From positions 186,001 through 250,000 of the forward strand of contig NZ_FWFT01000003.1 in the NCBI RefSeq assembly GCF_900172275.1: a stretch of DNA of 64,000 bases, read 5' to 3'. Below the pieces are notes generated by a model. The model was not told the origin of the DNA, did not search any database, and saw only the letters and a list, made by a program, of their open reading frames with translations. Made by a program: the position numbers and the translations under genes. This document shows positions 1-64,000 of this stretch, piece by piece (the first letter of the stretch is position 1; every line of letters starts with the position of its first letter). The stretch is from Pseudooctadecabacter jejudonensis (GTDB lineage Bacteria; Pseudomonadota; Alphaproteobacteria; Rhodobacterales; Rhodobacteraceae).

Positions 1-1646
1 TAGCGCAAGGGGCGCAGGGGGGTGGTCGCGCCGGACGCGGCGAACCCGTCAATCACCAAATCAGGCCAGTCCCGCACCGCACGGGACCGCACCAGAACGC
101 CAGTGGTCTGTCGGGTGATTGCCCCGCTTGCGGCATCGACAGCCGGAAGGGCGGCGCGCAATGTCGCGTCTGCGTCGGCCTGCTGTTCGGTGACGCGTCC
201 AATACTGAACGCGCCGTCTACAAGTGCCGCCAGCCAGACCCGGTCCAGCCGGAAGGGGGCGATGGTCTCGGGGGGCAGCACATCAGGATCGGGCAACAGA
301 TAGCTGTAGGGCACCGCGCCCAACCGCAAAAGCGCCGCGTCGAACCACTGATGAATGTCATCCGGTAAATCGGGCGCGGGCGGAGGCGGCGTCTGGGTCA
401 GCTGTTGCGCAGCAGCGCGGGCTGCATGGGCGCATTGGCGTTTCCATTGATGCAGACGCAGCCCGATCGCCGGATCACGCAGGGCCAACAGGCGGCCCAA
501 CTCCCACGCGCTGGCATAGCTTTGATCGGTCATGTTCGTCGCCGGATCCTGGCGTGTCAGGGCGTCGGCCTGCCGCGCGGGCAGTGTGACGGCAGCGGAC
601 CGTGAAAAGACCTGAAACGGTCCCCGATACCACGCCGCGGTGCGCGCGCCCGTGGCTTTGTGCAATGCGACGGGAACAGCCCCCGTTTGCGCCAAAGGAA
701 GGGTCGTGTTGAGCGTCGAAGACGCAATCGACAACGTCCCGTGGTCGAGACCTTCGAGGATGTGCTGCAAATCCGCTGGGGCCGCGTCGCAGGTAAAATC
801 CCAATTGAACAGGCTTACAAACCGCAAGGTCGGGCCCGGCTTGATCTGGTCTGTCCAATGGGTGTGGGTTGTCCACCACGGTTTGGTCAAGTCGGCGTTG
901 GGTTTGGGGGTATACTGATGTTCCAGTGAAACCAAATGCACGACATTCCGTTTGCCCGGAAGGGGCAGACGGTTGGCGATGACCACGCTGCGGGCCTCGT
1001 GGGGCGCACCTTGGGCCGTTTTCTCAACGTCGCGTACGACAGTCAGAAAATTCAGGTCCTGAGGCTTGGGCAGCAGGCCAAGTGCCAGATCCCGCGGCAG
1101 ATCAATCACCGCCACGGGCGTTTTGGGGTCATCCGCCACGTCGTGATTAAGTTGCGCAAACTGGGCTCCGGATGACGGCGCCGTTCCAGCGTGCCCCGCC
1201 ACCGGATGGATCAAGTCTGCGGCAGGCACGGTTTTCGCGCATCCCTCAATCTCTTCGGCATCAAACACCATCAACGCAAGCCAGGGCGGCAGATCGGCGG
1301 CGGGCGCCGTCGCTTTCGGATCACCCGGTTCGAATTGGGTTTGCAGACAGGCGCTTCGCTCCCACGGCAGGCTCGGACGGCTGAGCAAAACATGGGGTAA
1401 GACAGTCTCGAACTGACCTTCGGTCCCCCGCGCGGGAAACGACGTTGCAATCTCATTGGGTGCCAGTGCAAAACGCGGACCGGCGATCGAAATCTCTTGG
1501 GTACGGGCCGCGTTAATCCCCAAACTGCCCACATCGTGGGCGACCTCAATAGAATAGCTGCCCGCCATAAGGGACGGACGATGGTGATCGAAGAACCGCA
1601 CCTGATCGTCAGGGTGCAACATGGGGCCGGTGTTTGCGCTACGCAT
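1..1646 (-). CDS. Uncharacterised protein, C-terminus beyond window
   Basis: The frame is open without a stop from the ATG at 1646 to the left edge, at least 548 codons, so the gene is partial. The start overlaps the stop of the upstream gene by 8 bases (ATGCGTAG), which implies translational coupling. I see no signal peptide, transmembrane segment or catalytic motif. The middle part has a Tyr-Ala-Ser-Ala-Trp-Glu-Leu-Gly-Arg-Leu-Leu stretch followed by a Trp-Lys-Arg motif. It belongs to a four-gene operon with the DUF6603-like protein, the 796-aa protein and the small membrane protein. Function unknown; a role shared with those partners is inferred only from the operon. Confidence 0.7.
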   Translation of the reverse strand, partial: MRSANTGPMLHPDDQVRFFDHHRPSLMAGSYSIEVAHDVGSLGINAARTQEISIAGPRFALAPNEIATSFPARGTEGQFETVLPHVLLSRPSLPWERSACLQTQFEPGDPKATAPAADLPPWLALMVFDAEEIEGCAKTVPAADLIHPVAGHAGTAPSSGAQFAQLNHDVADDPKTPVAVIDLPRDLALGLLPKPQDLNFLTVVRDVEKTAQGAPHEARSVVIANRLPLPGKRNVVHLVSLEHQYTPKPNADLTKPWWTTHTHWTDQIKPGPTLRFVSLFNWDFTCDAAPADLQHILEGLDHGTLSIASSTLNTTLPLAQTGAVPVALHKATGARTAAWYRGPFQVFSRSAAVTLPARQADALTRQDPATNMTDQSYASAWELGRLLALRDPAIGLRLHQWKRQCAHAARAAAQQLTQTPPPPAPDLPDDIHQWFDAALLRLGAVPYSYLLPDPDVLPPETIAPFRLDRVWLAALVDGAFSIGRVTEQQADADATLRAALPAVDAASGAITRQTTGVLVRSRAVRDWPDLVIDGFAASGATTPLRPLR

Positions 1647-4600
1647 CGAACCCTCCTTGTGCATTGGTCGCCATCCCAGTGGTATCAAGGCCCAGCGCCT
1701 GCAGTTCCTCAATCAAGGTCGCCCCCGGCGCGCCCGGCGTCGTCGGCGTATAGGTATGACCGACAGCCTTGGGATTGAATTGCATGTCTTTCACCTTCTT
1801 GGCCTGCGACGCAGACGCGACAGCCGGGTGTGCTGCACGCAAAACCGCCCCCGACAGACAGACAATCGGTTTCGCATTCTGATCAGGTTTCAGTGCCTGC
1901 CCCCACAGCGCCGGCGGATGAGCGGTGCTTTCGCTCACCATTTTGAAATGGTCCGTCACATCAAAGCGGCTGGGCAGGCTGACGACCTGAATGGTCATGG
2001 CGGACGTGCCCAGATCAGGGGTTCCGCAGGGGGCGACCCCCAAAACCGGCGCACTGTGGGTGTCGGACGTGGCCCCCATGGTCAGGTCGGTAATCGGCAC
2101 CTTCGTTGAGACCCGCACCTCAAAGTTCACCGGCGACACACACGACACGCCGTCCTTCTCCGCAACAACACCTGCAGTCGGAACGATCCCAAGGGCTGCC
2201 GTTTGGCTGGCCGCACTCTCGTCGATGTCAAGAAAGCTCTCTTTGAACTTGGACGTCGAAATCGGGACCGGCGCAAAGGAGCCGCTGTGCCCGAAGTGCA
2301 CATCAAACGAACAGGCCCACCAGTCAACACTGGCCACTCCGGTGAAGGGCGGGCCCCATATCTGCAGATCCGCAGAGGCAGTTGTATGAAAACACTTCCA
2401 CTTTGCGCCAACCTCGAAATGAACGCGCACATCGTAATGAAACGGCTCCCACGCAACGAGGAAATCTGCAGAGAAATCCGCCCAAGCGTGCAGCGCCCCG
2501 ATGCTGGCCTGCAGGTGCAAATGCCCACCCGCCATCATTGTCGACGGTGTCAGGGCGAAATAGGCGTCGCCTTTGACATAAACCTCTGGCGTGATTTGAT
2601 ACTTCAACTCGATGCGCGGGACGGTGGGATAATGCGACGGTTTGTCAAAGGCGGGGTGATAGCCGCCCAACGTCAAAACGAAATCGCCGCCATAGATGTG
2701 TTGGTCCGGGACGTCCTTTAGCCAACTGTAAAACGCAAACCCGCCAGACAGATGGCACAACGGACTGTAGACATAGGACTGCGGGCTGATCCGCGCCTCG
2801 ACCGCGATGCGCCCTTCTGCGGGGATGACGCGGGCCAGCAAATCAAGCGTCACACGCGCCATGGCTGGCACGTTTGGCGGCGCCTTGGGCGGGGACGTCA
2901 GCGTGGCGGTGCCCACGATATCCACCTCAAGCTCCTCACTCAGGGCGGCCACAAGAACGGCAAAGCCCTCAAGCAACTTGAACGACGAGAATTTCACGCC
3001 CACGGCAATGAAATGAGCACCCAGTTTAGGGTGAACATAGTCATGCAGGGCGGCCGCTTGTGCCGCAGGTGTCGTGGGCCCCGTGCGGGCGGGATCAGCC
3101 CCAACGATCAGCGGGAATTCGTGGATCTTGGACACAGGCGGCAATGAAAGGTGCCGGTGCAGCCCGAACCCCGCGGCGAGGCCTTCGACAAAGAAAAACG
3201 GCGGGCCACCGAGGGGCATGCTTAGCACCCCATAGACGAACATGGACGGGGTGCCATGGTCCATCGTAAAGGCCCCCAACGCATTCAGCGAGAACTGGCT
3301 GGTGCTCAGCGTCAGCGCCCCCGCGAAATCCCCATCCTGATTCAGAAACGCCCCCCCGATCTCCAGCGGGCCACGCGCAAGATCAACCCCCAGCCCATTG
3401 AGCCGAGGCGTCAGTTGGCGCGTGCCAAAGTCGTAATGCGCACTTAGGCCATCCACGCTCAGATGAAGGCCCATAAGCCCAAGTTCTGCATCAAACGCCA
3501 CGTCGATCGACTTGCTTTTCGGGTCAAAGAAATACCCCAGCCGTTTGATATGCAACGGGCCAAGATGCGCATCCACGTCGCTCCAGCTCAGCGCACCGGG
3601 CAAAGCGGGTTGCGGGCCTTTGGGGGGCGTATCGGGGGGTTGGGCCGCATCCGGTTTTGTCCCCAGATCGCGCGCGCCAAAGGTGCCCTCAGGCGTCAGG
3701 TGGGCCTCCAATTTAAAGCCCGGCGCCATCGCCGGATCAATGTGGATCCCTGCAGGCATGGCTTTGGCGGCGGCTGTGGCATCCGCATCCGTAAAGCCCT
3801 TGCCACGGTAGGCAGGGATCATCGAAAGGCCAAACTGCCCGCCCTCTGGCAACAAGGCCCCTACAAGCGGCAGATCGCCCATTTCGGACAGGTCTATGCC
3901 TGCGTTCAACTCAGCGCCCAAAAGCATCTGTGCCTTGCTGTCCAGCGCAATAGCCGCGGATTTGACCTCAAGCGAGACCCCTTTTGCGGGTGGACCAAAG
4001 GGGGATTTGCCCCCCGAAAACGCCGCAATCAACTGATCAAGCGTCATTTTCGCATGACCAGCCGCATCAAAACTGGCCACCAAAACCGCTGCGCCGTGAT
4101 CCTCGAACGCGATCTTGAATGTGACGTCCTCAATGGTGAGGCTGGCAGAGACATCGAAGTCGGTACCAGTCTTTGCAATATGGACAACAACCTGCGCCGC
4201 ATGCGACCAATCCAACGTACAATCGAGTTGGAAATGATCGGTATGCGTATCAAGGGCGAGACCAAGATGGGTCAGGCTTAGGTCTTTGATCACATTGGGT
4301 AATTGCGGGGCTGTCATGTGCAAATCGACCGCGATGGTGCCGACCAGATCCCCAATCGACAGCCGCCCTGGCGGGGCATCAAGTTCGCCCGCCAGACGCC
4401 ATCCTTGGCGATCCACCTGCCCCGCCGCACTCAACGCCAGCGGGGCCTGACCCTGCACGGCAATCTCCACCTTCGCCGCTGCCTCAAAGCTGGCCTCTTC
4501 CCCCGCCCCTGCAATCTCCAGGTCGGTTGTGACGTGCACGATGCGGACGGGGCCCATCGTGACGACATCGGCCAGTTCCAGATGCACGGCAAGAAACCCT

Positions 4601-5157
4601 AAAGGCAGGGATGCCTCAACGGTCAGGTCTTCAATAACGGGCGCGGTCGTCCCGTGACACAAATTGCGCGCCGTCAGGAAATCGATGGCCGTGGCATGTT
4701 GGCTCGGCGCCAATGTGCCGGTGATGAACTGGCTGGGCAGATCAAGGGTCACATCAAGGGTCATGTCCTCAACGATCAACCCCGCCGACACAGTACCCAA
4801 AAGGCGCGTGCCCTTTGTCTCCAAATGAACAGACGCATTGTCCAGCTTCAGGTTGATATCATCTGCGAGGGTGAGGCCAATTTGACCCCATTCAACCGTG
4901 CAGGCAAACGCACCGCCCCAGACATCCGGCGTGCGTGTCAGGCGCAGATCCGAAATCCTGAGGTCGGGCAACGTCATATCTGACGGCAAGAAATCTCGGT
5001 TGCCTGAGATATCGGCGATCAGCGCCGCAATATCACGCACGGCGATGCCCGGCTCTTCGACAACCAACCCCTCAGTCGTGATCTGAAACGGGCTGCGCGC
5101 ATGGGGATGCGGCAAGTGCTTCAGAAGCTGTGTTTTCAGGAATTCGAACATATCCAC
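1639..5157 (-). CDS. Large DUF6603-like protein
   Basis: A protein of about 1172 aa without signal peptide or obvious membrane helices. It is rich in Gly, Ala and Leu with many alternating hydrophobic stretches, suggesting an extended beta-rich fold. The central part (FFVEGLAAGFGLHRHLSLPP, near residue 660) is what I remember from the DUF6603 family, whose function is not known. I chose the GTG at 5157 because a G-rich Shine-Dalgarno (GGGGGGCGG) precedes it at good spacing; ATG 5151 is the alternative. It starts 14 bases after the stop of the 796-aa gene and its end overlaps the next gene. The family assignment is from memory of the motif and moderately sure. Confidence 0.7.
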   Translation of the reverse strand: MDMFEFLKTQLLKHLPHPHARSPFQITTEGLVVEEPGIAVRDIAALIADISGNRDFLPSDMTLPDLRISDLRLTRTPDVWGGAFACTVEWGQIGLTLADDINLKLDNASVHLETKGTRLLGTVSAGLIVEDMTLDVTLDLPSQFITGTLAPSQHATAIDFLTARNLCHGTTAPVIEDLTVEASLPLGFLAVHLELADVVTMGPVRIVHVTTDLEIAGAGEEASFEAAAKVEIAVQGQAPLALSAAGQVDRQGWRLAGELDAPPGRLSIGDLVGTIAVDLHMTAPQLPNVIKDLSLTHLGLALDTHTDHFQLDCTLDWSHAAQVVVHIAKTGTDFDVSASLTIEDVTFKIAFEDHGAAVLVASFDAAGHAKMTLDQLIAAFSGGKSPFGPPAKGVSLEVKSAAIALDSKAQMLLGAELNAGIDLSEMGDLPLVGALLPEGGQFGLSMIPAYRGKGFTDADATAAAKAMPAGIHIDPAMAPGFKLEAHLTPEGTFGARDLGTKPDAAQPPDTPPKGPQPALPGALSWSDVDAHLGPLHIKRLGYFFDPKSKSIDVAFDAELGLMGLHLSVDGLSAHYDFGTRQLTPRLNGLGVDLARGPLEIGGAFLNQDGDFAGALTLSTSQFSLNALGAFTMDHGTPSMFVYGVLSMPLGGPPFFFVEGLAAGFGLHRHLSLPPVSKIHEFPLIVGADPARTGPTTPAAQAAALHDYVHPKLGAHFIAVGVKFSSFKLLEGFAVLVAALSEELEVDIVGTATLTSPPKAPPNVPAMARVTLDLLARVIPAEGRIAVEARISPQSYVYSPLCHLSGGFAFYSWLKDVPDQHIYGGDFVLTLGGYHPAFDKPSHYPTVPRIELKYQITPEVYVKGDAYFALTPSTMMAGGHLHLQASIGALHAWADFSADFLVAWEPFHYDVRVHFEVGAKWKCFHTTASADLQIWGPPFTGVASVDWWACSFDVHFGHSGSFAPVPISTSKFKESFLDIDESAASQTAALGIVPTAGVVAEKDGVSCVSPVNFEVRVSTKVPITDLTMGATSDTHSAPVLGVAPCGTPDLGTSAMTIQVVSLPSRFDVTDHFKMVSESTAHPPALWGQALKPDQNAKPIVCLSGAVLRAAHPAVASASQAKKVKDMQFNPKAVGHTYTPTTPGAPGATLIEELQALGLDTTGMATNAQGGFDA

Positions 5158-5170
5158 GGTGACCGCCCCC

Positions 5171-7561
5171 CTACTGGCTGAACAGCAAAACGGGCGGCAC
5201 AAGCAATTCTGCGTCGCGTTTGGCGTTCATTCGGGTGAGAGAGGCCGCGCGCTCAGCACCGAAATCCTGCGGAAAATAATGCGGCGGGATATGGTATTCG
5301 TGCAGCGAAATCACACACTCCGTGCCCACACGACTGACCCGCGTCAGATCAAAGGAGGTTTGCGCAGCAATCTCGGGCACCACTGTAAAGGGCGACTTGA
5401 CCTTCTTGGGGTCAAAGCCGTCAAACGACTTGAACTGCTCAGCCTCTTGCAGATTTTCATCGTAGTTGCCCTGGCTTGAGAACGGGTTGACGCTTTCGCG
5501 CGTCTTGCCCTCCTCAAGGTTGACCAATGGGTTCCAGCCTAACGAGAACAGCCCGCGCGTTCGGTCTTCGTCCTGCTGGACGCGGTAGCGGATCCGGATC
5601 ACCTGCGGTCGGATCCCTTTGACCCGCACGCCTGGCTTGGCCGCAAGCAATTGCTGCACCAAGGGCAGATCAAACATGTTCTTGACGCGGAAATCCTTCT
5701 TCACAAACGTCAAACCTACAGGGTCTTCAAACGCATGACTGAGTTCGATCACAAATGCATCGGAGGCATCCGTGTCCTCAAGCATCGTGTCAGGTGAGGC
5801 CCGAAAGGCCGCGCGCAGCTCCCGATGGCTGATGCGCAGCTGCGCCTCCATGGCCTCTTCCAGGGCGATCTGGTCCTTCGACAAGGCCGTTTTGTTATTC
5901 ACGCTGAGAGGCGACAGCGCCTTGCAGGCTTTGGTGTAATCAATGATCCGGCTGCGCAAAACCGACATGCCGAACGTCACGCCGCTCCCATTGGGCAACG
6001 CCTTATAAGACTCCGTGCCCTTATCGTCGAACCATTGCGCCGTCACCGTCCTGTAGCTCATGGTCACAAGATTGTATTCTGTCTCAGTGGGCTTTCCTGT
6101 TGTGCCCTTGCCAAACCCGGACAACGCGCGGGTTTCCGTCACCAATTTGGAGGCATAGGTCACCACTGAATCCTGCGTATTCAACAGTGTCCGGCCATGG
6201 CCCGGGGTGAAGCTTTGATACCGGCTGCCGATCCTTTTCTTATAGCACTTCCCCTTAATCTGGGCGACGGCCCGGGGCATGATCTTGCTGTCTTTTTGGC
6301 CCAACTGGGGCAGGACAATTTTGGCCGTCGCACTGGCTGTGGCATGTCCTTCAACCACGTTGACATCAAGATAGCACTTCGGGACCTCTCTGGCTTTGAT
6401 CGCCGTTTTCGCAATCGCGTTAAAGTGCGTCATGTCCCGGATCCGACGCAGAACCTTCAGGTGGGTCTCGGCCTCGTTGCGGCGGTGATGGGCTGCATTC
6501 TTAAGCAGGAACGTCATCTGATAGCCCCGCGGCGCGGCCACCTTCCCGCGGGACGACGCAGCCAGATCATCCAACTTCTCCCGCGCATCCTGATACAGCG
6601 TATCGAAACGTTCGTAGGCCTTTTCCAGATCGGCAATCAGATCTTTGGTGCGCAGCTTTCCCAATTTGCGTTTGTTACGCAGGGTGTCGGCCGCACTGGC
6701 CAGCATATCGCCGATGCTCCACAGCGCATCACCCCCGCTGCGGCTCACAAAGGCCGTATCGTGGGTGTCCCAAACGTTTGCCACATCCTGCAAAGGGGTC
6801 CCCGCCGCACCGCGGAACGCAGCCATCTTGCGCGCAAGGAAATTGGTGCTGTGTATCGGCACACCATCCCCCAAGGCCAGTTTGCGCCCCTTTCCCACCA
6901 AAATAAGCCATGCAGCGGCTGCATTCTTGGCGTTCTCTTTGAAAATGCCGTTCAGGTCTCTCTTGATCAGATCGGCGTTGTAGCTTGGATAGTGGCTTGG
7001 CACCGGGTCACACAGACGCGTGGTGACACCCATGCCGCCCAGATCAAGCTCACCCCCGATCGCGGCCCCTGTTTCATCCACGTCGCCCGCATCACCAAAG
7101 CCCGCCCAGACACCCACCTTTCCATCGATGCCGTATTCCCAGGTGCTGCCACGCAGAAAACTCAGACAATAGGGCCGATCCGTGGACCAATCCGTGCGGG
7201 CGATGGGCGCCTGATCTGCGGGGCTGGGGTTTTTGGGGGGCAGTGGGGGGTGCTTGATGTCCGCAAACCAAGCCACCCGCGCGCCCCGATGCAACGTCAA
7301 AATGCCGTGCGCGGTCCCCGCCCCTTTGGCCTTCAGGGCGGCGTCAATATGGACACCGGGGCACACAAAACTGCCAAAATCAAACGCCAATCCCAATGAC
7401 AGGCCCACACCAGTTTGCGCATAGGCGGTGCTCATCTGCCCCTTGAGATCCTGCCCGATGCCACGCAACCTGCTGTAGTAGTCGATCAGCACCTCTTCGT
7501 CTTCCTTGCGTGTCTGCAAAGTGTCAGACAGCAACCGAAGACTTTTGGTGTGCGGGTTCAT
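5171..7561 (-). CDS. Uncharacterised 796-aa protein
   Basis: I do not recognise this protein. The N-terminal 60 residues look helical with charged heptads (TRKEDEEVLIDYYSRLRG), followed by a Gly-rich region (residues 50-200) with strand-like segments such as VGLSLGLAFDFGSFVCPG. The middle (roughly 290-360) is again helical and Lys/Arg-rich. There is no signal peptide or membrane helix. It lies in a four-gene minus-strand operon between the small membrane protein and the DUF6603-like protein, with 13 bases to the latter. The ATG has no strong Shine-Dalgarno. Its conserved placement beside two other very large unknowns suggests they form one complex, which is inference. Confidence 0.7.
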   Translation of the reverse strand: MNPHTKSLRLLSDTLQTRKEDEEVLIDYYSRLRGIGQDLKGQMSTAYAQTGVGLSLGLAFDFGSFVCPGVHIDAALKAKGAGTAHGILTLHRGARVAWFADIKHPPLPPKNPSPADQAPIARTDWSTDRPYCLSFLRGSTWEYGIDGKVGVWAGFGDAGDVDETGAAIGGELDLGGMGVTTRLCDPVPSHYPSYNADLIKRDLNGIFKENAKNAAAAWLILVGKGRKLALGDGVPIHSTNFLARKMAAFRGAAGTPLQDVANVWDTHDTAFVSRSGGDALWSIGDMLASAADTLRNKRKLGKLRTKDLIADLEKAYERFDTLYQDAREKLDDLAASSRGKVAAPRGYQMTFLLKNAAHHRRNEAETHLKVLRRIRDMTHFNAIAKTAIKAREVPKCYLDVNVVEGHATASATAKIVLPQLGQKDSKIMPRAVAQIKGKCYKKRIGSRYQSFTPGHGRTLLNTQDSVVTYASKLVTETRALSGFGKGTTGKPTETEYNLVTMSYRTVTAQWFDDKGTESYKALPNGSGVTFGMSVLRSRIIDYTKACKALSPLSVNNKTALSKDQIALEEAMEAQLRISHRELRAAFRASPDTMLEDTDASDAFVIELSHAFEDPVGLTFVKKDFRVKNMFDLPLVQQLLAAKPGVRVKGIRPQVIRIRYRVQQDEDRTRGLFSLGWNPLVNLEEGKTRESVNPFSSQGNYDENLQEAEQFKSFDGFDPKKVKSPFTVVPEIAAQTSFDLTRVSRVGTECVISLHEYHIPPHYFPQDFGAERAASLTRMNAKRDAELLVPPVLLFSQ

Positions 7562-7638
7562 GGCCGCACCGCGCGCGGGGCCTGCACGACCGCACCGATC
7601 ACCGTGGTGTCACCCAAAGGGAGGAAATGCCTCACGCC

Positions 7639-8175
7639 CTACCCCTCCGCCGGTGCCTCCTTCGGCTTTTGCGTCGGGACAATCAGCCCGCTGAACAAGG
7701 TGAACGACGCCAAAAGAAGGCCGGACAAAGCCGTGTCCTGAATATTGGTCCCGATCAGCGCAAAGACCTTCGCATCAAGGGCATACACCCAGATACAATA
7801 GGCCACGGCCGCCATGGCCGCATGCACTTTCCAGGCCTGATTGCCCGCTTGGTCTGCCGCCATTTTGACATAGACGAACGTCGCAAACAGCCCGATGACC
7901 ACCGTTGCGACCGCCACGATCGCCGTTGTCATCTTCACGTCATCGCTGCTTAGGTTTTCGCGATCGACAAGGCTATTGGCAAAGATGAAAAATGCGATCA
8001 CCTCAACCGGGATATAATTTCGCACGCGGTCGATGTAGCTTTGGCGCTGCGCCTTCGTGCTGAGCGTCCCCGGTGTCCCCGGCGTCCCTTCGGGCACTTC
8101 GATTGCCGCGGTAGAAAATGTAATCCCCCCACGATTGGCGGTCTTTGGATGGATCGCACGATTTGCATTCGCCAT
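7639..8175 (-). CDS. Small membrane protein, four predicted helices
   Basis: A 178-aa protein with four hydrophobic segments at roughly residues 57-70, 84-106, 115-135 and 147-168, and a soluble N-terminus rich in Thr, Pro and Gly. It is the first gene of the minus-strand operon that continues into the 796-aa, DUF6603-like and edge-truncated proteins. A GGGGA Shine-Dalgarno lies 5 bases before the ATG. I do not recognise a family. As first gene it could anchor the large partners to the inner membrane, but nothing in the sequence proves this. Confidence 0.65.
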   Translation of the reverse strand: MANANRAIHPKTANRGGITFSTAAIEVPEGTPGTPGTLSTKAQRQSYIDRVRNYIPVEVIAFFIFANSLVDRENLSSDDVKMTTAIVAVATVVIGLFATFVYVKMAADQAGNQAWKVHAAMAAVAYCIWVYALDAKVFALIGTNIQDTALSGLLLASFTLFSGLIVPTQKPKEAPAEG

Positions 8176-8363
8176 TTTGTCCCCACAATCACTTTAATAA
8201 AATCTTTAGGGATGATCCTTGCATCAATTGCCCCACTTGACCACGTTTTTTAGATAACGCCGTTTTGTGACACAAACAAACAGGCGGACCTTGCGACCTT
8301 TGTCGCAACTTGCGCCTGCTTCGGATGCATGCATGATTCCGAAAAATTATCTTTCGGCGCGCG

Positions 8364-8621
8364 ATGATAAGACGTCAGTTCACCTTCAAACAACTCAAGG
8401 GCTTGGGTGTCGGACTGCTGCCCCGTTCGCTTGTGTCAGAGGACATAAAGGCAGGGCGGCTGGCCGCGCTCGACGCAGACCGGATCGCGCGCCCCTTGTC
8501 ATTCTATGCGAGATACAACGCGAACCGCGCTTTGTTGCAAAGGCCTGCGAAATCGCAGCAAGCCTTCGGTCAGCCAAACCTTGGGATAAATCAAATTTAT
8601 CAGGGACCGAACATCAATTGA
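8364..8621 (+). pseudogene. LysR-type regulator C-terminal fragment
   Basis: The 85-codon frame reads like the last part of a LysR substrate-binding domain: GLGVGLLPRSLVSEDIKAG, a short loop, then PLSFYARY near the end. That is the usual pattern of a Gly-rich turn, LP..LV...I..G.L, and a final strand. No DNA-binding helix-turn-helix or remaining domain exists upstream in any frame, so this is a remnant of a roughly 300-aa regulator. It sits next to other broken genes between two intact transcription units. Confidence 0.5.
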
Positions 8622-8681
8622 TTTGATTTTTGGCCAGTCGCAAGACCCTATGGCCTCAAACTTACCTGTCCTTGATGGGGC

Positions 8682-8895
8682 TTGATTGAGATCGAGATGA
8701 CTGCTGTTTCTGTTCGCATGGATGTCGATATCGGCGGCACATTCACAGATGTTGTTCTGGAAAACGGAAGCACACAGCACTCAGTCAAAGTGCTGACGAC
8801 CTACGAGGCGCCAAAGAATGCGATCATCGACGGGATGTATCAGGTCTGCGCCAAGGCAGGTAAAGCCCATCCCACCAAAGCTAAGGTGTCGTCCG
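8682..8895 (+). pseudogene. Hydantoinase/oxoprolinase (HyuA) N-terminal fragment
   Basis: The first ~65 residues carry the hallmark N-terminal motif VRMDVDIGGTFTDVVLE, then KVLTTYEAPKNAIIDGM, as in the ATP-binding N-terminus of HyuA/5-oxoprolinase subunit A (family length near 700 aa). After about 8895 the similarity stops, although the frame stays open to 9284 with no recognisable content. From 8888, in another frame, a Gly-rich stretch (VGGAFMGASTAW) resembles the dinucleotide-binding N-terminus of an FAD oxidoreductase, so a second remnant may abut it. A deletion graveyard is the simplest reading. Confidence 0.5.
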
Positions 8896-9181
8896 CGTCG
8901 GAGGCGCCTTCATGGGCGCGTCTACCGCTTGGGTTTTGCCCACCAACAAAGATCTCGATAGCTGCGCCCAAGTCGATCACCTACTTCCATCGCGGTCAAT
9001 CCATCTGCGCGATTGCGGATGTGTTGGACACAGACCGCAAGGCGATCACCCACATCCCCCATCGCGGATCCGCTGAGGCCTTTGCCAAGAAACACCGCGC
9101 GGTCGGGCAGACCATGGGGACGATAAGCGACCATGTGGGCCGCGAACCAGGCGCAGGCTTCGGCCTGGTCCGGCGCGCGGG

Positions 9182-10084
9182 TCAGGACTGGAAATGCCGG
9201 ATCATTGCGGCAACACCGTCGCGGTACGAAGTCGGCACAAAATCAGGAAATCGCTGCCGGAACTTGTCGTCTGACATGATGTAATCGCTCTTGTATTGGT
9301 AGGTCATTTCATGAACCTCTCGGATCAGCGGCTTGAACAGTGACAGACCGCGCAGGATCACATCAGGCACATGTGCGACCTTGTGGGACGTCCCGAGTTG
9401 TTCGTTAAAAAGCGCGGCCATATCTGACACGCGAACGGCTGGCCCGACAGGAAGATGAAATTCTTCGCCATATGCGGCATCGTCCAGCGCCAGTGTCACC
9501 AGCGCGCGGCCTATGTCTGCGGTATAGGCATAGGTGTGGAGCGGACCCTCGGGCATAGCAACTTGGGGCCGCTTGCCGCGCAGCATATGTTCAAGAAAGC
9601 TGATGTAGAAAGGCGAATTCACCGCGCCCGGGCCGTAAAAATCCGCCGCCCGCCCGACGGTCGCCCGCACGCGACCGGCACGATGCGCTTCCATCAGGAT
9701 TTCGACTGCGGTCTTGCGCGCCGCGCCTTTTCGCGAAGGCGGCTGTCGCGACGTGGTCTCATCAAAGGGCACCGGGAGTGGTGCCGGCCCATAAAGGTAA
9801 ACGTTGTCGAGATAGACAATCCTGGTCCCTGTTGTCTCACACGCGGCGATCAAAGCCTGAGAAATCGCCGGAAAACCAGTCGTCCAGAGATCAGAATTGT
9901 AAGGCAGGCCGACGCAGTGATACACGACGTCCGCATCTTTCAAGACACGCTCCAAGGCATCGGCATCCATCGCATCGGCATCGGCACGTTTCAGCGCCTT
10001 TCCATCAAGGCCCTTCGCCGCAATGGCCTCAAGGGTTGCGCGTCCGATGGCCCCATCGGCTCCGAGCACAGCGTGATATCCCAT
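9182..10084 (-). CDS. NAD-dependent epimerase/dehydratase family protein
   Basis: An extended short-chain dehydrogenase of 300 aa. The N-terminus AVLGADGAIGRATLEAIA is a variant of the GxxGxxG Rossmann motif. A YLDNVYLYGP segment near residue 100 and TVGRAADFYGPG further on are typical of the epimerase family (Pfam Epimerase). I chose the ATG at 10084 because GGAGGAG precedes it; a longer frame to 10135 would put residues before the Rossmann motif. It probably oxidises or epimerises a sugar or sugar acid using NAD(P). It is transcribed in the same direction as the aldolase and Tm-1-like genes but 196 bases away. DenD-type erythronate dehydrogenases are in this family; the substrate here is unknown. 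Confidence 0.8.
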   Translation of the reverse strand: MGYHAVLGADGAIGRATLEAIAAKGLDGKALKRADADAMDADALERVLKDADVVYHCVGLPYNSDLWTTGFPAISQALIAACETTGTRIVYLDNVYLYGPAPLPVPFDETTSRQPPSRKGAARKTAVEILMEAHRAGRVRATVGRAADFYGPGAVNSPFYISFLEHMLRGKRPQVAMPEGPLHTYAYTADIGRALVTLALDDAAYGEEFHLPVGPAVRVSDMAALFNEQLGTSHKVAHVPDVILRGLSLFKPLIREVHEMTYQYKSDYIMSDDKFRQRFPDFVPTSYRDGVAAMIRHFQS

Positions 10085-10280
10085 CCCCAAGTCTCCTCCC
10101 TGCCAGACCCGCTGCCTATCATCGAAAGGAGCCATAGAATAGTCGAAAGGTCATCGAAAGTGGTCTGGAAACCGCAGCATTTTGGGGACGAAACCAGACA
10201 CGCGTTCAAGGCGCAGCATGAGCCTGATCAAGACTTTGGTGGGCGACAGGGACGGCCTAATGCTGCGCAACTTTGAGGGC

Positions 10281-10931
10281 CTACCCGCCCGCGCGTGCCT
10301 CTGCGGCGGTGCCGTATTGCGGCAGGTCGGCTTGGCTTTTGCCGTGGGCCGCCATCAAGGTGTCGCGGACGTAGGCGATCTGGGCGGTCTCTTCGATGAT
10401 CTCAGCAAGATATTGTGCCTTCATCAGCGTGGCCCCAACGCCGATGGTCCCGTGATTGGCCAAGACAGCGGCGACCACCTTGGGATCCTCAAAAACGGGG
10501 CTGATCTCGGCGTCTGTTTGCGGCCCGCCTTGAGGCGACAATGGGATCAGGGGCATGCGCCCGATCTTTTCAATGGTCTGGACCGTCAGACACGGGATTT
10601 CCAAGCCTGCACTGGCATAGCCTGTGGCCCAGGGGCTGTGACAATGCACGATGGCGTTGATGTCCTCGCGGATGCGGTACAGGTCGAGGTGAAAGTCCAG
10701 GTCTTTGGACGGTTTGTGCTCGGACGGCTCAATCGTTCCGTCCAGATGAACCACTTGCAGATTGTCCCGCGTGCATTCGTTAAAGCCCACGCCCGACGGC
10801 TTGATCACAATCGCATCGCGGCTGTCCAATCGCACGGACAGATTGCCACCCGCATTGGTTTGCAGGCGCAGGTCGAAGCAGCGTTTGGCAATGGCGATCA
10901 GGGCGTCTTTCTTGTCAGCGATGTCAGACAT
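10281..10931 (-). CDS. Class II aldolase/adducin family protein
   Basis: A 216-aa protein with the class II aldolase fold: TNAGGNLSVRL near the N-terminus, KPSGVGF, the metal-binding HCHSPWA motif and a later ANHGTIGVG with the third His. These bind a divalent metal that activates the carbonyl. Relatives include fuculose-1-phosphate aldolase and OtnC-type 3-oxo-tetronate-4-phosphate decarboxylase. It overlaps the end of the Tm-1-like gene by 8 bases, so the two are one operon. Given the epimerase nearby, a sugar-acid pathway with aldolase or decarboxylase chemistry is likely, but the substrate cannot be read from sequence. Confidence 0.85.
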   Translation of the reverse strand: MSDIADKKDALIAIAKRCFDLRLQTNAGGNLSVRLDSRDAIVIKPSGVGFNECTRDNLQVVHLDGTIEPSEHKPSKDLDFHLDLYRIREDINAIVHCHSPWATGYASAGLEIPCLTVQTIEKIGRMPLIPLSPQGGPQTDAEISPVFEDPKVVAAVLANHGTIGVGATLMKAQYLAEIIEETAQIAYVRDTLMAAHGKSQADLPQYGTAAEARAGG

Positions 10932-12066
10932 GGGTTTCTTTCATGAAGGTGTTCAGGGTGGCCAAGATGGCTGTGGTGATCTCGGGCGAGGAGATATGCG
11001 CGTCGATGACCTGCAAACTGATATCGGCAGCAAGCCTCGCGTGCGCGGTTTCCAGAAAGACGTCGCGCAAGGCAGGATCTTCGATCGCGCCGCCCGGACA
11101 GTCCTGATGCGAAAAGCCCCCCATGGGCACGATCAGTGCGCGTGGTCCGGTATTGGCGTTCAGCGCGTCGATCAGGGCGGTGGCAATCTGTGCCATCTCA
11201 TCCGGGGTGACTTTGGCATGTGTGAAATAGCCGGAATGTTGGTAATGCGGACGTTCAAGATAGTCCGGCGCCAGTGTCGAAGGTTCTCCGAGCCCGATGA
11301 AATTCGCAGCCCCCGGCACCACGATACGCGGCAAATCGCCCCCTGCGCTGAACCGTGTGGGCATCGGGATATGGACCCCTGCGATATGAAGCCGGGTGAC
11401 CTCATGCGGGGTGAGGTCAACGATGGCCTTGAAGGCTCCGGCCTGCGCAAACCGGGCAAAGCCCGCGCCGCCAAAACCGTTGGAATGAAACACCGTGGCC
11501 TCATGCCCTTGCACGGTCAAACCCGACACAAGGCCTTTGACCGCGGCCTCCGTTGATCCAAGGCCCGTCACCCCGATGGAGCGTTCAACTTGGGTGCGTC
11601 GCGGGCCGCCACAGAGCCCTGCCACCATGGCGGCGGCGTTCTGGATCACTTCGCGAAGGGTGTCGTTCAGCCCGCAAATGTCGACCAGCGTCGGGACCAA
11701 CATGACAGAGGTTTCAGCCACCGCCGCACGGGGGTCAAACGGCAGCGGGGTGATCAGCACCTTGGGGAAGGTTGCAGGCAGGCTTCGAAAAATGCGCATC
11801 GCAATCTCGCCGCCGGTGCCACCGCCCAACGCCACAACCGCGCAAGCGCGACCCAAATCCTGTGCGAGTGTCCGTACCGCTGCCTGGATCTGGGCCTCCA
11901 TCGCGTCCAACTTGCCCAAGCTGTCCAAAATCGTGCCGCCCGACGCCAAAGATATGTCGAGAACCTGTGCTTTTGCGCCTTTCTCAGTTAGGCAAGTGAC
12001 AAGGTAGTCAGTCTCGTCCTGCTTGGTTTCAAGCGTAGACAAGACGATGACCTTTGCGTCATTCAT
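10924..12066 (-). CDS. Tm-1-like ATP-binding domain protein (UPF0261)
   Basis: A 380-aa protein that I recognise as UPF0261/Tm-1-like: an N-terminal VIVLSTLETKQDETDYLV, then VVALGGGTGGEIAMRIFRSLP, LVDICGLND and a C-terminal PMGGFSHQDCPGG. The N-terminal half has an ATP-binding fold related to the plant Tm-1 resistance protein; bacterial members cluster with sugar-acid catabolism genes. ATG 12066 was preferred over the longer frame to 12216 because AAGGA precedes it and the extra N-terminus would span the operator. It is the first gene of the operon with the aldolase, and its promoter carries a GntR-type palindrome shared with the MBL-fold gene. Confidence 0.8.
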   Translation of the reverse strand: MNDAKVIVLSTLETKQDETDYLVTCLTEKGAKAQVLDISLASGGTILDSLGKLDAMEAQIQAAVRTLAQDLGRACAVVALGGGTGGEIAMRIFRSLPATFPKVLITPLPFDPRAAVAETSVMLVPTLVDICGLNDTLREVIQNAAAMVAGLCGGPRRTQVERSIGVTGLGSTEAAVKGLVSGLTVQGHEATVFHSNGFGGAGFARFAQAGAFKAIVDLTPHEVTRLHIAGVHIPMPTRFSAGGDLPRIVVPGAANFIGLGEPSTLAPDYLERPHYQHSGYFTHAKVTPDEMAQIATALIDALNANTGPRALIVPMGGFSHQDCPGGAIEDPALRDVFLETAHARLAADISLQVIDAHISSPEITTAILATLNTFMKETHV

Positions 12067-12125
12067 TGTGTGTCCTTGTGCGGGCACGTCAGACGGTTCC
12101 CTGGCTGTTTTCCTTGGCCTCTTTA

Positions 12126-12139
12126 TTTTGTATACAAAA
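12126..12139. promoter_or_regulatory. GntR-type operator, copy 1
   Basis: TTTTGTATACAAAA is a perfect 14-bp palindrome lying between the divergent Tm-1-like and GntR genes. An identical copy is upstream of the MBL-fold gene. FadR/FCD-type GntR proteins typically bind TTGTATACAA-like sites, so the adjacent regulator is the likely ligand. Confidence 0.75.
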
Positions 12140-12228
12140 CCAAAGGTAAACCTGCAAAATTGCGTATCTGACCAATCTACTATATTTGAAGACCATATTT
12201 TTCCGGACCAAACCAAAGTGAAAACGGC

Positions 12229-12879
12229 ATGAAACCAAAAGACTCAGACAAGCTTTCCACCGGAAAGCGAATTGAACAAGCGCTCCTGACAGAGATCAGC
12301 GTTGGCAAACTGGAGCCGGGCCAAAGACTGGATGAGGCTGGACTGGCCGAGAGGTTTGGCACGTCCCGCACCCCCGTCCGCGAGGCGCTTTCGCGCCTAA
12401 CCGCTCAAGGTGTTCTGGTCGAGGGTGAAAAGCGGGGCGTATTCGTGGCTGAATACAGCCGCGAAGAGCTGAGCCAGATTTTTGAAGCCATGCACGAAAT
12501 TGAGGCCGCCTGCGCCCGAATTGTGTCCCTAAGGCTAAATTTCCTCAGTAGATCAGAGATTGAGGCAGCCCAAATCGTCTGTGAGGACGCCGCCGCATCC
12601 GGCGATACCGCCCGTTTCATCCAAGCCAACGAAGACTTTCATATGGCCATTTACCGCGCGACGGGCAATCCTTTCATGGCTGAAATCGCATCCGAATTCC
12701 GCCGCCGTACAGGCCCGTTCCGCGCCAAGAAATTCGCAACCCATGAGGACTTACTGGCCTCCGCGCAAAGCCACCGTGATTTGATGGCGGATATCTTTTC
12801 CAGAGACTCGGCAACCGCATCCAAAGGTATGCGGGATCACATGACGCTCAGTTTCATGGAAACGCTCAAAGCAAACTAA
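12229..12879 (+). CDS. GntR-family transcriptional regulator (FCD domain)
   Basis: A 216-aa regulator. Residues 10-75 form the GntR winged helix-turn-helix (KLEPGQRLDEAGLAERFGTS RTPVREALSRL region). The C-terminal all-helical FCD domain has the expected metal/ligand residues in NEDFHMAIYRATGN, a His in the SQSHRDLM-like helix and GMRDHM. It is divergent from the Tm-1-like/aldolase operon and 86 bases upstream of the MBL-fold operon. Two identical palindromes flank it, one per operon, so it probably represses both until a pathway intermediate binds the FCD domain. Confidence 0.9.
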   Translation: MKPKDSDKLSTGKRIEQALLTEISVGKLEPGQRLDEAGLAERFGTSRTPVREALSRLTAQGVLVEGEKRGVFVAEYSREELSQIFEAMHEIEAACARIVSLRLNFLSRSEIEAAQIVCEDAAASGDTARFIQANEDFHMAIYRATGNPFMAEIASEFRRRTGPFRAKKFATHEDLLASAQSHRDLMADIFSRDSATASKGMRDHMTLSFMETLKAN

Positions 12880-12924
12880 GACCCCCATTTCAGTTTCGCC
12901 TTGCAAATGTATCCCGATTGTCAT

Positions 12925-12938
12925 TTTTGTATACAAAA
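12925..12938. promoter_or_regulatory. GntR-type operator, copy 2
   Basis: A second perfect TTTTGTATACAAAA, 27 bases before the ATG of the MBL-fold gene. Its identity to copy 1 places the MBL/HAD/aldolase/kinase operon and the Tm-1-like/aldolase operon in one regulon. Confidence 0.75.
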
Positions 12939-12964
12939 TTTCATTGACTGACCTGGAGACCCCC

Positions 12965-13897
12965 ATGAGCGTGGCCGAAACCAAAATTTACCCGATCAAC
13001 ACTGGCTGGCTTGAGGCCGATCTGGGGACCTATATTTTCTGGAAAGGGCCCGCCGGCAAAAAGTACTGGAACCCGGTCTATTGCCATTACATCGACACCG
13101 GTGACCAGAAAATCCTGATCGACACAGGCCTGCCCGACGAGGCCCGCGCGACCAAGTGGCACCACAAATGCGACAAACGTGGCTGCCTTCAGGTGCATGA
13201 GCATCTGGAACAAAAGCTGGGCGTGCATCCCGATGAGATCGACGCGATCATCTTCACCCACCTGCACTGGGACCACGTGCAAAACATGAAAGAGTTCAAG
13301 AACGCCCGCTACATCGCCCCCAAGGCCGAGATCGAAATGGCCTATAACCCCCTGCCGCTTTACTACCGCACCTATGAGGCCAATATCGGCGTCCAACAGG
13401 CCTACGCGGGCTGCGTGTTTGAGGCGATTGACCAAGAGACCGAGATCTTCCCCGGCATCACCATGTTCCACACGCCGGGCCATTCGGTCGGTCACATGGC
13501 CGTCGCGGTTGAGACCAGCGCGGGCACAATCTGCGTCGTGGGCGATGCGATCTTCGTCGAACGCAACCTTGAACCCAACCCGTCCGAGGCGTGGCGCTAC
13601 TGGGTGCCTGCGCGTTTCGTGAACTCCGTCGAAGGCTGGAAATCGGTCGAGGAGATCGACAAGCGCGCGGACTACGTGCTGCCCTGCCACGACGAAGCGG
13701 CCAACGCGCGCTCTGACGTGTTCCCCTATGAGGGCATGCCCATCCGTAAGCGGCGTCAGTCGATCCCGGGCTACAAGTTCTACTTTGGGGACATGCCTGC
13801 TGGCATGGCCGACAAGGCGGCGCCCGCGATGCGCTCAGACGAGGTCGATGCATACATCGCCAGCCTGACGGACCCCAAGGACATGGCGGAATACTGA
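12965..13897 (+). CDS. Metallo-beta-lactamase-fold hydrolase, lactonase-like
   Basis: A 310-aa MBL-fold protein. The zinc motif HxHxDH is present as THLHWDHVQN, followed by HTPGHSVGHM, the bridging Asp in VVGDAIF and the last His in LPCHDEA. This set is what N-acyl-homoserine-lactonase-like proteins carry; in this operon a sugar lactonase is at least as plausible as quorum quenching. ATG 12965 follows CTGGAG; an in-frame ATG lies 21 bases upstream without such a site. It heads a four-gene plus-strand operon and is controlled by the palindrome just upstream. The protein is probably cytoplasmic since no signal peptide is seen. Confidence 0.85.
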   Translation: MSVAETKIYPINTGWLEADLGTYIFWKGPAGKKYWNPVYCHYIDTGDQKILIDTGLPDEARATKWHHKCDKRGCLQVHEHLEQKLGVHPDEIDAIIFTHLHWDHVQNMKEFKNARYIAPKAEIEMAYNPLPLYYRTYEANIGVQQAYAGCVFEAIDQETEIFPGITMFHTPGHSVGHMAVAVETSAGTICVVGDAIFVERNLEPNPSEAWRYWVPARFVNSVEGWKSVEEIDKRADYVLPCHDEAANARSDVFPYEGMPIRKRRQSIPGYKFYFGDMPAGMADKAAPAMRSDEVDAYIASLTDPKDMAEY

Positions 13898-13901
13898 CCC
13901 T

Positions 13902-14738
13902 GTGACCGGCGTTCTGAACAGTTTGACTGAGATTGCCGGTCAGTATGACGGGATCGTCCTGGATCAATGGGGCGTGCTGCATGACGGCACGGCCCCCTAT
14001 CCTCAGGCCTTAGCCGCAATTGACGCCCTCGCCCGGACCGGCACGCGCTTGGCGGTACTGTCAAATTCGGGCAAACGCGCGGCCCCGAACCTCGCACGGA
14101 TTGCAGACATGGGATTTAACCCAGATGCCTTCGAGGTGGTGATGACCAGCGGAGAGGCGCTCTGGCGCGACATCCACGCGGGCCGGATTGACGCTGTGCG
14201 CTTTCATGCCATTGAACGCAGCGTGGGCGATGCTGCGCACTGGGCTGGGGGATTGGACATTGATCTGGTTACCCTCGATCAGGCGCAGGCCGTGCTGCTG
14301 ATGGGCCTGCCGGACGGGGCCATCCTGTCAGATTGGGTCCCCATGTTGGATCAACTCGCCGCGCGCGCCCTGCCGATGTATTGCTCGAACCCTGACCTTG
14401 CCAGCCCCCGTGGCGGAGGGGCATTGGTCGTCTCTCCCGGGGCGCTCGCACAGGCCTATGCGGTGCGGGGGGGACAGGTTGTCTATTACGGCAAACCACA
14501 TCTGCCCATCTTTCGGGCGTTGGAGACGGCGATGAACAGCACCCGCTTGCTCATGGTCGGGGACAGTCTGGACCACGATATCGTCGGTGCCCATGGCGTG
14601 GGCTGGGACAGCCTGCTCGTGCAAGGCGGGTTGTATGCCAGTGCTTTCGCGCATGGGTCGGAGGATGCTGTGCTCTCCAAATTATGCGCCGACAAATCCG
14701 TGCTGCCGCCAACCTACCGAATAGGGACGCTTTCATGA
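13902..14738 (+). CDS. HAD-superfamily class IIA hydrolase
   Basis: A 278-aa HAD phosphatase of the TIGR01459 type. Motif I appears as IVLDQWGVLHDG, where nucleophile and acid positions are Asp and a displaced residue as in this subgroup; motif II is VLSNSGKR and motif III/IV is MVGDSLDHDIVGA. It probably dephosphorylates a sugar phosphate or nucleotide in the pathway. It starts at GTG four bases after the MBL gene, and its TGA overlaps the ATG of the next aldolase (ATGA), so it is firmly within the operon. There is no clear Shine-Dalgarno, which also fits coupling. Confidence 0.85.
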   Translation: MTGVLNSLTEIAGQYDGIVLDQWGVLHDGTAPYPQALAAIDALARTGTRLAVLSNSGKRAAPNLARIADMGFNPDAFEVVMTSGEALWRDIHAGRIDAVRFHAIERSVGDAAHWAGGLDIDLVTLDQAQAVLLMGLPDGAILSDWVPMLDQLAARALPMYCSNPDLASPRGGGALVVSPGALAQAYAVRGGQVVYYGKPHLPIFRALETAMNSTRLLMVGDSLDHDIVGAHGVGWDSLLVQGGLYASAFAHGSEDAVLSKLCADKSVLPPTYRIGTLS

Positions 14739-15709
14739 CCATCGACACCAGCATTCTGACAGATGATTTCCGCGCTCTCTCCGCCCGGTTGGGCCAAGAC
14801 CCGCTGCAGGTGCAAGGGCCGGGGGGGAATACCTCGATCAAGCGGGGCAACACCATGTGGATCAAAGCGTCGGGCACGGAATTGGCCGATGCCGAGCGTC
14901 AGGACATCTTCGTGGCCGTTGACCGCGCGGCCGCAGTGGCCGAAGCGCGAGAGCAGGCTGGCGATGGCAGTTGCAAGTCCACCGTACTGGATCCTGCCAT
15001 TTCCCTTCGCCCGTCGATTGAAACCACATTTCACGCAGCCCTTGACTGGCCCGTCGTGGCCCACACGCATTCGGTCGCGACATTGGCCCATGCGATCAGC
15101 CCCGACGGACGCAAAGTGGCCATTGAGAAACTGGACGGCCTGCCCTTTGTTATGGTGCCCTATGCCAAACCGGGCTTGCCACTGACACGCGAGATTTTGG
15201 CGAAGGCCACGCCTCAAACGCAGGTGTTTATCCTGCAAAATCACGGGTTGATTGGCTGCGGGACGGATGTGCGCGAAGTCTCCGAGATCATCAACGAGGT
15301 TGAATCCCGTCTGGCCTTGCCCAAGACCGAGTCTCTATACAAGGTCCCGACGATGCCTGCTCCGGCAGGACTTCACTGGGCTGACGAAAGCTGGATGGCA
15401 CTGGACGAGGCGATCACCACATGGCTGGCGGGCGGGTCGTATTATCCCGACCACGTTGTCTTTTTGGGGCCGGGCCTGCCGCTTGCCGACCATGATGGAA
15501 CCCCGCCCGCGATCTTGCAGCCGGGCGTTGGCATCCTGTTGCGCGATGACGCCACCTCAAGCCAGCGCGCAATGCTCAAATGCCTGTCTGATCTGTTCTT
15601 GCGCCTGCCGGATGGCTGGAACGTGGAGGCGATTGGCGAAGCGGCAGAGGCAGAATTATTGAACTGGGACGCCGAGAAATACCGTCAGGCGCTCGCGGCG
15701 CAGACATGA
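14735..15709 (+). CDS. Class II aldolase family protein
   Basis: A 324-aa protein with an N-terminal class II aldolase domain: VQGPGGNTSIKRG, WIKASGTEL, VAHTHSVATLA (metal His pair) and LQNHGLIGCG (third His). It is longer than the 216-aa aldolase upstream and has a C-terminal extension with VVFLGPGLPLADHDG. This resembles the aldolase half of rhamnulose-phosphate aldolase/dehydrogenase-type proteins. The start overlaps the HAD stop and the end overlaps the kinase start (both ATGA). Together kinase, aldolase and phosphatase suggest phosphorylation then retro-aldol cleavage of a sugar or sugar acid. Confidence 0.85.
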   Translation: MTIDTSILTDDFRALSARLGQDPLQVQGPGGNTSIKRGNTMWIKASGTELADAERQDIFVAVDRAAAVAEAREQAGDGSCKSTVLDPAISLRPSIETTFHAALDWPVVAHTHSVATLAHAISPDGRKVAIEKLDGLPFVMVPYAKPGLPLTREILAKATPQTQVFILQNHGLIGCGTDVREVSEIINEVESRLALPKTESLYKVPTMPAPAGLHWADESWMALDEAITTWLAGGSYYPDHVVFLGPGLPLADHDGTPPAILQPGVGILLRDDATSSQRAMLKCLSDLFLRLPDGWNVEAIGEAAEAELLNWDAEKYRQALAAQT

Positions 15710-16989
15710 GCCTGTCGCTTGGCATAGACATCGGCACCAGTGGGATCCGGACGGCGGTGATAGATGACGCGGGCACTGTCGTGTCCATGGCGCGCGCAGC
15801 GCATTTGCCCCAAGACCCAGATCGAATTGACGCTGAACATTGGTGGACGGCGGTGCGAACGTGTCTCGTGACACAAGTGGCGCGGTTGCGCGCAGCAGGT
15901 CAGTCCCCCGCCGATATCGCGGCCATTGCCGTGGATGGCACATCGGGCACGATGGTTCTGACGGACGCCAACCTCGCGCCCGTGACCCGCGCCCTCATGT
16001 ATAATTCGAAAGGGTTCGAGGCTGAGGCCGCCCGCATCGCTGAACACGCGCCCCCTACTCACATCACCCGGGGGTCCTCCTCGGCCCTGGCCCGGGCCAT
16101 GCGGCTGCGGTCCGAAGACACGGACAATCGGGCCGCGCACCTGTTGCATCAGGCCGATTTTATCGCGGCAAAACTGATGGGGGTCGGCTGCGGTTCAGAT
16201 CACAACAATGCCCTGAAGACCGGATTTGATCCTGAAACCGGACGCTGGCCGGACTGGATCGGCGCCGTTTTCCCGACGAACCTCTTGCCTGATCCCGCCC
16301 CCGTCGGCGCGCTTTTCGGCAGCATTGATCCAGCGCTCGCGACCTCATTGGGGCTGTCCCCAACCACGCACATCCACGCGGGCACGACCGACAGCATTGC
16401 GGCGTTTCTGGCGGCCTCCCCTGTGCGGGCGGGGCATGCGGTCACGTCCATCGGGTCAACTCTGGCGATCAAACTGCTAAGCACGCAGCGCATCGATGCG
16501 CCTGAGATCGGGCTGTATTCCCACCGGCTGGGGGACCAATGGCTGATTGGTGGGGCGTCAAACACCGGCGGGGCGGTGCTGGCGCATTTCTTTACACCAG
16601 ACGACCTGGAAAGGCTCACGCCGCAGATCAGGACGGATCGGCCCACGGGGCTGGACTATTACCCGTTGATCAAAGCGGGTGAGAGGTTCCCGGTCAATGA
16701 CCCGGATTTGCAGCCCTGCCTTTCGCCCCGCCCGGACGATGATGTGGTGTTTCTGCAAGGCCTGCTCGAAGGGATCGCGGACATCGAAGCACGTTGCTAT
16801 GCCGAAATAGCAGCGCGCGGCGGGGGCGACCCCGTCCATATCTTCTCAGCCGGGGGGGCCGCGAAAAACACGGCGTTATTGCAGATGCGCCAAGCACGCC
16901 TGCCCGCTTCAGTTTCCGTCACCGAAGACACCGAAGCCGCGATTGGGGCCGCGCGGTGTACGATGCTGACGGGGTCATCTGGCCCTTAA
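15706..16989 (+). CDS. FGGY-family carbohydrate kinase
   Basis: A 427-aa actin-fold kinase. The phosphate-1 motif is LGIDIGTSGIRTAVID at the N-terminus; the second half has HAGTTDSIAAFLA and the C-terminal adenosine motif IFSAGGAAKN. The segment around GSDHNNALKTGFDPE resembles plant/cyanobacterial D-ribulose kinases rather than xylulokinase, so a ketose is a likely substrate. It closes the plus-strand operon, overlapping the aldolase by ATGA, and its end overlaps the convergent LacI gene by four bases. Confidence 0.85.
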   Translation: MSLSLGIDIGTSGIRTAVIDDAGTVVSMARAAHLPQDPDRIDAEHWWTAVRTCLVTQVARLRAAGQSPADIAAIAVDGTSGTMVLTDANLAPVTRALMYNSKGFEAEAARIAEHAPPTHITRGSSSALARAMRLRSEDTDNRAAHLLHQADFIAAKLMGVGCGSDHNNALKTGFDPETGRWPDWIGAVFPTNLLPDPAPVGALFGSIDPALATSLGLSPTTHIHAGTTDSIAAFLAASPVRAGHAVTSIGSTLAIKLLSTQRIDAPEIGLYSHRLGDQWLIGGASNTGGAVLAHFFTPDDLERLTPQIRTDRPTGLDYYPLIKAGERFPVNDPDLQPCLSPRPDDDVVFLQGLLEGIADIEARCYAEIAARGGGDPVHIFSAGGAAKNTALLQMRQARLPASVSVTEDTEAAIGAARCTMLTGSSGP

Positions 16990-17981
16990 ACCGTCGCCCC
17001 CTCGACCAGTTCAAACCCCACATCCGTGATTTTGGACACCGGCGTGTTGGTCAATGATTTCAGCACATTGCGCGCCGCGATCCGGCCAATATCGTACCGA
17101 AAGGTGCGGATCGTGGTCAGAGGCTGCGGCAGGGCTTGACCCATCTGCAAGCCGCTATAGCCCACCAAGGCAAGGTCCGTCGGAACAGACAGCCCCTGTT
17201 CAAGGCAATGCAAAGCCCCGCCAATCGCGGCGATGTCATTGGCATAAAAGATCGCGTCGACCTCAGGCGCCTGTGACAAAAGCGTGCGCGTGCCGTCTTT
17301 GCCCATGGGCATATCGGGGGGCATTTCAAACAGATCCGGTGCGATCAAATCGAACCCCTTTTCGGCCAACCTGTCCTTGATCGCGGTGTATCGGGATGCG
17401 GCCGAAAAATCGTGGTTGCTCCAACCGATATAGCCAAAGCTGCGATGGCCCTTCGACACAACATGGTCCACGAGGATGGTCGATGCGGCACCGTGATCGA
17501 ACCCCACGGCCATGTCGATGGGTTCCCTCTGAAGCTGCATCAGTTCCACCACAGGAACGCCTGCATTCTCAAGGATCTTTCTGGTGCGGGGCGTGTGGAC
17601 ACGGTTGGCCATAATCACCGCCGCCGGACGCCACGACAGCATCGAAATCAATTGTTCCTCTTCGATTTGCTCATCATAATTGGTCACGCCCACAACGGGG
17701 TTATAGCCCGCCTTGGCAAGCTCCTCGGTGATGCCACGCAGCACTTGCGCAAAGACATTGTTCACCAGCGACGGGATCAGCACAGCCACCTGATTGGACC
17801 GCGTCTGCGACAAAGCGCCGGCCAGTTTATTGGGCACAAATCCCAGATCCTGAATAACTTGCGTGACATGATCGCGGGTCCGCGCGGAGACCACGCCCTC
17901 GCCGCGCACCACGCGGGAGACGGTGATCTGCGACACTCCGGCAGCGGCGGCCACGTCTTTGAGGGTCAAACGGTTGGGCAT
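16986..17981 (-). CDS. LacI-family transcriptional regulator
   Basis: A 331-aa repressor with the canonical N-terminus LTLKDVAAAAGVSQITVSRVVRG (HTH plus hinge helix) and a periplasmic-binding-protein-like sensor domain (residues 60-330, AVLIPSLVNNVFAQVLRG). It is divergent from the tctC gene 105 bases away, where two palindromes could be its operators. Convergence with the kinase gene and proximity to the transporter suggest it senses the transported compound or a metabolite and controls uptake. Confidence 0.9.
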   Translation of the reverse strand: MPNRLTLKDVAAAAGVSQITVSRVVRGEGVVSARTRDHVTQVIQDLGFVPNKLAGALSQTRSNQVAVLIPSLVNNVFAQVLRGITEELAKAGYNPVVGVTNYDEQIEEEQLISMLSWRPAAVIMANRVHTPRTRKILENAGVPVVELMQLQREPIDMAVGFDHGAASTILVDHVVSKGHRSFGYIGWSNHDFSAASRYTAIKDRLAEKGFDLIAPDLFEMPPDMPMGKDGTRTLLSQAPEVDAIFYANDIAAIGGALHCLEQGLSVPTDLALVGYSGLQMGQALPQPLTTIRTFRYDIGRIAARNVLKSLTNTPVSKITDVGFELVEGATV

Positions 17982-18015
17982 TACGTCAGCAAGACTACCC
18001 TAATTGTTAACGAGA

Positions 18016-18045
18016 GACAATTTGTCAATATTCTTTGCGAAGAAT
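18016..18045. promoter_or_regulatory. Candidate LacI operators upstream of tctC
   Basis: Two palindromes lie between the divergent lacI-type and tctC genes: GACAATTTGTC (18016-18026) and ATTCTTTGCGAAGAAT (18030-18045, symmetric at 14 of 16 positions). The second has the size and central GC expected of a LacI-family operator. Assignment to this regulator is inferred from position. Confidence 0.45.
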
Positions 18046-18086
18046 GGCCGTACTCTCGATTTCAGATTTTTTAGGGTAGAGGTCTG

Positions 18087-19025
18087 ATGAAAACCACGAC
18101 ATTTACACTTGGCCTCGCCGCGGGCCTGACGCTTGCAGCAGGTGCTGCCATGGCAGAATACCCTGATCGCACGATCAATATGCTTGTGCCGTTTGGTGCG
18201 GGCGGCGGCACGGATGTGCCTGCCCGTTTCTTTGCCGCTGAAATGGAGGAGATTATGGGCCAGAATAGTGTGGTCAGCAATGTCGAAGGCGCAGGCGGCA
18301 CCGTCGGTGCCACGCAACTCAGCGAAGCGGATGCCGACGGCTACAACCTTGGCTTCCTGCCCCTGGGCACCATGACGACCCAGCCGCACCTGCGCGGCAC
18401 CTGCTACAACAACGAAAGCTGGACACCGATCTGCATGGTCAGCCAAGGGCCGTTCAATCTGGTGGTCGCGGACGACAGCCCGATCGAAACCATGGATGAT
18501 TTCATCGCACAGGCCAACGGCGACGGTCTGAAATTTGCAGGCGCGGGGCCAGGCTCCATGGCGCATCTGGAACAGCTGTCGTTGAACAACGCGACGGGTG
18601 CGGACTCTCTTTACATCCCAACGGGTGGCGGCGGTGAGATTGCCACAGAAATCAACGGCGGTCGCGCTGATGCAACGGCATGGTTTGCCGATTTTGACAG
18701 CCGTTTCGGCTGGCGCGCGTTGGGCATCATGTCTGACCAGCGGTCCGAGGCGCGCCCCGACGTGCCGACCATGGCAGAGCTGGGCTATGACACCCAAGTG
18801 TCCGTCTGGTTCGGTTTCTTCACGCAGGCGGGTACGCCTGATGACGTGGTGGCCACGCTGTCTGGCGCATGCAAACAGGCCGTCGCGACAGACAGCTTTG
18901 CCGAAAACATGGCTGGTGCGAACCGTTTGATCCGTTACATGGGGTCGGACGAAGTCGGCCCCTTCTTCAATGAAGCGTTTGAATTGAACGGACAGCTTCT
19001 CAAAGACGCTGGTCTTTTGAAGTAA
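18087..19025 (+). CDS. TTT transporter substrate-binding protein (TctC/Bug)
   Basis: A 312-aa periplasmic binding protein. The signal peptide is clear: Lys2, hydrophobic LGLAAGLTLAAGAAMA and cleavage before EYPDRTI. The mature start YPDRTINMLVPFGAGGGTD is the Bug-family signature. An AGAGPGSMAHL segment and a C-terminal MGSDEVGPFF follow. It would deliver an organic acid or sugar-acid anion to the TctAB membrane complex. However, the adjacent tctBA is heavily deleted, so this binding protein may be orphaned here. A terminator-like hairpin follows the gene. Confidence 0.9.
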   Translation: MKTTTFTLGLAAGLTLAAGAAMAEYPDRTINMLVPFGAGGGTDVPARFFAAEMEEIMGQNSVVSNVEGAGGTVGATQLSEADADGYNLGFLPLGTMTTQPHLRGTCYNNESWTPICMVSQGPFNLVVADDSPIETMDDFIAQANGDGLKFAGAGPGSMAHLEQLSLNNATGADSLYIPTGGGGEIATEINGGRADATAWFADFDSRFGWRALGIMSDQRSEARPDVPTMAELGYDTQVSVWFGFFTQAGTPDDVVATLSGACKQAVATDSFAENMAGANRLIRYMGSDEVGPFFNEAFELNGQLLKDAGLLK

Positions 19026-19036
19026 GCAAGCAAACC

Positions 19037-19075
19037 AACCCCACCCCTTTATACGGAGGGGCGGGGTTATTTTGT
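19037..19075 (+). terminator. Hairpin between tctC and tctBA
   Basis: AACCCCACCCCT (19037-19048) pairs with AGGGGCGGGGTT (19057-19068), 11 of 12 positions, with an 8-base loop and a following ATTTTGTT. It fits a leaky terminator giving more binding protein than membrane subunits. Confidence 0.65.
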
Positions 19076-19088
19076 TGGGAGGCAAAAC

Positions 19089-20306
19089 GTGTCGCGCACC
19101 TTGGACATTTGTGTTTCTGCCGTGCTGCTGGCCATCGGGGTGGCCTTTCTGGCGCACACCTTTAGCGGCGCGTTTGACACGTTCACCTTTGGTGGCGATG
19201 TCGGCCCCGCCTTTGCCCCACGCCTGTTTCTGACGGCTTGGGTGATTTTTGCAGCCACTGCTTTGCTCCAGGCCCTTCGCAGCGGCGCAGCTGAGCCTTT
19301 GAACACCAATCTACCCCAACTTTTGTCCGTGGCCGCCCTGATCGTGGCGCTGCCGTTCATCTTTGGAATGTCCACGGAAGCCTCCATCGCGCTGTTTGTG
19401 GGCATTTACGTCACCTCGGTCTATGGCGGGTCGATCTCGGCGATCCTGATCAACACCCCCGGCACGCCGCAATCGGCCGCCACGGTGCTGGACGGCTATC
19501 CGATGGCAAAATCGGGCCGCGCGGATCTGGCGATTGGCTGGGCGACGTTTGCGTCGCTGGGGGGCGGTCTTTTCTCACTGATCGTGTTGATCATCGCCGC
19601 ACCGGTTTTGGCAAAAGTCTCAATCGCCTTTGGCCCAGCGACAATTTTCGCGATCATCATCTTTGCGCTGACCTGCATCGCGTGGGTGTCCACTGGCAGC
19701 ACGATCAAGGGGCTGTTGGCAGGCGTCATCGGGCTGTGGCTGACAACGGTGGGGTCGGACGATCTGACGGGGGTAATACGCTTTGACTTTGATCTGCCCG
19801 CCCTGCGCGGCGGGCTGCATCTGATCCCTGTCCCCATCGGACTTTTTGCACTGGCCGAGGTGTTGCACCGCGCCGCCCATTACTTCGCGGGCAAACCGCC
19901 TGAGATGTCGAATATGGGCTTCAAGATGCCCCCCTGGCCTGAAATCTACCTGCGCTGGCCGCAATTCCTGCGCGCCTCCAGCATCGGCACATTCATCGGC
20001 ATCCTGCCGGGCGCCGGGGCGACGGCCGCAACCTTTGTAAGCTATTCAGAGAGCAAGCGCACCTCGCCCCGCGCCGACCAGAAGGGTGATGGTGAACCCG
20101 ACGCTCTTGTCGCCTCCGAGACCGCAAACAACGCCGTCACCGGCGGCGCACTCATCCCCACCCTGCCACTGGGTAGTCCCGGCGACGGTGGCAGCTTTGC
20201 CGAGTTCATCAACGACCACATCGCGTTTGGTATCCTTGCCATGACGGCGCTGTTCGTCAGCCTCTCACCTTTGCGCGGTCGTCCCAACCAAACAAGGAGT
20301 TCCTAG
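19089..20306 (+). pseudogene. TctB-TctA fusion with two internal deletions
   Basis: The 405-codon frame starts like TctB (small four-helix subunit): LDICVSAVLLAIG, then GPAFAPRLFLTAW. In the third TctB helix it switches directly into TctA at LPFIFGMSTEAS and continues with the TctA signature GIYVTSVYGGSISAILINTP. Near the end ASETANNAVTGGALIPTLPL reaches the second TctA repeat but jumps from GSPGD to what looks like the TctA C-terminus (FAEFIND ending in LSPLRG). Intact TctB plus TctA would need about 650 aa. Both junctions are in frame, so a protein could be made, but it lacks TctB's end, TctA's N-terminus and over 100 residues of the second half. I judge it non-functional. Confidence 0.7.
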
Positions 20307-20307
20307 A

Positions 20308-21801
20308 ATGTCTGACACACAGCCCAATGTCCTTTTGATCGTAACAGACCACTGGCCGGCCGCGTTGCTGGGCACGGCAGGGCACCCCGCGATCCACACG
20401 CCGGTGCTGGATCAGCTGTGCCGCAATGGCGTGCGGTTCTCCAACTGCTATTCGGAAACGCCCGTCTGCCTGCCCGCCCGCCGCACGCTGATGACCGGCT
20501 GCACGCCCAAGCAACACGGTGACCGCACGTTCCAACCCTACCGCCCGATGGAGCCCACCCTGCCCACCATGGCGCAATGTTTCCGCGACGCGGGCTATCA
20601 GGCCTACGCGGTGGGCAAGACGCACACCTACCCGCAGCGCGACAGGATCGGGTTTGATGATATCCAATTGGATGACGAAGGCCGCACGCTGTACGGCGTG
20701 ACCGATGATTACGAGATTTTCCTGGGCGATCAGGGCCATGTCGGCCAACAGTTCGGCCACGGCATGTCCAACAACGCCTATCAGGCGACCCCGTGGCACC
20801 TCGACGAACGGCTGCACGCGACCAACTGGGCGACCACAACGATGGAACGTACCATCCGCCGCCGGGACCCCACGCGATCCGCGTTCTGGTATCTGGGCTA
20901 CCGCCACCCGCACCCGCCGCTGGTGCCGCCACAACGGTTCCTGGATCACTACGCGGATATCGAGATCGACATGCCCTACGCGGGCGATTGGGCCAGCGGC
21001 GATCTGCCCTACAACGCCCAAGGCGTGCAGGCCCGCAATGTCTATTCCGAGCGTGAGGTCCGATGGGCCCGCCGCGCCTTCTATGCGCTGTGCACCCACA
21101 TCGACCAGCAGATCGGCTCTCTGATCGGGACGATCCGCGAAGAAGGGATCCTTGATAACACCATCATCATGTTCACCTCGGATCACGGCGACAACCTTGG
21201 CAATCACGGCATGTGGGCCAAGCAGAATTTCTACGAAGGCTCCGCCAATGTGCCCATGATCGTGGTGGGTGAAGCAGGCGACGACCGGCTGCCGTTCGGC
21301 TCAACCGATACCCGCGTGACCGGCCTGCAAGACGTCATGCCCACGTTGTTGGGGCTGGCGGGGATCGACGCGCCTGCCCATTGCGACGGGCGCTCCATGG
21401 TCAGCGATGCGCCCCGCGACTACATCTATGGTGAGTTCGGGGAGGAGGCGCATTCCTCCCGCATGATCCGCGACGACCGCTACAAACTGATCTGGTACCC
21501 CTGCGGGAACCACGTGCAGCTCTTCGATCTGGACAATGACCCGCAGGAGCTGACCGATCTTGGTCAAAACCCCGACCACGCAGAGACCATCGCACGGCTC
21601 TTCGCACAACTGCGGACCGAGACCTATGGCTCCGACAGCAAATGGTGGGACGGCGACACACCCATAGGCGAAGAAGGCCGCACCTTCCACCCCGGCCCCA
21701 ATCGCGGCCTCAGCCTGACGCGCGGCAACCAATGGCCCGTCCCCCCCATCAACAAAAAAGGCGATATGGTGTTCTTCCCCGAAGCGCCGCCCAAGGGGTG
21801 A
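20308..21801 (+). CDS. Sulfatase (formylglycine-type)
   Basis: A 497-aa alkaline-phosphatase-superfamily sulfatase. The metal site starts with LLIVTDHWP, and the sulfatase signature is present as CLPARRTLMTG (CxPxR), whose Cys must be converted to formylglycine. Further on are the usual GKTHTYP Lys/His motif and TSDHGDNLGNHGMW with the metal Asp and His. No signal peptide is visible, so it is probably cytoplasmic. AAGGAG precedes the ATG. The downstream maturation gene is broken, so activity needs a formylglycine-generating enzyme elsewhere. It could also be an aryl- or choline-type sulfatase; the substrate is unknown. Confidence 0.9.
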   Translation: MSDTQPNVLLIVTDHWPAALLGTAGHPAIHTPVLDQLCRNGVRFSNCYSETPVCLPARRTLMTGCTPKQHGDRTFQPYRPMEPTLPTMAQCFRDAGYQAYAVGKTHTYPQRDRIGFDDIQLDDEGRTLYGVTDDYEIFLGDQGHVGQQFGHGMSNNAYQATPWHLDERLHATNWATTTMERTIRRRDPTRSAFWYLGYRHPHPPLVPPQRFLDHYADIEIDMPYAGDWASGDLPYNAQGVQARNVYSEREVRWARRAFYALCTHIDQQIGSLIGTIREEGILDNTIIMFTSDHGDNLGNHGMWAKQNFYEGSANVPMIVVGEAGDDRLPFGSTDTRVTGLQDVMPTLLGLAGIDAPAHCDGRSMVSDAPRDYIYGEFGEEAHSSRMIRDDRYKLIWYPCGNHVQLFDLDNDPQELTDLGQNPDHAETIARLFAQLRTETYGSDSKWWDGDTPIGEEGRTFHPGPNRGLSLTRGNQWPVPPINKKGDMVFFPEAPPKG

Positions 21802-21877
21802 CAGCCGCCGTGATGGTATTGGGCCGCGAACTGGCATATTCCCGGCCAAGACCCTTGCCCGGTCAGACAGGCCCAAG

Positions 21878-22824
21878 ATGACGCCCCCGACCTCGCCAAA
21901 GACCAAGGCCAGTTGCTGCCTGCCCGCGCGCGCCACCGCCGACCGGGTCAACACCTCGCCCACCATCACCAAGGTGGCCAAACACGATGACGCAGAGCGG
22001 GTCACGATCCCCGGCGGAGAGGCCCTCATCGGCACCAATACACCCCTTATCCCGCAGGACGAGGAAGGCCCACTCCGACGCAAAAAACTCGCCTCCTTTC
22101 AAATGGATGCGACGCAGGTCACGAATGGCCGCTTCCGGCGGTTTGTCGACGCCACAGGCTACGTGACACAGGCCGAGAGCATCGGGAACAACTTTGTTTT
22201 CAGTGCCCTGCTGCCTGATCATGCCGCCCCGACCCGTGGCGTGGCCAACGCCCCATGGTGGCGCGAGGTCGAGGGCGCATGTTGGCACAGCCCCTTGGGG
22301 CCAGGCAGCGACACGATCGGTCTTGAGGATCATCGGGTCGTTCACATCACCTGGAATGACGCATGTGTTTTTGCCAAATGGGCGGGCGGACGCCTGCCAT
22401 CCGAAGCCCAATGGGAACACGCCGCGCGGGGCGGGCTGGGCGACGTGCGCTTTCCGTAGGGCGACCGCGACCCCAATAACGACAGCTTCTTGCCCTGCAA
22501 CATCTGGCAGGGCCGTTTTCCCGACCACAATCTGGAAAAAGACGGCTACTTCGCGACGGCACCGGCCGAGAGTTTTGCGCCAAATGGTTATGGTTTATTT
22601 AACATGGCCGGCAACACCTGGGACTTCACCACGGACCCCTTCCGATTGAGATCACTCAAGAAATCTGCCCGACGGTCTGACGTGCAAAGGCGCGGTTTCT
22701 AAATCTCAAAAGGCGGATCTTTCCTATGTCACGCGACGTATTGCTACCGCTATAGAATTGCGGCCCGCACGGGGACATCCCCTGACAGCTCGACCTCGCA
22801 TCAAGGTTTCCGCGTGGTCTACCC
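21878..22824 (+). pseudogene. Formylglycine-generating enzyme gene, broken
   Basis: One reading frame can be followed through the FGE/SUMF1 family: MDATQVTNGRFRRFV, GRLPSEAQWEHAARGG, NGYGLFNMAGNTWDF, and the active-site region [15 protein letters not shown] ending in [11 protein letters not shown]. It contains two in-frame stops: TAG at 22457-22459, where the family has Trp in RFPWGD (a TGG to TAG change), and TAA near 22700. The frame then runs directly into IS3-family transposase sequence, so the natural end is lost. The two catalytic Cys are still encoded. It follows the sulfatase by 76 bases and was presumably its activator. Confidence 0.85.
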
Positions 22825-22984
22825 GGTCGCCCGCGAACTGGTTCGGATCGCCGAGTTTCGCGGATATCCCTGCCTTGTGGTCAGCGACAATGGAACCGAA
22901 CTGACCAGCAATGCGATGCTGAAATGGCAAGAGGATCGCAAAGTCGGATGGCACTACATCGCACCCGGAAAGCCCATGCAAGAC
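22825..22984 (+). mobile_element. IS3-family transposase (orfB) fragment
   Basis: The frame reads [30 protein letters not shown] and [10 protein letters not shown], the catalytic DDE middle part of an IS3-family OrfB including SDNG and the GKPMQ turn. It lacks both ends: the left side is joined to the FGE remnant and the right side is cut by another IS3-family element. It differs in sequence from the OrfB of that element, so it comes from an earlier insertion. Confidence 0.8.
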
Positions 22985-23012
22985 TGGACCTGTCGCGGTT
23001 TGATGCCGCTCC
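22985..23012 (+). repeat. Left terminal inverted repeat of IS
   Basis: It begins TGGACCTGTCGCGG and matches the reverse complement of 24226-24253 at 23 of 28 positions. Confidence 0.8.
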
Positions 23013-23047
23013 TTTGATAGCATTTACTGCAATAAAGGAGACGAACT

Positions 23048-23353
23048 ATGGGACTGAAACGGACGGACGAATTCCGAGCTGATGCGGTACGTATTGCCCT
23101 GACCAGTGGGCTTACGCGTAAGCAGGTGGCGGACGATCTTGGCGTTGGCATGTCGACGCTGAACACATGGATCACAGCACATCGAGACACGAACGTGGTT
23201 TCGAAAGATGATTTAGAGCTCGCCCAAGAGAATGATCGGCTTCGACGTGAGAACCGGCTTCTTAAGGAGGAGAGGGAAATCTTAAAAAAGGGTGAGGCCA
23301 TTTTCCGCCATTGGTCCGAGGACAATGGACGAACCAGTTCTTTGCGGGCCTAA
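23048..23353 (+). CDS. IS3-family OrfA (HTH)
   Basis: A 101-aa protein with the OrfA pattern: an N-terminal helix-turn-helix (EFRADAVRIA, RKQVADDLGVGMSTLNTWI) and a C-terminal leucine-zipper-like helix ending EEREILKK. In relatives I remember the protein then ends with FFAGLK or similar. Here TTCTTTGCGGGC is present 47 bases downstream but out of frame, so the last ~20 residues are atypical. GGAG precedes the ATG. It would bind the inverted repeats together with OrfB. Confidence 0.85.
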   Translation: MGLKRTDEFRADAVRIALTSGLTRKQVADDLGVGMSTLNTWITAHRDTNVVSKDDLELAQENDRLRRENRLLKEEREILKKGEAIFRHWSEDNGRTSSLRA

Positions 23354-23357
23354 AGCA

Positions 23358-24215
23358 ATGAGATTTAGGTTTGTCGAAGAGCATAGGGCCAGCTTTCCAG
23401 CCACTCGGTTGTGCGAGGTTGTCGGCGTCCGTGCGCGGGGTTTACGTGCCTTCCGCAGTCGCCCCGCCAGCCGCAGGCAAAGATCTGATCTGGTGGCGCT
23501 GGCTCACATCAAGGAACAATCGCGCCTTAGCCTTGGCAGCTATGGTCGGCCACGGATGACGGAAGAGCTGAAGGAGATCGGCTTGGACATCGGGCACCGC
23601 CGTGTTGGCAGGTTGATGCGCCAGAACGGCATATCCGTTGTTAGAACGCGTAAACACAAGGTCACAACGGAGAGTAATCATAAGTTCAACATCGCGCCGA
23701 ACCTGTTGGATCGCGACTTCAAAGCTGATGCGCCAAACCAGAAGTGGGCTGGTGACATCAGTTATATTTGGACACGCGAGGGTTGGCTGTATCTGGCTGT
23801 GATCCTCGACCTGCATTCAAGGCGTGTGATTGGCTGGGCCGTGAGCAATCGGATGAAACGTGATCTGGCGATCCGGGCGTTACAGATGGCCATAGCCTTC
23901 CGCACACCGCCCAAAGGCTGCATCCATCATACGGATCGCGGGTCGCAATACTGCTCCCACGACTACCAAAAAATCCTACGTCAGAATGGCCACAAAGTGT
24001 CCATGAGCGGAAAGGGCAATTGTTACGACAACGCCGCTGTCGAGACGTTCTTCAAGACCATCAAGGCCGAGTTGATCTGGCGACGGTCGTGGGAAACCAG
24101 AAGGCAGGCTGAGATGGCCATCTTCGAGTACATCAATGGCTTCTACAATCCGCGTCGCCGCCACTCAGCACTGGGTTGGAAAAGCCCGGTCGCTTTCGAA
24201 CGCAAGGTGGCCTAA
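23358..24215 (+). CDS. IS3-family OrfB (DDE transposase)
   Basis: A 285-aa integrase-fold transposase. The HTH_21 region lies at about residues 45-100 (LGSYGRPRMTEELK). The DDE catalytic core follows with WAGDISYIWT (first Asp), HHTDRGSQYCS (second Asp) and NAAVETFFKTIKAEL (Glu), and the family C-terminus YNPRRRHSALGWKSP. The ATG at 23358 matches homologues starting MRFRF; an upstream in-frame GTG at 23292 also exists. It normally acts as an OrfAB fusion made by programmed -1 frameshifting; here orfB is +1 relative to orfA as written. Confidence 0.9.
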   Translation: MRFRFVEEHRASFPATRLCEVVGVRARGLRAFRSRPASRRQRSDLVALAHIKEQSRLSLGSYGRPRMTEELKEIGLDIGHRRVGRLMRQNGISVVRTRKHKVTTESNHKFNIAPNLLDRDFKADAPNQKWAGDISYIWTREGWLYLAVILDLHSRRVIGWAVSNRMKRDLAIRALQMAIAFRTPPKGCIHHTDRGSQYCSHDYQKILRQNGHKVSMSGKGNCYDNAAVETFFKTIKAELIWRRSWETRRQAEMAIFEYINGFYNPRRRHSALGWKSPVAFERKVA

Positions 24216-24225
24216 ACGAGCACTT

Positions 24226-24253
24226 GGGGCGGCACAAAAGCGGGACAGGTCCA
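24226..24253 (-). repeat. Right terminal inverted repeat of IS
   Basis: Read on the minus strand it begins TGGACCTGTCCCGC, matching the left repeat at 23 of 28 positions. Confidence 0.8.
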
Positions 24254-24385
24254 TTTCGGATCAAGTTTCGAATGGGGCGAGCGTTCAGGAACTTGAAGAC
24301 AAGAGGTGGCTCGATATAGAAGCTTGGACATTTAGCTTTTCTTGAACATCAAAAACACTCAACGTTCCGCTTGTTAAGGTCGAAA

Positions 24386-25111
24386 ATGCAGGATCATCAA
24401 ATTATGAATTTCAGCTCGCGACAGGAGCTGGATGAGCCCGTCTACAGGATCATGAAACAGGAGCATGTGCTTTCGCTGTTTGGTCAACGTAAGAACGCAT
24501 TGAGCAGGTTCTCAAACTGGAAAGATAATTTCGAGAACTTCTTGATGACATGCGGACACGAATACAACGGCGTCAAACATGACAACACCACGCGAAAAAA
24601 GATGGTTGCTCAGTGTTGGACTAGAGAAAAATACTCTGAGGCAATGTGGGGTATCTACGCCAACGATCCAAATCAACGTTTCTTACGCATCCGATCTACA
24701 CCAAGACTTCTTCTGGATGCTCTTTGTAGCGCAAAGCCACGACAGTCTGCCGATCTATGCCGTATCGGTCTGGTCAAGTACCAAGCAACAAACAAAATAA
24801 GATCATATTACAACGAAAAGAAGGGCGCTGAGGTAAGCATGGATCTCTTGTTTGACTCGCTACTTCTCAAAAGAATCGCGTTTTCACATGAGCGCGAGGT
24901 TCGGCTGATGCACTGTCCGATTTTCGAGTCTTTGGACGATAAGGGTCTGTTTTGGTATGATGTTGATCCACAAAAGATGATCACTCAGATCATGGCAGAC
25001 CCGAACAGAGATCGATCAAAATGGAAGACTGACAAAGCGGATAGCCAGCAACAAACGTGCTTCCAAGGTGAAATCAAACGTTCAAAGATTTACGATGCGC
25101 CCAAATGGTAA
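24386..25111 (+). CDS. DUF2971 domain-containing protein
   Basis: A 241-aa protein with the DUF2971 pattern: CWTREKYSEAMWGIYAND (residues 75-93) and later LLLKRIAFSHEREVRL (around 170-185), the conserved Cys-Trp, Ser-Met-Trp and Lys-Arg..His-Glu-x-Glu-Val-Arg positions. The family is common in mobile and defence contexts and its biochemistry is not established. ATG 24386 is preceded by AAGG at good spacing. The gene is AT-richer than the catabolic genes to its left and lies between an insertion sequence and a tRNA-derived attachment site, so it is likely part of imported DNA. Confidence 0.7.
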   Translation: MQDHQIMNFSSRQELDEPVYRIMKQEHVLSLFGQRKNALSRFSNWKDNFENFLMTCGHEYNGVKHDNTTRKKMVAQCWTREKYSEAMWGIYANDPNQRFLRIRSTPRLLLDALCSAKPRQSADLCRIGLVKYQATNKIRSYYNEKKGAEVSMDLLFDSLLLKRIAFSHEREVRLMHCPIFESLDDKGLFWYDVDPQKMITQIMADPNRDRSKWKTDKADSQQQTCFQGEIKRSKIYDAPKW

Positions 25112-25252
25112 AATAAGGCCGTAAAGGCCCTCAGCACTGGGCAAATTAGCAAACGGCGGAAGCCGCAGGTTTCACCCAACAATTCCAACAGCTTAACACC
25201 AAAACATCATTCCCAAAGCACCATAAGCACGGCAAGGAGCGTTGCTACCGTG

Positions 25253-25341
25253 CTGTGCTAAAACTGTGCTAGGTGTACGGCGCGGCGCTCACAACGCACT
25301 GTGCTAACTCAGCATTTTCCCACTGTGCTAACGCTGTGATA
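25253..25341 (+). repeat. Cluster of CTGTGCTA repeats beside attachment site
   Basis: CTGTGCTA occurs at 25253, 25264, 25299 and 25323, with a variant CTGTGATA at 25334, all within 90 bases and 75 bases left of the tRNA-derived repeat. Another copy is at 40398, 50 bases right of the second repeat. They may be arm-type binding sites of an integrase belonging to the pre-insertion locus; otherwise 25112-25416 contains no gene that I can see. Confidence 0.5.
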
Positions 25342-25416
25342 GTGTATTTTCGGTTTTTCAGCGATTTACGCTGCGGCGCAGAAGCCCAGCAAACTATTGT
25401 TTTCGATTGATTTAAA

Positions 25417-25461
25417 TGGTGCCCGGGGGCGGAATCGAACCACCGACACGAGGATTTTCAA
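25417..25461 (-). repeat. attL: 3' end of tRNA-Phe
   Basis: This 45-bp sequence is identical to 40304-40348. On the minus strand it ends in CCCCCGGGCACCA, preceded by a T-loop GGTTCGATTCC and a GAA anticodon region, that is, the 3' portion of tRNA-Phe including the CCA end. The 5' part of the tRNA is absent, so it is a duplicated core att site and not a gene. Confidence 0.9.
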
Positions 25462-25575
25462 ACCGAAGCTTATTGAGAACGCTCAACAGGTTAGTCACGA
25501 AAAATCTGTCAAACCCACCACGGCACATCAAGCACATAGCGGCGAATTGTCAAACCTTGGGCACGAGGCCTTCCA

Positions 25576-26430
25576 ATGAGCTGGCGCGTGGCAAATGCGT
25601 GCGCGGAACGGAAGTTCGGGAGTGCGACGCGCAAGCAGATCATCATGTTTTTGGCGGACAAGGCCTCTGATGATGGGTCGGGCATCTGGTGTTCGAAGGG
25701 GACAATCCAGCGACACACAGAACTGGGGGAAACCACGGTCAAGCGGACGATCCGGGAGTTCCTGAAGGAAGGCATCCTAGTCGAGACCGGCGCGCGCGGC
25801 TGCAAGAATGGCTTTACCGTTGTGTACCGGATCGATCTGGCCAGGATCGAGGCGCTTGAACTGACGGCTGAACCCAAGATTGAGACGGGGTCCACAGTGG
25901 CCCCCGTCCAGACTGGACCCGGTACGGGGGCCACTGTGGCCGGGGTACCGGGGCCACCACGGCCCCCAAACCATCCTAAAACCATCCATAAACCACCTAC
26001 GCGCGAGCGCGTGGGTGTGGAGGATGAAGAGGCTGAGAAGATTTTGGCCACCTATCCGCCCGACCGTTTGCGCGGGAAGGCTGAGTGCCTCAGCCGGATA
26101 AGGGAGGCTTTGGACACGGGGACAGAGGTCGAGGACCTGTTGCAGGCCGTTAAGGCCTACGCGACCGACAGCGCGGGCTTCACCCGCTCCAAGGTCTGTT
26201 TCTCGGACAACTGGTTCAGGTCTGGGCGCTGGCGCGCCTACGTCGAAAAGCAGGCGGAAGACCGAGAGAAGGCGAAGGCGTTGGAGGCCGATCACCAAGC
26301 ACGGTTGGCCTGCTGGATCAGTGATCGCAGCCCGATGTGCAAACACATCACGGCCAAGCAGATCGACGGATTGCTTGCCTCAAAACTGGTGACGCAGGCG
26401 CAAATCCAAGCCGCAGGCCTCAGAACATGA
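25576..26430 (+). CDS. Helix-turn-helix protein, replication/mobilisation associated
   Basis: A 284-aa protein. Residues 15-75 form a winged helix-turn-helix (GSATRKQIIMFLADKA, KGTIQRHTELGETTVKRTIR, EGILVETG) of the HTH_36 type common in plasmid and island proteins. A Pro/Gly-rich linker (100-140) separates it from a C-terminal helical domain. GAGG precedes the ATG. It is the first gene after attL, and its stop overlaps the mobC start (ATGA), so it is part of the mobilisation operon. It could be a replication initiator-like or regulatory protein; I cannot decide. Confidence 0.75.
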   Translation: MSWRVANACAERKFGSATRKQIIMFLADKASDDGSGIWCSKGTIQRHTELGETTVKRTIREFLKEGILVETGARGCKNGFTVVYRIDLARIEALELTAEPKIETGSTVAPVQTGPGTGATVAGVPGPPRPPNHPKTIHKPPTRERVGVEDEEAEKILATYPPDRLRGKAECLSRIREALDTGTEVEDLLQAVKAYATDSAGFTRSKVCFSDNWFRSGRWRAYVEKQAEDREKAKALEADHQARLACWISDRSPMCKHITAKQIDGLLASKLVTQAQIQAAGLRT

Positions 26431-26900
26431 CCAGCACCGGACCGACCGAAGCGCAAACAGCAAGGCGACCCATGTCATACGCTGGCGCTGCTGACACGGG
26501 ACCTTGCGAGTGGCGGCAAGCCTCCCCTTCGAACCCCACCGGCGCGGGCAAAGCCCCCGCCAAAGAGACACTGACTGAGACCTTCGTCTTCCGCTGCACC
26601 GCGTCAGAGAAGGCCCAGCTGCGCGCCAAGGCCGAGGCCGCTGGCGTGCCTGCCTCGACGCTTCTGCGCGAGGCGCTTGGCCTCACCGAAGCTCGCCGCC
26701 GCAAGCCTGTGCCGCGCGTCGATCCGGCGCTGGTGCTCGCTGTCGGTCGCATTGGTGGCAACCTCAACCAGATCGCCCGCTGGCTGAACCACGCCATGAA
26801 GGTCGGACGCACAGACCTCGACACGCTTACCGTTGCCCGCCGCCTTGTGGTGATCGAACGCCAGCTTGCTGCCCTCCTCGATGAGGCCCGGCGGTGCTGA
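26427..26900 (+). CDS. mobC: Relaxosome accessory protein MobC
   Basis: A 157-aa basic protein. After a low-complexity N-terminus the core is ETFVFRCTASEKAQLRAKAE, ASTLLREALGL (ribbon-helix-helix-like), then VGRIGGNLNQIARWLNHAMK, the hallmark of the bacterial mobilisation protein (MobC) family. It would bind oriT and help the relaxase nick. ATG 26427 overlaps the upstream stop and was chosen over the longer frame from 26337. The relaxase GTG lies inside its last codons. No oriT could be identified by eye. Confidence 0.85.
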   Translation: MTSTGPTEAQTARRPMSYAGAADTGPCEWRQASPSNPTGAGKAPAKETLTETFVFRCTASEKAQLRAKAEAAGVPASTLLREALGLTEARRRKPVPRVDPALVLAVGRIGGNLNQIARWLNHAMKVGRTDLDTLTVARRLVVIERQLAALLDEARRC

Positions 26901-28447
26901 TCAAGTTCTTCCCCAATGGCAAAGGTGCGGGTGCGGGGCCGGTCGGGTACCTCGTGGCCGAACGCGTGCTAGCCTATGACGGCAACCGCGACCTGATCCG
27001 CGATGCTGACGGCCAGCCCAAGACCGTTACCCGCGATCCTTGGCCCGAGGTCCTGCGCGGAAACCCTGAACGCACCGAGGCCCTGATCGACGCCAGCCGC
27101 CACCAATGGACCTACCGTGCGGGCGTAATCAGCTTTGCCGACAGCGACGCCCCGACCGAGGACCAGCAGGCCGAGGTCATGGACGGGTTCGAGCGGCTGG
27201 CCTTCGCGGGGCTGGACCCTGAGCAATATGAGGTGCTCTGGGTCCGCCATCGCCACGAAGGCCGGGTCGAGCTTCACTTCTGCACGCCGCGCCTGGAACT
27301 GACGACGGGAAAGAGCCTCAACATCGCGCCGCCGGGTTACCAGGACGCCTATGACAGCCTGCGGGACGTGATGAACCAGCGCCACGGCTGGGCCGACCCC
27401 ATGGACGTAGAGCGCACCCAGGACGTCCGCGACATCATCGAGTCCCCAACCCGCGCCCAAGGTCGCGACGAGCTGCACGCCTGGATACAGGACCAGATCG
27501 ATATGGGGCAGATCAATGACCGCGCCACTATGGTCGACGCACTCACGGACGCAGGCTTCGACCTGCCACGCACCGGCAAGGCCTACATCACCGCCCGCGA
27601 CCCCGAGACCGGCGAACGCTGGCGGCTGAAAGGAGAGATTTTCCATGAAGACTGGCAAGCCGACCCGGCTGAGCGAGAAGTTGAACGCGGAGCTCGACAC
27701 GATCCGGGCCGAACACGTCGCCTCGATCTCGTCCCAACTCAAGAGCTTCAGGATCGATTTGAAGAACATTGTGGGCGCCGCGCAGCATGCCATCGCGAGC
27801 GATACGCGCCGCTTTCAGACCGAGACAGCGAGCTTGTTCGAGACGCGGCTGAGCTCGATCCGCCTCTGGCTGACGATCTCGCCCTGGCTGATCGCCGGGA
27901 TGGTGCTGACGGGGATCGCCTCGATGATGGCCGCGAGCTTCTTATGGACGGTGCATCTGAAACGCTCGGAGTTGACGGAAATGGGCCTGACACGGATCGA
28001 ACGGCCCGAGGGGACTTGGCTGATCCTGGAACCATCGAAGACACGGCTCAGGACCTGCACGATGGGCGAGAGACCCGTCACCTGCATTCGGATCGTGGAG
28101 GATTAAATGACCCAACTGACAGCCTTGGAACGCGACTTACTCGCCTGCGTCGAGCGGTTGGTGACGGCCTCAGAGGCCTCCGCGAGGGATTTGACCGCCT
28201 TGGAAACACGCTCGACCGGCAGGATCGAGAGGGAACTAGCTGGATTGAAAGACTGCGTGACCTTGCTCATTCGTTCGCAGGCCGCATCCATGAAGGCCTT
28301 GAGCGGATTGCTGAACGACGAGGCGAGCTACAAGACGCTGGACGAGAACTTGCAGCAGAGCTTGAGCTTAGCGAAAGCCGCCGCCGAGAGATTGAGGGAC
28401 AGCTAGACAGCCAGGAGGCTCATGCGGAACGGGGGCTGCGGCACTAG
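26894..28447 (+). CDS. mobA: Relaxase/mobilization nuclease
   Basis: A 517-aa relaxase. The N-terminus FFPNGKGAGAGPVGYLV and the metal-binding motif HRHEGRVELHF (residues 119-129) identify the nuclease domain of the MOB-P/VirD2-like type; catalytic Tyr candidates lie in the first 30 residues. The C-terminal half (from about 290) is highly charged and helical. That part overlaps two other genes in the +1 frame, so its composition is constrained. The GTG start overlaps mobC. It would nick oriT and pilot the strand through a helper system. Confidence 0.85.
   Translation: MLIKFFPNGKGAGAGPVGYLVAERVLAYDGNRDLIRDADGQPKTVTRDPWPEVLRGNPERTEALIDASRHQWTYRAGVISFADSDAPTEDQQAEVMDGFERLAFAGLDPEQYEVLWVRHRHEGRVELHFCTPRLELTTGKSLNIAPPGYQDAYDSLRDVMNQRHGWADPMDVERTQDVRDIIESPTRAQGRDELHAWIQDQIDMGQINDRATMVDALTDAGFDLPRTGKAYITARDPETGERWRLKGEIFHEDWQADPAEREVERGARHDPGRTRRLDLVPTQELQDRFEEHCGRRAACHRERYAPLSDRDSELVRDAAELDPPLADDLALADRRDGADGDRLDDGRELLMDGASETLGVDGNGPDTDRTARGDLADPGTIEDTAQDLHDGRETRHLHSDRGGLNDPTDSLGTRLTRLRRAVGDGLRGLREGFDRLGNTLDRQDREGTSWIERLRDLAHSFAGRIHEGLERIAERRGELQDAGRELAAELELSESRRREIEGQLDSQEAHAERGLRH
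27645..28106 (+). CDS. MbeB/MobB-like membrane mobilisation protein, nested
   Basis: A 153-aa protein encoded entirely inside the relaxase gene in the +1 frame. It has a strong Shine-Dalgarno (AGGAG at 27631-27635, nine bases before the ATG). An N-terminal helical region (LSEKLNAELDTIRAEH) precedes a transmembrane segment at about residues 73-103 (LWLTISPWLIAGMVLTGIAS) and a C-terminal domain ending RPVTCIRIVED. This layout and position mirror ColE1 mbeB within mbeA. Homology is inferred from architecture; direct similarity was not computed. Confidence 0.65.
   Translation: MKTGKPTRLSEKLNAELDTIRAEHVASISSQLKSFRIDLKNIVGAAQHAIASDTRRFQTETASLFETRLSSIRLWLTISPWLIAGMVLTGIASMMAASFLWTVHLKRSELTEMGLTRIERPEGTWLILEPSKTRLRTCTMGERPVTCIRIVED
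28107..28406 (+). CDS. MbeD/MobD-like coiled-coil protein, nested
   Basis: A 99-aa helical protein beginning directly after the stop of the mobB-like gene (TAA then ATG) and preceded by GGAGG. It lies inside the relaxase gene in another frame. The sequence LTALERDLLACVERLV followed by heptad-like SARDLTALETRSTGRIERE predicts a coiled coil. ColE1 MbeD has the same size, N-terminal pattern and nested position and acts in entry exclusion/mobilisation; the same role here is inferred. Confidence 0.6.
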   Translation: MTQLTALERDLLACVERLVTASEASARDLTALETRSTGRIERELAGLKDCVTLLIRSQAASMKALSGLLNDEASYKTLDENLQQSLSLAKAAAERLRDS

Positions 28448-28488
28448 GGGTAGAGGCATGTAAATATTTGAAAACGTGCGGTAAAACT

Positions 28489-29820
28489 CTATAAGCTTGC
28501 CTTTTTGAAGCGTCTGAATTGGTAGGAGAGGGATTCCGGGGCCAACTTATGCATCACGCTCTTTCCATCCAGTTTTCTGTATGCCGTAGCCTTAAGTTCC
28601 GATGAAACCACGATTAGCCCAGATTTAGGGTTTATTGCGATCATGCCAGCGTCAAATAGTGAGTGAACATCTCTCCTTAGGATCAGGCTGTTCTCTGGCA
28701 CTTCAAATGCGGGGTTGCCAGTGTGAGGAATAACGTGAGCCGCTTCCAACACCGTTGGCGGCGTAAAGCCTGTCACGACACAACGCCCACCATGACGTAG
28801 CATCGCTGCTTCCCGGAATTTCTGTTGTTCAGGTCTCGCCTTGACGGTTGTTGTCTTCCTTTCTTCTTCTGCCGCCAATACGGCATCACGGTCATCGGAA
28901 AGCGCTCGATCCAAAGGCGATAGGTGCTGAAGCTCAAGGCTTGAAATTGCGTCGGACTTCCTCGAACCATAGCTCAGAATAAGTTCATCAATCTCGGCCT
29001 GCTCATCAGGTTTCATTGCCCAAGCTCTGGGACTGCGATCCTCATTTATGCGGTCAAGAACCGTCGAATTCCATCCAGTAGCACCAAGGCTGCGAAACCC
29101 AAACGGGCTCTTGAGCAGAGCAAGTTCAGCAAGCAGTATTTCAAGGACACCGTCCTTTAGATGCGCGTCTTTTGCTTTTGCGATGCCAGTCAAGCCGAGC
29201 CCTGATCCAAATGCTTCTTCCTCGTTAGCCCAGAGGTAAAGGACATCGCCAGCAACAACTTGGGGACCGGGGGACTTATCGGTCCAAGAGCTTGCACGGG
29301 GGCTGTCCCAAGGCATGCTCAAGACCTGATCGTCCCAGTCTCGCGGATCAATCGGACGGGATACACCACCAGGGCCATGGAGTTCGCCGTTAAACTTCAG
29401 CAAAAAGGCATGTGAACCGGCGTCGCCAGCATCAACTTGCTTTCGAAACGATGATCGCCAAATCGCCCGGCCGCCTGGCAGATCGTCTGCAACCGCACGA
29501 AGTTCTTGAATCGAGCCCCAGTCATACTGAAAGACGTTCTCTTGTGCGTCGGCAATGTCGACCGCCCCTATCGCTTCCCGAATATAGTCGAGAGCATCAT
29601 CATCTGGATATCGGTGTCCTTTGCGAACAAGTATTGTTGTCAAAGGCGGTAACCGCTTGTCGTGCATGTAATGCAGAACTGCGTACAGATTCTTGCCGAG
29701 CCCCCGACCCGTCGGATGCGGCCACCCTATCGCTTCGGCCAGTTCTTGGTAGGTCGTTCGTTTTTTTGCTATAGCTTTCCAAGCCAAGAAGCGTGCGATT
29801 TCAAGCTGAAGTGCGTTCAT
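28489..29820 (-). CDS. HNH endonuclease, restriction-like
   Basis: A 443-aa protein. The C-terminal HNH_2-type nuclease is evident: RHGGRCVVTGFTP, EAAHVIPH, NSLILRRDVHSLFDAG (residues 345-400). The N-terminal 50 residues (YQELAEAIGWPHPTGRGLGK) look like a winged-helix domain related to alkyltransferase-like DNA-binding proteins, and the middle (130-230) has a strand-rich part with WDSPRASSWTDK. The combination suggests a modification-dependent or type II-like nuclease. It stands alone on the minus strand, convergent with the mobilisation operon and 9 bp downstream of the HigA-like gene. Confidence 0.75.
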   Translation of the reverse strand: MNALQLEIARFLAWKAIAKKRTTYQELAEAIGWPHPTGRGLGKNLYAVLHYMHDKRLPPLTTILVRKGHRYPDDDALDYIREAIGAVDIADAQENVFQYDWGSIQELRAVADDLPGGRAIWRSSFRKQVDAGDAGSHAFLLKFNGELHGPGGVSRPIDPRDWDDQVLSMPWDSPRASSWTDKSPGPQVVAGDVLYLWANEEEAFGSGLGLTGIAKAKDAHLKDGVLEILLAELALLKSPFGFRSLGATGWNSTVLDRINEDRSPRAWAMKPDEQAEIDELILSYGSRKSDAISSLELQHLSPLDRALSDDRDAVLAAEEERKTTTVKARPEQQKFREAAMLRHGGRCVVTGFTPPTVLEAAHVIPHTGNPAFEVPENSLILRRDVHSLFDAGMIAINPKSGLIVVSSELKATAYRKLDGKSVMHKLAPESLSYQFRRFKKASL

Positions 29821-29829
29821 TGCAACTGG

Positions 29830-30105
29830 CTAAGTACGCGAATTCGGCACACTTTCGGGAGCCAAAAATACTCCGTCGTATTGTGCTTGCAGGTTCACCC
29901 AGTAGGCCGGGGTCGTGTTGAATACGCGAGCGAGGCGCAGCGCCGTATCAGGCGTGATCCCGGTCGTGCCCTTGATCAACCGCTCGATCCGCGTCCGAGG
30001 CATACCCAGACGCCGCGCAAACGCGATGCCCCCCATGTCCAGGGGATCAAGATAAAGCTCTTTCAGGACTTCACCGGGGTGCATTGGTTCTTCAAGCGCG
30101 CTCAT
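29830..30105 (-). CDS. higA: HigA-family antitoxin, orphan
   Basis: A 91-aa XRE-type protein with the HigA pattern EEPMHPGEVLKELYLDPL, then RLGMPRTRIERLIKGTTGITPDTALRLAR and the terminal TPAYWVNLQAQYD. It is normally paired with an upstream HigB RNase, but no HigB-like frame is present; upstream are the HicA-like toxin and its HTH partner. ATG 30105 was chosen over 30111 because AGGAAG precedes it. It could antagonise a remote toxin or serve as a third component or regulator of the adjacent module. Confidence 0.8.
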   Translation of the reverse strand: MSALEEPMHPGEVLKELYLDPLDMGGIAFARRLGMPRTRIERLIKGTTGITPDTALRLARVFNTTPAYWVNLQAQYDGVFLAPESVPNSRT

Positions 30106-30119
30106 CACCACACACTTCC

Positions 30120-30707
30120 TCAGGCCGCACTGGTTCGTGGCTCGGCGTTCACTTCATCCGCGTAGATGAATTGTTTGGCGTCCTCGCGCACTTCTAGCGT
30201 CGCCACGTCAATCGCACCAACGGCAAGGCCTGCGTTCACCCGCCGGGCCGGTCTCCCCGCGCTCAGCCACTTCCCCGCTTTGTCCACTGCGAAGCGCCCT
30301 TTGCGCGCGCCAGCGCCTATGCCTGCCGCTGCGTCGATGATGACGACTGCGACTTCCTCCATCCGGAACAGCCCGCCCTGACTTGCCGGTGGCATCTTGC
30401 GCTTTTGCAGCGACTGGCGTGTCACTCCCAACCGCTTAGCAACATCAGCCAAACTGACGAGGTCAGGCCGCACTTCTCGCAAGACCGAGCCCGCAGGCAA
30501 TTGCTTTTGTATCGCACGCGCCGCATCTAGGATCGCATCCTCAGCGCGATCACTCGCCGCTTCCAATGCAATACCAAGCATGCCAGGCACGCCGGTCCCG
30601 ACGATGGCATCCTCGAAACCAGCCTCGAAGACCACGTCCATCAGATCGAACGCTTCATGTTCACCCTTTGGAAGGGCGAAGATCAGTTCAAACTCGATTT
30701 CTGCCAT
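30120..30707 (-). CDS. HTH antitoxin of HicA-like toxin
   Basis: A 195-aa protein with an N-terminal alpha/beta domain (AEIEFELIFALPKGEHEA, DAIVGTGVPGMLGI) and a helix-turn-helix at about residues 90-125 (SLADVAKRLGVTRQSLQKRK). I remember this architecture beside HicA-like toxins, where it supplies antitoxin and DNA-binding function. The ATG at 30707 lies one base after the toxin stop with AAAGGA upstream, so the two are coupled; a longer frame to 30761 would overlap the toxin. It then runs into the HigA-like gene. Confidence 0.65.
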   Translation of the reverse strand: MAEIEFELIFALPKGEHEAFDLMDVVFEAGFEDAIVGTGVPGMLGIALEAASDRAEDAILDAARAIQKQLPAGSVLREVRPDLVSLADVAKRLGVTRQSLQKRKMPPASQGGLFRMEEVAVVIIDAAAGIGAGARKGRFAVDKAGKWLSAGRPARRVNAGLAVGAIDVATLEVREDAKQFIYADEVNAEPRTSAA

Positions 30708-30708
30708 A

Positions 30709-30987
30709 TTATTCATCCTTTTGCGCGCCTTCGTTCGTGTTGTCGAGTTTCGTGCAACCAAGCGCCCGACTTCTCAATTGCCGCGCAAAGCGGCCCGGAT
30801 TCTGAGGCGTCGACCATACACCCATCTGACAAAACTCACCGCACCGGCAGTCAGGATCGTTGTTCGGGCATCGGATCAGGCCCCAGGCATGACCGCGCCC
30901 AGAACGCAGAGTGACCGTCCAGCCCAAGGCCTCCAGCTCACGCAGAACAGCCTCGATCTCTTTCGACTTGTGCGGCTTTCTAGCCAT
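30709..30987 (-). CDS. HicA-like toxin
   Basis: A 92-aa protein with KSKEIEAVLRELEALGWTV and SGRGHAWG, the HicA pattern of a helix then a strand carrying the catalytic His after a Gly/Ser turn. It is followed by a Cys-rich insertion (CPNNDPDCRCGEFC) and STPQNPGRFARQL. This matches a HicA-like subgroup with Cys-rich middle rather than classic ~60-aa HicA. It would be an mRNA interferase neutralised by the next protein. It is the first gene of a three-gene minus-strand operon. Confidence 0.65.
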   Translation of the reverse strand: MARKPHKSKEIEAVLRELEALGWTVTLRSGRGHAWGLIRCPNNDPDCRCGEFCQMGVWSTPQNPGRFARQLRSRALGCTKLDNTNEGAQKDE

Positions 30988-31060
30988 TAGATAGTCTCAC
31001 TTTCTTAAGCTGTCAATCGACAACCTTGCACAAGTATCAGCCACATAGCGCCGATCCGGC

Positions 31061-32710
31061 TTACTTGTGGGCAAAAAACAGTCCCATGGGTGACTTCTTG
31101 AGCTCAACTTGCGCATCTTTCAGATTACGGAAGCGTTCGGGTAGCTCTTTCAGCTTAGGAGCATCGACCACTTGATTGATTGCAAATGCCGCCGCTCCAA
31201 ATGCCGGTGTCCCAGTAGCAATTGCCGCAACCTCAATTGTTCCCGCAACGATCCAAGAGCCGAGGTCCTGTCCCGCAAACTTCATACCTTTTCCACGAAG
31301 TTCTCGGATGTTTTCTTGGTGCCTCTCAAAGGCGTCTTGCACGTTCTCAACGATCTGATCACTAGACCTGAAGAAAGAATCGGGCTTGGACGCCGCAATT
31401 TCACTGACACCTTGCGACAACATTTCACGGATTTCATCAAAAGCGCCCTGCTGGCGCATTTCTATGAGAGCGGCTGGCGGAATGTTGCCAAGCCATTGCA
31501 TATCCGTTTCCCCAACGCGTTGCAGGCCTCTCACCATATGTAAGCTTGTCACGTCATCTTCAGCCAATGCCGAATTATACTCCAACTTCCAGCTAAAATA
31601 CTTCCACGACGTGGCCGCATCAATCAAAGGCGTGCCCATAAGGTAGCGACTTTTGAGTAATATGTCGGTCGACTGCATCATTCTGCCCATGCATTGGGAG
31701 GCGACCAAGCCACCGGCATTGGTGCCAGTCGGCAATAACCCATCACCGCTCTCAATTGAGCGACGAATTTGCTGTTCCAATGGCTCTGTCCAATCGGTGT
31801 CAAATAGCAACCGATCTCTATCTACTAGCTCTTTAACGACGCTTTCTGGCGTGTCTAAATCTGTTGCAAAATCAAATAGTTCTTCAACTGAACTGAAACC
31901 GCGACCAAAGAGTTTCCCAGCATGGACGAGAGCATCCGTTTCCGCCAAACCCTTAAGGAAATCCACCTCTTCCTCGTCGACAGAAGATTTGAATGGCGTG
32001 ACGATCACAATTGGATTCTCCAACTCGGCAAGAGCTAGGTCACGATATTGCATCAGGTTGATCGCGTGTTTTACCAGGTAGTAGACCTGCAGTTCCGGAG
32101 TCACGCGTTCAAAAATGTGGCGGGTGTGCCAAAACGGGTCTGACAGCACAATTGTATCAACATACAAACCGGTGCTGCTTGCAATATTGCGCTGGTAGGA
32201 CGGAAACAGATCACCACCAAAAACCGCCTTCACTCCGGTCAAATCCTGCACGTGATAATGTGAGGGCTCGGTCAAAGCCGACCAGAACTCCTCTAGACCT
32301 TCCAAAAACTTGGGGATCTGCGGGCTTATGTCGGCAACAACGTGGGGTTGCCTAGACACCATTTCTGCAAAGACATGTGCGTCGTACCCTTTGTCGCGAG
32401 CTTCGTTAACGAAGAACCCAAGATTGTCTTCAATGTACCTGAAATAAGAGTGAGCAATCTCCTCCAAAGAAACCGCGTCTTTCGCATCTTGGCGGTTTTT
32501 GACGACCGCAGCCATCATTGCCATTGTACGAACGCGGCCATCGACGGTTGATAGATCGATCTTGCCGTCTGCTCCGTAGCGGACCGCTCCTATACTTTCC
32601 TCAAAATCCGCAGCGAGGTGCTCTGCAATGTGTATTTTACCTTCCTCAAACTGCGCACGGAGCACCTCTAACCGCCAACGTAGCTCTTCATCATAATCTT
32701 CCTGGGTCAT
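31061..32710 (-). CDS. Uncharacterised 549-aa protein in defence operon
   Basis: I do not recognise this protein. The N-terminal 45 residues are charged and helical. It has a mixed alpha/beta middle (around 170-260, LYVDTIVLSDPFWHTRHIF) and a C-terminal hydrophobic segment at about 495-520 (SWIVAGTIEVAAIATGTPAFGAA region) that may insert in a membrane. Helices with Arg/Glu follow to the end. It sits 30 bases downstream of the Mrr-type nuclease on the same strand and is the last gene of that operon. A possible effector or regulator of the nuclease module; nothing in the sequence fixes its role. Confidence 0.6.
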   Translation of the reverse strand: MTQEDYDEELRWRLEVLRAQFEEGKIHIAEHLAADFEESIGAVRYGADGKIDLSTVDGRVRTMAMMAAVVKNRQDAKDAVSLEEIAHSYFRYIEDNLGFFVNEARDKGYDAHVFAEMVSRQPHVVADISPQIPKFLEGLEEFWSALTEPSHYHVQDLTGVKAVFGGDLFPSYQRNIASSTGLYVDTIVLSDPFWHTRHIFERVTPELQVYYLVKHAINLMQYRDLALAELENPIVIVTPFKSSVDEEEVDFLKGLAETDALVHAGKLFGRGFSSVEELFDFATDLDTPESVVKELVDRDRLLFDTDWTEPLEQQIRRSIESGDGLLPTGTNAGGLVASQCMGRMMQSTDILLKSRYLMGTPLIDAATSWKYFSWKLEYNSALAEDDVTSLHMVRGLQRVGETDMQWLGNIPPAALIEMRQQGAFDEIREMLSQGVSEIAASKPDSFFRSSDQIVENVQDAFERHQENIRELRGKGMKFAGQDLGSWIVAGTIEVAAIATGTPAFGAAAFAINQVVDAPKLKELPERFRNLKDAQVELKKSPMGLFFAHK

Positions 32711-32740
32711 GCTATTTCTCGCTCGAATTTTTGATGTTAA

Positions 32741-33649
32741 TTAGATGCCTTCAAACCAGTTTGGCTTAATGCTCACCCTCTCAATCATCTCTGTCGCGAC
32801 CCCAAGCCGATTTTCCTTCAGCAACTCACACAGCCGGTCACCGTCGATGAGATCAATCGCAATAGCGCCGTCGCGCGTGGCTTCGTCTGACGCTTGGCTG
32901 GTAAAATGCCCAGTGGTGATGAACAGCCCTTTGTCTGCGCGGCCCTGCAACGCCCCCCGGAAGTCACGGATTTCCTTGGAGCCAACGCTGCCTTTCCAAC
33001 GCTTGCACTGAAAGTAGACCTGGAACGACACAAGATTGACGCGTAGCACCCCAACACCATCGATCCCGCCGTCGCCTGACTTGCCTCGAACCTCAACTTT
33101 GGTGAAACCCGCCTCACGAAGAAGACGCTGCGCTAGCCGTTCAAACCCGTCCGGCATCATCCTGCCCAGCACGGCCAGAAGCGCCGACTTCCAATCTTCC
33201 TCATCAGCCGGGCCGTCTTCGGCCAAGACCTCAATCTCTTCGCCCCTGTCAGCATCAGCCTTCTTGGCGGCCAACCGCTTCAGGCGGGCGCGCTCGCGTT
33301 CTTCCTGCGTCACCTGATCATAGATCGCTTGCGTCGCACTCAACTCGGAAATCGCGGAGCCTGTCTCGGTCAAGGCCCAGACTCCGCGCTTGGAGTTGTT
33401 AAGCGCATCACCCCGTTTCAGATAGGTCCGCGCCCAGGCGAGGTAGTAGTTTACCCGCGTGCGGTTTTCGTCGCGAGGCATGGTGAAAGCCTGTTCGGCC
33501 TCTGTCACACCTTCCAGCTCAATAACCTTCTCATCAAGCTCCTGGATTGTCGCGGACCCGCCGAGGTCTTTCAGTGCCTCGACCGTGACAAGCATCATTC
33601 CGGGAAGGTCCGGGAGCGTCTCTGCATCAATTTCAAATCGTCTCATCAA
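32741..33649 (-). CDS. Mrr-family restriction endonuclease
   Basis: A 302-aa protein. Residues 1-105 form the Mrr N-terminal winged helix (LKRGDALNNSKRGVWALTETG). A charged linker follows. The catalytic Mrr domain (165-290) has FERLAQRLL, the PD-(D/E)xK residues as Asp197 in GGIDG and Gln214-x-Lys216 in FQCKRW, and TTGHFT after them. Mrr enzymes cut methylated DNA. It lies between the EVE-GIY-YIG-like protein and the unknown 549-aa protein in one operon headed by an XRE regulator, so it probably restricts foreign modified DNA. Confidence 0.9.
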   Translation of the reverse strand: MMRRFEIDAETLPDLPGMMLVTVEALKDLGGSATIQELDEKVIELEGVTEAEQAFTMPRDENRTRVNYYLAWARTYLKRGDALNNSKRGVWALTETGSAISELSATQAIYDQVTQEERERARLKRLAAKKADADRGEEIEVLAEDGPADEEDWKSALLAVLGRMMPDGFERLAQRLLREAGFTKVEVRGKSGDGGIDGVGVLRVNLVSFQVYFQCKRWKGSVGSKEIRDFRGALQGRADKGLFITTGHFTSQASDEATRDGAIAIDLIDGDRLCELLKENRLGVATEMIERVSIKPNWFEGI

Positions 33650-33659
33650 AATCCCTCAT

Positions 33660-34598
33660 TCAAAACCGCGACACACCTGGGATCGATGAGAACAGCAGAA
33701 CCGCGTCCATACTATCGCCCCAGAAAAACTCACCGCCCAGGCTTTCCAACTTGCCGGACTTATCCTTGAATAATTGCTCTGCCGCTTCAGCCGCTTTGCG
33801 ATCCGCGAACGGGGCCTGCAGCTCGATCTGCCAGCGCCCCTTCGCAGCGGGCGGAATGCCTGCGTTCAGCTGGCCGGAGCGGGACGCCGGATCGTTCGAG
33901 ACACCGATCTTCATTGCGACCGACTTGCTGCCAAAAGCCTTGGCGCGCCCCAATAGCGCAGCGCCGTCACCGTCAAACTTAGCCAGGTACAAGAAGGTTT
34001 CGCCATCGGTGTAGGTGGACGTCCGTTCGCCGTTAGACCCCGGAAACGCCTTTGACGGAAAAAACTCCTCTTTGAACGGGGTGTCGGTCAGACCGCTATC
34101 ACCGACTGGCTCTTCGCCGAAGACGTTGACCTCTGTCACCTTGATCTTCAGCGCCGTCTCGATCTCGGCAGTCGACAGGGCACGGCCCCAAACGCCGATG
34201 CCTTGCCCTGCGTCCTTGTCGTAGGTGTCGGGTGCGATGCGTTCGATCGACATCTTGTCGAGCGCACGCCATGCGCGACGCACGGGAAGGCCATAGGTCC
34301 ACTTTTCGCCGTTGCCTCTTTCTCGTTTGGCCTCAAGCGAAGCTTCAGACGCCTTTTCGTGATCGCGTATTGGGCGTGCTTCGATCTCGACAAACCCAAT
34401 GATATGGGAACGCATAGATTTCTTGGTGTTGCCTGAAGCCGCACCATAGATCATCATCAAGTCTCCGTCGTTCAGTTCACGCAGGGCGCGTGCCTGACCA
34501 CTCTCGTTAGTCCAGCCGACATAGCCGTCCAGTTCCGGGTCGAAGCCGTAAAAGGCGCGTATCCACATGTTGCGCCCGTCGGGCAGACCGGAACTCAT
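33660..34598 (-). CDS. Putative EVE/PUA-GIY-YIG (T5orf172-like) nuclease
   Basis: A 312-aa protein with two parts. Residues 11-80 (MWIRAFYGFDPELDG, LNDGDLMMIYGAAS, IIGFVEIEARPI) have the strand pattern of a PUA/EVE-like modified-base reader. Residues 205-300 have a GIY-YIG pattern of the T5orf172/MUG113 type: FLYLAKFDGD, AMKIGVSNDPASRSGQLNAG and FADRKAAEAAEQLF. It starts one base after the type IIG enzyme stop and ends 11 bases from the Mrr gene start, so it is tightly in the operon. A nuclease guided by a modified base is the inferred role. Domain calls are by eye and moderately sure. Confidence 0.6.
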   Translation of the reverse strand: MSSGLPDGRNMWIRAFYGFDPELDGYVGWTNESGQARALRELNDGDLMMIYGAASGNTKKSMRSHIIGFVEIEARPIRDHEKASEASLEAKRERGNGEKWTYGLPVRRAWRALDKMSIERIAPDTYDKDAGQGIGVWGRALSTAEIETALKIKVTEVNVFGEEPVGDSGLTDTPFKEEFFPSKAFPGSNGERTSTYTDGETFLYLAKFDGDGAALLGRAKAFGSKSVAMKIGVSNDPASRSGQLNAGIPPAAKGRWQIELQAPFADRKAAEAAEQLFKDKSGKLESLGGEFFWGDSMDAVLLFSSIPGVSRF

Positions 34599-34599
34599 G

Positions 34600-37500
34600 T
34601 CACACCACGCTTTCGAGAAGAGCGATTTCGTCGGGGGTGAGGTCGAAGAGGTCGTAGACGATGCCGTCGATTTTGGCTTCGGCTTGCGCGATTTCGGCGG
34701 TGAGGCGGGCGATTTCGGCGCGGTCGCGGGTGATCCAGTCTTCCCAGTCCGAGCGTTCGGAAAGCGGGATGTCGGCCATGAAAGCTTTCTTCACCTCAGC
34801 CCGGAAGGCGGCGAAGTCTGGCAAGGTCCACCATTCCTTGAGCTTGGTGTTGAGCTTCGGATCGCGTTCCGGCGGGCAGAGGTCGGGGATGCGACGAAGC
34901 AGCGCCTGTTGAAGCCTCTGCCGTCGCTCAGCAAGGTCATGGCAAAGCTGCGACGCGGCTTCGAGGTCGGCGTTCTTCGCGACGGCATCAAGCAATGGTA
35001 GTTGCTCGACGAACTGAGTTTGAAAACGAGCATAGCCACCCTGCGCCTTTGGCGTCAGAGCTTTGACCACAAACCAAGCCAGCTTTGAATTCAGAAAACC
35101 GACCACGCCTGGCTTGTCACACGGAAGAAAATAGCAGGTGTTTTCGCCGTAAGTGCCCGATGTGTCGAGATGACATCGCGCCTCGGACGCGACGTCGCTC
35201 CACATGATCTTTGGCCCTTCGAAGTGAGGAACATAGGCTTCTTGGGCTTGCTGGAGTTCAAACCATGCTTGTTGGGTTGCTCTCTTTTCGAGCCTGTCCT
35301 TGAATGGGAGCAGCCATTCGCGGACAGCAGGGAAATGATCGATTTCGATCCGGTTCTTGGGGATGTAGATCAACCAGTGCCCATGTTGATCCGCCCTCCA
35401 ACGTTGCAGGTTCTTTCCTTCGATGAGTGGCTTAAGCAGTTCGCTAGATCGCGGATCGCTGGCGCAAATGCGTTCTTTAGTTGGCGCATCAATCACAAAC
35501 GCAGGCTTCAGCCCTGTCTTCACCCCCATCAATGGCGGTCCGTAGACATCCTTGAGCGTTTTGCGACCACTGATTAGTTTGTCGCGAAGGGCTCGAAGTG
35601 ATGGGTTCTCCAATTCCCAAGAGCCCGTACCGAGCCCGGATTGCGGATAAGGGCCACTGGCAGCTTCCCAAGTAGCTTGGAAGTTGCTTTCTGGAATAGC
35701 TTCGACATTCCAAAACTTAACTTCATGCTCCTTTGGTGGAGCGATGTTCTTCAGTACTAGAATTGCAGGATATGTCGTAACACCCTCAAAAATCTGCAAA
35801 TCTCCGAAATTTACGACGCTTTCAATCGCAGCTCTTTGACCCAAGTACTGCCGCAGCGGCTTGCCCGAGCCGGTTTTGAAGAAGGTGTTGGAAGAGATGT
35901 AGCCCAAGCGCCCACCCGGTTTCAGCAGACGCAGGCCGCGTTCATAGAAATAGCAGTAGAGGTCCGCGCGGTCGGACACGACCTCATACCGCTTTTCGAG
36001 ATAGGGTTTCAGCGTCTTAAGGAACTCCATCCGCACATAGGGCGGGTTGCCCAGCACCACGTCGAAACCGCCTTCGGCAAAGACCTCAGGGAATGCCGTC
36101 TCCCAGGTGAAGGCGTGATCGAGATAGGCGAAATTGCTGTCCTCTATCAGGCTGTCGCCCACACGGATACTGCCCGACAGGCTGTCCAGCACCTTGCCGC
36201 GCCGCGCGGTCTTGATCCAAAGCGACAACTTGGTGATCTCGACGCTTTCCGCGTTCACATCCACGCCGAAGAGGTTGTTTGACAGGATTTCACTGTCCGG
36301 ATCGAGAAGGTCCTGGATGTGCTGATCCTTGCCTTGCAGCTCGGCGATCTTGTCGTTCACGCGGGACAGTTCGGCCTTGAGGAAGTCGAAAGCCATGATG
36401 AGGAACACGCCCGAGCCGCAAGCCGGGTCAACGATGCGCAGCGTCTTGATCCGGTCGCGGTAGGCTTGCCAGGCCTCCAGCTCGGCCGATTTCCTGCGCC
36501 ATGGGATAGCGGCATAGTCGGACACATCCGCACCCTTCTTGGCATGATCGCGGAGGATGTTTTCAAAGGCTTCCTTGAGATGCGCGCCAAGAGTTTCGAC
36601 CACGATGAACCGCGCGATGTAGTCCGGCGTGTAAACCACCCCGTCCCGCTTGCGCCGCCCACTGGTGCCGCTGGTCTTTTCCGGCTCTTCCTCTTCGCCC
36701 CGTGCGATGGCTTGCAGGCGTTCCACGTCCGCGATGGATTGTTCGAAGATGTGGCCGAGAACGGTGACGGAGACTTCGGAGGCGAAGTCATATTCGCCCA
36801 GCGTCTTGAAGCCCTCGCAGATGGCGTCTGGCAGGGTGAGGCCGTCGATAAGATCATCCGTGCGGAACAGCCCGCCGTTGTAGCGCGGGATGGACGGAAC
36901 CAGAACCTTACCATCTGCATCCCTGACCTCATTGCGGCCCGCATCTATGGCACGAAAGAGGCCCTTGAAGTTTTCCCAGACAGGGCGCGGATTGTACGGA
37001 TCGACGTGTGAAAACGCGTCACTGAGCGTGTTGTCAGGCAGTAGGCCCGTATCTTCGGCAAAGGCGATGAAGAGCACGCGGTCGAGGACCTTCTGCGCAA
37101 GGGCAATCGCGTCGAGTGCATCGATGGACGTATCCGCCTCTTGCACCGCGTGAAGAAGTTTCAGCCGCAGGTCCTTATAGTCCTGGTACAGCTTGTCCGT
37201 GATGTCCTTGTCTTCGCGACGGCTTTCCTTGAGCAGATCAAGCGTCCGGCCAGACAAAAGATTTTCCGCTGAGAGCAGGAGCATGAAGCGGGCGTATTCG
37301 TCCGGATCGGTCAGCTTGTCGAGGCGGAAGACCTCATACGCCGAGGTGCCTTCCCCAAACCCGTAGAGCCGCAGTTCGATGTAGTTGGACACCAGAACCC
37401 ACTTCACGCCGCGGGCGTTCATGGCGTATTCCCATGCCTGTTGAACGGGACTCTTGTTCCGGCCAGGCATGATTGCATCGAGGTCGCGAGTATCTGCACC

Positions 37501-37812
37501 CTTCAGCTCAAACGGCGCAAGGATTTCAGGCGTAGGGCCACCGAACCGCCCGAGGGCCAGATCGACACTGCCCCTTAGGATCGTTTGTTCCGTCGCCACC
37601 GTATAATCCGCACCGCCAGCGGGACCGTGATAGCCGAGAACACCTTCAACGATCTTTGCGGTGAATTGCCCATGCAGGGCGGTTTCCTTCAGCGAGTAGA
37701 TGCGTCCGTCGCGGATCATGTCCGCCCAAGCTGTCAGCGCATCTTGGTGATCCGCCGGCAGCGTTGTGGGCTTAGCATTCCGCGCAATGGTCTTTTTGTT
37801 AAAGAGGTTCAT
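34600..37812 (-). CDS. Type IIG restriction-modification enzyme (Eco57I-like)
   Basis: A 1070-aa fused enzyme. The N-terminal nuclease has PD-(D/E)xK residues as Asp84 in GSVDLALG and Glu102-x-Lys104 in FELKG. A helical connector follows. The adenine-N6 methyltransferase has motif I VDPACGSGVFL (461-471) and motif IV NPPY (589-592), with VDVNAESVEITKLSLWI between. The C-terminal ~350 residues are the target-recognition domain, as in Eco57I/TaqI-type enzymes. It is in an operon after an XRE regulator and membrane protein and before two further nucleases. Confidence 0.9.
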   Translation of the reverse strand: MNLFNKKTIARNAKPTTLPADHQDALTAWADMIRDGRIYSLKETALHGQFTAKIVEGVLGYHGPAGGADYTVATEQTILRGSVDLALGRFGGPTPEILAPFELKGADTRDLDAIMPGRNKSPVQQAWEYAMNARGVKWVLVSNYIELRLYGFGEGTSAYEVFRLDKLTDPDEYARFMLLLSAENLLSGRTLDLLKESRREDKDITDKLYQDYKDLRLKLLHAVQEADTSIDALDAIALAQKVLDRVLFIAFAEDTGLLPDNTLSDAFSHVDPYNPRPVWENFKGLFRAIDAGRNEVRDADGKVLVPSIPRYNGGLFRTDDLIDGLTLPDAICEGFKTLGEYDFASEVSVTVLGHIFEQSIADVERLQAIARGEEEEPEKTSGTSGRRKRDGVVYTPDYIARFIVVETLGAHLKEAFENILRDHAKKGADVSDYAAIPWRRKSAELEAWQAYRDRIKTLRIVDPACGSGVFLIMAFDFLKAELSRVNDKIAELQGKDQHIQDLLDPDSEILSNNLFGVDVNAESVEITKLSLWIKTARRGKVLDSLSGSIRVGDSLIEDSNFAYLDHAFTWETAFPEVFAEGGFDVVLGNPPYVRMEFLKTLKPYLEKRYEVVSDRADLYCYFYERGLRLLKPGGRLGYISSNTFFKTGSGKPLRQYLGQRAAIESVVNFGDLQIFEGVTTYPAILVLKNIAPPKEHEVKFWNVEAIPESNFQATWEAASGPYPQSGLGTGSWELENPSLRALRDKLISGRKTLKDVYGPPLMGVKTGLKPAFVIDAPTKERICASDPRSSELLKPLIEGKNLQRWRADQHGHWLIYIPKNRIEIDHFPAVREWLLPFKDRLEKRATQQAWFELQQAQEAYVPHFEGPKIMWSDVASEARCHLDTSGTYGENTCYFLPCDKPGVVGFLNSKLAWFVVKALTPKAQGGYARFQTQFVEQLPLLDAVAKNADLEAASQLCHDLAERRQRLQQALLRRIPDLCPPERDPKLNTKLKEWWTLPDFAAFRAEVKKAFMADIPLSERSDWEDWITRDRAEIARLTAEIAQAEAKIDGIVYDLFDLTPDEIALLESVV

Positions 37813-37827
37813 TCGTTAATTTGCTGC

Positions 37828-38133
37828 TCATGAAATTGATTGGAGGTAGCGTTGTGAGCGCCATTGAAGCAATGCAACGGGGCCAGAAAATATAGCCAGG
37901 CCAATGAAGGATACCATGGCAAGCCCTGCCATCAGGCCCTCTATAGTTGAGTGAACGTTTCCGCTTGAAGCATCGAAAGGGAGAAAGTTTAGCCGAGCAA
38001 AAACGACCAGATAGAAAATGGCCGCAACGCTGGCGCTTGCATACAAAATGCCCGCAAACTTGAAGAGAAAGCGATGCGAGGCCTCGACAGTCGCAAGTTG
38101 TGCGCTGCGCCACTTTTCGGTTGGTGGTGTCAA
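37828..38133 (-). CDS. Small two-helix membrane protein
   Basis: A 101-aa protein with two hydrophobic segments at about residues 25-50 (KFAGILYASASVAAIFYLVVFA) and 68-90 (LMAGLAMVSFIGLAIFSGPVALL). It lies four bases after the XRE gene and 15 bases before the type IIG gene, inside the defence operon. No family recognised. Its placement suggests a membrane-linked accessory or effector, which is inference only. Confidence 0.6.
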   Translation of the reverse strand: MTPPTEKWRSAQLATVEASHRFLFKFAGILYASASVAAIFYLVVFARLNFLPFDASSGNVHSTIEGLMAGLAMVSFIGLAIFSGPVALLQWRSQRYLQSIS

Positions 38134-38137
38134 AGTT

Positions 38138-38566
38138 CTACTCCCTCAATAGCTCGATCCAGGTATGGACGTCGTCCATGGCGATCTCTTTCCCTTCTAG
38201 GAAAGAGCGATACCAGCGCGCCGCGATTGCGCCGCGCTTTTCACTTTTCAGTTTGATCCCGTTTTCTGACAGGTACTTGTCCAGCGCGACTTCGAATTCT
38301 TCCAGCTTGTCGAGGTCGTGCTTGAGGCGGACAGCCTCCACACCAAGCAAAATCCAACCCAAGTCCACATCGAACTGGCGGTGCAGCTTGATCAGAGCTT
38401 CAACTGGGATAGCTCGCTTACCCAACTCATAGCTCTGATATGCCCGCAAAGACATTCCGAGCGCTTCGGCCATTTTTGCCTGCGACAAAGCCTGTTCGTT
38501 TCGGGCAATCGCGATGCGCGCGCCGAGCGCAGTTAGGTAGTCTTCCGCACGTTCTGCCATTTTCAC
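38138..38566 (-). CDS. XRE-family regulator heading defence operon
   Basis: A 142-aa protein. Residues 13-70 are an XRE helix-turn-helix (ARIAIARNEQALSQAKMAEALGMS, YQSYELGKRAIP) and the rest is a helical C-terminus with Lys/Glu. It is the first gene of the minus-strand operon (XRE, membrane protein, type IIG, EVE-GIY-YIG, Mrr, unknown) and is divergent from the small HTH and integrase genes. It probably works like a restriction-modification C protein or as an excision/cargo switch via the 135-bp shared promoter region. Confidence 0.8.
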   Translation of the reverse strand: MKMAERAEDYLTALGARIAIARNEQALSQAKMAEALGMSLRAYQSYELGKRAIPVEALIKLHRQFDVDLGWILLGVEAVRLKHDLDKLEEFEVALDKYLSENGIKLKSEKRGAIAARWYRSFLEGKEIAMDDVHTWIELLRE

Positions 38567-38701
38567 AGCAATCCACTTGTGTTTACGCTCATATGGATAC
38601 TATACGCACAAACGAACGTATTTGGTTGTGTTTCGCTATCGGAGCACGGCTGGTTCGCGCAATCAACCCGATTCACGCTATCTTCTGAAAAGGAGGGAGT
38701 T

Positions 38702-38908
38702 TTGGCTCACGAGAAGTTACTATCACCAAAAGAGCTTAGTTCCATGGTTGGCCTAAGCGTTGCGCAAGTACGCGCGTTGATGAACAGCGGTAAGCTCGAA
38801 TTTGTGGAGATATCCCCGAAGACCAAGTTGTTGACGATGAGCGGCTGGGACCGGTTCCAGAAGAACGCGACCAAGGTCGAAGCAGCCAAGGGTTCGGCGG
38901 CGAATTGA
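38702..38908 (+). CDS. Small helix-turn-helix protein, excisionase-like
   Basis: A 68-aa protein starting at TTG with a strong GGAGGGAG Shine-Dalgarno. The sequence LSPKELSSMVGLSVAQVRAL, NSGKLEFVEIS and MSGWDRF fits an HTH_17/MerR-like excisionase fold. It is first of three co-directional genes ending in the integrase, 15 bases before the next small HTH gene. It likely controls excision or transcription of the element. Confidence 0.65.
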   Translation: MAHEKLLSPKELSSMVGLSVAQVRALMNSGKLEFVEISPKTKLLTMSGWDRFQKNATKVEAAKGSAAN

Positions 38909-38923
38909 CGGGGGTGTCTGGTT

Positions 38924-39160
38924 ATGGCGACGACCAATCTCAATATCAGCGTGATCGATAAGCGCATGCTGAAGCAGTCCGAGGCTGCGAGCTACGCCGG
39001 ATTGCCGGTGAAGCATTTCAAGACTGCTTGCCCTGTGCGCCCGGTGGAGTTGAAGCAAGGCACGTTGCTTTGGGATCGCCGCGACCTCGATCTCTGGATT
39101 GATGATGTGAAGTCCGGGGCCGTGACCGACACCCGCGACACCATTCTGGACCGCCTTTGA
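38924..39160 (+). CDS. AlpA/excisionase-like small HTH protein
   Basis: A 78-aa protein: MLKQSEAASYAGLPVKHFK is a helix-turn-helix of the AlpA/excisionase type, followed by LLWDRRDLDLWIDDVKSG, the wing and C-terminal helix. Its TGA overlaps the ATG of the integrase by one base. As for many genomic islands it probably recruits or directs the integrase during excision. Confidence 0.7.
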   Translation: MATTNLNISVIDKRMLKQSEAASYAGLPVKHFKTACPVRPVELKQGTLLWDRRDLDLWIDDVKSGAVTDTRDTILDRL

Positions 39161-40272
39161 TGACAAAGGTGCGGGTCAAAGGTTTCAAGATTTTCAAGGA
39201 CCGGCACGGAAAGCAGCGATGCTATCACCGCGAGACCGGCCACAAGGTTGACTTGACCCACGCCCCTATTGGTTCCGCCGAGTTCTTTGCAGAATGTGAG
39301 ACGATCCGTGCCATCGCCGAGGCGCAGCGAGCGAAGGCACCAAAGGCCGGGACGCTCGGCGGGTTGATCCAGTCCTACTTCGAAACCGAGCACTTTCAGA
39401 ACTTGGCCGAGGCTACGCGGCGCGACTACCGCAAATGCGCTGACTTCCTTGAGCCGATCCGCGACACGCCGATCCATGTGATCGATACGCCCCTAATTGC
39501 GGGCATCCACGACAGGGCAGCGAAGAAGATAGGCTGGCGGCGGTCGAACATGGTCCGCACGCTTTTAAGCGAGGTGTTTCGCTACAACATCCCGAAGGGT
39601 CTTATCTCAGCGAACTTCGCCAAAGACGTCATTCCCAAGCGCCGCCCGCGCGACCGCGCATATGCCAACCGTCCCTGGACCATCGAGGAGCGAGACATCG
39701 TCTTGGGCAAGGCCAAGCCTCACGTGCGCGTGGCCCTCGCCCCGATGATGAACACCGGCCTCGACCCTTCCGACGCCCTAAGATTACGGAATGATCAAGT
39801 CGACGGCGGCATGATCTGGGGCGTGCGCGGCAAGACAGGTGAAGAAGTCGCGATTCCGGTCAGCCCGACCCTTCAAGCCGCGCTTGACCGCATGCCTGAC
39901 CACGATGCCGAGACCGTACTTTCCAATTCGCGTGGCGAGGCATGGACTTACAACGGTTTTTCAACCGTCTGGCACCGTTTCAAATCCGCCATTGAGGATG
40001 AAGGCCTTATCGAAAAAGGCCTGACCCTCAAGGGCTTGCGGCACACAGTCGCCACGACTTTGCGCGAAGCGGGCCTCGATGAACGCCGCATCGCGGACCT
40101 GCTGGGGCAGAAAACTCCGTCCATGGCGCGGCACTATTCGCGCTCTGCGAACCTTGCCGACAAGAACCGCGAGACCATGGCCACACTGGAAGAAGAGAAC
40201 CGAAGGCGGGCCGAAAGTGTCAAACCTTCGCCGAAAAGCGTCAAACCTGACCAAAAAGAGGATCAGCCATGA
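39160..40272 (+). CDS. int: Tyrosine integrase of the tRNA-Phe element
   Basis: A 370-aa tyrosine recombinase. An AP2-like arm-binding N-terminus (KVRVKGFKIFKDRHGKQRCY) and SAM-like core domain (about 75-170) precede the catalytic domain with GLRHTVATTLREAG, LLGQKTPSMARHY and the Tyr nucleophile in that last motif. Box I reads NTGLDPSDALRLR, with Asp where most relatives have Arg after TGL, and LLGQ replaces LLGH. The ATG at 39160 overlaps the upstream stop. The gene ends 31 bp before attR, the usual position for a tRNA-targeting integrase. Confidence 0.9.
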   Translation: MTKVRVKGFKIFKDRHGKQRCYHRETGHKVDLTHAPIGSAEFFAECETIRAIAEAQRAKAPKAGTLGGLIQSYFETEHFQNLAEATRRDYRKCADFLEPIRDTPIHVIDTPLIAGIHDRAAKKIGWRRSNMVRTLLSEVFRYNIPKGLISANFAKDVIPKRRPRDRAYANRPWTIEERDIVLGKAKPHVRVALAPMMNTGLDPSDALRLRNDQVDGGMIWGVRGKTGEEVAIPVSPTLQAALDRMPDHDAETVLSNSRGEAWTYNGFSTVWHRFKSAIEDEGLIEKGLTLKGLRHTVATTLREAGLDERRIADLLGQKTPSMARHYSRSANLADKNRETMATLEEENRRRAESVKPSPKSVKPDQKEDQP

Positions 40273-40303
40273 GCAGAAATTACAATCATATCAGCTTGTT
40301 AAG

Positions 40304-40348
40304 TGGTGCCCGGGGGCGGAATCGAACCACCGACACGAGGATTTTCAA
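40304..40348 (-). repeat. attR: 3' end of tRNA-Phe
   Basis: Identical over 45 bp to 25417-25461; direct orientation. The bases beyond 40348 (TGCGCGTCACGG) do not continue the tRNA, so no intact tRNA-Phe gene exists here. The right neighbour is probably another island end. Confidence 0.9.
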
Positions 40349-40560
40349 TGCGCGTCACGGCGGGGTAAATCCTTGATATTGTTGGGTCTAAACCGAACTG
40401 TGCTAGCGATGTGCTGAACTAGCATGAACACGCGGACTAAGTGCTAGGTCATACTGCAGCGCACTGTTGCATTGCCAAAGTCTGTGTGAAGATACTCACC
40501 TATCCGAAACACTTCGAGCCAGCATATGATTGAACGGTTGCGTTGACTTCGCTCTGCGCC

Positions 40561-40596
40561 AAAACTCACTTCCCATAGCTGAGTTTTATTTTTGGA
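40561..40596. terminator. Terminator hairpin at end of STAND gene
   Basis: AAAACTCA and TGAGTTTT form an 8-bp stem around an 11-base loop, with ATTTTTGG on the plus side and TTTTGG on the minus side. It lies at the stop codon of the minus-strand STAND gene and could end transcription from both directions. Confidence 0.55.
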
Positions 40597-43500
40597 CGTA
40601 GTGTTGAGGAATAACTAGGGCAACCGACAGCCATTTACGCTGCGCTTCACGCGGGAGGTCTACAAATTTCTCTGTCAACGAGCTGCCCAATATCTCCTCG
40701 ATCTTCTGTATGTCCAACGGATCATCGAGGACTTCATCCAATTTCGCGTCGGAAATCTCCATTAAGTCGTGTGACCTCATCATTCCTTTTTGGTTGGAAG
40801 CCTCGTCTTCAGCTTTCTTGATCGCCTTCCGTAACTCATATGCCCATTCTCTGCGATCTTTTTCCGAAAGATCATCAAAAATCAGTCCCTTTTGTTCATT
40901 GAGCACGTCAGTCAGCTTTTCGACGAAAGAGGGGTCCGCAAGGTCCGCATCTATTTTGCGATTTATCCTATGACTTTCACCCAACATTGACGTAAACTCA
41001 GCTGCGCCTTTTATCTGATGCTCGTGAGTCAAACTAGCTAACCCATCTGGGAAGTTCTCGCGATCTATTCGCGCGTCCATATCTTCGCGAAATCCATCGA
41101 CTTTCAGGTACTCTTCAGCAAGGTAGAGAGCCACTGGGTCGCTGGTTGGATCATACTCTTCTGTCTTAACGCAGTACCAGCGCATATGCGCATTACGCGT
41201 AACATTAAATTTCTCCTCAGCGTCACGTAAATCGGAACAATCCTCACCTAAAGCTTCAATACGCGGTATATGTGCCCACCAGCCACCAGCAATACACTCG
41301 TGAGCTGCTTGCATTGCACCCGAGAAAGAAGAAGTTCCAAGTGCTAACTCAGCATCCAGAACTGTTAGTTCCGGGTTAACCCCATGAAGAGAGTGAGCAA
41401 CCATCAAGTCGTGAGCCGCCTTGCGTTGTTTTTTTGCCTCATGCCTGTCGCCGGCGGATAAGGCGATACGAGAACGCAAAAGTTCCGCAGCACAGGCATA
41501 GATTGGCATTGGACCACGGAGAGCCATTGCGGCCAATTCGTCCAGCGCGTGATAGGCTCGCTCTAGTTCTCCTGCGAGTGCCCCAGCCGATGCTACTGTC
41601 AAGAGACCACGAGGAAGTTTATGTTCAGCGTTTGCTACGCGAAAAAGCTCAAGAGCTTCTTCGGCAAGATCAAGAGGTGCCTGATCAAGTGTCTTTCCAG
41701 AAAATAGAGCTGATTTGGCTCTCAGGAGAACTATGTCGGCATTTTCTTCGAGACCTTGCGGAGACGATGATACCAAGAGTTGCCGGAGTTCGGTCAAAGC
41801 AGCAATCTCTCTGTATCTCGCTTTTGCAAAAAGCAAATCAGTGACTGCCGAATCTTTTGACCACGAAGACCAGAAGACCCAAGGTGCGGTTGTAGGTCGG
41901 ATTTCTTCTGCATTACTTAGGGCAGAATAAAATGCCTTTTCAGCGGCGCGCAAATTTCCCATCGCTAATGCTGCCGCACAAACGGACTCTTGTGCTGAGG
42001 TTCTCTTGCTGAGAACCATGACGCGTGAAGATTCGACTATTGTATCTATCTGACATTTTTCTGAATTGGCAACAGCATCAGCGGCGGCCATTTCTGCACC
42101 GTTTTCCCCCTCCAAATTTCCGAGCAGCAATAGCACATCAGCCAGATTAGTGGCGTTAATTGTTGCTTCACCCCACTCTCCAAGTTCCTGAAATAAGACC
42201 ATAGCCTTCCGTTGAGGAACTTCTGAATCTTCAAGTCTCCCAAGCTTTTTCATGCGAAGAGCAACAGCGTTAGTTAGGAAACCCCTGTCATATGGGGAGA
42301 GGTTTCTGCTAGGTTCGTCAAACCCGCCTTCAAAAAATGCAGATAGAGTTGCAAGCTCTTGCCCGTGAAGACCAAGTACCTCGGATGCATAATTTCGACC
42401 CTGCCGAACTCTTGGGTCAAATACTTCATTTAGGGCTTCGCTTTGACGCCCGGCCAAACAACCGTGGCGAATTGCCAAGAATAAATCTCGCATCCCAATT
42501 TCATCTTTTGGTAGCAATGCGCGTAAAGCTCTGTCCCATTGAGGTCCATCAATTAGCTCTGATGCGGCCACAATTTCGTCCGAAGAAGCTCTTTGCATAG
42601 TCCTTGTAATTGCCCCAGAGGCATAAAGAGGAACTTTCCCGGCGCTCATCATCTCCTTTAAGGTGCCTTGCTGAAGTGGAAACCGTGAACAAGCGAGAAG
42701 CACGCCGTACACTAACGGGTTTCGGAACTCCAATGGCAGAGTCACTCCGTTCGGTCCCGCGGCACTATATCGGTAGTGATCATATAGCTTTCTATGTGCA
42801 GACTTGAACGTCGCTTCATCCACATCAGCCAAGCGTAACGCAAAGTACTCCCGTACAAGCGGGTGGCAATCGATATCACTGCGCTGAAGCGGGACTCGTG
42901 GGTCGGCAGCGAACACGAGCCCTTGTCGGCGTAGAGATTGTAGTGCCTCGGCGAGAGATTGATTGCTCATAGCCGTCGCGATGCCGAGGACACCAGGCAG
43001 AGGAGGACCAGCTCGCAAAGCCTCAACGTCGGTCCATCGCATGGGGCGATCAAAAAGGCCTAGAAAAAAAAGTACCGCCAAACGCTCCTGATCTTTCCTC
43101 GGATTTTCAACTTCGTTGATCCGACGGGCGAGCGCTACCTCTATAGCTTGCATCACACGAAACGGATCGCGATCTCGATCTCCCCCCAGGTTAATCACCT
43201 GAGGAACCTGACTAAATCGATCTGCAACCCCACCGTGAAACTCACACAGGTACCCAGCTACATGATTTAACGCCAGCGCATGCCCTTTGAGAGCACAAGC
43301 AACTTGCACGATGTTCATAGCTTCTCGCCAAGGCATTGCAGGAAGCTGTTCAGTAGCTTTGGGTGTGTAGTCTGGAGGGAGCTTAGCAACCTCGCTCTTA
43401 GGAAACGAAGACCTGATGGGTAAGTCGTACTCTTCGGGTGGATAATTCGGTTCCACCCCAAAGGCTACACCGTCTTCAATCTCACGTGAGTGGCGCAGGA

Positions 43501-44488
43501 ATGAAATTGCGTCCATCAAAGGTATGGGGCGCAACGCTGAACGATACATTTTGGTTGTTTCTTCAGCTTGGATAAGATCGCTTACCCTCAGTCGTGTCGT
43601 GATAATTGTGAGCCCCGATGCGCCATGTGCAAGACTCTGGAGCAGAGCCTTCAAACCGAGATCTCTGAGCGCCCCTTCTGCAGCATGCTCGGTACCGCTG
43701 GGGTATTGCAAAGGTTCCAGCCCGTCTAGTACTAATAGCACACGGCGCTGGCTGACTAACTTTGCTAATTCCACTCCTTTTTTCCAATCACTAAGACCCG
43801 GATAAACGACCGTCCCATCTTCATTTTTCTTGCCACGAATTATCTCTTTCTGGCGTCGGCAAATATCCTCTTCGCTCGTCGTGGCCTCAACAGGAAAGCT
43901 CTTCTCGGCAACTAAGTGTTCATAGCCAAAAAATACTAATGCCTCTTCAAGAAATTCATTACCGTTGGCTTGTCGGCGTTCATCAGCCCCTTGGCTAAAA
44001 AAGCTCCAAAAGAATATTGAATCCAAGCCGGAAGCAGGGCCTTTATCGAGTAATTTTTGCTCAAACGCCTTTACGAGCGCGGTTTTGCCAGCACCACCAA
44101 TAGCATCTAGAGCCACGATAGCTAACTCATCATCATTCCAGGCATTCTCTAAATCGGCAATCTCTTTGTCTCGCCCAAATAAGCGCGATACAGCTGCAAA
44201 TGGAATAGAATTGCCACCGGTGGATGGGCTTCTCTTAACCTCAGGCCAACGCAAAGCACGTGGAATATCGTCAGGGTTGATCTCAAGGGCTAGCGCGACG
44301 TTACGAACAGTATTTTGTGTAATTTTTGGGATCTTCCCGTTCTCAATCTGAGATACATACCCTTTTCGGGTCGAATTCGAGAATGCCTCAGCGGCAAGAG
44401 CCTCCAAGCTCCAGCCTTTGGCAATCCGACGCTCTCGGACCAGCTCTCCGAACTTCTTAACGTCGCTTCTGCCATCAATCGCTGTCAT
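40586..44488 (-). CDS. HTH-STAND ATPase with C-terminal helical repeats
   Basis: A 1300-aa protein. Residues 10-75 form an XRE HTH (FGELVRERRIAKGWSLEALA, YVSQIENGKIP). A nucleotide-binding STAND (NB-ARC/NACHT-like) module follows with Walker A in DAIGGAGKTALVKAF (129-143) and Walker B in RRVLLVLDGLEPL near 260. The remaining ~800 residues are helical, with TPR-like spacing. ATG 44488 was chosen because AAGGAG precedes it. STAND proteins act as signal-responsive switches, many in phage defence; an HTH instead of an effector nuclease suggests transcriptional output or autoregulation. It stands alone on the minus strand and is AT-rich relative to the window. Confidence 0.8.
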   Translation of the reverse strand: MTAIDGRSDVKKFGELVRERRIAKGWSLEALAAEAFSNSTRKGYVSQIENGKIPKITQNTVRNVALALEINPDDIPRALRWPEVKRSPSTGGNSIPFAAVSRLFGRDKEIADLENAWNDDELAIVALDAIGGAGKTALVKAFEQKLLDKGPASGLDSIFFWSFFSQGADERRQANGNEFLEEALVFFGYEHLVAEKSFPVEATTSEEDICRRQKEIIRGKKNEDGTVVYPGLSDWKKGVELAKLVSQRRVLLVLDGLEPLQYPSGTEHAAEGALRDLGLKALLQSLAHGASGLTIITTRLRVSDLIQAEETTKMYRSALRPIPLMDAISFLRHSREIEDGVAFGVEPNYPPEEYDLPIRSSFPKSEVAKLPPDYTPKATEQLPAMPWREAMNIVQVACALKGHALALNHVAGYLCEFHGGVADRFSQVPQVINLGGDRDRDPFRVMQAIEVALARRINEVENPRKDQERLAVLFFLGLFDRPMRWTDVEALRAGPPLPGVLGIATAMSNQSLAEALQSLRRQGLVFAADPRVPLQRSDIDCHPLVREYFALRLADVDEATFKSAHRKLYDHYRYSAAGPNGVTLPLEFRNPLVYGVLLACSRFPLQQGTLKEMMSAGKVPLYASGAITRTMQRASSDEIVAASELIDGPQWDRALRALLPKDEIGMRDLFLAIRHGCLAGRQSEALNEVFDPRVRQGRNYASEVLGLHGQELATLSAFFEGGFDEPSRNLSPYDRGFLTNAVALRMKKLGRLEDSEVPQRKAMVLFQELGEWGEATINATNLADVLLLLGNLEGENGAEMAAADAVANSEKCQIDTIVESSRVMVLSKRTSAQESVCAAALAMGNLRAAEKAFYSALSNAEEIRPTTAPWVFWSSWSKDSAVTDLLFAKARYREIAALTELRQLLVSSSPQGLEENADIVLLRAKSALFSGKTLDQAPLDLAEEALELFRVANAEHKLPRGLLTVASAGALAGELERAYHALDELAAMALRGPMPIYACAAELLRSRIALSAGDRHEAKKQRKAAHDLMVAHSLHGVNPELTVLDAELALGTSSFSGAMQAAHECIAGGWWAHIPRIEALGEDCSDLRDAEEKFNVTRNAHMRWYCVKTEEYDPTSDPVALYLAEEYLKVDGFREDMDARIDRENFPDGLASLTHEHQIKGAAEFTSMLGESHRINRKIDADLADPSFVEKLTDVLNEQKGLIFDDLSEKDRREWAYELRKAIKKAEDEASNQKGMMRSHDLMEISDAKLDEVLDDPLDIQKIEEILGSSLTEKFVDLPREAQRKWLSVALVIPQHYVQK

Positions 44489-44628
44489 CAGTTCAAGACT
44501 CCTTAAAAGTAAGGTTTCAGACCCCTGTAACCGTGATGAAACGACTGATTGTTCGAAACCAGCCAAAACACGTTCAGTCGACACGTTAACCAAAGCTGGG
44601 CCCAGCTCAACATCCGAAAGGTAAATAG

Positions 44629-44811
44629 ATGTTTGAGTTCAAATCGAAACTTGAAGACTGGGCGAGCAAGGTCATTGAAATTTTGTTTTGCCATAGAGCG
44701 CTCTACGCTGGGCTCTCGGCTTGCCATGGAACTGGCTGCTGGATTAGCGGCAAACCCGAGCTCTACGGTCCAATAGCGCTGCTCTACGCAATTTTAGCGC
44801 TGCGAGGCTAA
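44629..44811 (+). CDS. Possible small protein in a cassette-like unit
   Basis: A 60-codon frame with a good Shine-Dalgarno (AAAGG, eight bases before the ATG). The N-terminal half is amphipathic and the C-terminus hydrophobic (YGPIALLYAILALRG), so a small membrane peptide is possible. It ends exactly at the first repeat arm of an attC-like hairpin, as in integron cassettes. No family recognised, and it could be a chance frame. Confidence 0.4.
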   Translation: MFEFKSKLEDWASKVIEILFCHRALYAGLSACHGTGCWISGKPELYGPIALLYAILALRG

Positions 44812-44876
44812 CACCACAAGAAGCTGGTTGTCTGGCTACCAGGCAGCCAACTTCTGCTTTGGCTAACGTTAGAGAT
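44812..44876 (+). other. attC-like imperfect hairpin
   Basis: A 17-bp stem (AGAAGCTGGTTGTCTGG against its partner, three mismatches) sits between GGCTAAC on the left, which contains the stop codon of the preceding small ORF, and GTTAGAG on the right. These outer heptamers match integron RYYYAAC and GTTRRRY arms with one mismatch each. No integron integrase is in the window. An unrelated hairpin is also possible. The remainder, 44877-45109, holds no gene I can see. Confidence 0.35.
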
Positions 44877-45109
44877 TAGAAATTTCGATGAAACTGTCGC
44901 TTCGTCGCTGTCCGGCGCGCCGCTCCGTCGAACGATCCGAACGCCCATGATGTACAACATAACAAAATACAAATTTTCCGCGCCTGTACCCTACCAACTT
45001 CAGATCCATGGTAATCAGAAAACGGTCGCCCTCCCCATCAGGTGGCAACATAACAAAAACAGCTCTCCGGTAGGAAAGCGTTATGTTTCAATCATTTGGT
45101 GGAGAACGG

Positions 45110-45679
45110 ATGAAACAGGCAAAGGTGTTATCTTCTGAGGAACTGAAGCGCGTGATGGCCATCTGCGCAAGCATGCAGAACGGCAAGCGCAACAGGTTGA
45201 TGCTCATGCTGTCCCACTACGCTGGCATGCGCGTGGGCGAGATCGCCTCGCTCAAATGGGCCGATGTGCTGGATCGTGAGCACAAGCCCAAGGCGATGTT
45301 CTACCTGAAAGCGGAGAACACAAAAGCCAAGGAAGCGCGCCAGGTGCATCTGAACGCTAAGCTGCAGAAGGAGCTTTCAACCTACTGGGCGCAACTGGAT
45401 CGCTGGAGGGCACCTGATCGGCCTGTGATCGAGTCCCAAAAGGGTGGACACTTCACGGCCAACAGCATGGTCCAAGCTTTTGCACGCGTGTTTGATGCTG
45501 CTGGGATCGAGGATGCGTCCTCACACAGTGGGCGACGATGGTTTATTACGCGCATGGCGCATGCTGGTATATCACCAAAGGTGATCATGGAACTTGCTGG
45601 ACATAAACAGCTGACCACCACGCAACGCTACATTGATGTGTCGGATGAACAAAAGCGCAGCGCGGTGGAAGTGCTATGA
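45110..45679 (+). CDS. Minimal tyrosine recombinase (catalytic domain only)
   Basis: A 189-aa protein consisting only of the recombinase catalytic domain: AGMRVGEIASLKW (Arg I), a beta hairpin with Lys, SHSGRRWFIT (His-x-x-Arg), LAGHKQLTTTQRYI (His and Tyr nucleophile). The core-binding N-terminal domain of usual 300-400-aa integrases is absent, as in FimB/FimE-type switches. ATG 45110 follows GGTGGAG. It ends three bases before the convergent small gene. It might act on inversion or resolution sites nearby. Confidence 0.85.
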   Translation: MKQAKVLSSEELKRVMAICASMQNGKRNRLMLMLSHYAGMRVGEIASLKWADVLDREHKPKAMFYLKAENTKAKEARQVHLNAKLQKELSTYWAQLDRWRAPDRPVIESQKGGHFTANSMVQAFARVFDAAGIEDASSHSGRRWFITRMAHAGISPKVIMELAGHKQLTTTQRYIDVSDEQKRSAVEVL

Positions 45680-45681
45680 CT

Positions 45682-46116
45682 TTACCTGGATCGACCGTGT
45701 TTGAGGCGTACCGCGACAAAGCCCCGTTTCAAAGCTTCACGTATTTGAGCCTTTGAGTGCCTGTGGAAACAGAACTCGATGTTCTCCAGATTGGGTTGGC
45801 CAATCATGTTCCAATCCACATGCAGGTTGCCAATGTACTTTGTGTTTCTAGGCACAGAACCAGCGCATCTGTCATACCAATGCATATGCCAACGTCTCAC
45901 CCAGTGCCGGGGACGTCGAATGTCCTTAGGGGGTTCGCCACAACATTCGAAATACAAGTTTCCACCAAACTTGAAACCAATGTGGTTTGATGACTGCCCG
46001 GCCAGCCACGCAAAGACCCAGTCGCCTTCTATTCCCAGCCATTTTTGAAAGCGTCTTAACCGATAGGTTGCGAAGAATTGGCTTTGGCCAAAGCCTGTTA
46101 AATCTACTTCTCGCAT
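45682..46116 (-). CDS. Uncharacterised 144-aa protein
   Basis: I do not recognise it. The sequence is rich in Trp, Phe, His and Arg (RRWHMHWYDRC, FCFHRHSKAQIREALKRG) and has four Cys. No membrane helix or signal is seen. ATG 46116 was chosen over 46194 since AAGGAG precedes it. Upstream, 106 bases away, is a 27-bp palindrome shared in sequence with the promoter of the queuosine-type operon, and the GT4-like gene is divergent from it, so co-regulation with that system is likely. Confidence 0.55.
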   Translation of the reverse strand: MREVDLTGFGQSQFFATYRLRRFQKWLGIEGDWVFAWLAGQSSNHIGFKFGGNLYFECCGEPPKDIRRPRHWVRRWHMHWYDRCAGSVPRNTKYIGNLHVDWNMIGQPNLENIEFCFHRHSKAQIREALKRGFVAVRLKHGRSR

Positions 46117-46221
46117 TGAAATTTCTCCTTGTTCAATTGTCTTGAATCTGACGCCTTTCCAAAATGCAGTCATTATTCCTGTGACTGTTTTCAATAAAAT
46201 ATTTGCGACGTCGGCCTGTGA

Positions 46222-46248
46222 GGAAAACTTGATTTAATCAAGTTTTCC
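46222..46248. promoter_or_regulatory. Shared palindromic operator, copy 1
   Basis: A perfect 27-bp palindrome centred on 46235, core CTTGATTTAATCAAG with AAAA/TTTT and GG/CC arms. It lies between the divergent 144-aa and GT4-like genes. Its inner 23 bp recur exactly at 52388-52410. Spacing in the TTGAT/ATCAA half-sites is 3, not 4, so it is not a canonical FNR site. Confidence 0.7.
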
Positions 46249-46353
46249 GTGAGCTCGAGTCTTACGCCCTCCAAGATCAAGACCCCGGCGAAGATTGGTG
46301 TGACTCCAAGCAAATATCGTTTCGACGAGCATTTGTGCCGCTACGCTTTCTGC

Positions 46354-47484
46354 ATGACACAGCATCACATCTATTTTCTCATCTCGAACCAACACTTCGT
46401 TCCAACTGGCGGGATCGGTTCATTCTTCCGAGGCTTCCAGCGGATGGCAAACCACTTTGGGTGGCATGTCACCGTAATCATGGACGCCGAGCCGTACAAA
46501 GCCGCGCAGGCAATGAAAGAGGCTGCTCAGAAACAAGGCAGTTTCATCATTCCAAGCCAGCCCGTGAAGTATTCAGGGCATAACCCCGACAATAGCCGAT
46601 ACTCAAAAGAAGTACCCAACCATTTCCGCGTCCAAAACTTCAAGAGCGCGTTGTGTAAGGCGCTGGAGGTTGAGCCTCCAACACATCTATTGATCAATAC
46701 GCCTGAGGCGGGTTTGGCCGTGCTGGAGATGGGGTTACATGAACAAACCCCAACCACCTTTTACACCCACCACGAAAACCTGGTGCTGAACCCAATCCCG
46801 AAGAGCAGCAAATTCGGGCCAAGCTATATGGAAATGCTGTTAAGGATCGTCGGGACACCCGGGATCACCACGGCCACCCAAAGCGACTACAACGTCGAGC
46901 GCATGAAACACCTGGAGCTTTCTGCTCCGCCAGTTGTGCTTCCAATGCCAATCCCTGATCCACAACTGCTGCAGCCGTACCATGGAGAACGGAAAGGAGT
47001 TCTGTTCATCGGAAGACATGAGCCACGCAAACAGCCTGCAGTGTTCGCTCAAAAGGTTGCACAAGCGGGGCTCCCCGCAAAAGTCCTCACTCGACAGAAT
47101 AGTGAACAGAAGTTCACGAAGACTTTCAATAAGCATGGCATCACAGATTATGAAATGAAATCCGAGATCACCGGCCAAGAAAAGGCCGACTTCATCCGGT
47201 CTGCGCGGATAGCGTTCCATCCTGCAAAGCTTGAGTCCTATGGGTTTTCAGCGATGGAAACTTTGGCAGCAGGACTGCCGACTTTGCTGGTTCACGAGTA
47301 TGGCTGGTGGCAAGCTTTCATCGAAGAAGGCGTTCAGATCACACCTGTCCGTGACGCGCAAAATATGCTGCGTGAATTGTATGAGCGTCCTTTGCAAACT
47401 GCTGCCAACCATGCTGTGCAACAGGAGCAGCAGACTTTTGCTATTTGGGATCAATATCTGAACGCTGCTCATCTTCAAGACTAG
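46354..47484 (+). CDS. GT4-like glycosyltransferase
   Basis: A 376-aa GT-B-fold enzyme. The N-terminus HIYFLISNQHFVPTGGIGSF resembles a GT4 acceptor domain with its Gly-rich loop, and the C-terminal donor domain has GVLFIGRHEPRKQP and KLESYGFSAMETLAAGLPTLL, an exact EX7E motif. The start is uncertain: the frame opens at GTG 46249, but ATG 46354 fits the family fold; neither has a strong Shine-Dalgarno. It converges with, and overlaps by 44 bases, the 585-aa gene of the VUT/TGT operon, and its promoter region carries the same palindrome as that operon. Confidence 0.75.
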   Translation: MTQHHIYFLISNQHFVPTGGIGSFFRGFQRMANHFGWHVTVIMDAEPYKAAQAMKEAAQKQGSFIIPSQPVKYSGHNPDNSRYSKEVPNHFRVQNFKSALCKALEVEPPTHLLINTPEAGLAVLEMGLHEQTPTTFYTHHENLVLNPIPKSSKFGPSYMEMLLRIVGTPGITTATQSDYNVERMKHLELSAPPVVLPMPIPDPQLLQPYHGERKGVLFIGRHEPRKQPAVFAQKVAQAGLPAKVLTRQNSEQKFTKTFNKHGITDYEMKSEITGQEKADFIRSARIAFHPAKLESYGFSAMETLAAGLPTLLVHEYGWWQAFIEEGVQITPVRDAQNMLRELYERPLQTAANHAVQQEQQTFAIWDQYLNAAHLQD

Positions 47485-49198
47485 GCGCTGGCAACGCTGC
47501 AGGAGCGACGAACATATCAGTGTTTTCGACGAAGCCTCCTGCGAGCCCCACAATTAATGGTAGCGTCATCTTGCAAGGGCCGGTCGGCAATTCGCAGTTC
47601 AACTCAATTCCAAAGGGCGCACCTGACATGGAAAGAAGCTTCCCCTCAAACTTCATGCCGTAATCAACGCCGAGGCTGATCACGCTTTCCAGCTGGCGGG
47701 TTTGAACAAGCCAGTTAGAGCCAAGCGGCATCTCAATTTGCGGCGTGGAGGTGATTTTTCCCAGCTTTTGTTTTTCGTGAGGATTGTCAGGGAAGTGAAG
47801 GTACAGATACCCATTGTCTTCCACAACATTGAGAAGCGTTGGGAACCGTCGTTTTGAGTTTCGTGGCAATGACTTTTTGAAGTCTTCCCGCCAGCCACTC
47901 AGCGCCATCAAAGTACCCTTGGTCAAAGCAAAACCATACTCTGGTGTCGCGTCGGTTTTGAGCAGCCTATACCCGTTCCTGTCCGGTGCTACACTGGGAA
48001 AGGCATACTTCATTGCGCCACCGTCTGAAGACGTAAGATGAGATAGCTTCGAAGTATGTTCGTCCTCCCATTCAAGTTGGCGCAAGAAATCAGAGGCAAA
48101 GTTAAGAATGTCATCTGCTGCCATGCGCAAAACCCGTGCTCTTTGCTTAAACGCGTCCCATGGGATGTGGGCTTCCAGAGCAATCATCGATGGTAGGATG
48201 GTCCCGTTTTCTACGAGCGTCGGCAGGTTGCCATCTTGCTTCTCTAGCCAGAGCACCTGCTTTGCTTTTTCGATGTTGTTGCCGGTGACTTTGGAGCCTT
48301 TTTGGGCTTCTGCTCGGCCCAACTGCCGATCTCTCAGCACTTGCACAACTTCATCTTTGCTTTCCTCGCCTGACAGCTCCAACGTGGACTGCATCGAAGT
48401 CATTGCTTTAAGTTGAGCAACCACATTTTCTGCATCAGGTTGAATGCGTTTGAAAACATCGCAGATTACAAAGAACGCGTAGAGTTTCTTTTTGGTCAAC
48501 CGCCGCTCTGTACGATCCGTGATGGACGGAACAAGGCTGATCAAGGCGCGTTCAAAGGATGCTTGGGGGCCAACGGGGAGAAACCCTACAACCTCCGCGC
48601 CATTTTCCGTTTGCCGAACGACAGCATTGGCATAGCCGTGAACCGAGTGCGGTTTCATCGCATCTAGTTGCAAGCCGGTTACGGAACCAAGAGACTGCGC
48701 ATCCAACACTTGTTTGGCCTGTTCAAACTTCGCAGAGGCCGCATCTTCGGTTCTGCTATCACCGCTTTTTTTCTCCACAGCCAAGGCTTTAGTGTAAAGG
48801 GTATCAAGTGTTTCACTTCCAGCGAACGCATTATGCAAGTCTTCGACAGTCCATTCATCCTCTTGCGCTTGCTTCAAGACTTTGCGGTATTTTGACTTGC
48901 TGTCATCGCGTGCGTTGGGAAATGCGAGACTTACAAGCTCGTGAAAATCATTGGTTTTTTGTTTGGCACTCATCGATTTGGTCTTCTGCCCTATGAACAG
49001 CGTGAGCATGTCTACCTCTTTGAGCTCAAGGCCAAGCTTATAGGTGGCAACCAAGGCTTGATGAAGGCGGTTATGATGGCCCTTGAGCGCCTTTTCTGCT
49101 TTCGCAGATAGCCTCTGAATCGCTTTGAGCTCCGGATCAAATTCCGCCAGTTTCTTGCTGGAGTTTGATCCAACGACGGCAAGTGCATTTTTTTTCAT
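47441..49198 (-). CDS. Uncharacterised 585-aa protein in queuosine-type cluster
   Basis: I do not recognise this protein. The N-terminal ~150 residues are helical and Lys/Glu-rich (LSAKAEKALKGHHNRLHQAL). The middle (200-400) has mixed helices including TERRLTKKKLYAFFVICDVF. The C-terminal 150 residues are strand-rich (WLVQTRQLESVISLGVDYG, ELNCELPTGPCKMTLPLIVG), faintly clamp-like. No membrane segment. It starts three bases after the TGT-like gene stop and so is the last gene of the VUT-GT-TGT operon. A role as nucleic-acid-binding partner of the TGT-like enzyme is plausible but inferred from position alone. Confidence 0.65.
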   Translation of the reverse strand: MKKNALAVVGSNSSKKLAEFDPELKAIQRLSAKAEKALKGHHNRLHQALVATYKLGLELKEVDMLTLFIGQKTKSMSAKQKTNDFHELVSLAFPNARDDSKSKYRKVLKQAQEDEWTVEDLHNAFAGSETLDTLYTKALAVEKKSGDSRTEDAASAKFEQAKQVLDAQSLGSVTGLQLDAMKPHSVHGYANAVVRQTENGAEVVGFLPVGPQASFERALISLVPSITDRTERRLTKKKLYAFFVICDVFKRIQPDAENVVAQLKAMTSMQSTLELSGEESKDEVVQVLRDRQLGRAEAQKGSKVTGNNIEKAKQVLWLEKQDGNLPTLVENGTILPSMIALEAHIPWDAFKQRARVLRMAADDILNFASDFLRQLEWEDEHTSKLSHLTSSDGGAMKYAFPSVAPDRNGYRLLKTDATPEYGFALTKGTLMALSGWREDFKKSLPRNSKRRFPTLLNVVEDNGYLYLHFPDNPHEKQKLGKITSTPQIEMPLGSNWLVQTRQLESVISLGVDYGMKFEGKLLSMSGAPFGIELNCELPTGPCKMTLPLIVGLAGGFVENTDMFVAPAALPAPSLEDEQRSDIDPK

Positions 49199-49201
49199 GT
49201 C

Positions 49202-50728
49202 TCATACCTTTGCTAGTGCAAGTGCGTTCAACTCGCGCTCAGCATCTTGAATGAATTGCATAGGGGTCTCGGAGGTGAATACGCCGTCAAGCAAAGCAGG
49301 AAGGCACATCAACTCCTTGGGGCGTTCCAAGATATTGCGGTCGTCAAGCGTGCGATATGCACGCCTGAAACCCTCAAAGAACGCATGTGTGTTGTGGTGG
49401 ATCAGCAAAACCTGCTGGAGCTTGCGAGTTTGCTCACCGGTTAAGCCCACCCAAGGTTTGTTGACGAAATCATCAAGCGTCAAATGCACGCCCAAGGCAG
49501 TTTGAGTCCGTTTGAAGTCAAATGATCGCTCGCCTTTTTCGCGAATTTCATTCAATGGGCGGTGATCCCCATCATGCGCGTCTTGCCGCGTGCGCGCCGA
49601 ACGAAAACTCCAAACCTCAGGGTCCATGTCTACCCCGGTCACAGCTTCATAACCGTTGCGCATGACATCCACCGGGCTGCCAGAGTCGAACGACAGTTGG
49701 ATGTCTTTTGCATCGGTATAGCTGCGCAGCGCGCGTTGCAGCATGCTCAAGCCAACACCTACCCTGAGAGTGGAGACACCCAAGAAGTGCAGCCACTGGC
49801 CTTGTCGCAAATGCCCAAGATCGCGCATTTCAATGAGCCGACGGCATGTCATCGCAAGCTGCGAATGGTGCTTGCCTGCGAACGTCCAGCCATCGAAATG
49901 GAACTGCAGCATGCGGTCAAACCAAAATTTGCTTTCGCGCTCGTTTCGGCCCTGAATGATGTTGAGCACCTTGGTTGCGCCCACTTTGCGATGCATTCGA
50001 TAATAGCGATTGTTGCGGACGGTTTGGAACAAACAGGCCAAAAAACCTGTATCGAACCCAAGCGTCTTCGAGAGCTTTTCCATCTCGACACCTTCACGCA
50101 TAAGACGCTGGACATGGATATCCACGCCGCCGCTGGCGATTGTTGCAAGCGGAAAATCCATCACCATAGAATGAGTGGCCACATCTTCCAGCCAACGCAG
50201 CATCCGCTCTACTGTTGGCATGCCTTGGAATGCGATGGTGCCTTGCTGGATTTGAAATCCGCCGCTGTCGCCAATCAAAGTGACGCGGTCATCATGCTGG
50301 CCGTTGGTTAACCAATTGCGTCGTTTTGCTAGCTTTGGCGTCTTGGCTGCCTGACCACCGCTGTAGAGAACCCATGGATAGAAACACAGCTTAGAGCTTG
50401 GGTTGGTGAATTGCAGGTCTTCTGCTGTGAAACCAAATCGGCTTGGCAGGACCAATCCTTCAAGCGCATCAACATACGTGCTGCTGAGCGCAGGCATATA
50501 GTAGGCAACATTGTCGTATGCGCCGACCTCTGTGTAATCCTGGCCTTGAGAAAGCTTGCGTTGTTTGCTGGGGTCACGCGGGAACATATCCTCAACGTCT
50601 TTGTCCATTCCAGCGTCACCCAAGCAGGTGCGGGGCTCATTGCCCATCATCCCAAAGTGCTGTTCATCAACCGCATCTGACGTATCAGCGATCATAACGG
50701 GCAGGTTTTTATCTGAGGAGGCTGGCAT
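49202..50728 (-). CDS. Divergent TGT/DpdA-like transglycosylase
   Basis: A 508-aa protein with the tRNA-guanine transglycosylase plan in order: DSGGFQ (154-159), an Asp in VMDFPLAT (191), IIQG (257-260), FAG (283-285), HFLGVS (314-319), the nucleophile region FDSGSP (347-352) and the terminal HHNTHAF (444-450). The canonical zinc CxCxxC before that last His is absent. DpdA proteins are TGT paralogues that put 7-deazaguanines into DNA, and this divergence fits such a role better than housekeeping tRNA modification. ATG 50728 follows GGAG and overlaps the upstream glycosyltransferase gene by 20 bases. Confidence 0.75.
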   Translation of the reverse strand: MPASSDKNLPVMIADTSDAVDEQHFGMMGNEPRTCLGDAGMDKDVEDMFPRDPSKQRKLSQGQDYTEVGAYDNVAYYMPALSSTYVDALEGLVLPSRFGFTAEDLQFTNPSSKLCFYPWVLYSGGQAAKTPKLAKRRNWLTNGQHDDRVTLIGDSGGFQIQQGTIAFQGMPTVERMLRWLEDVATHSMVMDFPLATIASGGVDIHVQRLMREGVEMEKLSKTLGFDTGFLACLFQTVRNNRYYRMHRKVGATKVLNIIQGRNERESKFWFDRMLQFHFDGWTFAGKHHSQLAMTCRRLIEMRDLGHLRQGQWLHFLGVSTLRVGVGLSMLQRALRSYTDAKDIQLSFDSGSPVDVMRNGYEAVTGVDMDPEVWSFRSARTRQDAHDGDHRPLNEIREKGERSFDFKRTQTALGVHLTLDDFVNKPWVGLTGEQTRKLQQVLLIHHNTHAFFEGFRRAYRTLDDRNILERPKELMCLPALLDGVFTSETPMQFIQDAERELNALALAKV

Positions 50729-51767
50729 AGAGTTTGTCTCCATTAAAATAACGCCCTGCGACCTGCTTAGCCATCTTGGCCAGTCGCAGTTTGCTCTTCT
50801 TTTCAATTGCTTGGTGAATGAACCCAGCGATGCTGTCGGCATTTGCGTAAGCATCGTCCAAAGACATGGTCCACTCAGATGGATAGGTGAACCCCGGATA
50901 CATTTTTGGATACGACAAGCGATACGGCACGATTGGAACTGCGCCTGCCATCAGACCTTCAAATACACCGATGCCCAAGGTTTCCTGCTTGCTGGCCGAA
51001 AACACAGCCAATGAGCGTGCGAGCTCTTTGTGGTATTCGGCTTTGCTTAGCTGTTTTTCTTGAGCAAAGATGATCCGATATTCGGACAGCCTTTGTTGCA
51101 GCATCTTTAGAATTTCTGGTTGCTTTTCTAAAGCCAGACGATGCGGGAATAGGATGGTGTCCTTGTCAGCTGTATCTGCAAGCGGCTTGAGGATAGGCGT
51201 AAGATATTCCATCGGCCAACCAACAAATCGCGAAGTCTTTGGGTTCTCTGGTTTGATTTTGGTAAGGAACAGGTTTTCGTGATAGCGCCCTGCGAAATAA
51301 TTGCGTTCAGCAGCATCAAAAACCGCTCGTTCAAACGCATAGCTCCAGCTTTTGTTCTTTACGGCCTGGCCCAAAGCATCCCATCGGTCGTAGGAGCCAG
51401 AATGCCACATGACTTGGATCTCGAGGCGTAGATTGAGCAAGTCCGACATATAACGGACATTGATCACTCCAGGATGCCAAGCATCGGTGAACAATACGCG
51501 ATCTTTCCGACCGACTTGGCCAGACTGAACCAAGGCTGCAAACTTGGCGACTTGATATGATTTGTAGATGTTGGTGTCGGCAAAGTTGAGGAACTTTCCC
51601 GCCTCTGGTGCCTTTGACTTCGCTGGACCAGAAACCAGCTTCACTTGCCACTTTCCGAGCTCTCGAGATGCGATTGCTGCTTTAAGCTGCCGAGGAAGGT
51701 GCTCTCGCCATTCTCCCGTATATCTTTGCTCGTGAGCTTCGATATCAAATATCCAGATCGTCGACAT
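50709..51767 (-). CDS. Glycosyltransferase resembling queuosine mannosyltransferase
   Basis: A 352-aa GT-B-type enzyme. The C-terminal half has LFPHRLALEKQPE, then SASKQETLGIGVFEGLMAG (EX7E from Glu262 to Glu270) and PIVPYRLSYPKMYPGF. The order and spacing of these parts recall GTDC1/QTMAN, the tRNA-queuosine alpha-mannosyltransferase, as I remember it. The start is directly after the VUT stop (TGA-ATG) and the end overlaps the TGT-like gene, so transporter, transferase and transglycosylase are translationally linked. It could glycosylate a 7-deazaguanine or another acceptor; the QTMAN relation needs a profile search. Confidence 0.65.
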   Translation of the reverse strand: MSTIWIFDIEAHEQRYTGEWREHLPRQLKAAIASRELGKWQVKLVSGPAKSKAPEAGKFLNFADTNIYKSYQVAKFAALVQSGQVGRKDRVLFTDAWHPGVINVRYMSDLLNLRLEIQVMWHSGSYDRWDALGQAVKNKSWSYAFERAVFDAAERNYFAGRYHENLFLTKIKPENPKTSRFVGWPMEYLTPILKPLADTADKDTILFPHRLALEKQPEILKMLQQRLSEYRIIFAQEKQLSKAEYHKELARSLAVFSASKQETLGIGVFEGLMAGAVPIVPYRLSYPKMYPGFTYPSEWTMSLDDAYANADSIAGFIHQAIEKKSKLRLAKMAKQVAGRYFNGDKLYASLLR

Positions 51768-52259
51768 TCAAGCGAGCTCCTCGAGCGGAGCACGGTTGCG
51801 TAGAACCATCCAGAACCCCAACGCCCCAAGCATCTTGGCAGCACTGACCAAAGCAACAGCAGTCCAGTCGAAGAAGCCAACCATAAGGAGGAAAACAATA
51901 GTATCCACGGGCACGGCCACGGCGGACGAAAACAAAATACGTTGGGACAGCGGCTTACGTGTGAACGTATAGACAGCCCAATCGATGGCTTCGGAGATAA
52001 GGAATGCCGTCACACTGGCCAACGCCACAACCGGGGACGACATGAAATAGCTGATGCAGCCCGCCACCACCATAGCGATGACGACCCAGTGTCCAATCTC
52101 CCGTTGTGCAAAATCTCGGAAAACAAACACAAAGCCAACGACGAGCATCACAGGCGGGAACATGGTCCCCAGAACTGGCACCATCGGCACCACGACAAAC
52201 AGCCAATTGATGGCCACCACCGCGCCGATATAGGCGGTTGTCCAAAACCCTTTGGGCAT
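51768..52259 (-). CDS. Queuosine precursor transporter (VUT/YhhQ family)
   Basis: A 163-aa membrane protein with about five to six helices: VVAINWLFVVV, VLGTMFPPVMLVVGFVFVFRDFAQREIG, then VVIAMVVAGCISYFMSSPVVALASV and AVPVDTIVFLLMVGFFDW. The FRDFAQREIG and FLISEAIDW patterns are typical of YhhQ/QueT-type VUT transporters, which import preQ0/preQ1. ATG 52259 has a perfect GGAGGAA Shine-Dalgarno. It is the first gene of the operon followed by the QTMAN-like transferase and TGT-like enzyme, and it lies 129 bases from the shared palindrome. Confidence 0.8.
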   Translation of the reverse strand: MPKGFWTTAYIGAVVAINWLFVVVPMVPVLGTMFPPVMLVVGFVFVFRDFAQREIGHWVVIAMVVAGCISYFMSSPVVALASVTAFLISEAIDWAVYTFTRKPLSQRILFSSAVAVPVDTIVFLLMVGFFDWTAVALVSAAKMLGALGFWMVLRNRAPLEELA

Positions 52260-52387
52260 AAGTTCCTCCACAGAAAATTGTTTGTGGTGTGAACCTGTCA
52301 GAGTTGATCTGCTTGATGTTGTGCACATCTGACCCAAAGGGCTGCAAAAACTGCCCAAACTGAGGGCTTTGACGGAGATGAGAGGTA

Positions 52388-52410
52388 AAAACTTGATTTA
52401 ATCAAGTTTT
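52388..52410. promoter_or_regulatory. Shared palindromic operator, copy 2
   Basis: A perfect 23-bp palindrome centred on 52399, identical to the inner part of 46222-46248. It is upstream of the VUT operon. With copy 1 it marks both ends of the convergent five-gene cluster; a common regulator or recombinase site is the simplest explanation. Confidence 0.7.
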
Positions 52411-52489
52411 CCCGCTCATTCAGTCAATGATTTCATACGCCTAGTCGCGCCCCGAACCGACTTGGCAGCATGGGCAGTAAGTTGGGTTT

Positions 52490-54061
52490 TTAGGCCGATG
52501 CAAATTCAATGGCTGCCAAATTCGGCTTCAGAGTGAACTTCGCGTCTAGCATCCGTGCAATCTGGCGCACGATCTCAAGCCCAAAGCCCGGTTGACCATT
52601 TGGACCTTCAACACAATTGATTTCATCAACCACATGAACCGCGATGCGGGTTTCATCAATTTCCGCTCGAACCGTAACAGATAAACCATCTTCACTCATG
52701 CGCACGGCATTTTGAACCAAGTTGGAAACGGCCTCCCAAACCAAATTCGCATCCGATGTCATCTGATGGTTCGTTGGTATCACGTGCAACGTGACGCCAC
52801 GCAGATTGGCTTCCGGCTCAAACGTTTGCAGCACTTGGTCGAAAACACGCTGAAGCGCAAACTCTTCTGAGATGATATCGATCCGACCTGCCTCTCGCTT
52901 GGCATACGCAAGCACCTTGTCGATGAACCCAGATGCTGTTTGCCCAATGGCACGAGCCTGTTCCAGTGGTGCGCCAGCAGGAGTGTCTTTATGTTCGATC
53001 ACCAGCCCATCCAACATCATGTTCACGGAATGCATGGGTTGGCGCAGGTCATGGCCTATTGAACGTATGAGATGTTGCTGGAACTCAAAGGCATCGCGCA
53101 GGTCTTTGGTTTGGTTGGCGACTTCTTCTTCAAGGTCAGCTTCATGCTGTTTGATGGCATTAAAAGCAACTTCACGATCTGAAACAGCCCCGCCAATCAT
53201 CAAGGTTGAGATCGCCGTCAGCAGCAAAAGCACTTGCAGGGAGATACGCTCCCCCTCAAATCCAAACCAGTTGGCGGCAGGAGGCGTTAACAGCGCAGTT
53301 AACACAATTGCCGTTGCGGCAGATGGGAGACCGCCTCGTACTGCAAAAATCACAGGTGGCAGCAAGATCAAATAGAACAGCGAGTCCAAATATGTGCCTT
53401 GGGATGGAGCCCAAAACGCAATGAACATCGCCAACAGGATCGTCACCAACTGAAACGCTATGGCTCGCCACTCGGGTAGAACTGCCTGTACTCTACGGCC
53501 AAAGAACCACATCAGGAACGGAACCAGTATTGGCAGTGGGATCAATGTCCCAATGGCATCGCCTACGGCCCATGGTAGCAGTATTTCCCAGGCAACGGGC
53601 CACGGGAAGTTGCCCACAGTGGCGTGAAGCGAGACCCCGCTAAGAGCTCCCAGTAGAGCTGCAACCAGTGCAATCGCAATTAACTGAAGTTGGTTCTTCA
53701 AGTCACGGATCGGTAAGCTCACCGCAATCAAGTGACGTGCGATCAAACCCGCTCCAGTGTAAATCACGTAGAGGCGAAGCCCGTGCAAGATCGGATCCCT
53801 ATAGTTGGTGAACTCAACGCCAAGCACTCCACAAACAGCCGGGATCGCCAGCAGCAGGTTTGCCACCAACGGGGCCAAAAGGAACTTTTGGGGAGCCGTC
53901 AATGCGACAGCCAAAGTGACGCCTGCAGGCAAGAACCAAAGACTCGCGTAGGTTTCAAAGAAGTCGAAAACACCAGCAGAAACATATGCCGCGAGCCACA
54001 GCAGGACGATCGCTGCAAATCGCAGCATATCTCTGATCACCAAATCAAACTTCTTTTCCAT
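52490..54061 (-). CDS. MASE1-type sensor histidine kinase
   Basis: A 523-aa membrane kinase. About eight hydrophobic segments in residues 12-290 (FAAIVLLWLAAYVSAGVF, SLWFLPAGVTLAVAL) form a MASE1-like sensor. A coiled coil (AIKQHEADLEEEVANQTKDL) leads to the HisKA H-box SIGHDLRQPMHSVNM and a HATPase domain with NLVQNAVRM and GFGLEIVRQIA. ATG 54061 was chosen over 54130 because the extra residues would extend into the divergent promoter. It is divergent from a LuxR-type response regulator, 52 bases away, which is its likely partner. Confidence 0.85.
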   Translation of the reverse strand: MEKKFDLVIRDMLRFAAIVLLWLAAYVSAGVFDFFETYASLWFLPAGVTLAVALTAPQKFLLAPLVANLLLAIPAVCGVLGVEFTNYRDPILHGLRLYVIYTGAGLIARHLIAVSLPIRDLKNQLQLIAIALVAALLGALSGVSLHATVGNFPWPVAWEILLPWAVGDAIGTLIPLPILVPFLMWFFGRRVQAVLPEWRAIAFQLVTILLAMFIAFWAPSQGTYLDSLFYLILLPPVIFAVRGGLPSAATAIVLTALLTPPAANWFGFEGERISLQVLLLLTAISTLMIGGAVSDREVAFNAIKQHEADLEEEVANQTKDLRDAFEFQQHLIRSIGHDLRQPMHSVNMMLDGLVIEHKDTPAGAPLEQARAIGQTASGFIDKVLAYAKREAGRIDIISEEFALQRVFDQVLQTFEPEANLRGVTLHVIPTNHQMTSDANLVWEAVSNLVQNAVRMSEDGLSVTVRAEIDETRIAVHVVDEINCVEGPNGQPGFGLEIVRQIARMLDAKFTLKPNLAAIEFASA

Positions 54062-54113
54062 ATCCGATTTCTGCGTGAAACTGCTCCTCACAATCAATAA
54101 GAGAAATTTACCG

Positions 54114-54722
54114 ATGAAACGCCTGCTCATTGCCGATGATCATCTTATGATTGGATCGGCGATGGTCTACCTGCTGAAGCAGCTGGACCCGTCGATCCAC
54201 ACAGTGTCAGTGGGTTCTGCAAAGGCTGCTCTCGAGACAGTGGCTGAAGGCAAGCCATTCGATCTGGTGCTGCTGGATTACGACATGCCCGGAACCAATG
54301 GGATCAAAGGCATGGGCCTAATCCACAAAGATCACCCAGAACAGACTGTCGGTATCATATCCGGCAGAACAGAACCTCATTTGGTGAAAGCTGCCATTGC
54401 GGCGGGTGCGGTCGGCTGGCTGCCAAAATCAATGTCTGATGAACCGCTGCTCCACGCGTTACGCATGATGGCTGCTGGTGGGCAATTTGTGCCAACGGAC
54501 GTGCTAGCTGAGCTCAAATCCAACGATGACCGTTGGGACCTGTTCAGTGAGGCAGAACAACGCGTAGCCAAACAGTTGGCACAGGGTTTGTCGGACAAGG
54601 AGATTGCACTCAGTTTGGAGTTAGAACCCAAAACCATACGCAATCACGTTCGTAACATCCTTCGCAAGGCAGGTGCCGAGAGCAGAACCAAGTTTGCTCT
54701 GGCCTTTCACGAAAGCCGCTAA
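54114..54722 (+). CDS. LuxR/NarL-type response regulator
   Basis: A 202-aa response regulator. The receiver domain (1-120) has LLIADDH, the phosphorylated Asp in DLVLLDYDMPG, the Thr/Ser in GIISGRTEP and Lys in WLPKSM. The C-terminal GerE helix-turn-helix is SEAEQRVAKQLAQGLSDKEIALSLELEPKTIRNH split by the usual turn. It starts at ATG 54114 with AAGAGA upstream. Divergent to the MASE1 kinase, it likely forms a two-component system with it. Targets are unknown; the nearby palindromes are candidates. Confidence 0.9.
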   Translation: MKRLLIADDHLMIGSAMVYLLKQLDPSIHTVSVGSAKAALETVAEGKPFDLVLLDYDMPGTNGIKGMGLIHKDHPEQTVGIISGRTEPHLVKAAIAAGAVGWLPKSMSDEPLLHALRMMAAGGQFVPTDVLAELKSNDDRWDLFSEAEQRVAKQLAQGLSDKEIALSLELEPKTIRNHVRNILRKAGAESRTKFALAFHESR

Positions 54723-54743
54723 CCCCAACCTAAGGTCACAGGT

Positions 54744-55085
54744 TTAGGCTCGTACGACCTGAACATCCAACGATTTGCCCGTGTCAATGACATCCAACAG
54801 GCGATCAATATTGGGGTGCGCTCCAGGTCGGTTCTTTGCATCAACCGTATGCTCTGCAAAGACTTCCAATCCATGTGCTGCAGCCTTTGCGTCAATGCTG
54901 CCGAAGATTTCTGCAAGATATTGATAAACGACCAGTGAACCCTGTTGCCCAGGTTTGTTCTCAATGGTGTCTAGAGTCGCTCCAGCAGCATCCTTGAGGT
55001 CGATATGGCTAATGCCATCAACAGACGCCAGCAGTTGTAAGTTGTCTTTGACTGAAGCTGTTGGCGTGATCATCTTTGTTTCCAA
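54744..55085 (-). CDS. Uncharacterised 113-aa protein
   Basis: A small soluble protein (SVKDNLQLLASVDGISHIDL, LVVYQYLAEIFGSIDAKAA, IDRLLDVIDTGKSLDVQVVRA) with an alpha/beta pattern and no Cys. No family recognised. It is convergent with the response regulator gene, 21 bases apart. Codon usage resembles its neighbours, and the frame is more protein-like than its antisense, so I accept it as a gene. Confidence 0.5.
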   Translation of the reverse strand: METKMITPTASVKDNLQLLASVDGISHIDLKDAAGATLDTIENKPGQQGSLVVYQYLAEIFGSIDAKAAAHGLEVFAEHTVDAKNRPGAHPNIDRLLDVIDTGKSLDVQVVRA

Positions 55086-55355
55086 TTTGGGTATCTGCGA
55101 ACGCTCTTAACAGGAGCAGCGTCACGCACCAAGGTGCGAAGAATATGGTACGGCCCATTGCAGCCTTTCACAGGGTCTCCCAGTTTCTGCATCCGCAACC
55201 CGCTTTCCTGCCATTCGCTGCGAGCGCACGGCTAGCCCCTGAATAGGTTTCGCAGAACAGCCTGAGCATTGTCCAAGGTGGGAATTGCCAGCATGGCATA
55301 GCTACAGGCGCAAATTCGCTGCCCGTTTGGAAGTCAAGATCGCGAGGCACAATAG
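55086..55355. other. Intergenic stretch, no gene seen
   Basis: Between the 113-aa gene and the DUF3800 unit I find only short overlapping frames with no plausible protein. A small palindrome CGCACCAAGGTGCG lies about 55125. It presumably holds the divergent promoters. Confidence 0.5.
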
Positions 55356-55628
55356 TTTGCCGCTGCCTGTTCATATCAAAGCCGAGTTATTGGATTAGAA
55401 AATGCGATAGAGTACTGCATTGATGGGCCGAATGAAAAAATCGGCTGCGTTGGTGTCGGATCTTTGGATTGGCTTCTCCACCAATACAAGTATGTTGGCC
55501 GCATAGTTGCTTCAACGACCTTCAAATTGAACGGAAATTGGTTCCGATCAAGAAGGTTTGTAAGAGAGCTAAAGAGCAGAGCCCAAAGAGAAATCGTGCC
55601 AGGTAGCAATGAAGTTTGTATACGTTGA
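55356..55628 (+). pseudogene. Truncated coding remnant overlapping DUF3800 gene
   Basis: From after the TAG at 55353 a 90-codon frame runs to TGA 55626-55628 without any ATG or GTG near its start. Its content is protein-like (VIGLENAIEYCIDGPNEKIG, VGVGSLDWLLHQYKYVGR, RSRRFVRELKSRAQ), and it overlaps the DUF3800 start by 20 bases, an arrangement usual for coupled genes. I take it as the 3' end of a gene whose start has been deleted; a rare start codon is the alternative. Confidence 0.45.
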
Positions 55629-56454
55629 TGAAACCGGTGATCAGGTTCAATCTGATACGTTCGTAATGACTGCCGTCGAAATCGATGCCATTCGCCTAAA
55701 CAAATATAGTCGTATTTTCTCGACGATGATCGGTGAAGTGTTTGCGAAGCATCCCGGAAAGCCTCAAGATCTGAAAACACGCAGATTCCATCGTGGCGCT
55801 GGCGGATGGAACAAGATTTCCGGAGAGGACCGAAAGGCATTCCTGAATGCAGTGGTCGAAGAGATCGCTAACAGCTCAAAGATCTATGCATCTGCGATTT
55901 CCTTCAAAAAGTTCAAGGCTACCGATCACAAAGCGTTTGGCTATCCTGATGTTTCTCACAGCTATTGGATCGCCAACGCGATGTTTGTCTTGTCACATGT
56001 TCAACGCGAGCACTGTGACGACCCCAAAAACAAGGGAAACTGCGTCATAGTCGTAGATGACAACAAAGTGGAACACGCCAACATGGCAGAGCTCATCTTC
56101 AAGCCTGATCCATGGTTCGATGATCTGGCGTTCAAGGCTGCGTTCTTAAAATCGAAAAAGCGTCCCAAAAACTGGGAAACGAAGCGCTTTAATCAAATCG
56201 TCAACACCCCCTTCGCTATCAAATCTGAACATGCATCGACCATTCTTGTGGCCGATCTGGCCGCATTTGTCCTACGTCGATACATAGAGCTCAAAACAGA
56301 AGATGAAGCTTTCATCGGTGAAAAGGTCTTTTTCGATGCACTTTTTGCCAAACTGAAACCGGTTATCAAAACACACAAAAATCTACACAAGAAGACACAA
56401 GCCTATGAGTACTATCGCGCCTTGCAGCCAGAAGTCTGGGATTTCGCGCTGTAA
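55609..56454 (+). CDS. DUF3800 domain-containing protein
   Basis: A 281-aa protein with the DUF3800 pattern: FVYVDETGDQVQSDTFVM at the N-terminus, CVIVVDDNKVEHANMAEL (residues 144-161) and ILVADLAAFVLRRYIEL (about 211-227). The acidic residues in these three places resemble an RNase H-like active site, and members occur in mobile and abortive-infection settings. The function is not established. AGGTAGCA precedes the ATG, and a truncated frame overlaps its start. It converges with the double methyltransferase gene, 45 bases apart. Confidence 0.8.
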   Translation: MKFVYVDETGDQVQSDTFVMTAVEIDAIRLNKYSRIFSTMIGEVFAKHPGKPQDLKTRRFHRGAGGWNKISGEDRKAFLNAVVEEIANSSKIYASAISFKKFKATDHKAFGYPDVSHSYWIANAMFVLSHVQREHCDDPKNKGNCVIVVDDNKVEHANMAELIFKPDPWFDDLAFKAAFLKSKKRPKNWETKRFNQIVNTPFAIKSEHASTILVADLAAFVLRRYIELKTEDEAFIGEKVFFDALFAKLKPVIKTHKNLHKKTQAYEYYRALQPEVWDFAL

Positions 56455-56499
56455 TTTAGGGCTCAGATGTGTCAGCAATACCCGCCAAAGACAGAAACA

Positions 56500-58788
56500 C
56501 TAGCTCAGTTCAAGTATGGACTTTGCGGCAAGCGCAGGTACTTCGCTAGGAAACCAACCGCTTGTTTCAGCTCGGACCATATTGTTTGCGAGCAGCTCGG
56601 CTAAAAGGGGCGGAAACGCATTTCCGACCTGAATGCACTGATCTTGACGAGCGCCGACAAACTCGATTTCATCCGGAAAAGTTTGAAGCCTTGCAGCCTC
56701 TCTGACTGTCAAAGATCTATTTAGCCAAGGATGCAAAGGAAACGCATTGTGGCCCGGAACCAACGTAATACTCGGAAGTTCTCGATGTAGTCTTCGAAAA
56801 ATATGGCTGAAATTCCGAATTTTTTTTGTTCTGTACCCAGCCTTGAGTTCTTCTGGAAGGGCATCAACGTCGAGTTTGCCACCTTCTGGGATCCTCTTGT
56901 AGCGGGCAATTTGTAGCGGTTTATGGTTCATGGGAACGTGATTGGTGTGCACATGATGGCTTTCGTCGCTAGCCAGATCTGTGATGAACTCTCCAACCTT
57001 GGCAAATGGCTTTTGCCAGTCCTTTGGGGTTTGAAAAAACTTCCTTTTTGGCCACGGTATTACATGTCCTGTTCGATTTGCTACTAGAACAAAACGTTTT
57101 CTATGTTGGGGGACACCATAATCGGCTGCGTCGATCACTCGGTGTTCGATTTGACCATACCCAACTTCGCGCAATCCATCGACAACTGCCTTTACAAATA
57201 AGCCATCGTTCATAGTCGCAAAACCGGCCACGTTTTCCATGACCACCCATCTTGGCTGGATGCGAGCAACTGTGTCAACAAACGCTAAAACAAGTCGGTT
57301 GCGAGGGTCGGCAGCTGCCGTTGACTCATCAACTTTCGCAAGCCTACGGCGACCAAAAACTGAGAACCCTTGGCAAGGTGGACCACCCACAACCGCAAAA
57401 GTCTCGCCGCCAGCGATAGAGGCCACCTCCTCCTGTATAAGTGGGTCAGAAATATCCCCGTGAACGAACGGCGTGTCGGGGAAGTTCTTCTTGTGCGCTT
57501 GCATCACTCGATCGTTGTTGTCTGAGGAGGCAATCGGAACTAATCCTGCTCGTTCGAAGCCAACACTGAAGCCGCCTGCGCCACAGAATAGATCAACGAA
57601 GGAGCGTTTCTGGCGCGCTTGGCCTTTGATGTTGGTCGTTACGTCCGCAACATTTACTTTCACTACTGGTATCAGTTTTCCGGATTGCTCCTGAACTCTG
57701 GCAGAGGATCCCTTCAGTGGGTGAATTCGGGACTTGATAGATTTTGCAAGCGCAAACGAAAGCAAGGGAGGAACAGCGTTGCCAGCCAAGATACACTGTC
57801 TTCGGCGGTCTCCTGAAAAAACATGGCCGTCGGGAAAACTCTGCAGCCTCGCGGCTTCTCTGGGTGTAAGGCTTCTATGCAGAACAGGGTGGATAGGCAG
57901 AGCATTGTTGCCAGGCACTATGGTCAAAGACGGCTTTGATCGATCAAGGCGCTTGTAAGTGTTTCCGAAATTTTTTCGCCGGATGTCTTCTGGGAGTTCT
58001 TCAGGAGGCGGTAGCATTCCGCCTTCAGGTATGAATTTATAGCGCCGCACCACCTTTTCCGAATGCCGCAGAGCCAGATGGTTAGGAAACTCCTCCCCTC
58101 TGTCCATTAAGTCGAGGATCGCATCTCCCACGGTCACAAATGGCTCAAGTCCATTTCCATGGGTAGCATCGGGAAAATCGTATTCCACCCTTTGATCCAA
58201 GAAGCCAACAAAGAAGGCCCGTTGACGGTGCTGCGGAACTCCAAAGGCTGCGGCATCAAGCACGCCAAAGTGCATTTTGTAGCCGATCTGCGAAAAGGCA
58301 CTCATAACGTGATCACGATACCTGCCGTTGTACTCGGTCGAAATTGCTCGAACATTTTCGACAAGCACGACTTGAGGACGCAAAGCTTTTGCAATTCGCA
58401 CAAACTCATTCACGAGGGTGTTTCTCGGATCCGCCGAATGACGAGTGCCTAACGTAGAAAACCCCTGACAAGGAGGACCTCCTATTATCACATCCGGCCT
58501 TACTCCTCCCAATGCCTCAACGATCGTTTCATTCGATACATTGCGGATATCATCGTGAATGAACGGCACCTTTGGCCAGTTAAGCGCAAAGGTTTCCGCG
58601 GCGGACTTTTCATTGTCCATGGCCGTAAGGACCCTGTATCCGGCTCTTTCAAATCCCAGGTCAAGTCCTCCACCGCCCGAAAAGAGGCTCAAGATCGTCG
58701 GAATGCTCTCCACCGTCCGAACGCGGCGCGAACGATCCACATTCGACTCGCTTTCTGGTACGGATGGGAAAATAGGGTTCTTGTTCAT
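56500..58788 (-). CDS. Tandem two-domain DNA cytosine-5 methyltransferase
   Basis: A 762-aa protein containing two complete C5-methyltransferase domains. Domain 1 (31-355) has LSLFSGGGGLDLGFERAG, GGPPCQGFS with the catalytic Cys107, ENV at 144-146 and the C-terminal GNAVPPLL. Domain 2 (396-740) has VDLFCGAGGFSVGFERAG, GGPPCQGFS with Cys472, ENV and GNAFPPLL. Most bacterial Dcm-like enzymes are 350-450 aa with one domain. ATG 58788 overlaps the upstream nuclease stop (ATGA). Two activities in one chain would suit an asymmetric recognition site. Confidence 0.9.
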   Translation of the reverse strand: MNKNPIFPSVPESESNVDRSRRVRTVESIPTILSLFSGGGGLDLGFERAGYRVLTAMDNEKSAAETFALNWPKVPFIHDDIRNVSNETIVEALGGVRPDVIIGGPPCQGFSTLGTRHSADPRNTLVNEFVRIAKALRPQVVLVENVRAISTEYNGRYRDHVMSAFSQIGYKMHFGVLDAAAFGVPQHRQRAFFVGFLDQRVEYDFPDATHGNGLEPFVTVGDAILDLMDRGEEFPNHLALRHSEKVVRRYKFIPEGGMLPPPEELPEDIRRKNFGNTYKRLDRSKPSLTIVPGNNALPIHPVLHRSLTPREAARLQSFPDGHVFSGDRRRQCILAGNAVPPLLSFALAKSIKSRIHPLKGSSARVQEQSGKLIPVVKVNVADVTTNIKGQARQKRSFVDLFCGAGGFSVGFERAGLVPIASSDNNDRVMQAHKKNFPDTPFVHGDISDPLIQEEVASIAGGETFAVVGGPPCQGFSVFGRRRLAKVDESTAAADPRNRLVLAFVDTVARIQPRWVVMENVAGFATMNDGLFVKAVVDGLREVGYGQIEHRVIDAADYGVPQHRKRFVLVANRTGHVIPWPKRKFFQTPKDWQKPFAKVGEFITDLASDESHHVHTNHVPMNHKPLQIARYKRIPEGGKLDVDALPEELKAGYRTKKIRNFSHIFRRLHRELPSITLVPGHNAFPLHPWLNRSLTVREAARLQTFPDEIEFVGARQDQCIQVGNAFPPLLAELLANNMVRAETSGWFPSEVPALAAKSILELS

Positions 58789-60329
58789 AATTCTACCTGC
58801 ATTGCTTCGTTCACCCGAACCCAATTGATAGGCAACCCAACACCAAGTCGGTAACGGTTACTCCTACTTTCGGGGATGAACCCATACTTCCTCAAAAAGG
58901 TTAGTTCGGCTTGAAAGATGGTCCGTGAGCGCGGTCGAGACCTACCGGACACCTTTCGAAGCACTTTGAGGTCATTCTCCATATGACTCTGAAGCACTCG
59001 CAAGTACTCCCAATATGAGTCTTCATCAAAAACCGATACTCCTCCCTTGGATTTGGAAAAAGCGAGAGGATCATCTAGAAAAATCTCTTCGGACAATCGA
59101 TGAACGTAGTGCAGGAAAGTACCGTAGTGTCCGGTTTGGATCAGAGTTGCTCCGAAGTACTTGACTGCCGCAGAAGAGTTTGGCCCACCAAACCGTTCAC
59201 AAATGCTTACGAAACGATACCCTTCATCAGTTGGCTGTCCGCTGTTGTCGATCCACTGCAGTTGAGCGACTGCACTATCAACATCTTCCCTATAACTATG
59301 AGCCCGTGACCGAACACCTTGCTTGTTTTGTCCACTGGAGATAGAAATTCCATTGGCCATCTCTTCCCAGGCTTGGTCCTCAGCTATGACACCGTCGTTC
59401 AACCTAGTGCAGATGGTTTCTTTCAAACCGTTTGCGCGACCTTCAAAAATCTGACTATGCCCAGAGCCATCATCCTTAAGAACTTTCGTAAACGCCGCTG
59501 GCGCGACGTAAGTAGATCCGGAACGCTTAAATGGAGTTAAAACTTCTGGCGTTGCCACATACTTAAACCAGAAATCCTTCCATATCTGGCTGCCAAGCGA
59601 CGAGTCCGAGGTATAACCAAGAAACTCTTCGACGTCTGCAGTCGCATCTATGCGAGACACAGCGGAGACCATTTCCTCAGGAATTCCATAGCTTGGCGGT
59701 GCACTCCCTCCACCAGCCAACAAAATGGCGGATTTGAGATAGCAGTAAATTACATCTCTTGTGGTGGAGCCTTCTCTTAAATGTACCCATTGAGTAGACG
59801 GCTTTGAAGCACTTGGCCGCTTCCCAATAGCTGACGGCGCGACGGTAATTGGCCGGATACAACGAATACGCCCACGGAAGGGATAAGGCGATGACTTGTC
59901 GGGATCCTCATAGTCGAAAACACCCACTCGGCCGTCAATTTCATTTGAATCCAAAATTGACACAACGTGTTCTGCTGGGTGCCCGTGCGAAGAGTAACTT
60001 CGTGGGATGACTATGACTGCACCATTGTACCCCTTATCGATGTAGGCCAGCGACTGCCCAACAGCCGTCAACAAACCGTGTGTTCCTTCCGCAACCCGTT
60101 TGTACTCAAGCGCAACATCGTCCTGGTCACCACCCACTGTCCGCGGCAAACTGATTACTCCATCTGCAAGCGGCCAATTAGTTCTACTAGGCTCTTGCGT
60201 AGCAAAGGCACTAAAATTCGGTCTTGACCCGCTGGGAACGTCAGCGAAGCACAGAGACGGATCAGCATCGAACATTCGGGCAATCTCCGACGATGCAAAG
60301 TCCGCTTCTTCATGATGGAGATAACTCAC
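58785..60329 (-). CDS. Putative type II restriction endonuclease
   Basis: A 514-aa protein directly coupled to the double methyltransferase. A PD-(D/E)xK site is visible: an acidic residue in WPLADGVISLP (near 56), Glu75-x-Lys77 in DVALEYKR, and a following helix GLLTAVGQSLAYIDKG, then VIVIPR, the usual nuclease core order. The rest has helices and a C-terminal winged-helix-like region (TIFQAELTFLRKYGFIP). It does not match a family I know by name. The operon and active site make restriction the best call. Confidence 0.7.
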   Translation of the reverse strand: MSYLHHEEADFASSEIARMFDADPSLCFADVPSGSRPNFSAFATQEPSRTNWPLADGVISLPRTVGGDQDDVALEYKRVAEGTHGLLTAVGQSLAYIDKGYNGAVIVIPRSYSSHGHPAEHVVSILDSNEIDGRVGVFDYEDPDKSSPYPFRGRIRCIRPITVAPSAIGKRPSASKPSTQWVHLREGSTTRDVIYCYLKSAILLAGGGSAPPSYGIPEEMVSAVSRIDATADVEEFLGYTSDSSLGSQIWKDFWFKYVATPEVLTPFKRSGSTYVAPAAFTKVLKDDGSGHSQIFEGRANGLKETICTRLNDGVIAEDQAWEEMANGISISSGQNKQGVRSRAHSYREDVDSAVAQLQWIDNSGQPTDEGYRFVSICERFGGPNSSAAVKYFGATLIQTGHYGTFLHYVHRLSEEIFLDDPLAFSKSKGGVSVFDEDSYWEYLRVLQSHMENDLKVLRKVSGRSRPRSRTIFQAELTFLRKYGFIPESRSNRYRLGVGLPINWVRVNEAMQVEL

Positions 60330-60760
60330 TCAGGTCTCGCACGTATTTTGTAATATCAATTTCTCGTGAGGCACGCTCTCGATTCCCGCCACTCAACCCG
60401 CGTAAAGAACCACTTTTTGTGGGCACCAGTCAAGGTGTGTTTGGCGCCAAAGGCACCTGCATGTAGTGCCAAACACACTGCTTTAAGTCGAGATTGAAGC
60501 TACTTGATCGCACAACGGAAGCTCTTACGTTTAGTCAACCTGACCCCAGCGTCCTTGTATAGCGTCGTGAAACCGCCACTGTGCGAAAAAAGCTGCAAAC
60601 ATCTCTAATTTCTTCTCACGGCGAAACGTATCTAAACGGTAGCTTCGAAGGATAGAGTGGTTGAGCCGCCCATCTGTAACGAAAGTCCGCTTTGCACCAT
60701 CGAAGCATGTTGACTTGCCGCTGCAGCGAAAGTCCGGTTTCCGCCATATCTTCAAAGCAG
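60330..60760. other. Intergenic stretch upstream of restriction genes
   Basis: About 430 bases with no convincing gene. It holds a prominent inverted repeat near 60435-60478 and, at 60690-60740, two similar GAAAGTCCG-containing segments. It should include the promoter of the nuclease-methyltransferase operon and perhaps the attachment region of the nearby integrase. Confidence 0.45.
60435..60478. promoter_or_regulatory. Inverted repeat upstream of restriction operon
   Basis: GTGTGTTTGGC (60435-60445) pairs perfectly with GCCAAACACAC (60468-60478), and the overlapping TTTGGCGCCAAA (60440-60451) is itself a 12-bp palindrome, giving three related half-sites. It fits an operator with alternative pairings, about 105-150 bases from the nuclease start. 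Confidence 0.45.
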
Positions 60761-62125
60761 TTACTTCCGTCGATACTGCAACAGCCGCTTCTTCGACCAG
60801 TCAGGTATCAGCTGTGCGATCTCATCGGTGGGCCTGATCTTGCTGTAGTAGGCGTCGATCATCTTACTTGACGTACCCACGTTGCGCCCGAGCAGATGGT
60901 GCCCAACACCTTCGCGGATTTGTTGCGTGATATAGAAATGGCGGAAGCTGAAACTGTCTCTGAGTTTGCCGTTGCGGGCCTCGCGTAGGTCAGCAGCGAT
61001 CAGTAGATTGGCCAAACCAATTTTGAAACTGCGGATGCGCTTGCCCTCGTGGTTGAAGAACACAGGATCACTGTCCATCGGCATCCGACCTGTGGCCACA
61101 TAAAACAGCGACTTGAGCAGGTTTATGAATGTCAGCGTTTCCGGCATCGCCGCCATCTCACGTTCTTTGCCCTTGCCACGCACCTGCATCACGGTGACAT
61201 CACAGAGTTCGCCGTTTTCGGCGTGGATTTTCCTCGCTTCGATGTCGCCCCAGCTGAGATTGAAAAGTTCGGTGGGCCGCATGCCAGTAAACGCCGCGAT
61301 CATGCAAAAGCAGTGCAAGCGCAGCCGATCTTGATACGTTTTCTGGTTCTTTCCCGTTGGATCGCCTTGGGATAACTCATACTCACGCACACGATCTTCG
61401 GAGACGGATTTGAGATGCATGAACTCCTCCCAAGTGAACCCAGGCCTGCTGTTGTCTTTGCGGCGTTTGTCTTTGGGCGCGTGGATCTCAGGGATTTCAA
61501 TGACGTAGCCACGGCGCTGGCCAAACTCGAACAGCTGGCGCAGCAGTAGGCTTTCCTTGTGCAGGGTCGATTTCGATGGATAGCCTTCCTTAACGGGCCG
61601 GAAAACCCGCGTTTTCTCTCCTTTGATCATGCGGGTGTATTCGATCAGTGGGTTCTTCGAACCGGGTCCGGTGATCCAGTATTCCTTTCTAAAATCCCAG
61701 TACTCATCGATATCGTCGGCTTTCAGCGCACTCATCAGCTTGCCTTTGAAGTGCTCCACAAAGTAGCGGCGGACAATCATCGGATACTGTTTGGCATGAT
61801 ACTCGGCCTTTTCTCCACGTTGGACGGCCAGTTCGATGCCAGCGATGAACTCCTCAGCGATTTTCTCGAAGTGCTTTTTGTTCACTGACAACCCCACTTC
61901 GGCCAGCGCACAGGCTTTGATCCATTTGGATTGAGCGCGGCGCTCCGCCTCAATGGGGTCTGAAGTGCCCAAAGACAGCCGCTGCTGCCCTTGGCCTTTG
62001 ATTGAGTACTGCACGTAGTAGCGCCCGTTGGGTGGGCGTTGATAGAGCGTGTAACCTTCTGAAACGGGGTCCATTTTGATCTGCCTGTGGTTGTTGTCGC
62101 CTTTGGCATAAAGCCAGCGCATCAT
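60761..62125 (-). CDS. Tyrosine-type integrase
   Basis: A 454-aa site-specific recombinase. The N-terminus GYTLYQRPPNGRYYVQYSIKG is the arm-binding domain of a roseobacter-type integrase I have seen often. A core-binding domain follows (about 90-200), and the catalytic domain has FTGMRPTELFNLSW (Arg I), SFSFRHFYITQQI (His-x-x-x region with Arg) and MIDAYYSKI with the Tyr. LLGRNVG replaces the common LLGH. The start may be the first ATG or MDPVSEG 51 bases inside. It probably belongs to another integrated element overlapping the window end. Confidence 0.9.
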   Translation of the reverse strand: MMRWLYAKGDNNHRQIKMDPVSEGYTLYQRPPNGRYYVQYSIKGQGQQRLSLGTSDPIEAERRAQSKWIKACALAEVGLSVNKKHFEKIAEEFIAGIELAVQRGEKAEYHAKQYPMIVRRYFVEHFKGKLMSALKADDIDEYWDFRKEYWITGPGSKNPLIEYTRMIKGEKTRVFRPVKEGYPSKSTLHKESLLLRQLFEFGQRRGYVIEIPEIHAPKDKRRKDNSRPGFTWEEFMHLKSVSEDRVREYELSQGDPTGKNQKTYQDRLRLHCFCMIAAFTGMRPTELFNLSWGDIEARKIHAENGELCDVTVMQVRGKGKEREMAAMPETLTFINLLKSLFYVATGRMPMDSDPVFFNHEGKRIRSFKIGLANLLIAADLREARNGKLRDSFSFRHFYITQQIREGVGHHLLGRNVGTSSKMIDAYYSKIRPTDEIAQLIPDWSKKRLLQYRRK

Positions 62126-62262
62126 CTGGACGAGTTCAAGAAATGGTTCTTACGGGCTTAGCCTGTGGATCACAGTCGCCCCAAAGTTCATGCGCAAAAA
62201 CAATATCTTCGCCAAGCTTGAGGAGTGGGTCAGACCCAACGTGTCAACAAAGGAGACACGCA

Positions 62263-62616
62263 ATGGAACAATCCAAAATCAACCGCTGGGTCGAAGTCAG
62301 CTTTCAACGCGACCTGGTTCACGGTGACAAAAATGTTGAGGTGCCTTTTGGCCAGCGGCATCGTCATCGCGTTACGTTTTCCGTACGGGTGAACGTGCAT
62401 CATGCGGATCGTGAAATCGAGTATTTTGCTCTTCGCAAGTTCTGCATGCAGCTTTGGCCCGGTGATACGCACCAAGTTGGTGATGCCAGCCTGGAGACGA
62501 TTGCTGAAGACATGCTTCGCAAGCTGGTGAGTGAGTACCCTGGTCGCAACTGGGAACTGCGCGTTCTGGAAGATGCCGAGAATGGCGCGGTGATCCAATA
62601 CGCAGATTCCGCCTAA
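62263..62616 (+). CDS. Possible divergent QueD/6-PTPS-like protein
   Basis: A 117-aa protein with AAAGGAG before the ATG. The layout of a His-containing N-terminus, a HRHRVTFSVRVNV strand, DTH and a late strand LRVLEDAENGAVIQY resembles 6-carboxy-tetrahydropterin synthase (QueD), which makes the 7-deazaguanine precursor. But the catalytic Cys of QueD is not visible and similarity is weak, so an unrelated small protein is equally possible. A terminator hairpin follows. Confidence 0.4.
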   Translation: MEQSKINRWVEVSFQRDLVHGDKNVEVPFGQRHRHRVTFSVRVNVHHADREIEYFALRKFCMQLWPGDTHQVGDASLETIAEDMLRKLVSEYPGRNWELRVLEDAENGAVIQYADSA

Positions 62617-62628
62617 GGCCCAATAGGA

Positions 62629-62656
62629 AAGCCGCTGGCGCGGACCAGCGGCTTTC
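62629..62656 (+). terminator. Rho-independent terminator
   Basis: AAGCCGCTGG (62629-62638) and CCAGCGGCTT (62645-62654) form a perfect 10-bp stem with a six-base loop, followed by TCAC rather than a long T-run. It lies 13 bases after the QueD-like stop and 20 bases from the convergent gene, so it may serve both. Confidence 0.7.
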
Positions 62657-62675
62657 ACAGCAACGCATTGCTGGA

Positions 62676-63125
62676 TTACCCTTTTGGCTTGCCAGCGGGC
62701 TTCTTTGACTTCGTTTTCACCATCTGCTCCAACGCATCATCCAACTCTCCGGCCAGAACCGCTGAACGCACCGTTTGGAGCACCTCAACCAAGTTGGTGA
62801 TCTCGCCAACTTCGATGCTGTTCTTGTCTTCCAACAGAGACAGTTCTTTCGCCCCATCCCGCAAGGTGAGCATCCAAGCGCCAGTGTGATGTTGCCACCA
62901 CCATTTGCGGACCGCGCGTTGTTCGGTGATCTGTTTGCGTTCACCGTCCTCGCCGCGCACCCATTTGCGGATGTCTTCAAGGAATTCTTCGTCCCGCAGT
63001 TCAGCTTCAGCAGCTTCGATTTGGGTTTCCAGTTTGCGCAGGAGGTTCAAACGCTTCTTTGCCACCGGTGAAACAGGTGTCTTCTGAGAGCTCACTGTCA
63101 GTGAAAGTTGGGAAAGATGTTGCAT
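62676..63125 (-). CDS. DUF6641-like protein
   Basis: A 149-aa protein: LNLLRKLETQIEAAEAELRD at 25-45, QITEQRAVRKWWWQHHTGAWMLTLRDGAKELSL, then SIEVGEITNLVEVLQTVRSAVLAGELD. This order (basic helix, K-W-W strand, EVG then a long helix) is what I recall for DUF6641, found on plasmids and islands with unknown function. The C-terminus is Lys-rich. It lies between the QueD-like terminator and the 119-aa gene. Moderate confidence in the family. Confidence 0.6.
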   Translation of the reverse strand: MQHLSQLSLTVSSQKTPVSPVAKKRLNLLRKLETQIEAAEAELRDEEFLEDIRKWVRGEDGERKQITEQRAVRKWWWQHHTGAWMLTLRDGAKELSLLEDKNSIEVGEITNLVEVLQTVRSAVLAGELDDALEQMVKTKSKKPAGKPKG

Positions 63126-63193
63126 GGCATGGGCCTTCTTATGTGGAACATGCCAGGATCAGTTAATGCCACCTGGATCGAAGAGCGACTGGT

Positions 63194-63553
63194 TTATGCG
63201 TCTTCCAACACCTGCAAGTCATCCATCACCTCCACAAAGGTCATCTCCACATTGATCCGCGCCACCAATTGTTCCAACTGATCATACGCTTGGTTCAAGT
63301 TTTCCGCATAAGGTTGCCGGAAATGCGGGTTGCCAACGAATGTGGCCATGATGGTTTTGGTCACACTCATCAGTGTTTCCAACACGCGCCGACTTGGTTG
63401 GCGGTTCCGCGTGACCATGCATGAATAATAGGATGGCCCCATTCCCAGAATTCTGCGTGAAAATGCCTGCTGGGACCGGGTTAGGTTGTTTCGTCGGTAT
63501 AACTGGAACGCATCTCTTAGGATGTTGTCACCCGCATATTCGTTGTATCTCAT
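63194..63553 (-). CDS. DUF6626-like helical protein
   Basis: A 119-aa protein. ILRDAFQLYRRNNLTRSQQAFSRRILGMGPSYYS shows the pattern of a small HTH-like domain described as DUF6626: a helix, S..FS...LG..P.YYS, then RQPSRRVLETLMSVTK. The C-terminal half is a helix ending in acidic residues. Function unknown; relatives occur beside DUF6641-like genes in my memory. It is 68 bases from that gene in the same direction, so an operon is possible. Confidence 0.6.
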   Translation of the reverse strand: MRYNEYAGDNILRDAFQLYRRNNLTRSQQAFSRRILGMGPSYYSCMVTRNRQPSRRVLETLMSVTKTIMATFVGNPHFRQPYAENLNQAYDQLEQLVARINVEMTFVEVMDDLQVLEDA

Positions 63554-63579
63554 GGATTTTTCCTTTGCTGCTCAACTAT

Positions 63580-64000
63580 TTATCCGCGCGGCAAAGCCGC
63601 CCTAAATAATGATTTCAGAACAGCGAAGTTGTATAAATAGAAGCATTTGCAAGGGATTGCACTGCACATAGAGGGAACTGAGCTTGAAACGGGGGCGGGA
63701 CGAAGACCGTCACTATGAGGCACCCTTAGCCGAATGGAACGTAGCTGCGTTGGGCCCTGAAAACCGAATGGGACATCCCAACAATTGGACTGCCAGGCAT
63801 CGTCAGATGCGAAATGGTCACCTCCGTGGAGAACTGTGGTTTCTTGATGGGGTAGAAATTTGACTGTGGTAGGCGTTGGAAATTGCGCTGAAGCAGTGCT
63901 TGCTGGTGTCGGTTTCATAGCACCAATAAGCAGCTGGATATCATATCCTAACCGTGCATTGAGGTCGGGAATGAGGACGGAGAACGGGGCACCGCCGTCC
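63580..64000 (-). other. Right edge: possible partial gene, otherwise empty
   Basis: One minus-strand frame is open from the right edge to 63580 (140 codons). Its first ~40 residues look protein-like (APFSVLIPDLNARLGYDIQL), the rest does not. It may be the end of a gene entering from outside, or chance. No other feature is seen; the AT-rich part near 63600 could hold the promoter of the DUF6626-like gene. Confidence 0.3.

Follow-up and report, generated by a model that had tools for sequence, protein, structure and literature searches.

A mobile, cell-borne gene set that may write glycosylated 7-deazaguanine into DNA

Introduction

Why should a bacterium seemingly unable to make 7-deazaguanine carry a second importer for it, next to a TGT-like enzyme and two glycosyltransferases? 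The genes that raise this question lie in the window, the 64,000-nucleotide stretch of Pseudooctadecabacter jejudonensis DNA analysed here, where an earlier note, drawn from the letters alone, had placed them between positions 46222 and 52410; all were found there. Sugar-bearing deazaguanine is known in transfer RNA, and QTMAN acts on tRNA, glycosylating queuosine. The reading we favour, with a probability of roughly 0.68, is that a mobile, cell-encoded module writes glycosylated 7-deazaguanine into DNA.

Gene organisation and conservation

Four genes lie on the minus strand: a putative VUT/YhhQ-type 7-deazaguanine transporter (51768..52259; 163 aa from an ATG at about 52259, preceded by GGAGG, to the stop at 51768), GTa, a QTMAN-like glycosyltransferase of 352 aa (50709..51767), TGTL, a TGT-fold transglycosylase of 508 aa without the zinc motif (49202..50728), and UNK585, a conserved partner of 585 aa with no assigned function (47441..49198). 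The tight junctions described earlier are present: GTa directly follows VUT, TGTL overlaps GTa by 20 nt and UNK585 comes after a 3-nt gap. So is the convergent second glycosyltransferase, GT4b (46354..47484, plus strand, start approximate; 376 aa), which meets UNK585 head-on with 44 nt shared. The module is adjoined by a short tyrosine recombinase (45083..45679, plus strand; PF00589, E 1.1e-28) and, beyond the transporter, by a MASE1 sensor histidine kinase, a possible regulator (52490..54130, minus strand; MASE1, E 1.2e-7), with its partner response regulator (54075..54722, plus strand; of NarL/LuxR type by eye). The whole sits amid DNA restriction genes, a defence-island setting.

The expectation that the gene set would be conserved together held for VUT, GTa, TGTL and UNK585, found in three further genomes (L002-L004), and in part for GT4b, of which L002 and L003 have the complete gene and L004 only the C-terminal 273 aa. 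Shimia ponticola WX04 is a named strain that carries the module. Across the four modules the VUT protein is 88-94% identical, UNK585 is 74-80% identical in L002-L004, and GTa is more variable among modules than the neighbouring genes. The recombinase is 90-98% identical in L002 and L003, and in Azospirillum a recombinase homologue adjoins TGTL. Both kinase and response regulator are kept in L002-L004. Searches of 60 other genomes gave no match to the kinase above 51.5 bits, and this absence of a close copy speaks against the pair as an old chromosomal landmark; kinase and regulator therefore probably travel together with the module. Cells seldom have the five-gene set: among genomes of the order, TGTL was found in 3 of 390 and UNK585 in 2 of 380, the bacterium's own included in each count. 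At three cellular loci (L005, L009 and L101) TGTL occurs with no GTa in the available DNA, and at L101 it too sits amid DNA restriction genes. Overall, the module appears to be a mobile, cell-borne gene set of a marine bacterium, with counterparts in many bacterial DNA viruses.

TGTL, a relative of TGT without the zinc site

The proposed match of the TGT-like protein to TGT or DpdA was borne out: by fold TGTL is a TGT TIM-barrel, the solved structures that it matches being tRNA transglycosylases, and by profile its nearest family is DpdA2 (94%, E 1e-7; a group of three sequences, the DpdA2 of phage nt-1 and two homologues). Loss of the zinc site was likewise seen, since CxCxxC occurs in none of 62 aligned TGTL members as against 28 of 28 reference TGTs (from 30 loci, two dropped); a further hit, G673 (L111), was left out of the analysis. 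Residues D154, D191 and D348 are present in 62/62 aligned members and Q259 in 59/62. We take these, from the roles known in Zymomonas TGT, to be the catalytic Asp pair and a substrate-binding Asp and Gln. In hhalign they are colinear with the host TGT, in an alignment that is weak by itself (20%).

TGTL has neither of the marks of a canonical tRNA-TGT, the zinc motif and a match to PF01702. At E<=0.01 no Pfam family was matched by any of the 62 members, the single sub-cut-off row for the window protein (E 0.085) being taken as chance. Run against PDB sequences, the TGTL profile drew only kainate-receptor rows, with E at least 0.38, comparison with the DpdA of phage 9g gave no similarity, and PADLOC gave no match for the TGTL of the window or of L101. 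The substrate of TGTL is probably DNA and not RNA.

GTa, GT4b and UNK585

The resemblance of GTa to QTMAN was recovered quantitatively: its C-terminal catalytic half matched the QTMAN profile at 98.9% and E 2.7e-17 in hhalign. In a control test the outcome was 17 of 17 for QTMAN sequences vs 0 of 18 for GT4 controls (from 27 loci, L160-L186, nine of which were dropped when no fitting reading frame was selected, with L187-L189 left out), and the homology of the catalytic half is thus with QTMAN specifically, not with GT4 enzymes in general. The N-terminal family QTMAN_N (PF12038) had no match in GTa at E<=1. Position 288 of the window protein is Lys, as against Glu in 47 of the 48 members aligned. 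A PDB search with GTa gave as its best match a putative glycosyltransferase at E 0.18, which was set aside. The product of GTa would be a glycosylated 7-deazaguanine.

GT4b, which matches PF00534 at E 2.3e-6, fell between both groups in the same test (45.4, E 1.3e-5), and profile comparison gave 94.2% with GTa, 59.8% with GT4 and 36.5% with QTMAN.

UNK585 gave no family match above the curated cut-offs in the libraries scanned and resembled no known DNA-acting protein among the comparisons run. The idea, formed by eye, that it might be a sliding clamp is unsupported, because its scores against 119 phage clamp-family sequences (21.1 as a single sequence, 22.6 as a profile) lie within the range of six UNK585 shuffles (12.1-24.5). 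That it forms one family with a 643-aa neighbour at G155 and a 560-aa neighbour in Azospirillum is no more than possible: the G155 protein scored 20.0, within its eight-shuffle range (11.6-21.6), and the Azospirillum protein 21.5, above its eight shuffles (12.3-17.5), over 17 residues only and with a probability of 0.7%.

Viral relatives

Relatives of TGTL and GTa found in viruses by alignment-based search were sampled as the best 80 of 586 for TGTL, giving 69 distinct loci, and the best 80 of 369 for GTa, giving 77; the two samples share some contigs. The pair is kept in phages, as in Pseudomonas phage Paride, where the GTa homologue adjoins TGTL, and in the genome of jumbo phage PA5oct. Within these samples, and with length limits chosen after inspection of the data, GTa was present in all 29 distinct loci seeded by TGTL that reach 16 kb or more, and TGTL in all 38 seeded by GTa that reach 14 kb or more. 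Without a length limit the figures were 45 of 69 and 70 of 77, respectively, each of the seven misses in the latter having less than 9.5 kb of DNA. Among the matches listed, 36 of the 38 TGTL loci with at least 6 kb downstream contained GTa, the misses being viral pieces L014 and L015. Scanning viral contigs with the protein alone turned up nothing for TGTL and, in the case of GTa, a single stretch in which no relative lay.

The surroundings are those of DNA replication. The 38 long loci seeded by GTa (14 kb or more), again from the best 80 of 369, contained a clamp-family gene (35/38), DNA polymerase (32/38), FolE (31/38) and QueE (31/38), and in phage Phosso the copy lies near primase and helicase genes. 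The phage pair is mostly accompanied by FolE and QueE and only sometimes by a transporter. With the few queries used, QueC and QueF were not found in the phage loci, and their base may therefore not be preQ1. The arrangement varies elsewhere: in Vibrio phage 2.275.O TGTL adjoins QueF, VUT, QueC and FolE, and the surrounding 21 kb has no GTa; in phages ACP17 and X1 GTa is paired with QueE and an nt-1 DpdA2 homologue (E 5e-51 and 8e-44); and at L013 a distant GTa relative lies beside sugar enzymes, with no transglycosylase match in its 20.7 kb.

Transporter and proposed mechanism

The VUT protein scored 26.4 bits against PF02592, below the cut-off of 27.2 (27.3 bits with in-frame neighbours), and matched phrog_4899 at E 7.9e-29. 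The host genome contains an ordinary TGT, QueA and a second VUT; a search of it found no QueF and no QueC above the cut-off, the sole QueC match, to profile positions 2-34 of 210, falling below it and not being counted. Given this combination, import of 7-deazaguanine by the VUT protein is plausible.

In the mechanism that we propose, the VUT protein would import a 7-deazaguanine base that the host, to judge from the QueF and QueC searches, cannot make for itself; preQ1 is the most likely one. TGTL, with its TGT fold and its catalytic residues aligned with those of TGT, would then swap guanine in DNA for the imported base through the aspartate chemistry of TGT, and GTa, by its relationship to QTMAN, would transfer a sugar from a nucleotide sugar onto the 7-substituent. 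GT4b could lengthen or diversify the sugar, and UNK585 could confer target or DNA specificity. Phages have the same TGTL and GTa pair among their replication genes. The mark probably protects its carrier DNA against restriction, whether it serves to label self or to give a mobile island an anti-restriction device.

The fold, the invariant catalytic residues, the QTMAN-specific GTa, the phage co-occurrence, the pathway genes beside TGTL in phage 2.275.O, the partners of GTa in ACP17 and X1, the logic of import, the defence-island setting and the greater variability of GTa all support a glycosylated mark in DNA. So does the profile proximity to DpdA2, as the DNA of its phage nt-1 is reported to carry dPreQ0 (PMC6884629). 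Against it stand the rarity of the five-gene set, the K288 of the window GTa, the lone GTa relative at L013, the TGTL loci without GTa, the failure to find QueC or QueF in the phage loci with the few queries used, the lack of resemblance of UNK585 to known DNA-acting proteins and the fact that QTMAN is a tRNA enzyme. This last point, together with the tRNA transglycosylase structures matched by TGTL, would suit a module that hypermodifies tRNA or another RNA, with TGTL inserting the imported base and GTa glycosylating it in the style of QTMAN. We consider that unlikely in view of the DNA polymerase and clamp-family genes near phage copies, joined in Phosso by those for primase and helicase, of the closeness to DpdA2 and missing zinc motif of TGTL, of the restriction genes around the window and L101 copies, and of the normal TGT already in the host.

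Should TGTL mark DNA with plain 7-deazaguanine, as DpdA does, while the glycosyltransferases act elsewhere, on a surface glycan or a protein, one would expect loci such as L005, L009, L101, L014, L015 and that of phage 2.275.O, where TGTL has no GTa, and L013, where the reverse is seen. The near-obligate reciprocal co-occurrence in long phage loci nevertheless ties the glycosyltransferase to 7-deazaguanine, as does its QTMAN-specific similarity, and renders this quite improbable. Huimycin is a glycosylated preQ0-type product. The published biosynthetic cluster of this pyrrolopyrimidine (PMC7439116) offers a precedent for a free glycosylated 7-deazaguanine metabolite as the output of the module, an outcome we regard as very improbable, a TGT-fold base-exchange enzyme and a phage replication setting being unexpected there and the five genes including none for export.

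Relation to known systems

The T4 hydroxymethylcytosine glucosyltransferases belong to other GT families than those of the module and act on a different base. They resemble the proposed system in placing a sugar on a modified DNA base as counter-defence (PMC13216743). The DpdA2 and DpdA modifications of phages nt-1 and 9g similarly combine a TGT-related enzyme with preQ0-pathway genes, whereas TGTL is a separate, longer family, unlike 9g DpdA in sequence, and has a QTMAN-like glycosyltransferase as its standing partner; the available text of PMC6884629 contains no word that starts with 'glycos'. QTMAN itself shares the catalytic half of GTa, which differs in having no QTMAN_N domain and in its setting among phage replication and transglycosylase genes. 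A deazaguanine system has been noted in PA5oct, with no glycosyltransferase linked to it in the relevant places of PMC7824862.

Among cellular systems, the bacterial Dpd genomic island (Thiaville 2016), as described in PMC12839542, also employs a cell-borne TGT homologue for DNA marking; the module differs in having a transporter and glycosyltransferases, and PADLOC matched none of seven module-region proteins to Dpd models, with none naming DpdB or DpdC at E<=1. BREX-related capture (BRC) systems are bacterial defence sets for whose TGT a role in labelling self DNA has been proposed, but their core consists of PglZ, a STAND NTPase and HerA/FtsK, and the word 'glycosyltransferase' is absent from the main text of PMC12839542. 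A literature search of partial coverage found no paper linking a glycosyltransferase to 7-deazaguanine in DNA.

If the favoured reading is true, the queuosine-type sugar chemistry of tRNA also exists on DNA, a new transglycosylase family is absent from Pfam, and the second importer of the bacterium is explained as feeding a DNA mark. It makes a direct prediction for the DNA of cultured phages such as Paride and PA5oct. A rapidly changing glycosyltransferase would point to an arms race over glycans on DNA. More tentatively, at somewhat short of even odds, glycosylated 7-deazaguanine may be a widespread, unrecognised class of DNA hypermodification whose two-enzyme core, a zinc-less TGT and a QTMAN-like glycosyltransferase, resides in many phage replication modules and was made by marine Rhodobacterales into a mobile, import-fed self-marking cassette; the glycosyltransferase would be under diversifying selection, so that the sugar and not the base sets the DNA identity of a strain.

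Palindromes upstream of both units

The identical palindromes described upstream of both transcription units are indeed there, as a 25-nt exact repeat containing AAAACTTGATTTAATCAAGTTTT 5' of GT4b (46224..46248) and 5' of the VUT operon (52388..52412). At up to two mismatches the 17-nt core has two matches in the window, compared with a mean of 0.00 in 100 shuffles. L002 and L003 carry the palindrome at both ends of the module, L004 at a single end; L003 and L004 each have one copy with a single mismatch. In L002 it abuts the stop of the recombinase gene, and the main block of homology to that locus runs from 46223 to 52411 of the window, bounded exactly by the palindromes. Recombination sites, marking the module ends, and operators fit these observations equally.

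Searches of L009 and L101 showed that both lack the window palindrome. L009 has a different one at 13120-13140 (18/21 self-complementary) and a poor copy of it at 9153-9173 (16/21), just past the recombinase, which is no more than suggestive.

Proposed mechanism and substrate

Comparison established the TGT fold, residue conservation, kinship with the tRNA-queuosine mannosyltransferase QTMAN and gene partnership. Beyond these, we infer a pathway in which the module would import a 7-deazaguanine base, the transglycosylase TGTL would exchange that base into DNA, the QTMAN-like glycosyltransferase GTa would then add a sugar to the inserted base, and the mark would shield the modified DNA from restriction. 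Three things point to DNA more than to RNA as substrate: the phage copies lie in a replication setting, TGTL is kin to DpdA2, and in cells the surroundings include restriction genes. A normal TGT, QueA and a second VUT gene are present in the host genome; QueF was not found there, nor was QueC above the cut-off. The host would thus depend on an imported base of the preQ1 type, and the module VUT would feed TGTL.

Published work describes DpdA and DpdA2 in phages, where dPreQ0, dADG, dPreQ1 and dG+ were measured (PMC6884629); the available part of that paper contains no word beginning 'glycos'. For a QueF-bearing vibrio phage, ~15% of dG was reported to have a mass that fits dPreQ1 (PMC12028318), a deazaguanine synthesis and incorporation system was noted in PA5oct (PMC7824862), and BREX-related systems bearing TGT have been described (PMC12839542). 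Further-modified 7-deazaguanines are mentioned elsewhere (PMC12783734), in a text whose available part lacks the word 'glycosyltransferase'. In the literature, represented mostly by titles and the beginnings of abstracts, no report of glycosylated 7-deazaguanine in DNA was found.

Layout and ends of the module

The source genome comprises 3.41 Mb in 15 contigs. A palindromic repeat of 25 nt occurs at 46224-46248 and again at 52388-52412; between the two lie a minus-strand operon encoding the VUT transporter (51768..52259), GTa (50709..51767), TGTL (49202..50728) and the 585-aa partner UNK585 (47441..49198), with junctions that are adjoining, overlapping or spaced by 3 nt, and a convergent gene for the second glycosyltransferase, GT4b (46354..47484, plus strand). 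A clamp role for UNK585, suggested by eye, received no support from comparison.

The palindrome core has no further copy in the window at up to 2 mismatches. The palindrome recurs at both module ends in Shimia ponticola (L002) and in one Sulfitobacter locus (L003), and at the transporter end in another (L004); L003 and L004 each have one copy that differs by 1 mismatch. DNA homology between the window and S. ponticola has its main block at 46223 to 52411, the limits of this block being the palindromes themselves; the tyrosine recombinase (45083..45679, plus strand) and the kinase/regulator pair (52490..54130, minus strand; 54075..54722, plus strand) belong to separate blocks. The palindrome directly abuts the recombinase stop codon in S. 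ponticola (L002 12483-13074), and in the window (45083-46248) the two are separated by a gene of 170 aa, whose L003 counterpart is 98% identical. The 3' end of the recombinase gene seems to be the place of cargo exchange.

The glycosyltransferases

Over the catalytic half, the GTa profile matched a QTMAN profile, built from bacterial carriers of PF12038, at 98.9% (E 2.7e-17). When single sequences were tested, all 17 QTMAN scored 66-102 (E<=1e-8) and all 18 strong PF00534 glycosyltransferases, serving as controls, 9-27 (E>=0.0069). GTa itself has no PF12038 match, and is therefore termed QTMAN-like, not QTMAN. GT4b fell between the two groups in the same test (45.4), and its profile match to GTa (94.2%, E 1.2e-7) was stronger than those to QTMAN (36.5%) and the GT4 set (59.8%). 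The GTa of the window carries K288, at a position that is Glu in 47 of 48 aligned members.

Across the four modules GTa occurs as three types, 55-58% identical, one of them shared by L002 and L004 at 92%; the corresponding identities are 88-94% for VUT, 75-89% for TGTL, 74-90% for UNK585 and 78-90% for GT4b. Judging from these four loci, such divergence of GTa would be expected if the sugar, or the acceptor, were under changing selection.

Phage and viral counterparts

Phage records with a tblastn match number 13 for TGTL and 19 for GTa. In Paride the genes for both lie side by side; in Phosso both are present, far apart, with GTa close to FolE and QueE. In ACP17 and X1, GTa is accompanied by QueE and a homologue of DpdA2. 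Vibrio phage 2.275.O carries TGTL with QueF, VUT, QueC, FolE and QueE, and GTa is absent from the 21 kb around its TGTL. Beside TGTL in this phage, at the place of the Paride glycosyltransferase, is a 370-aa protein (L007 11582-12694) that phmmer did not identify as a homologue of GTa.

IMG/VR was sampled as the best 80 of each scan, the samples partly overlapping. Under length limits chosen after seeing the data, GTa was present in all 29 distinct TGTL-seeded loci that reach 16 kb, and TGTL in all 38 distinct GTa-seeded loci that reach 14 kb; without such limits the figures were 45/69 and 70/77. The same 38 GTa-seeded loci held a clamp family (35), DNA polymerase (32), FolE (31), QueE (31) and a VUT match (3), the clamp label coming from the Phosso record annotation and the family having no Pfam clamp match. 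QueC (three queries) and QueF (one query) gave no phmmer match within the available DNA of the 69 and 77 distinct loci.

Two small families, of ~173 aa (L023 8762-9283) and ~144 aa (L056 9308-9742), occur with TGTL in 50/69 and 48/69 distinct viral loci, their representatives having no Pfam match at E<=0.01. Families identified by Pfam as an NAD-dependent epimerase (L031 14144-15091) and a DegT-type aminotransferase (L042 12845-13441) lie near the phage glycosyltransferases in 20/69 and 15/69 distinct loci, and perhaps make the sugar donor.

Cellular distribution

Counting the source genome, the order yielded TGTL in 3 of 390 genomes and UNK585 in 2 of 380; in the class, a search with the alignment found TGTL in 2 of 385. 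The window and L002-L004 share the set VUT-GTa-TGTL-UNK585. L002 and L003 have a complete GT4b; in L004 no more than the last 273 aa of GT4b are left, the gene being seemingly broken by a repeat, since 127 bases at the GT4b-side contig end recur at the other contig end and at window 22985-23111. This repeat of ~127 nt (window 22984-23111; L004 1-128 and 11809-11935) is perhaps the end of an insertion sequence. Within the available flanks, GTa was not found beside TGTL in three other cellular loci: L005 (a 5.1-kb contig), L009 (an Azospirillum plasmid) and L101 (genome G155).

In the TGTL tree (139 tips) the five sequences from the window, L002-L004 and L005 group in a single clade (support 1.0), next to which fall Phosso and two viral loci, L014 and L015 (support 0.947). 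The four cellular GTas likewise form one clade (support 1.0) in the GTa tree (126 tips).

Restriction and defence neighbours

In L101 (8239-17001), TGTL follows a 643-aa gene and is beside a PbeC/DndD-like gene, whose match to PbeC has E 4e-284, and an ATPase that matches mad8, DndH, HerA and, weakly, DndE; this pair of neighbours suggests a restriction partner. PADLOC Hp1 and Hp2 matches lie close by in L009. There, a recombinase homologous to that of the window accompanies TGTL and a 560-aa gene (8544-13140), with a different palindrome at 13120-13140 and a poor copy of it at 9153-9173, just past the recombinase.

Either side of the module in the window (34600-37812 and 56500-60329) are two restriction enzymes, one of type II and one a type IIG restriction-methylation enzyme, and a protein that matches cytosine methylases, with methylase matches in each half, these flanking genes constituting a defence island. 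A 1335-aa protein (40586-44593) has an N-terminal control-protein-like match and, by eye only, resembles a STAND NTPase.
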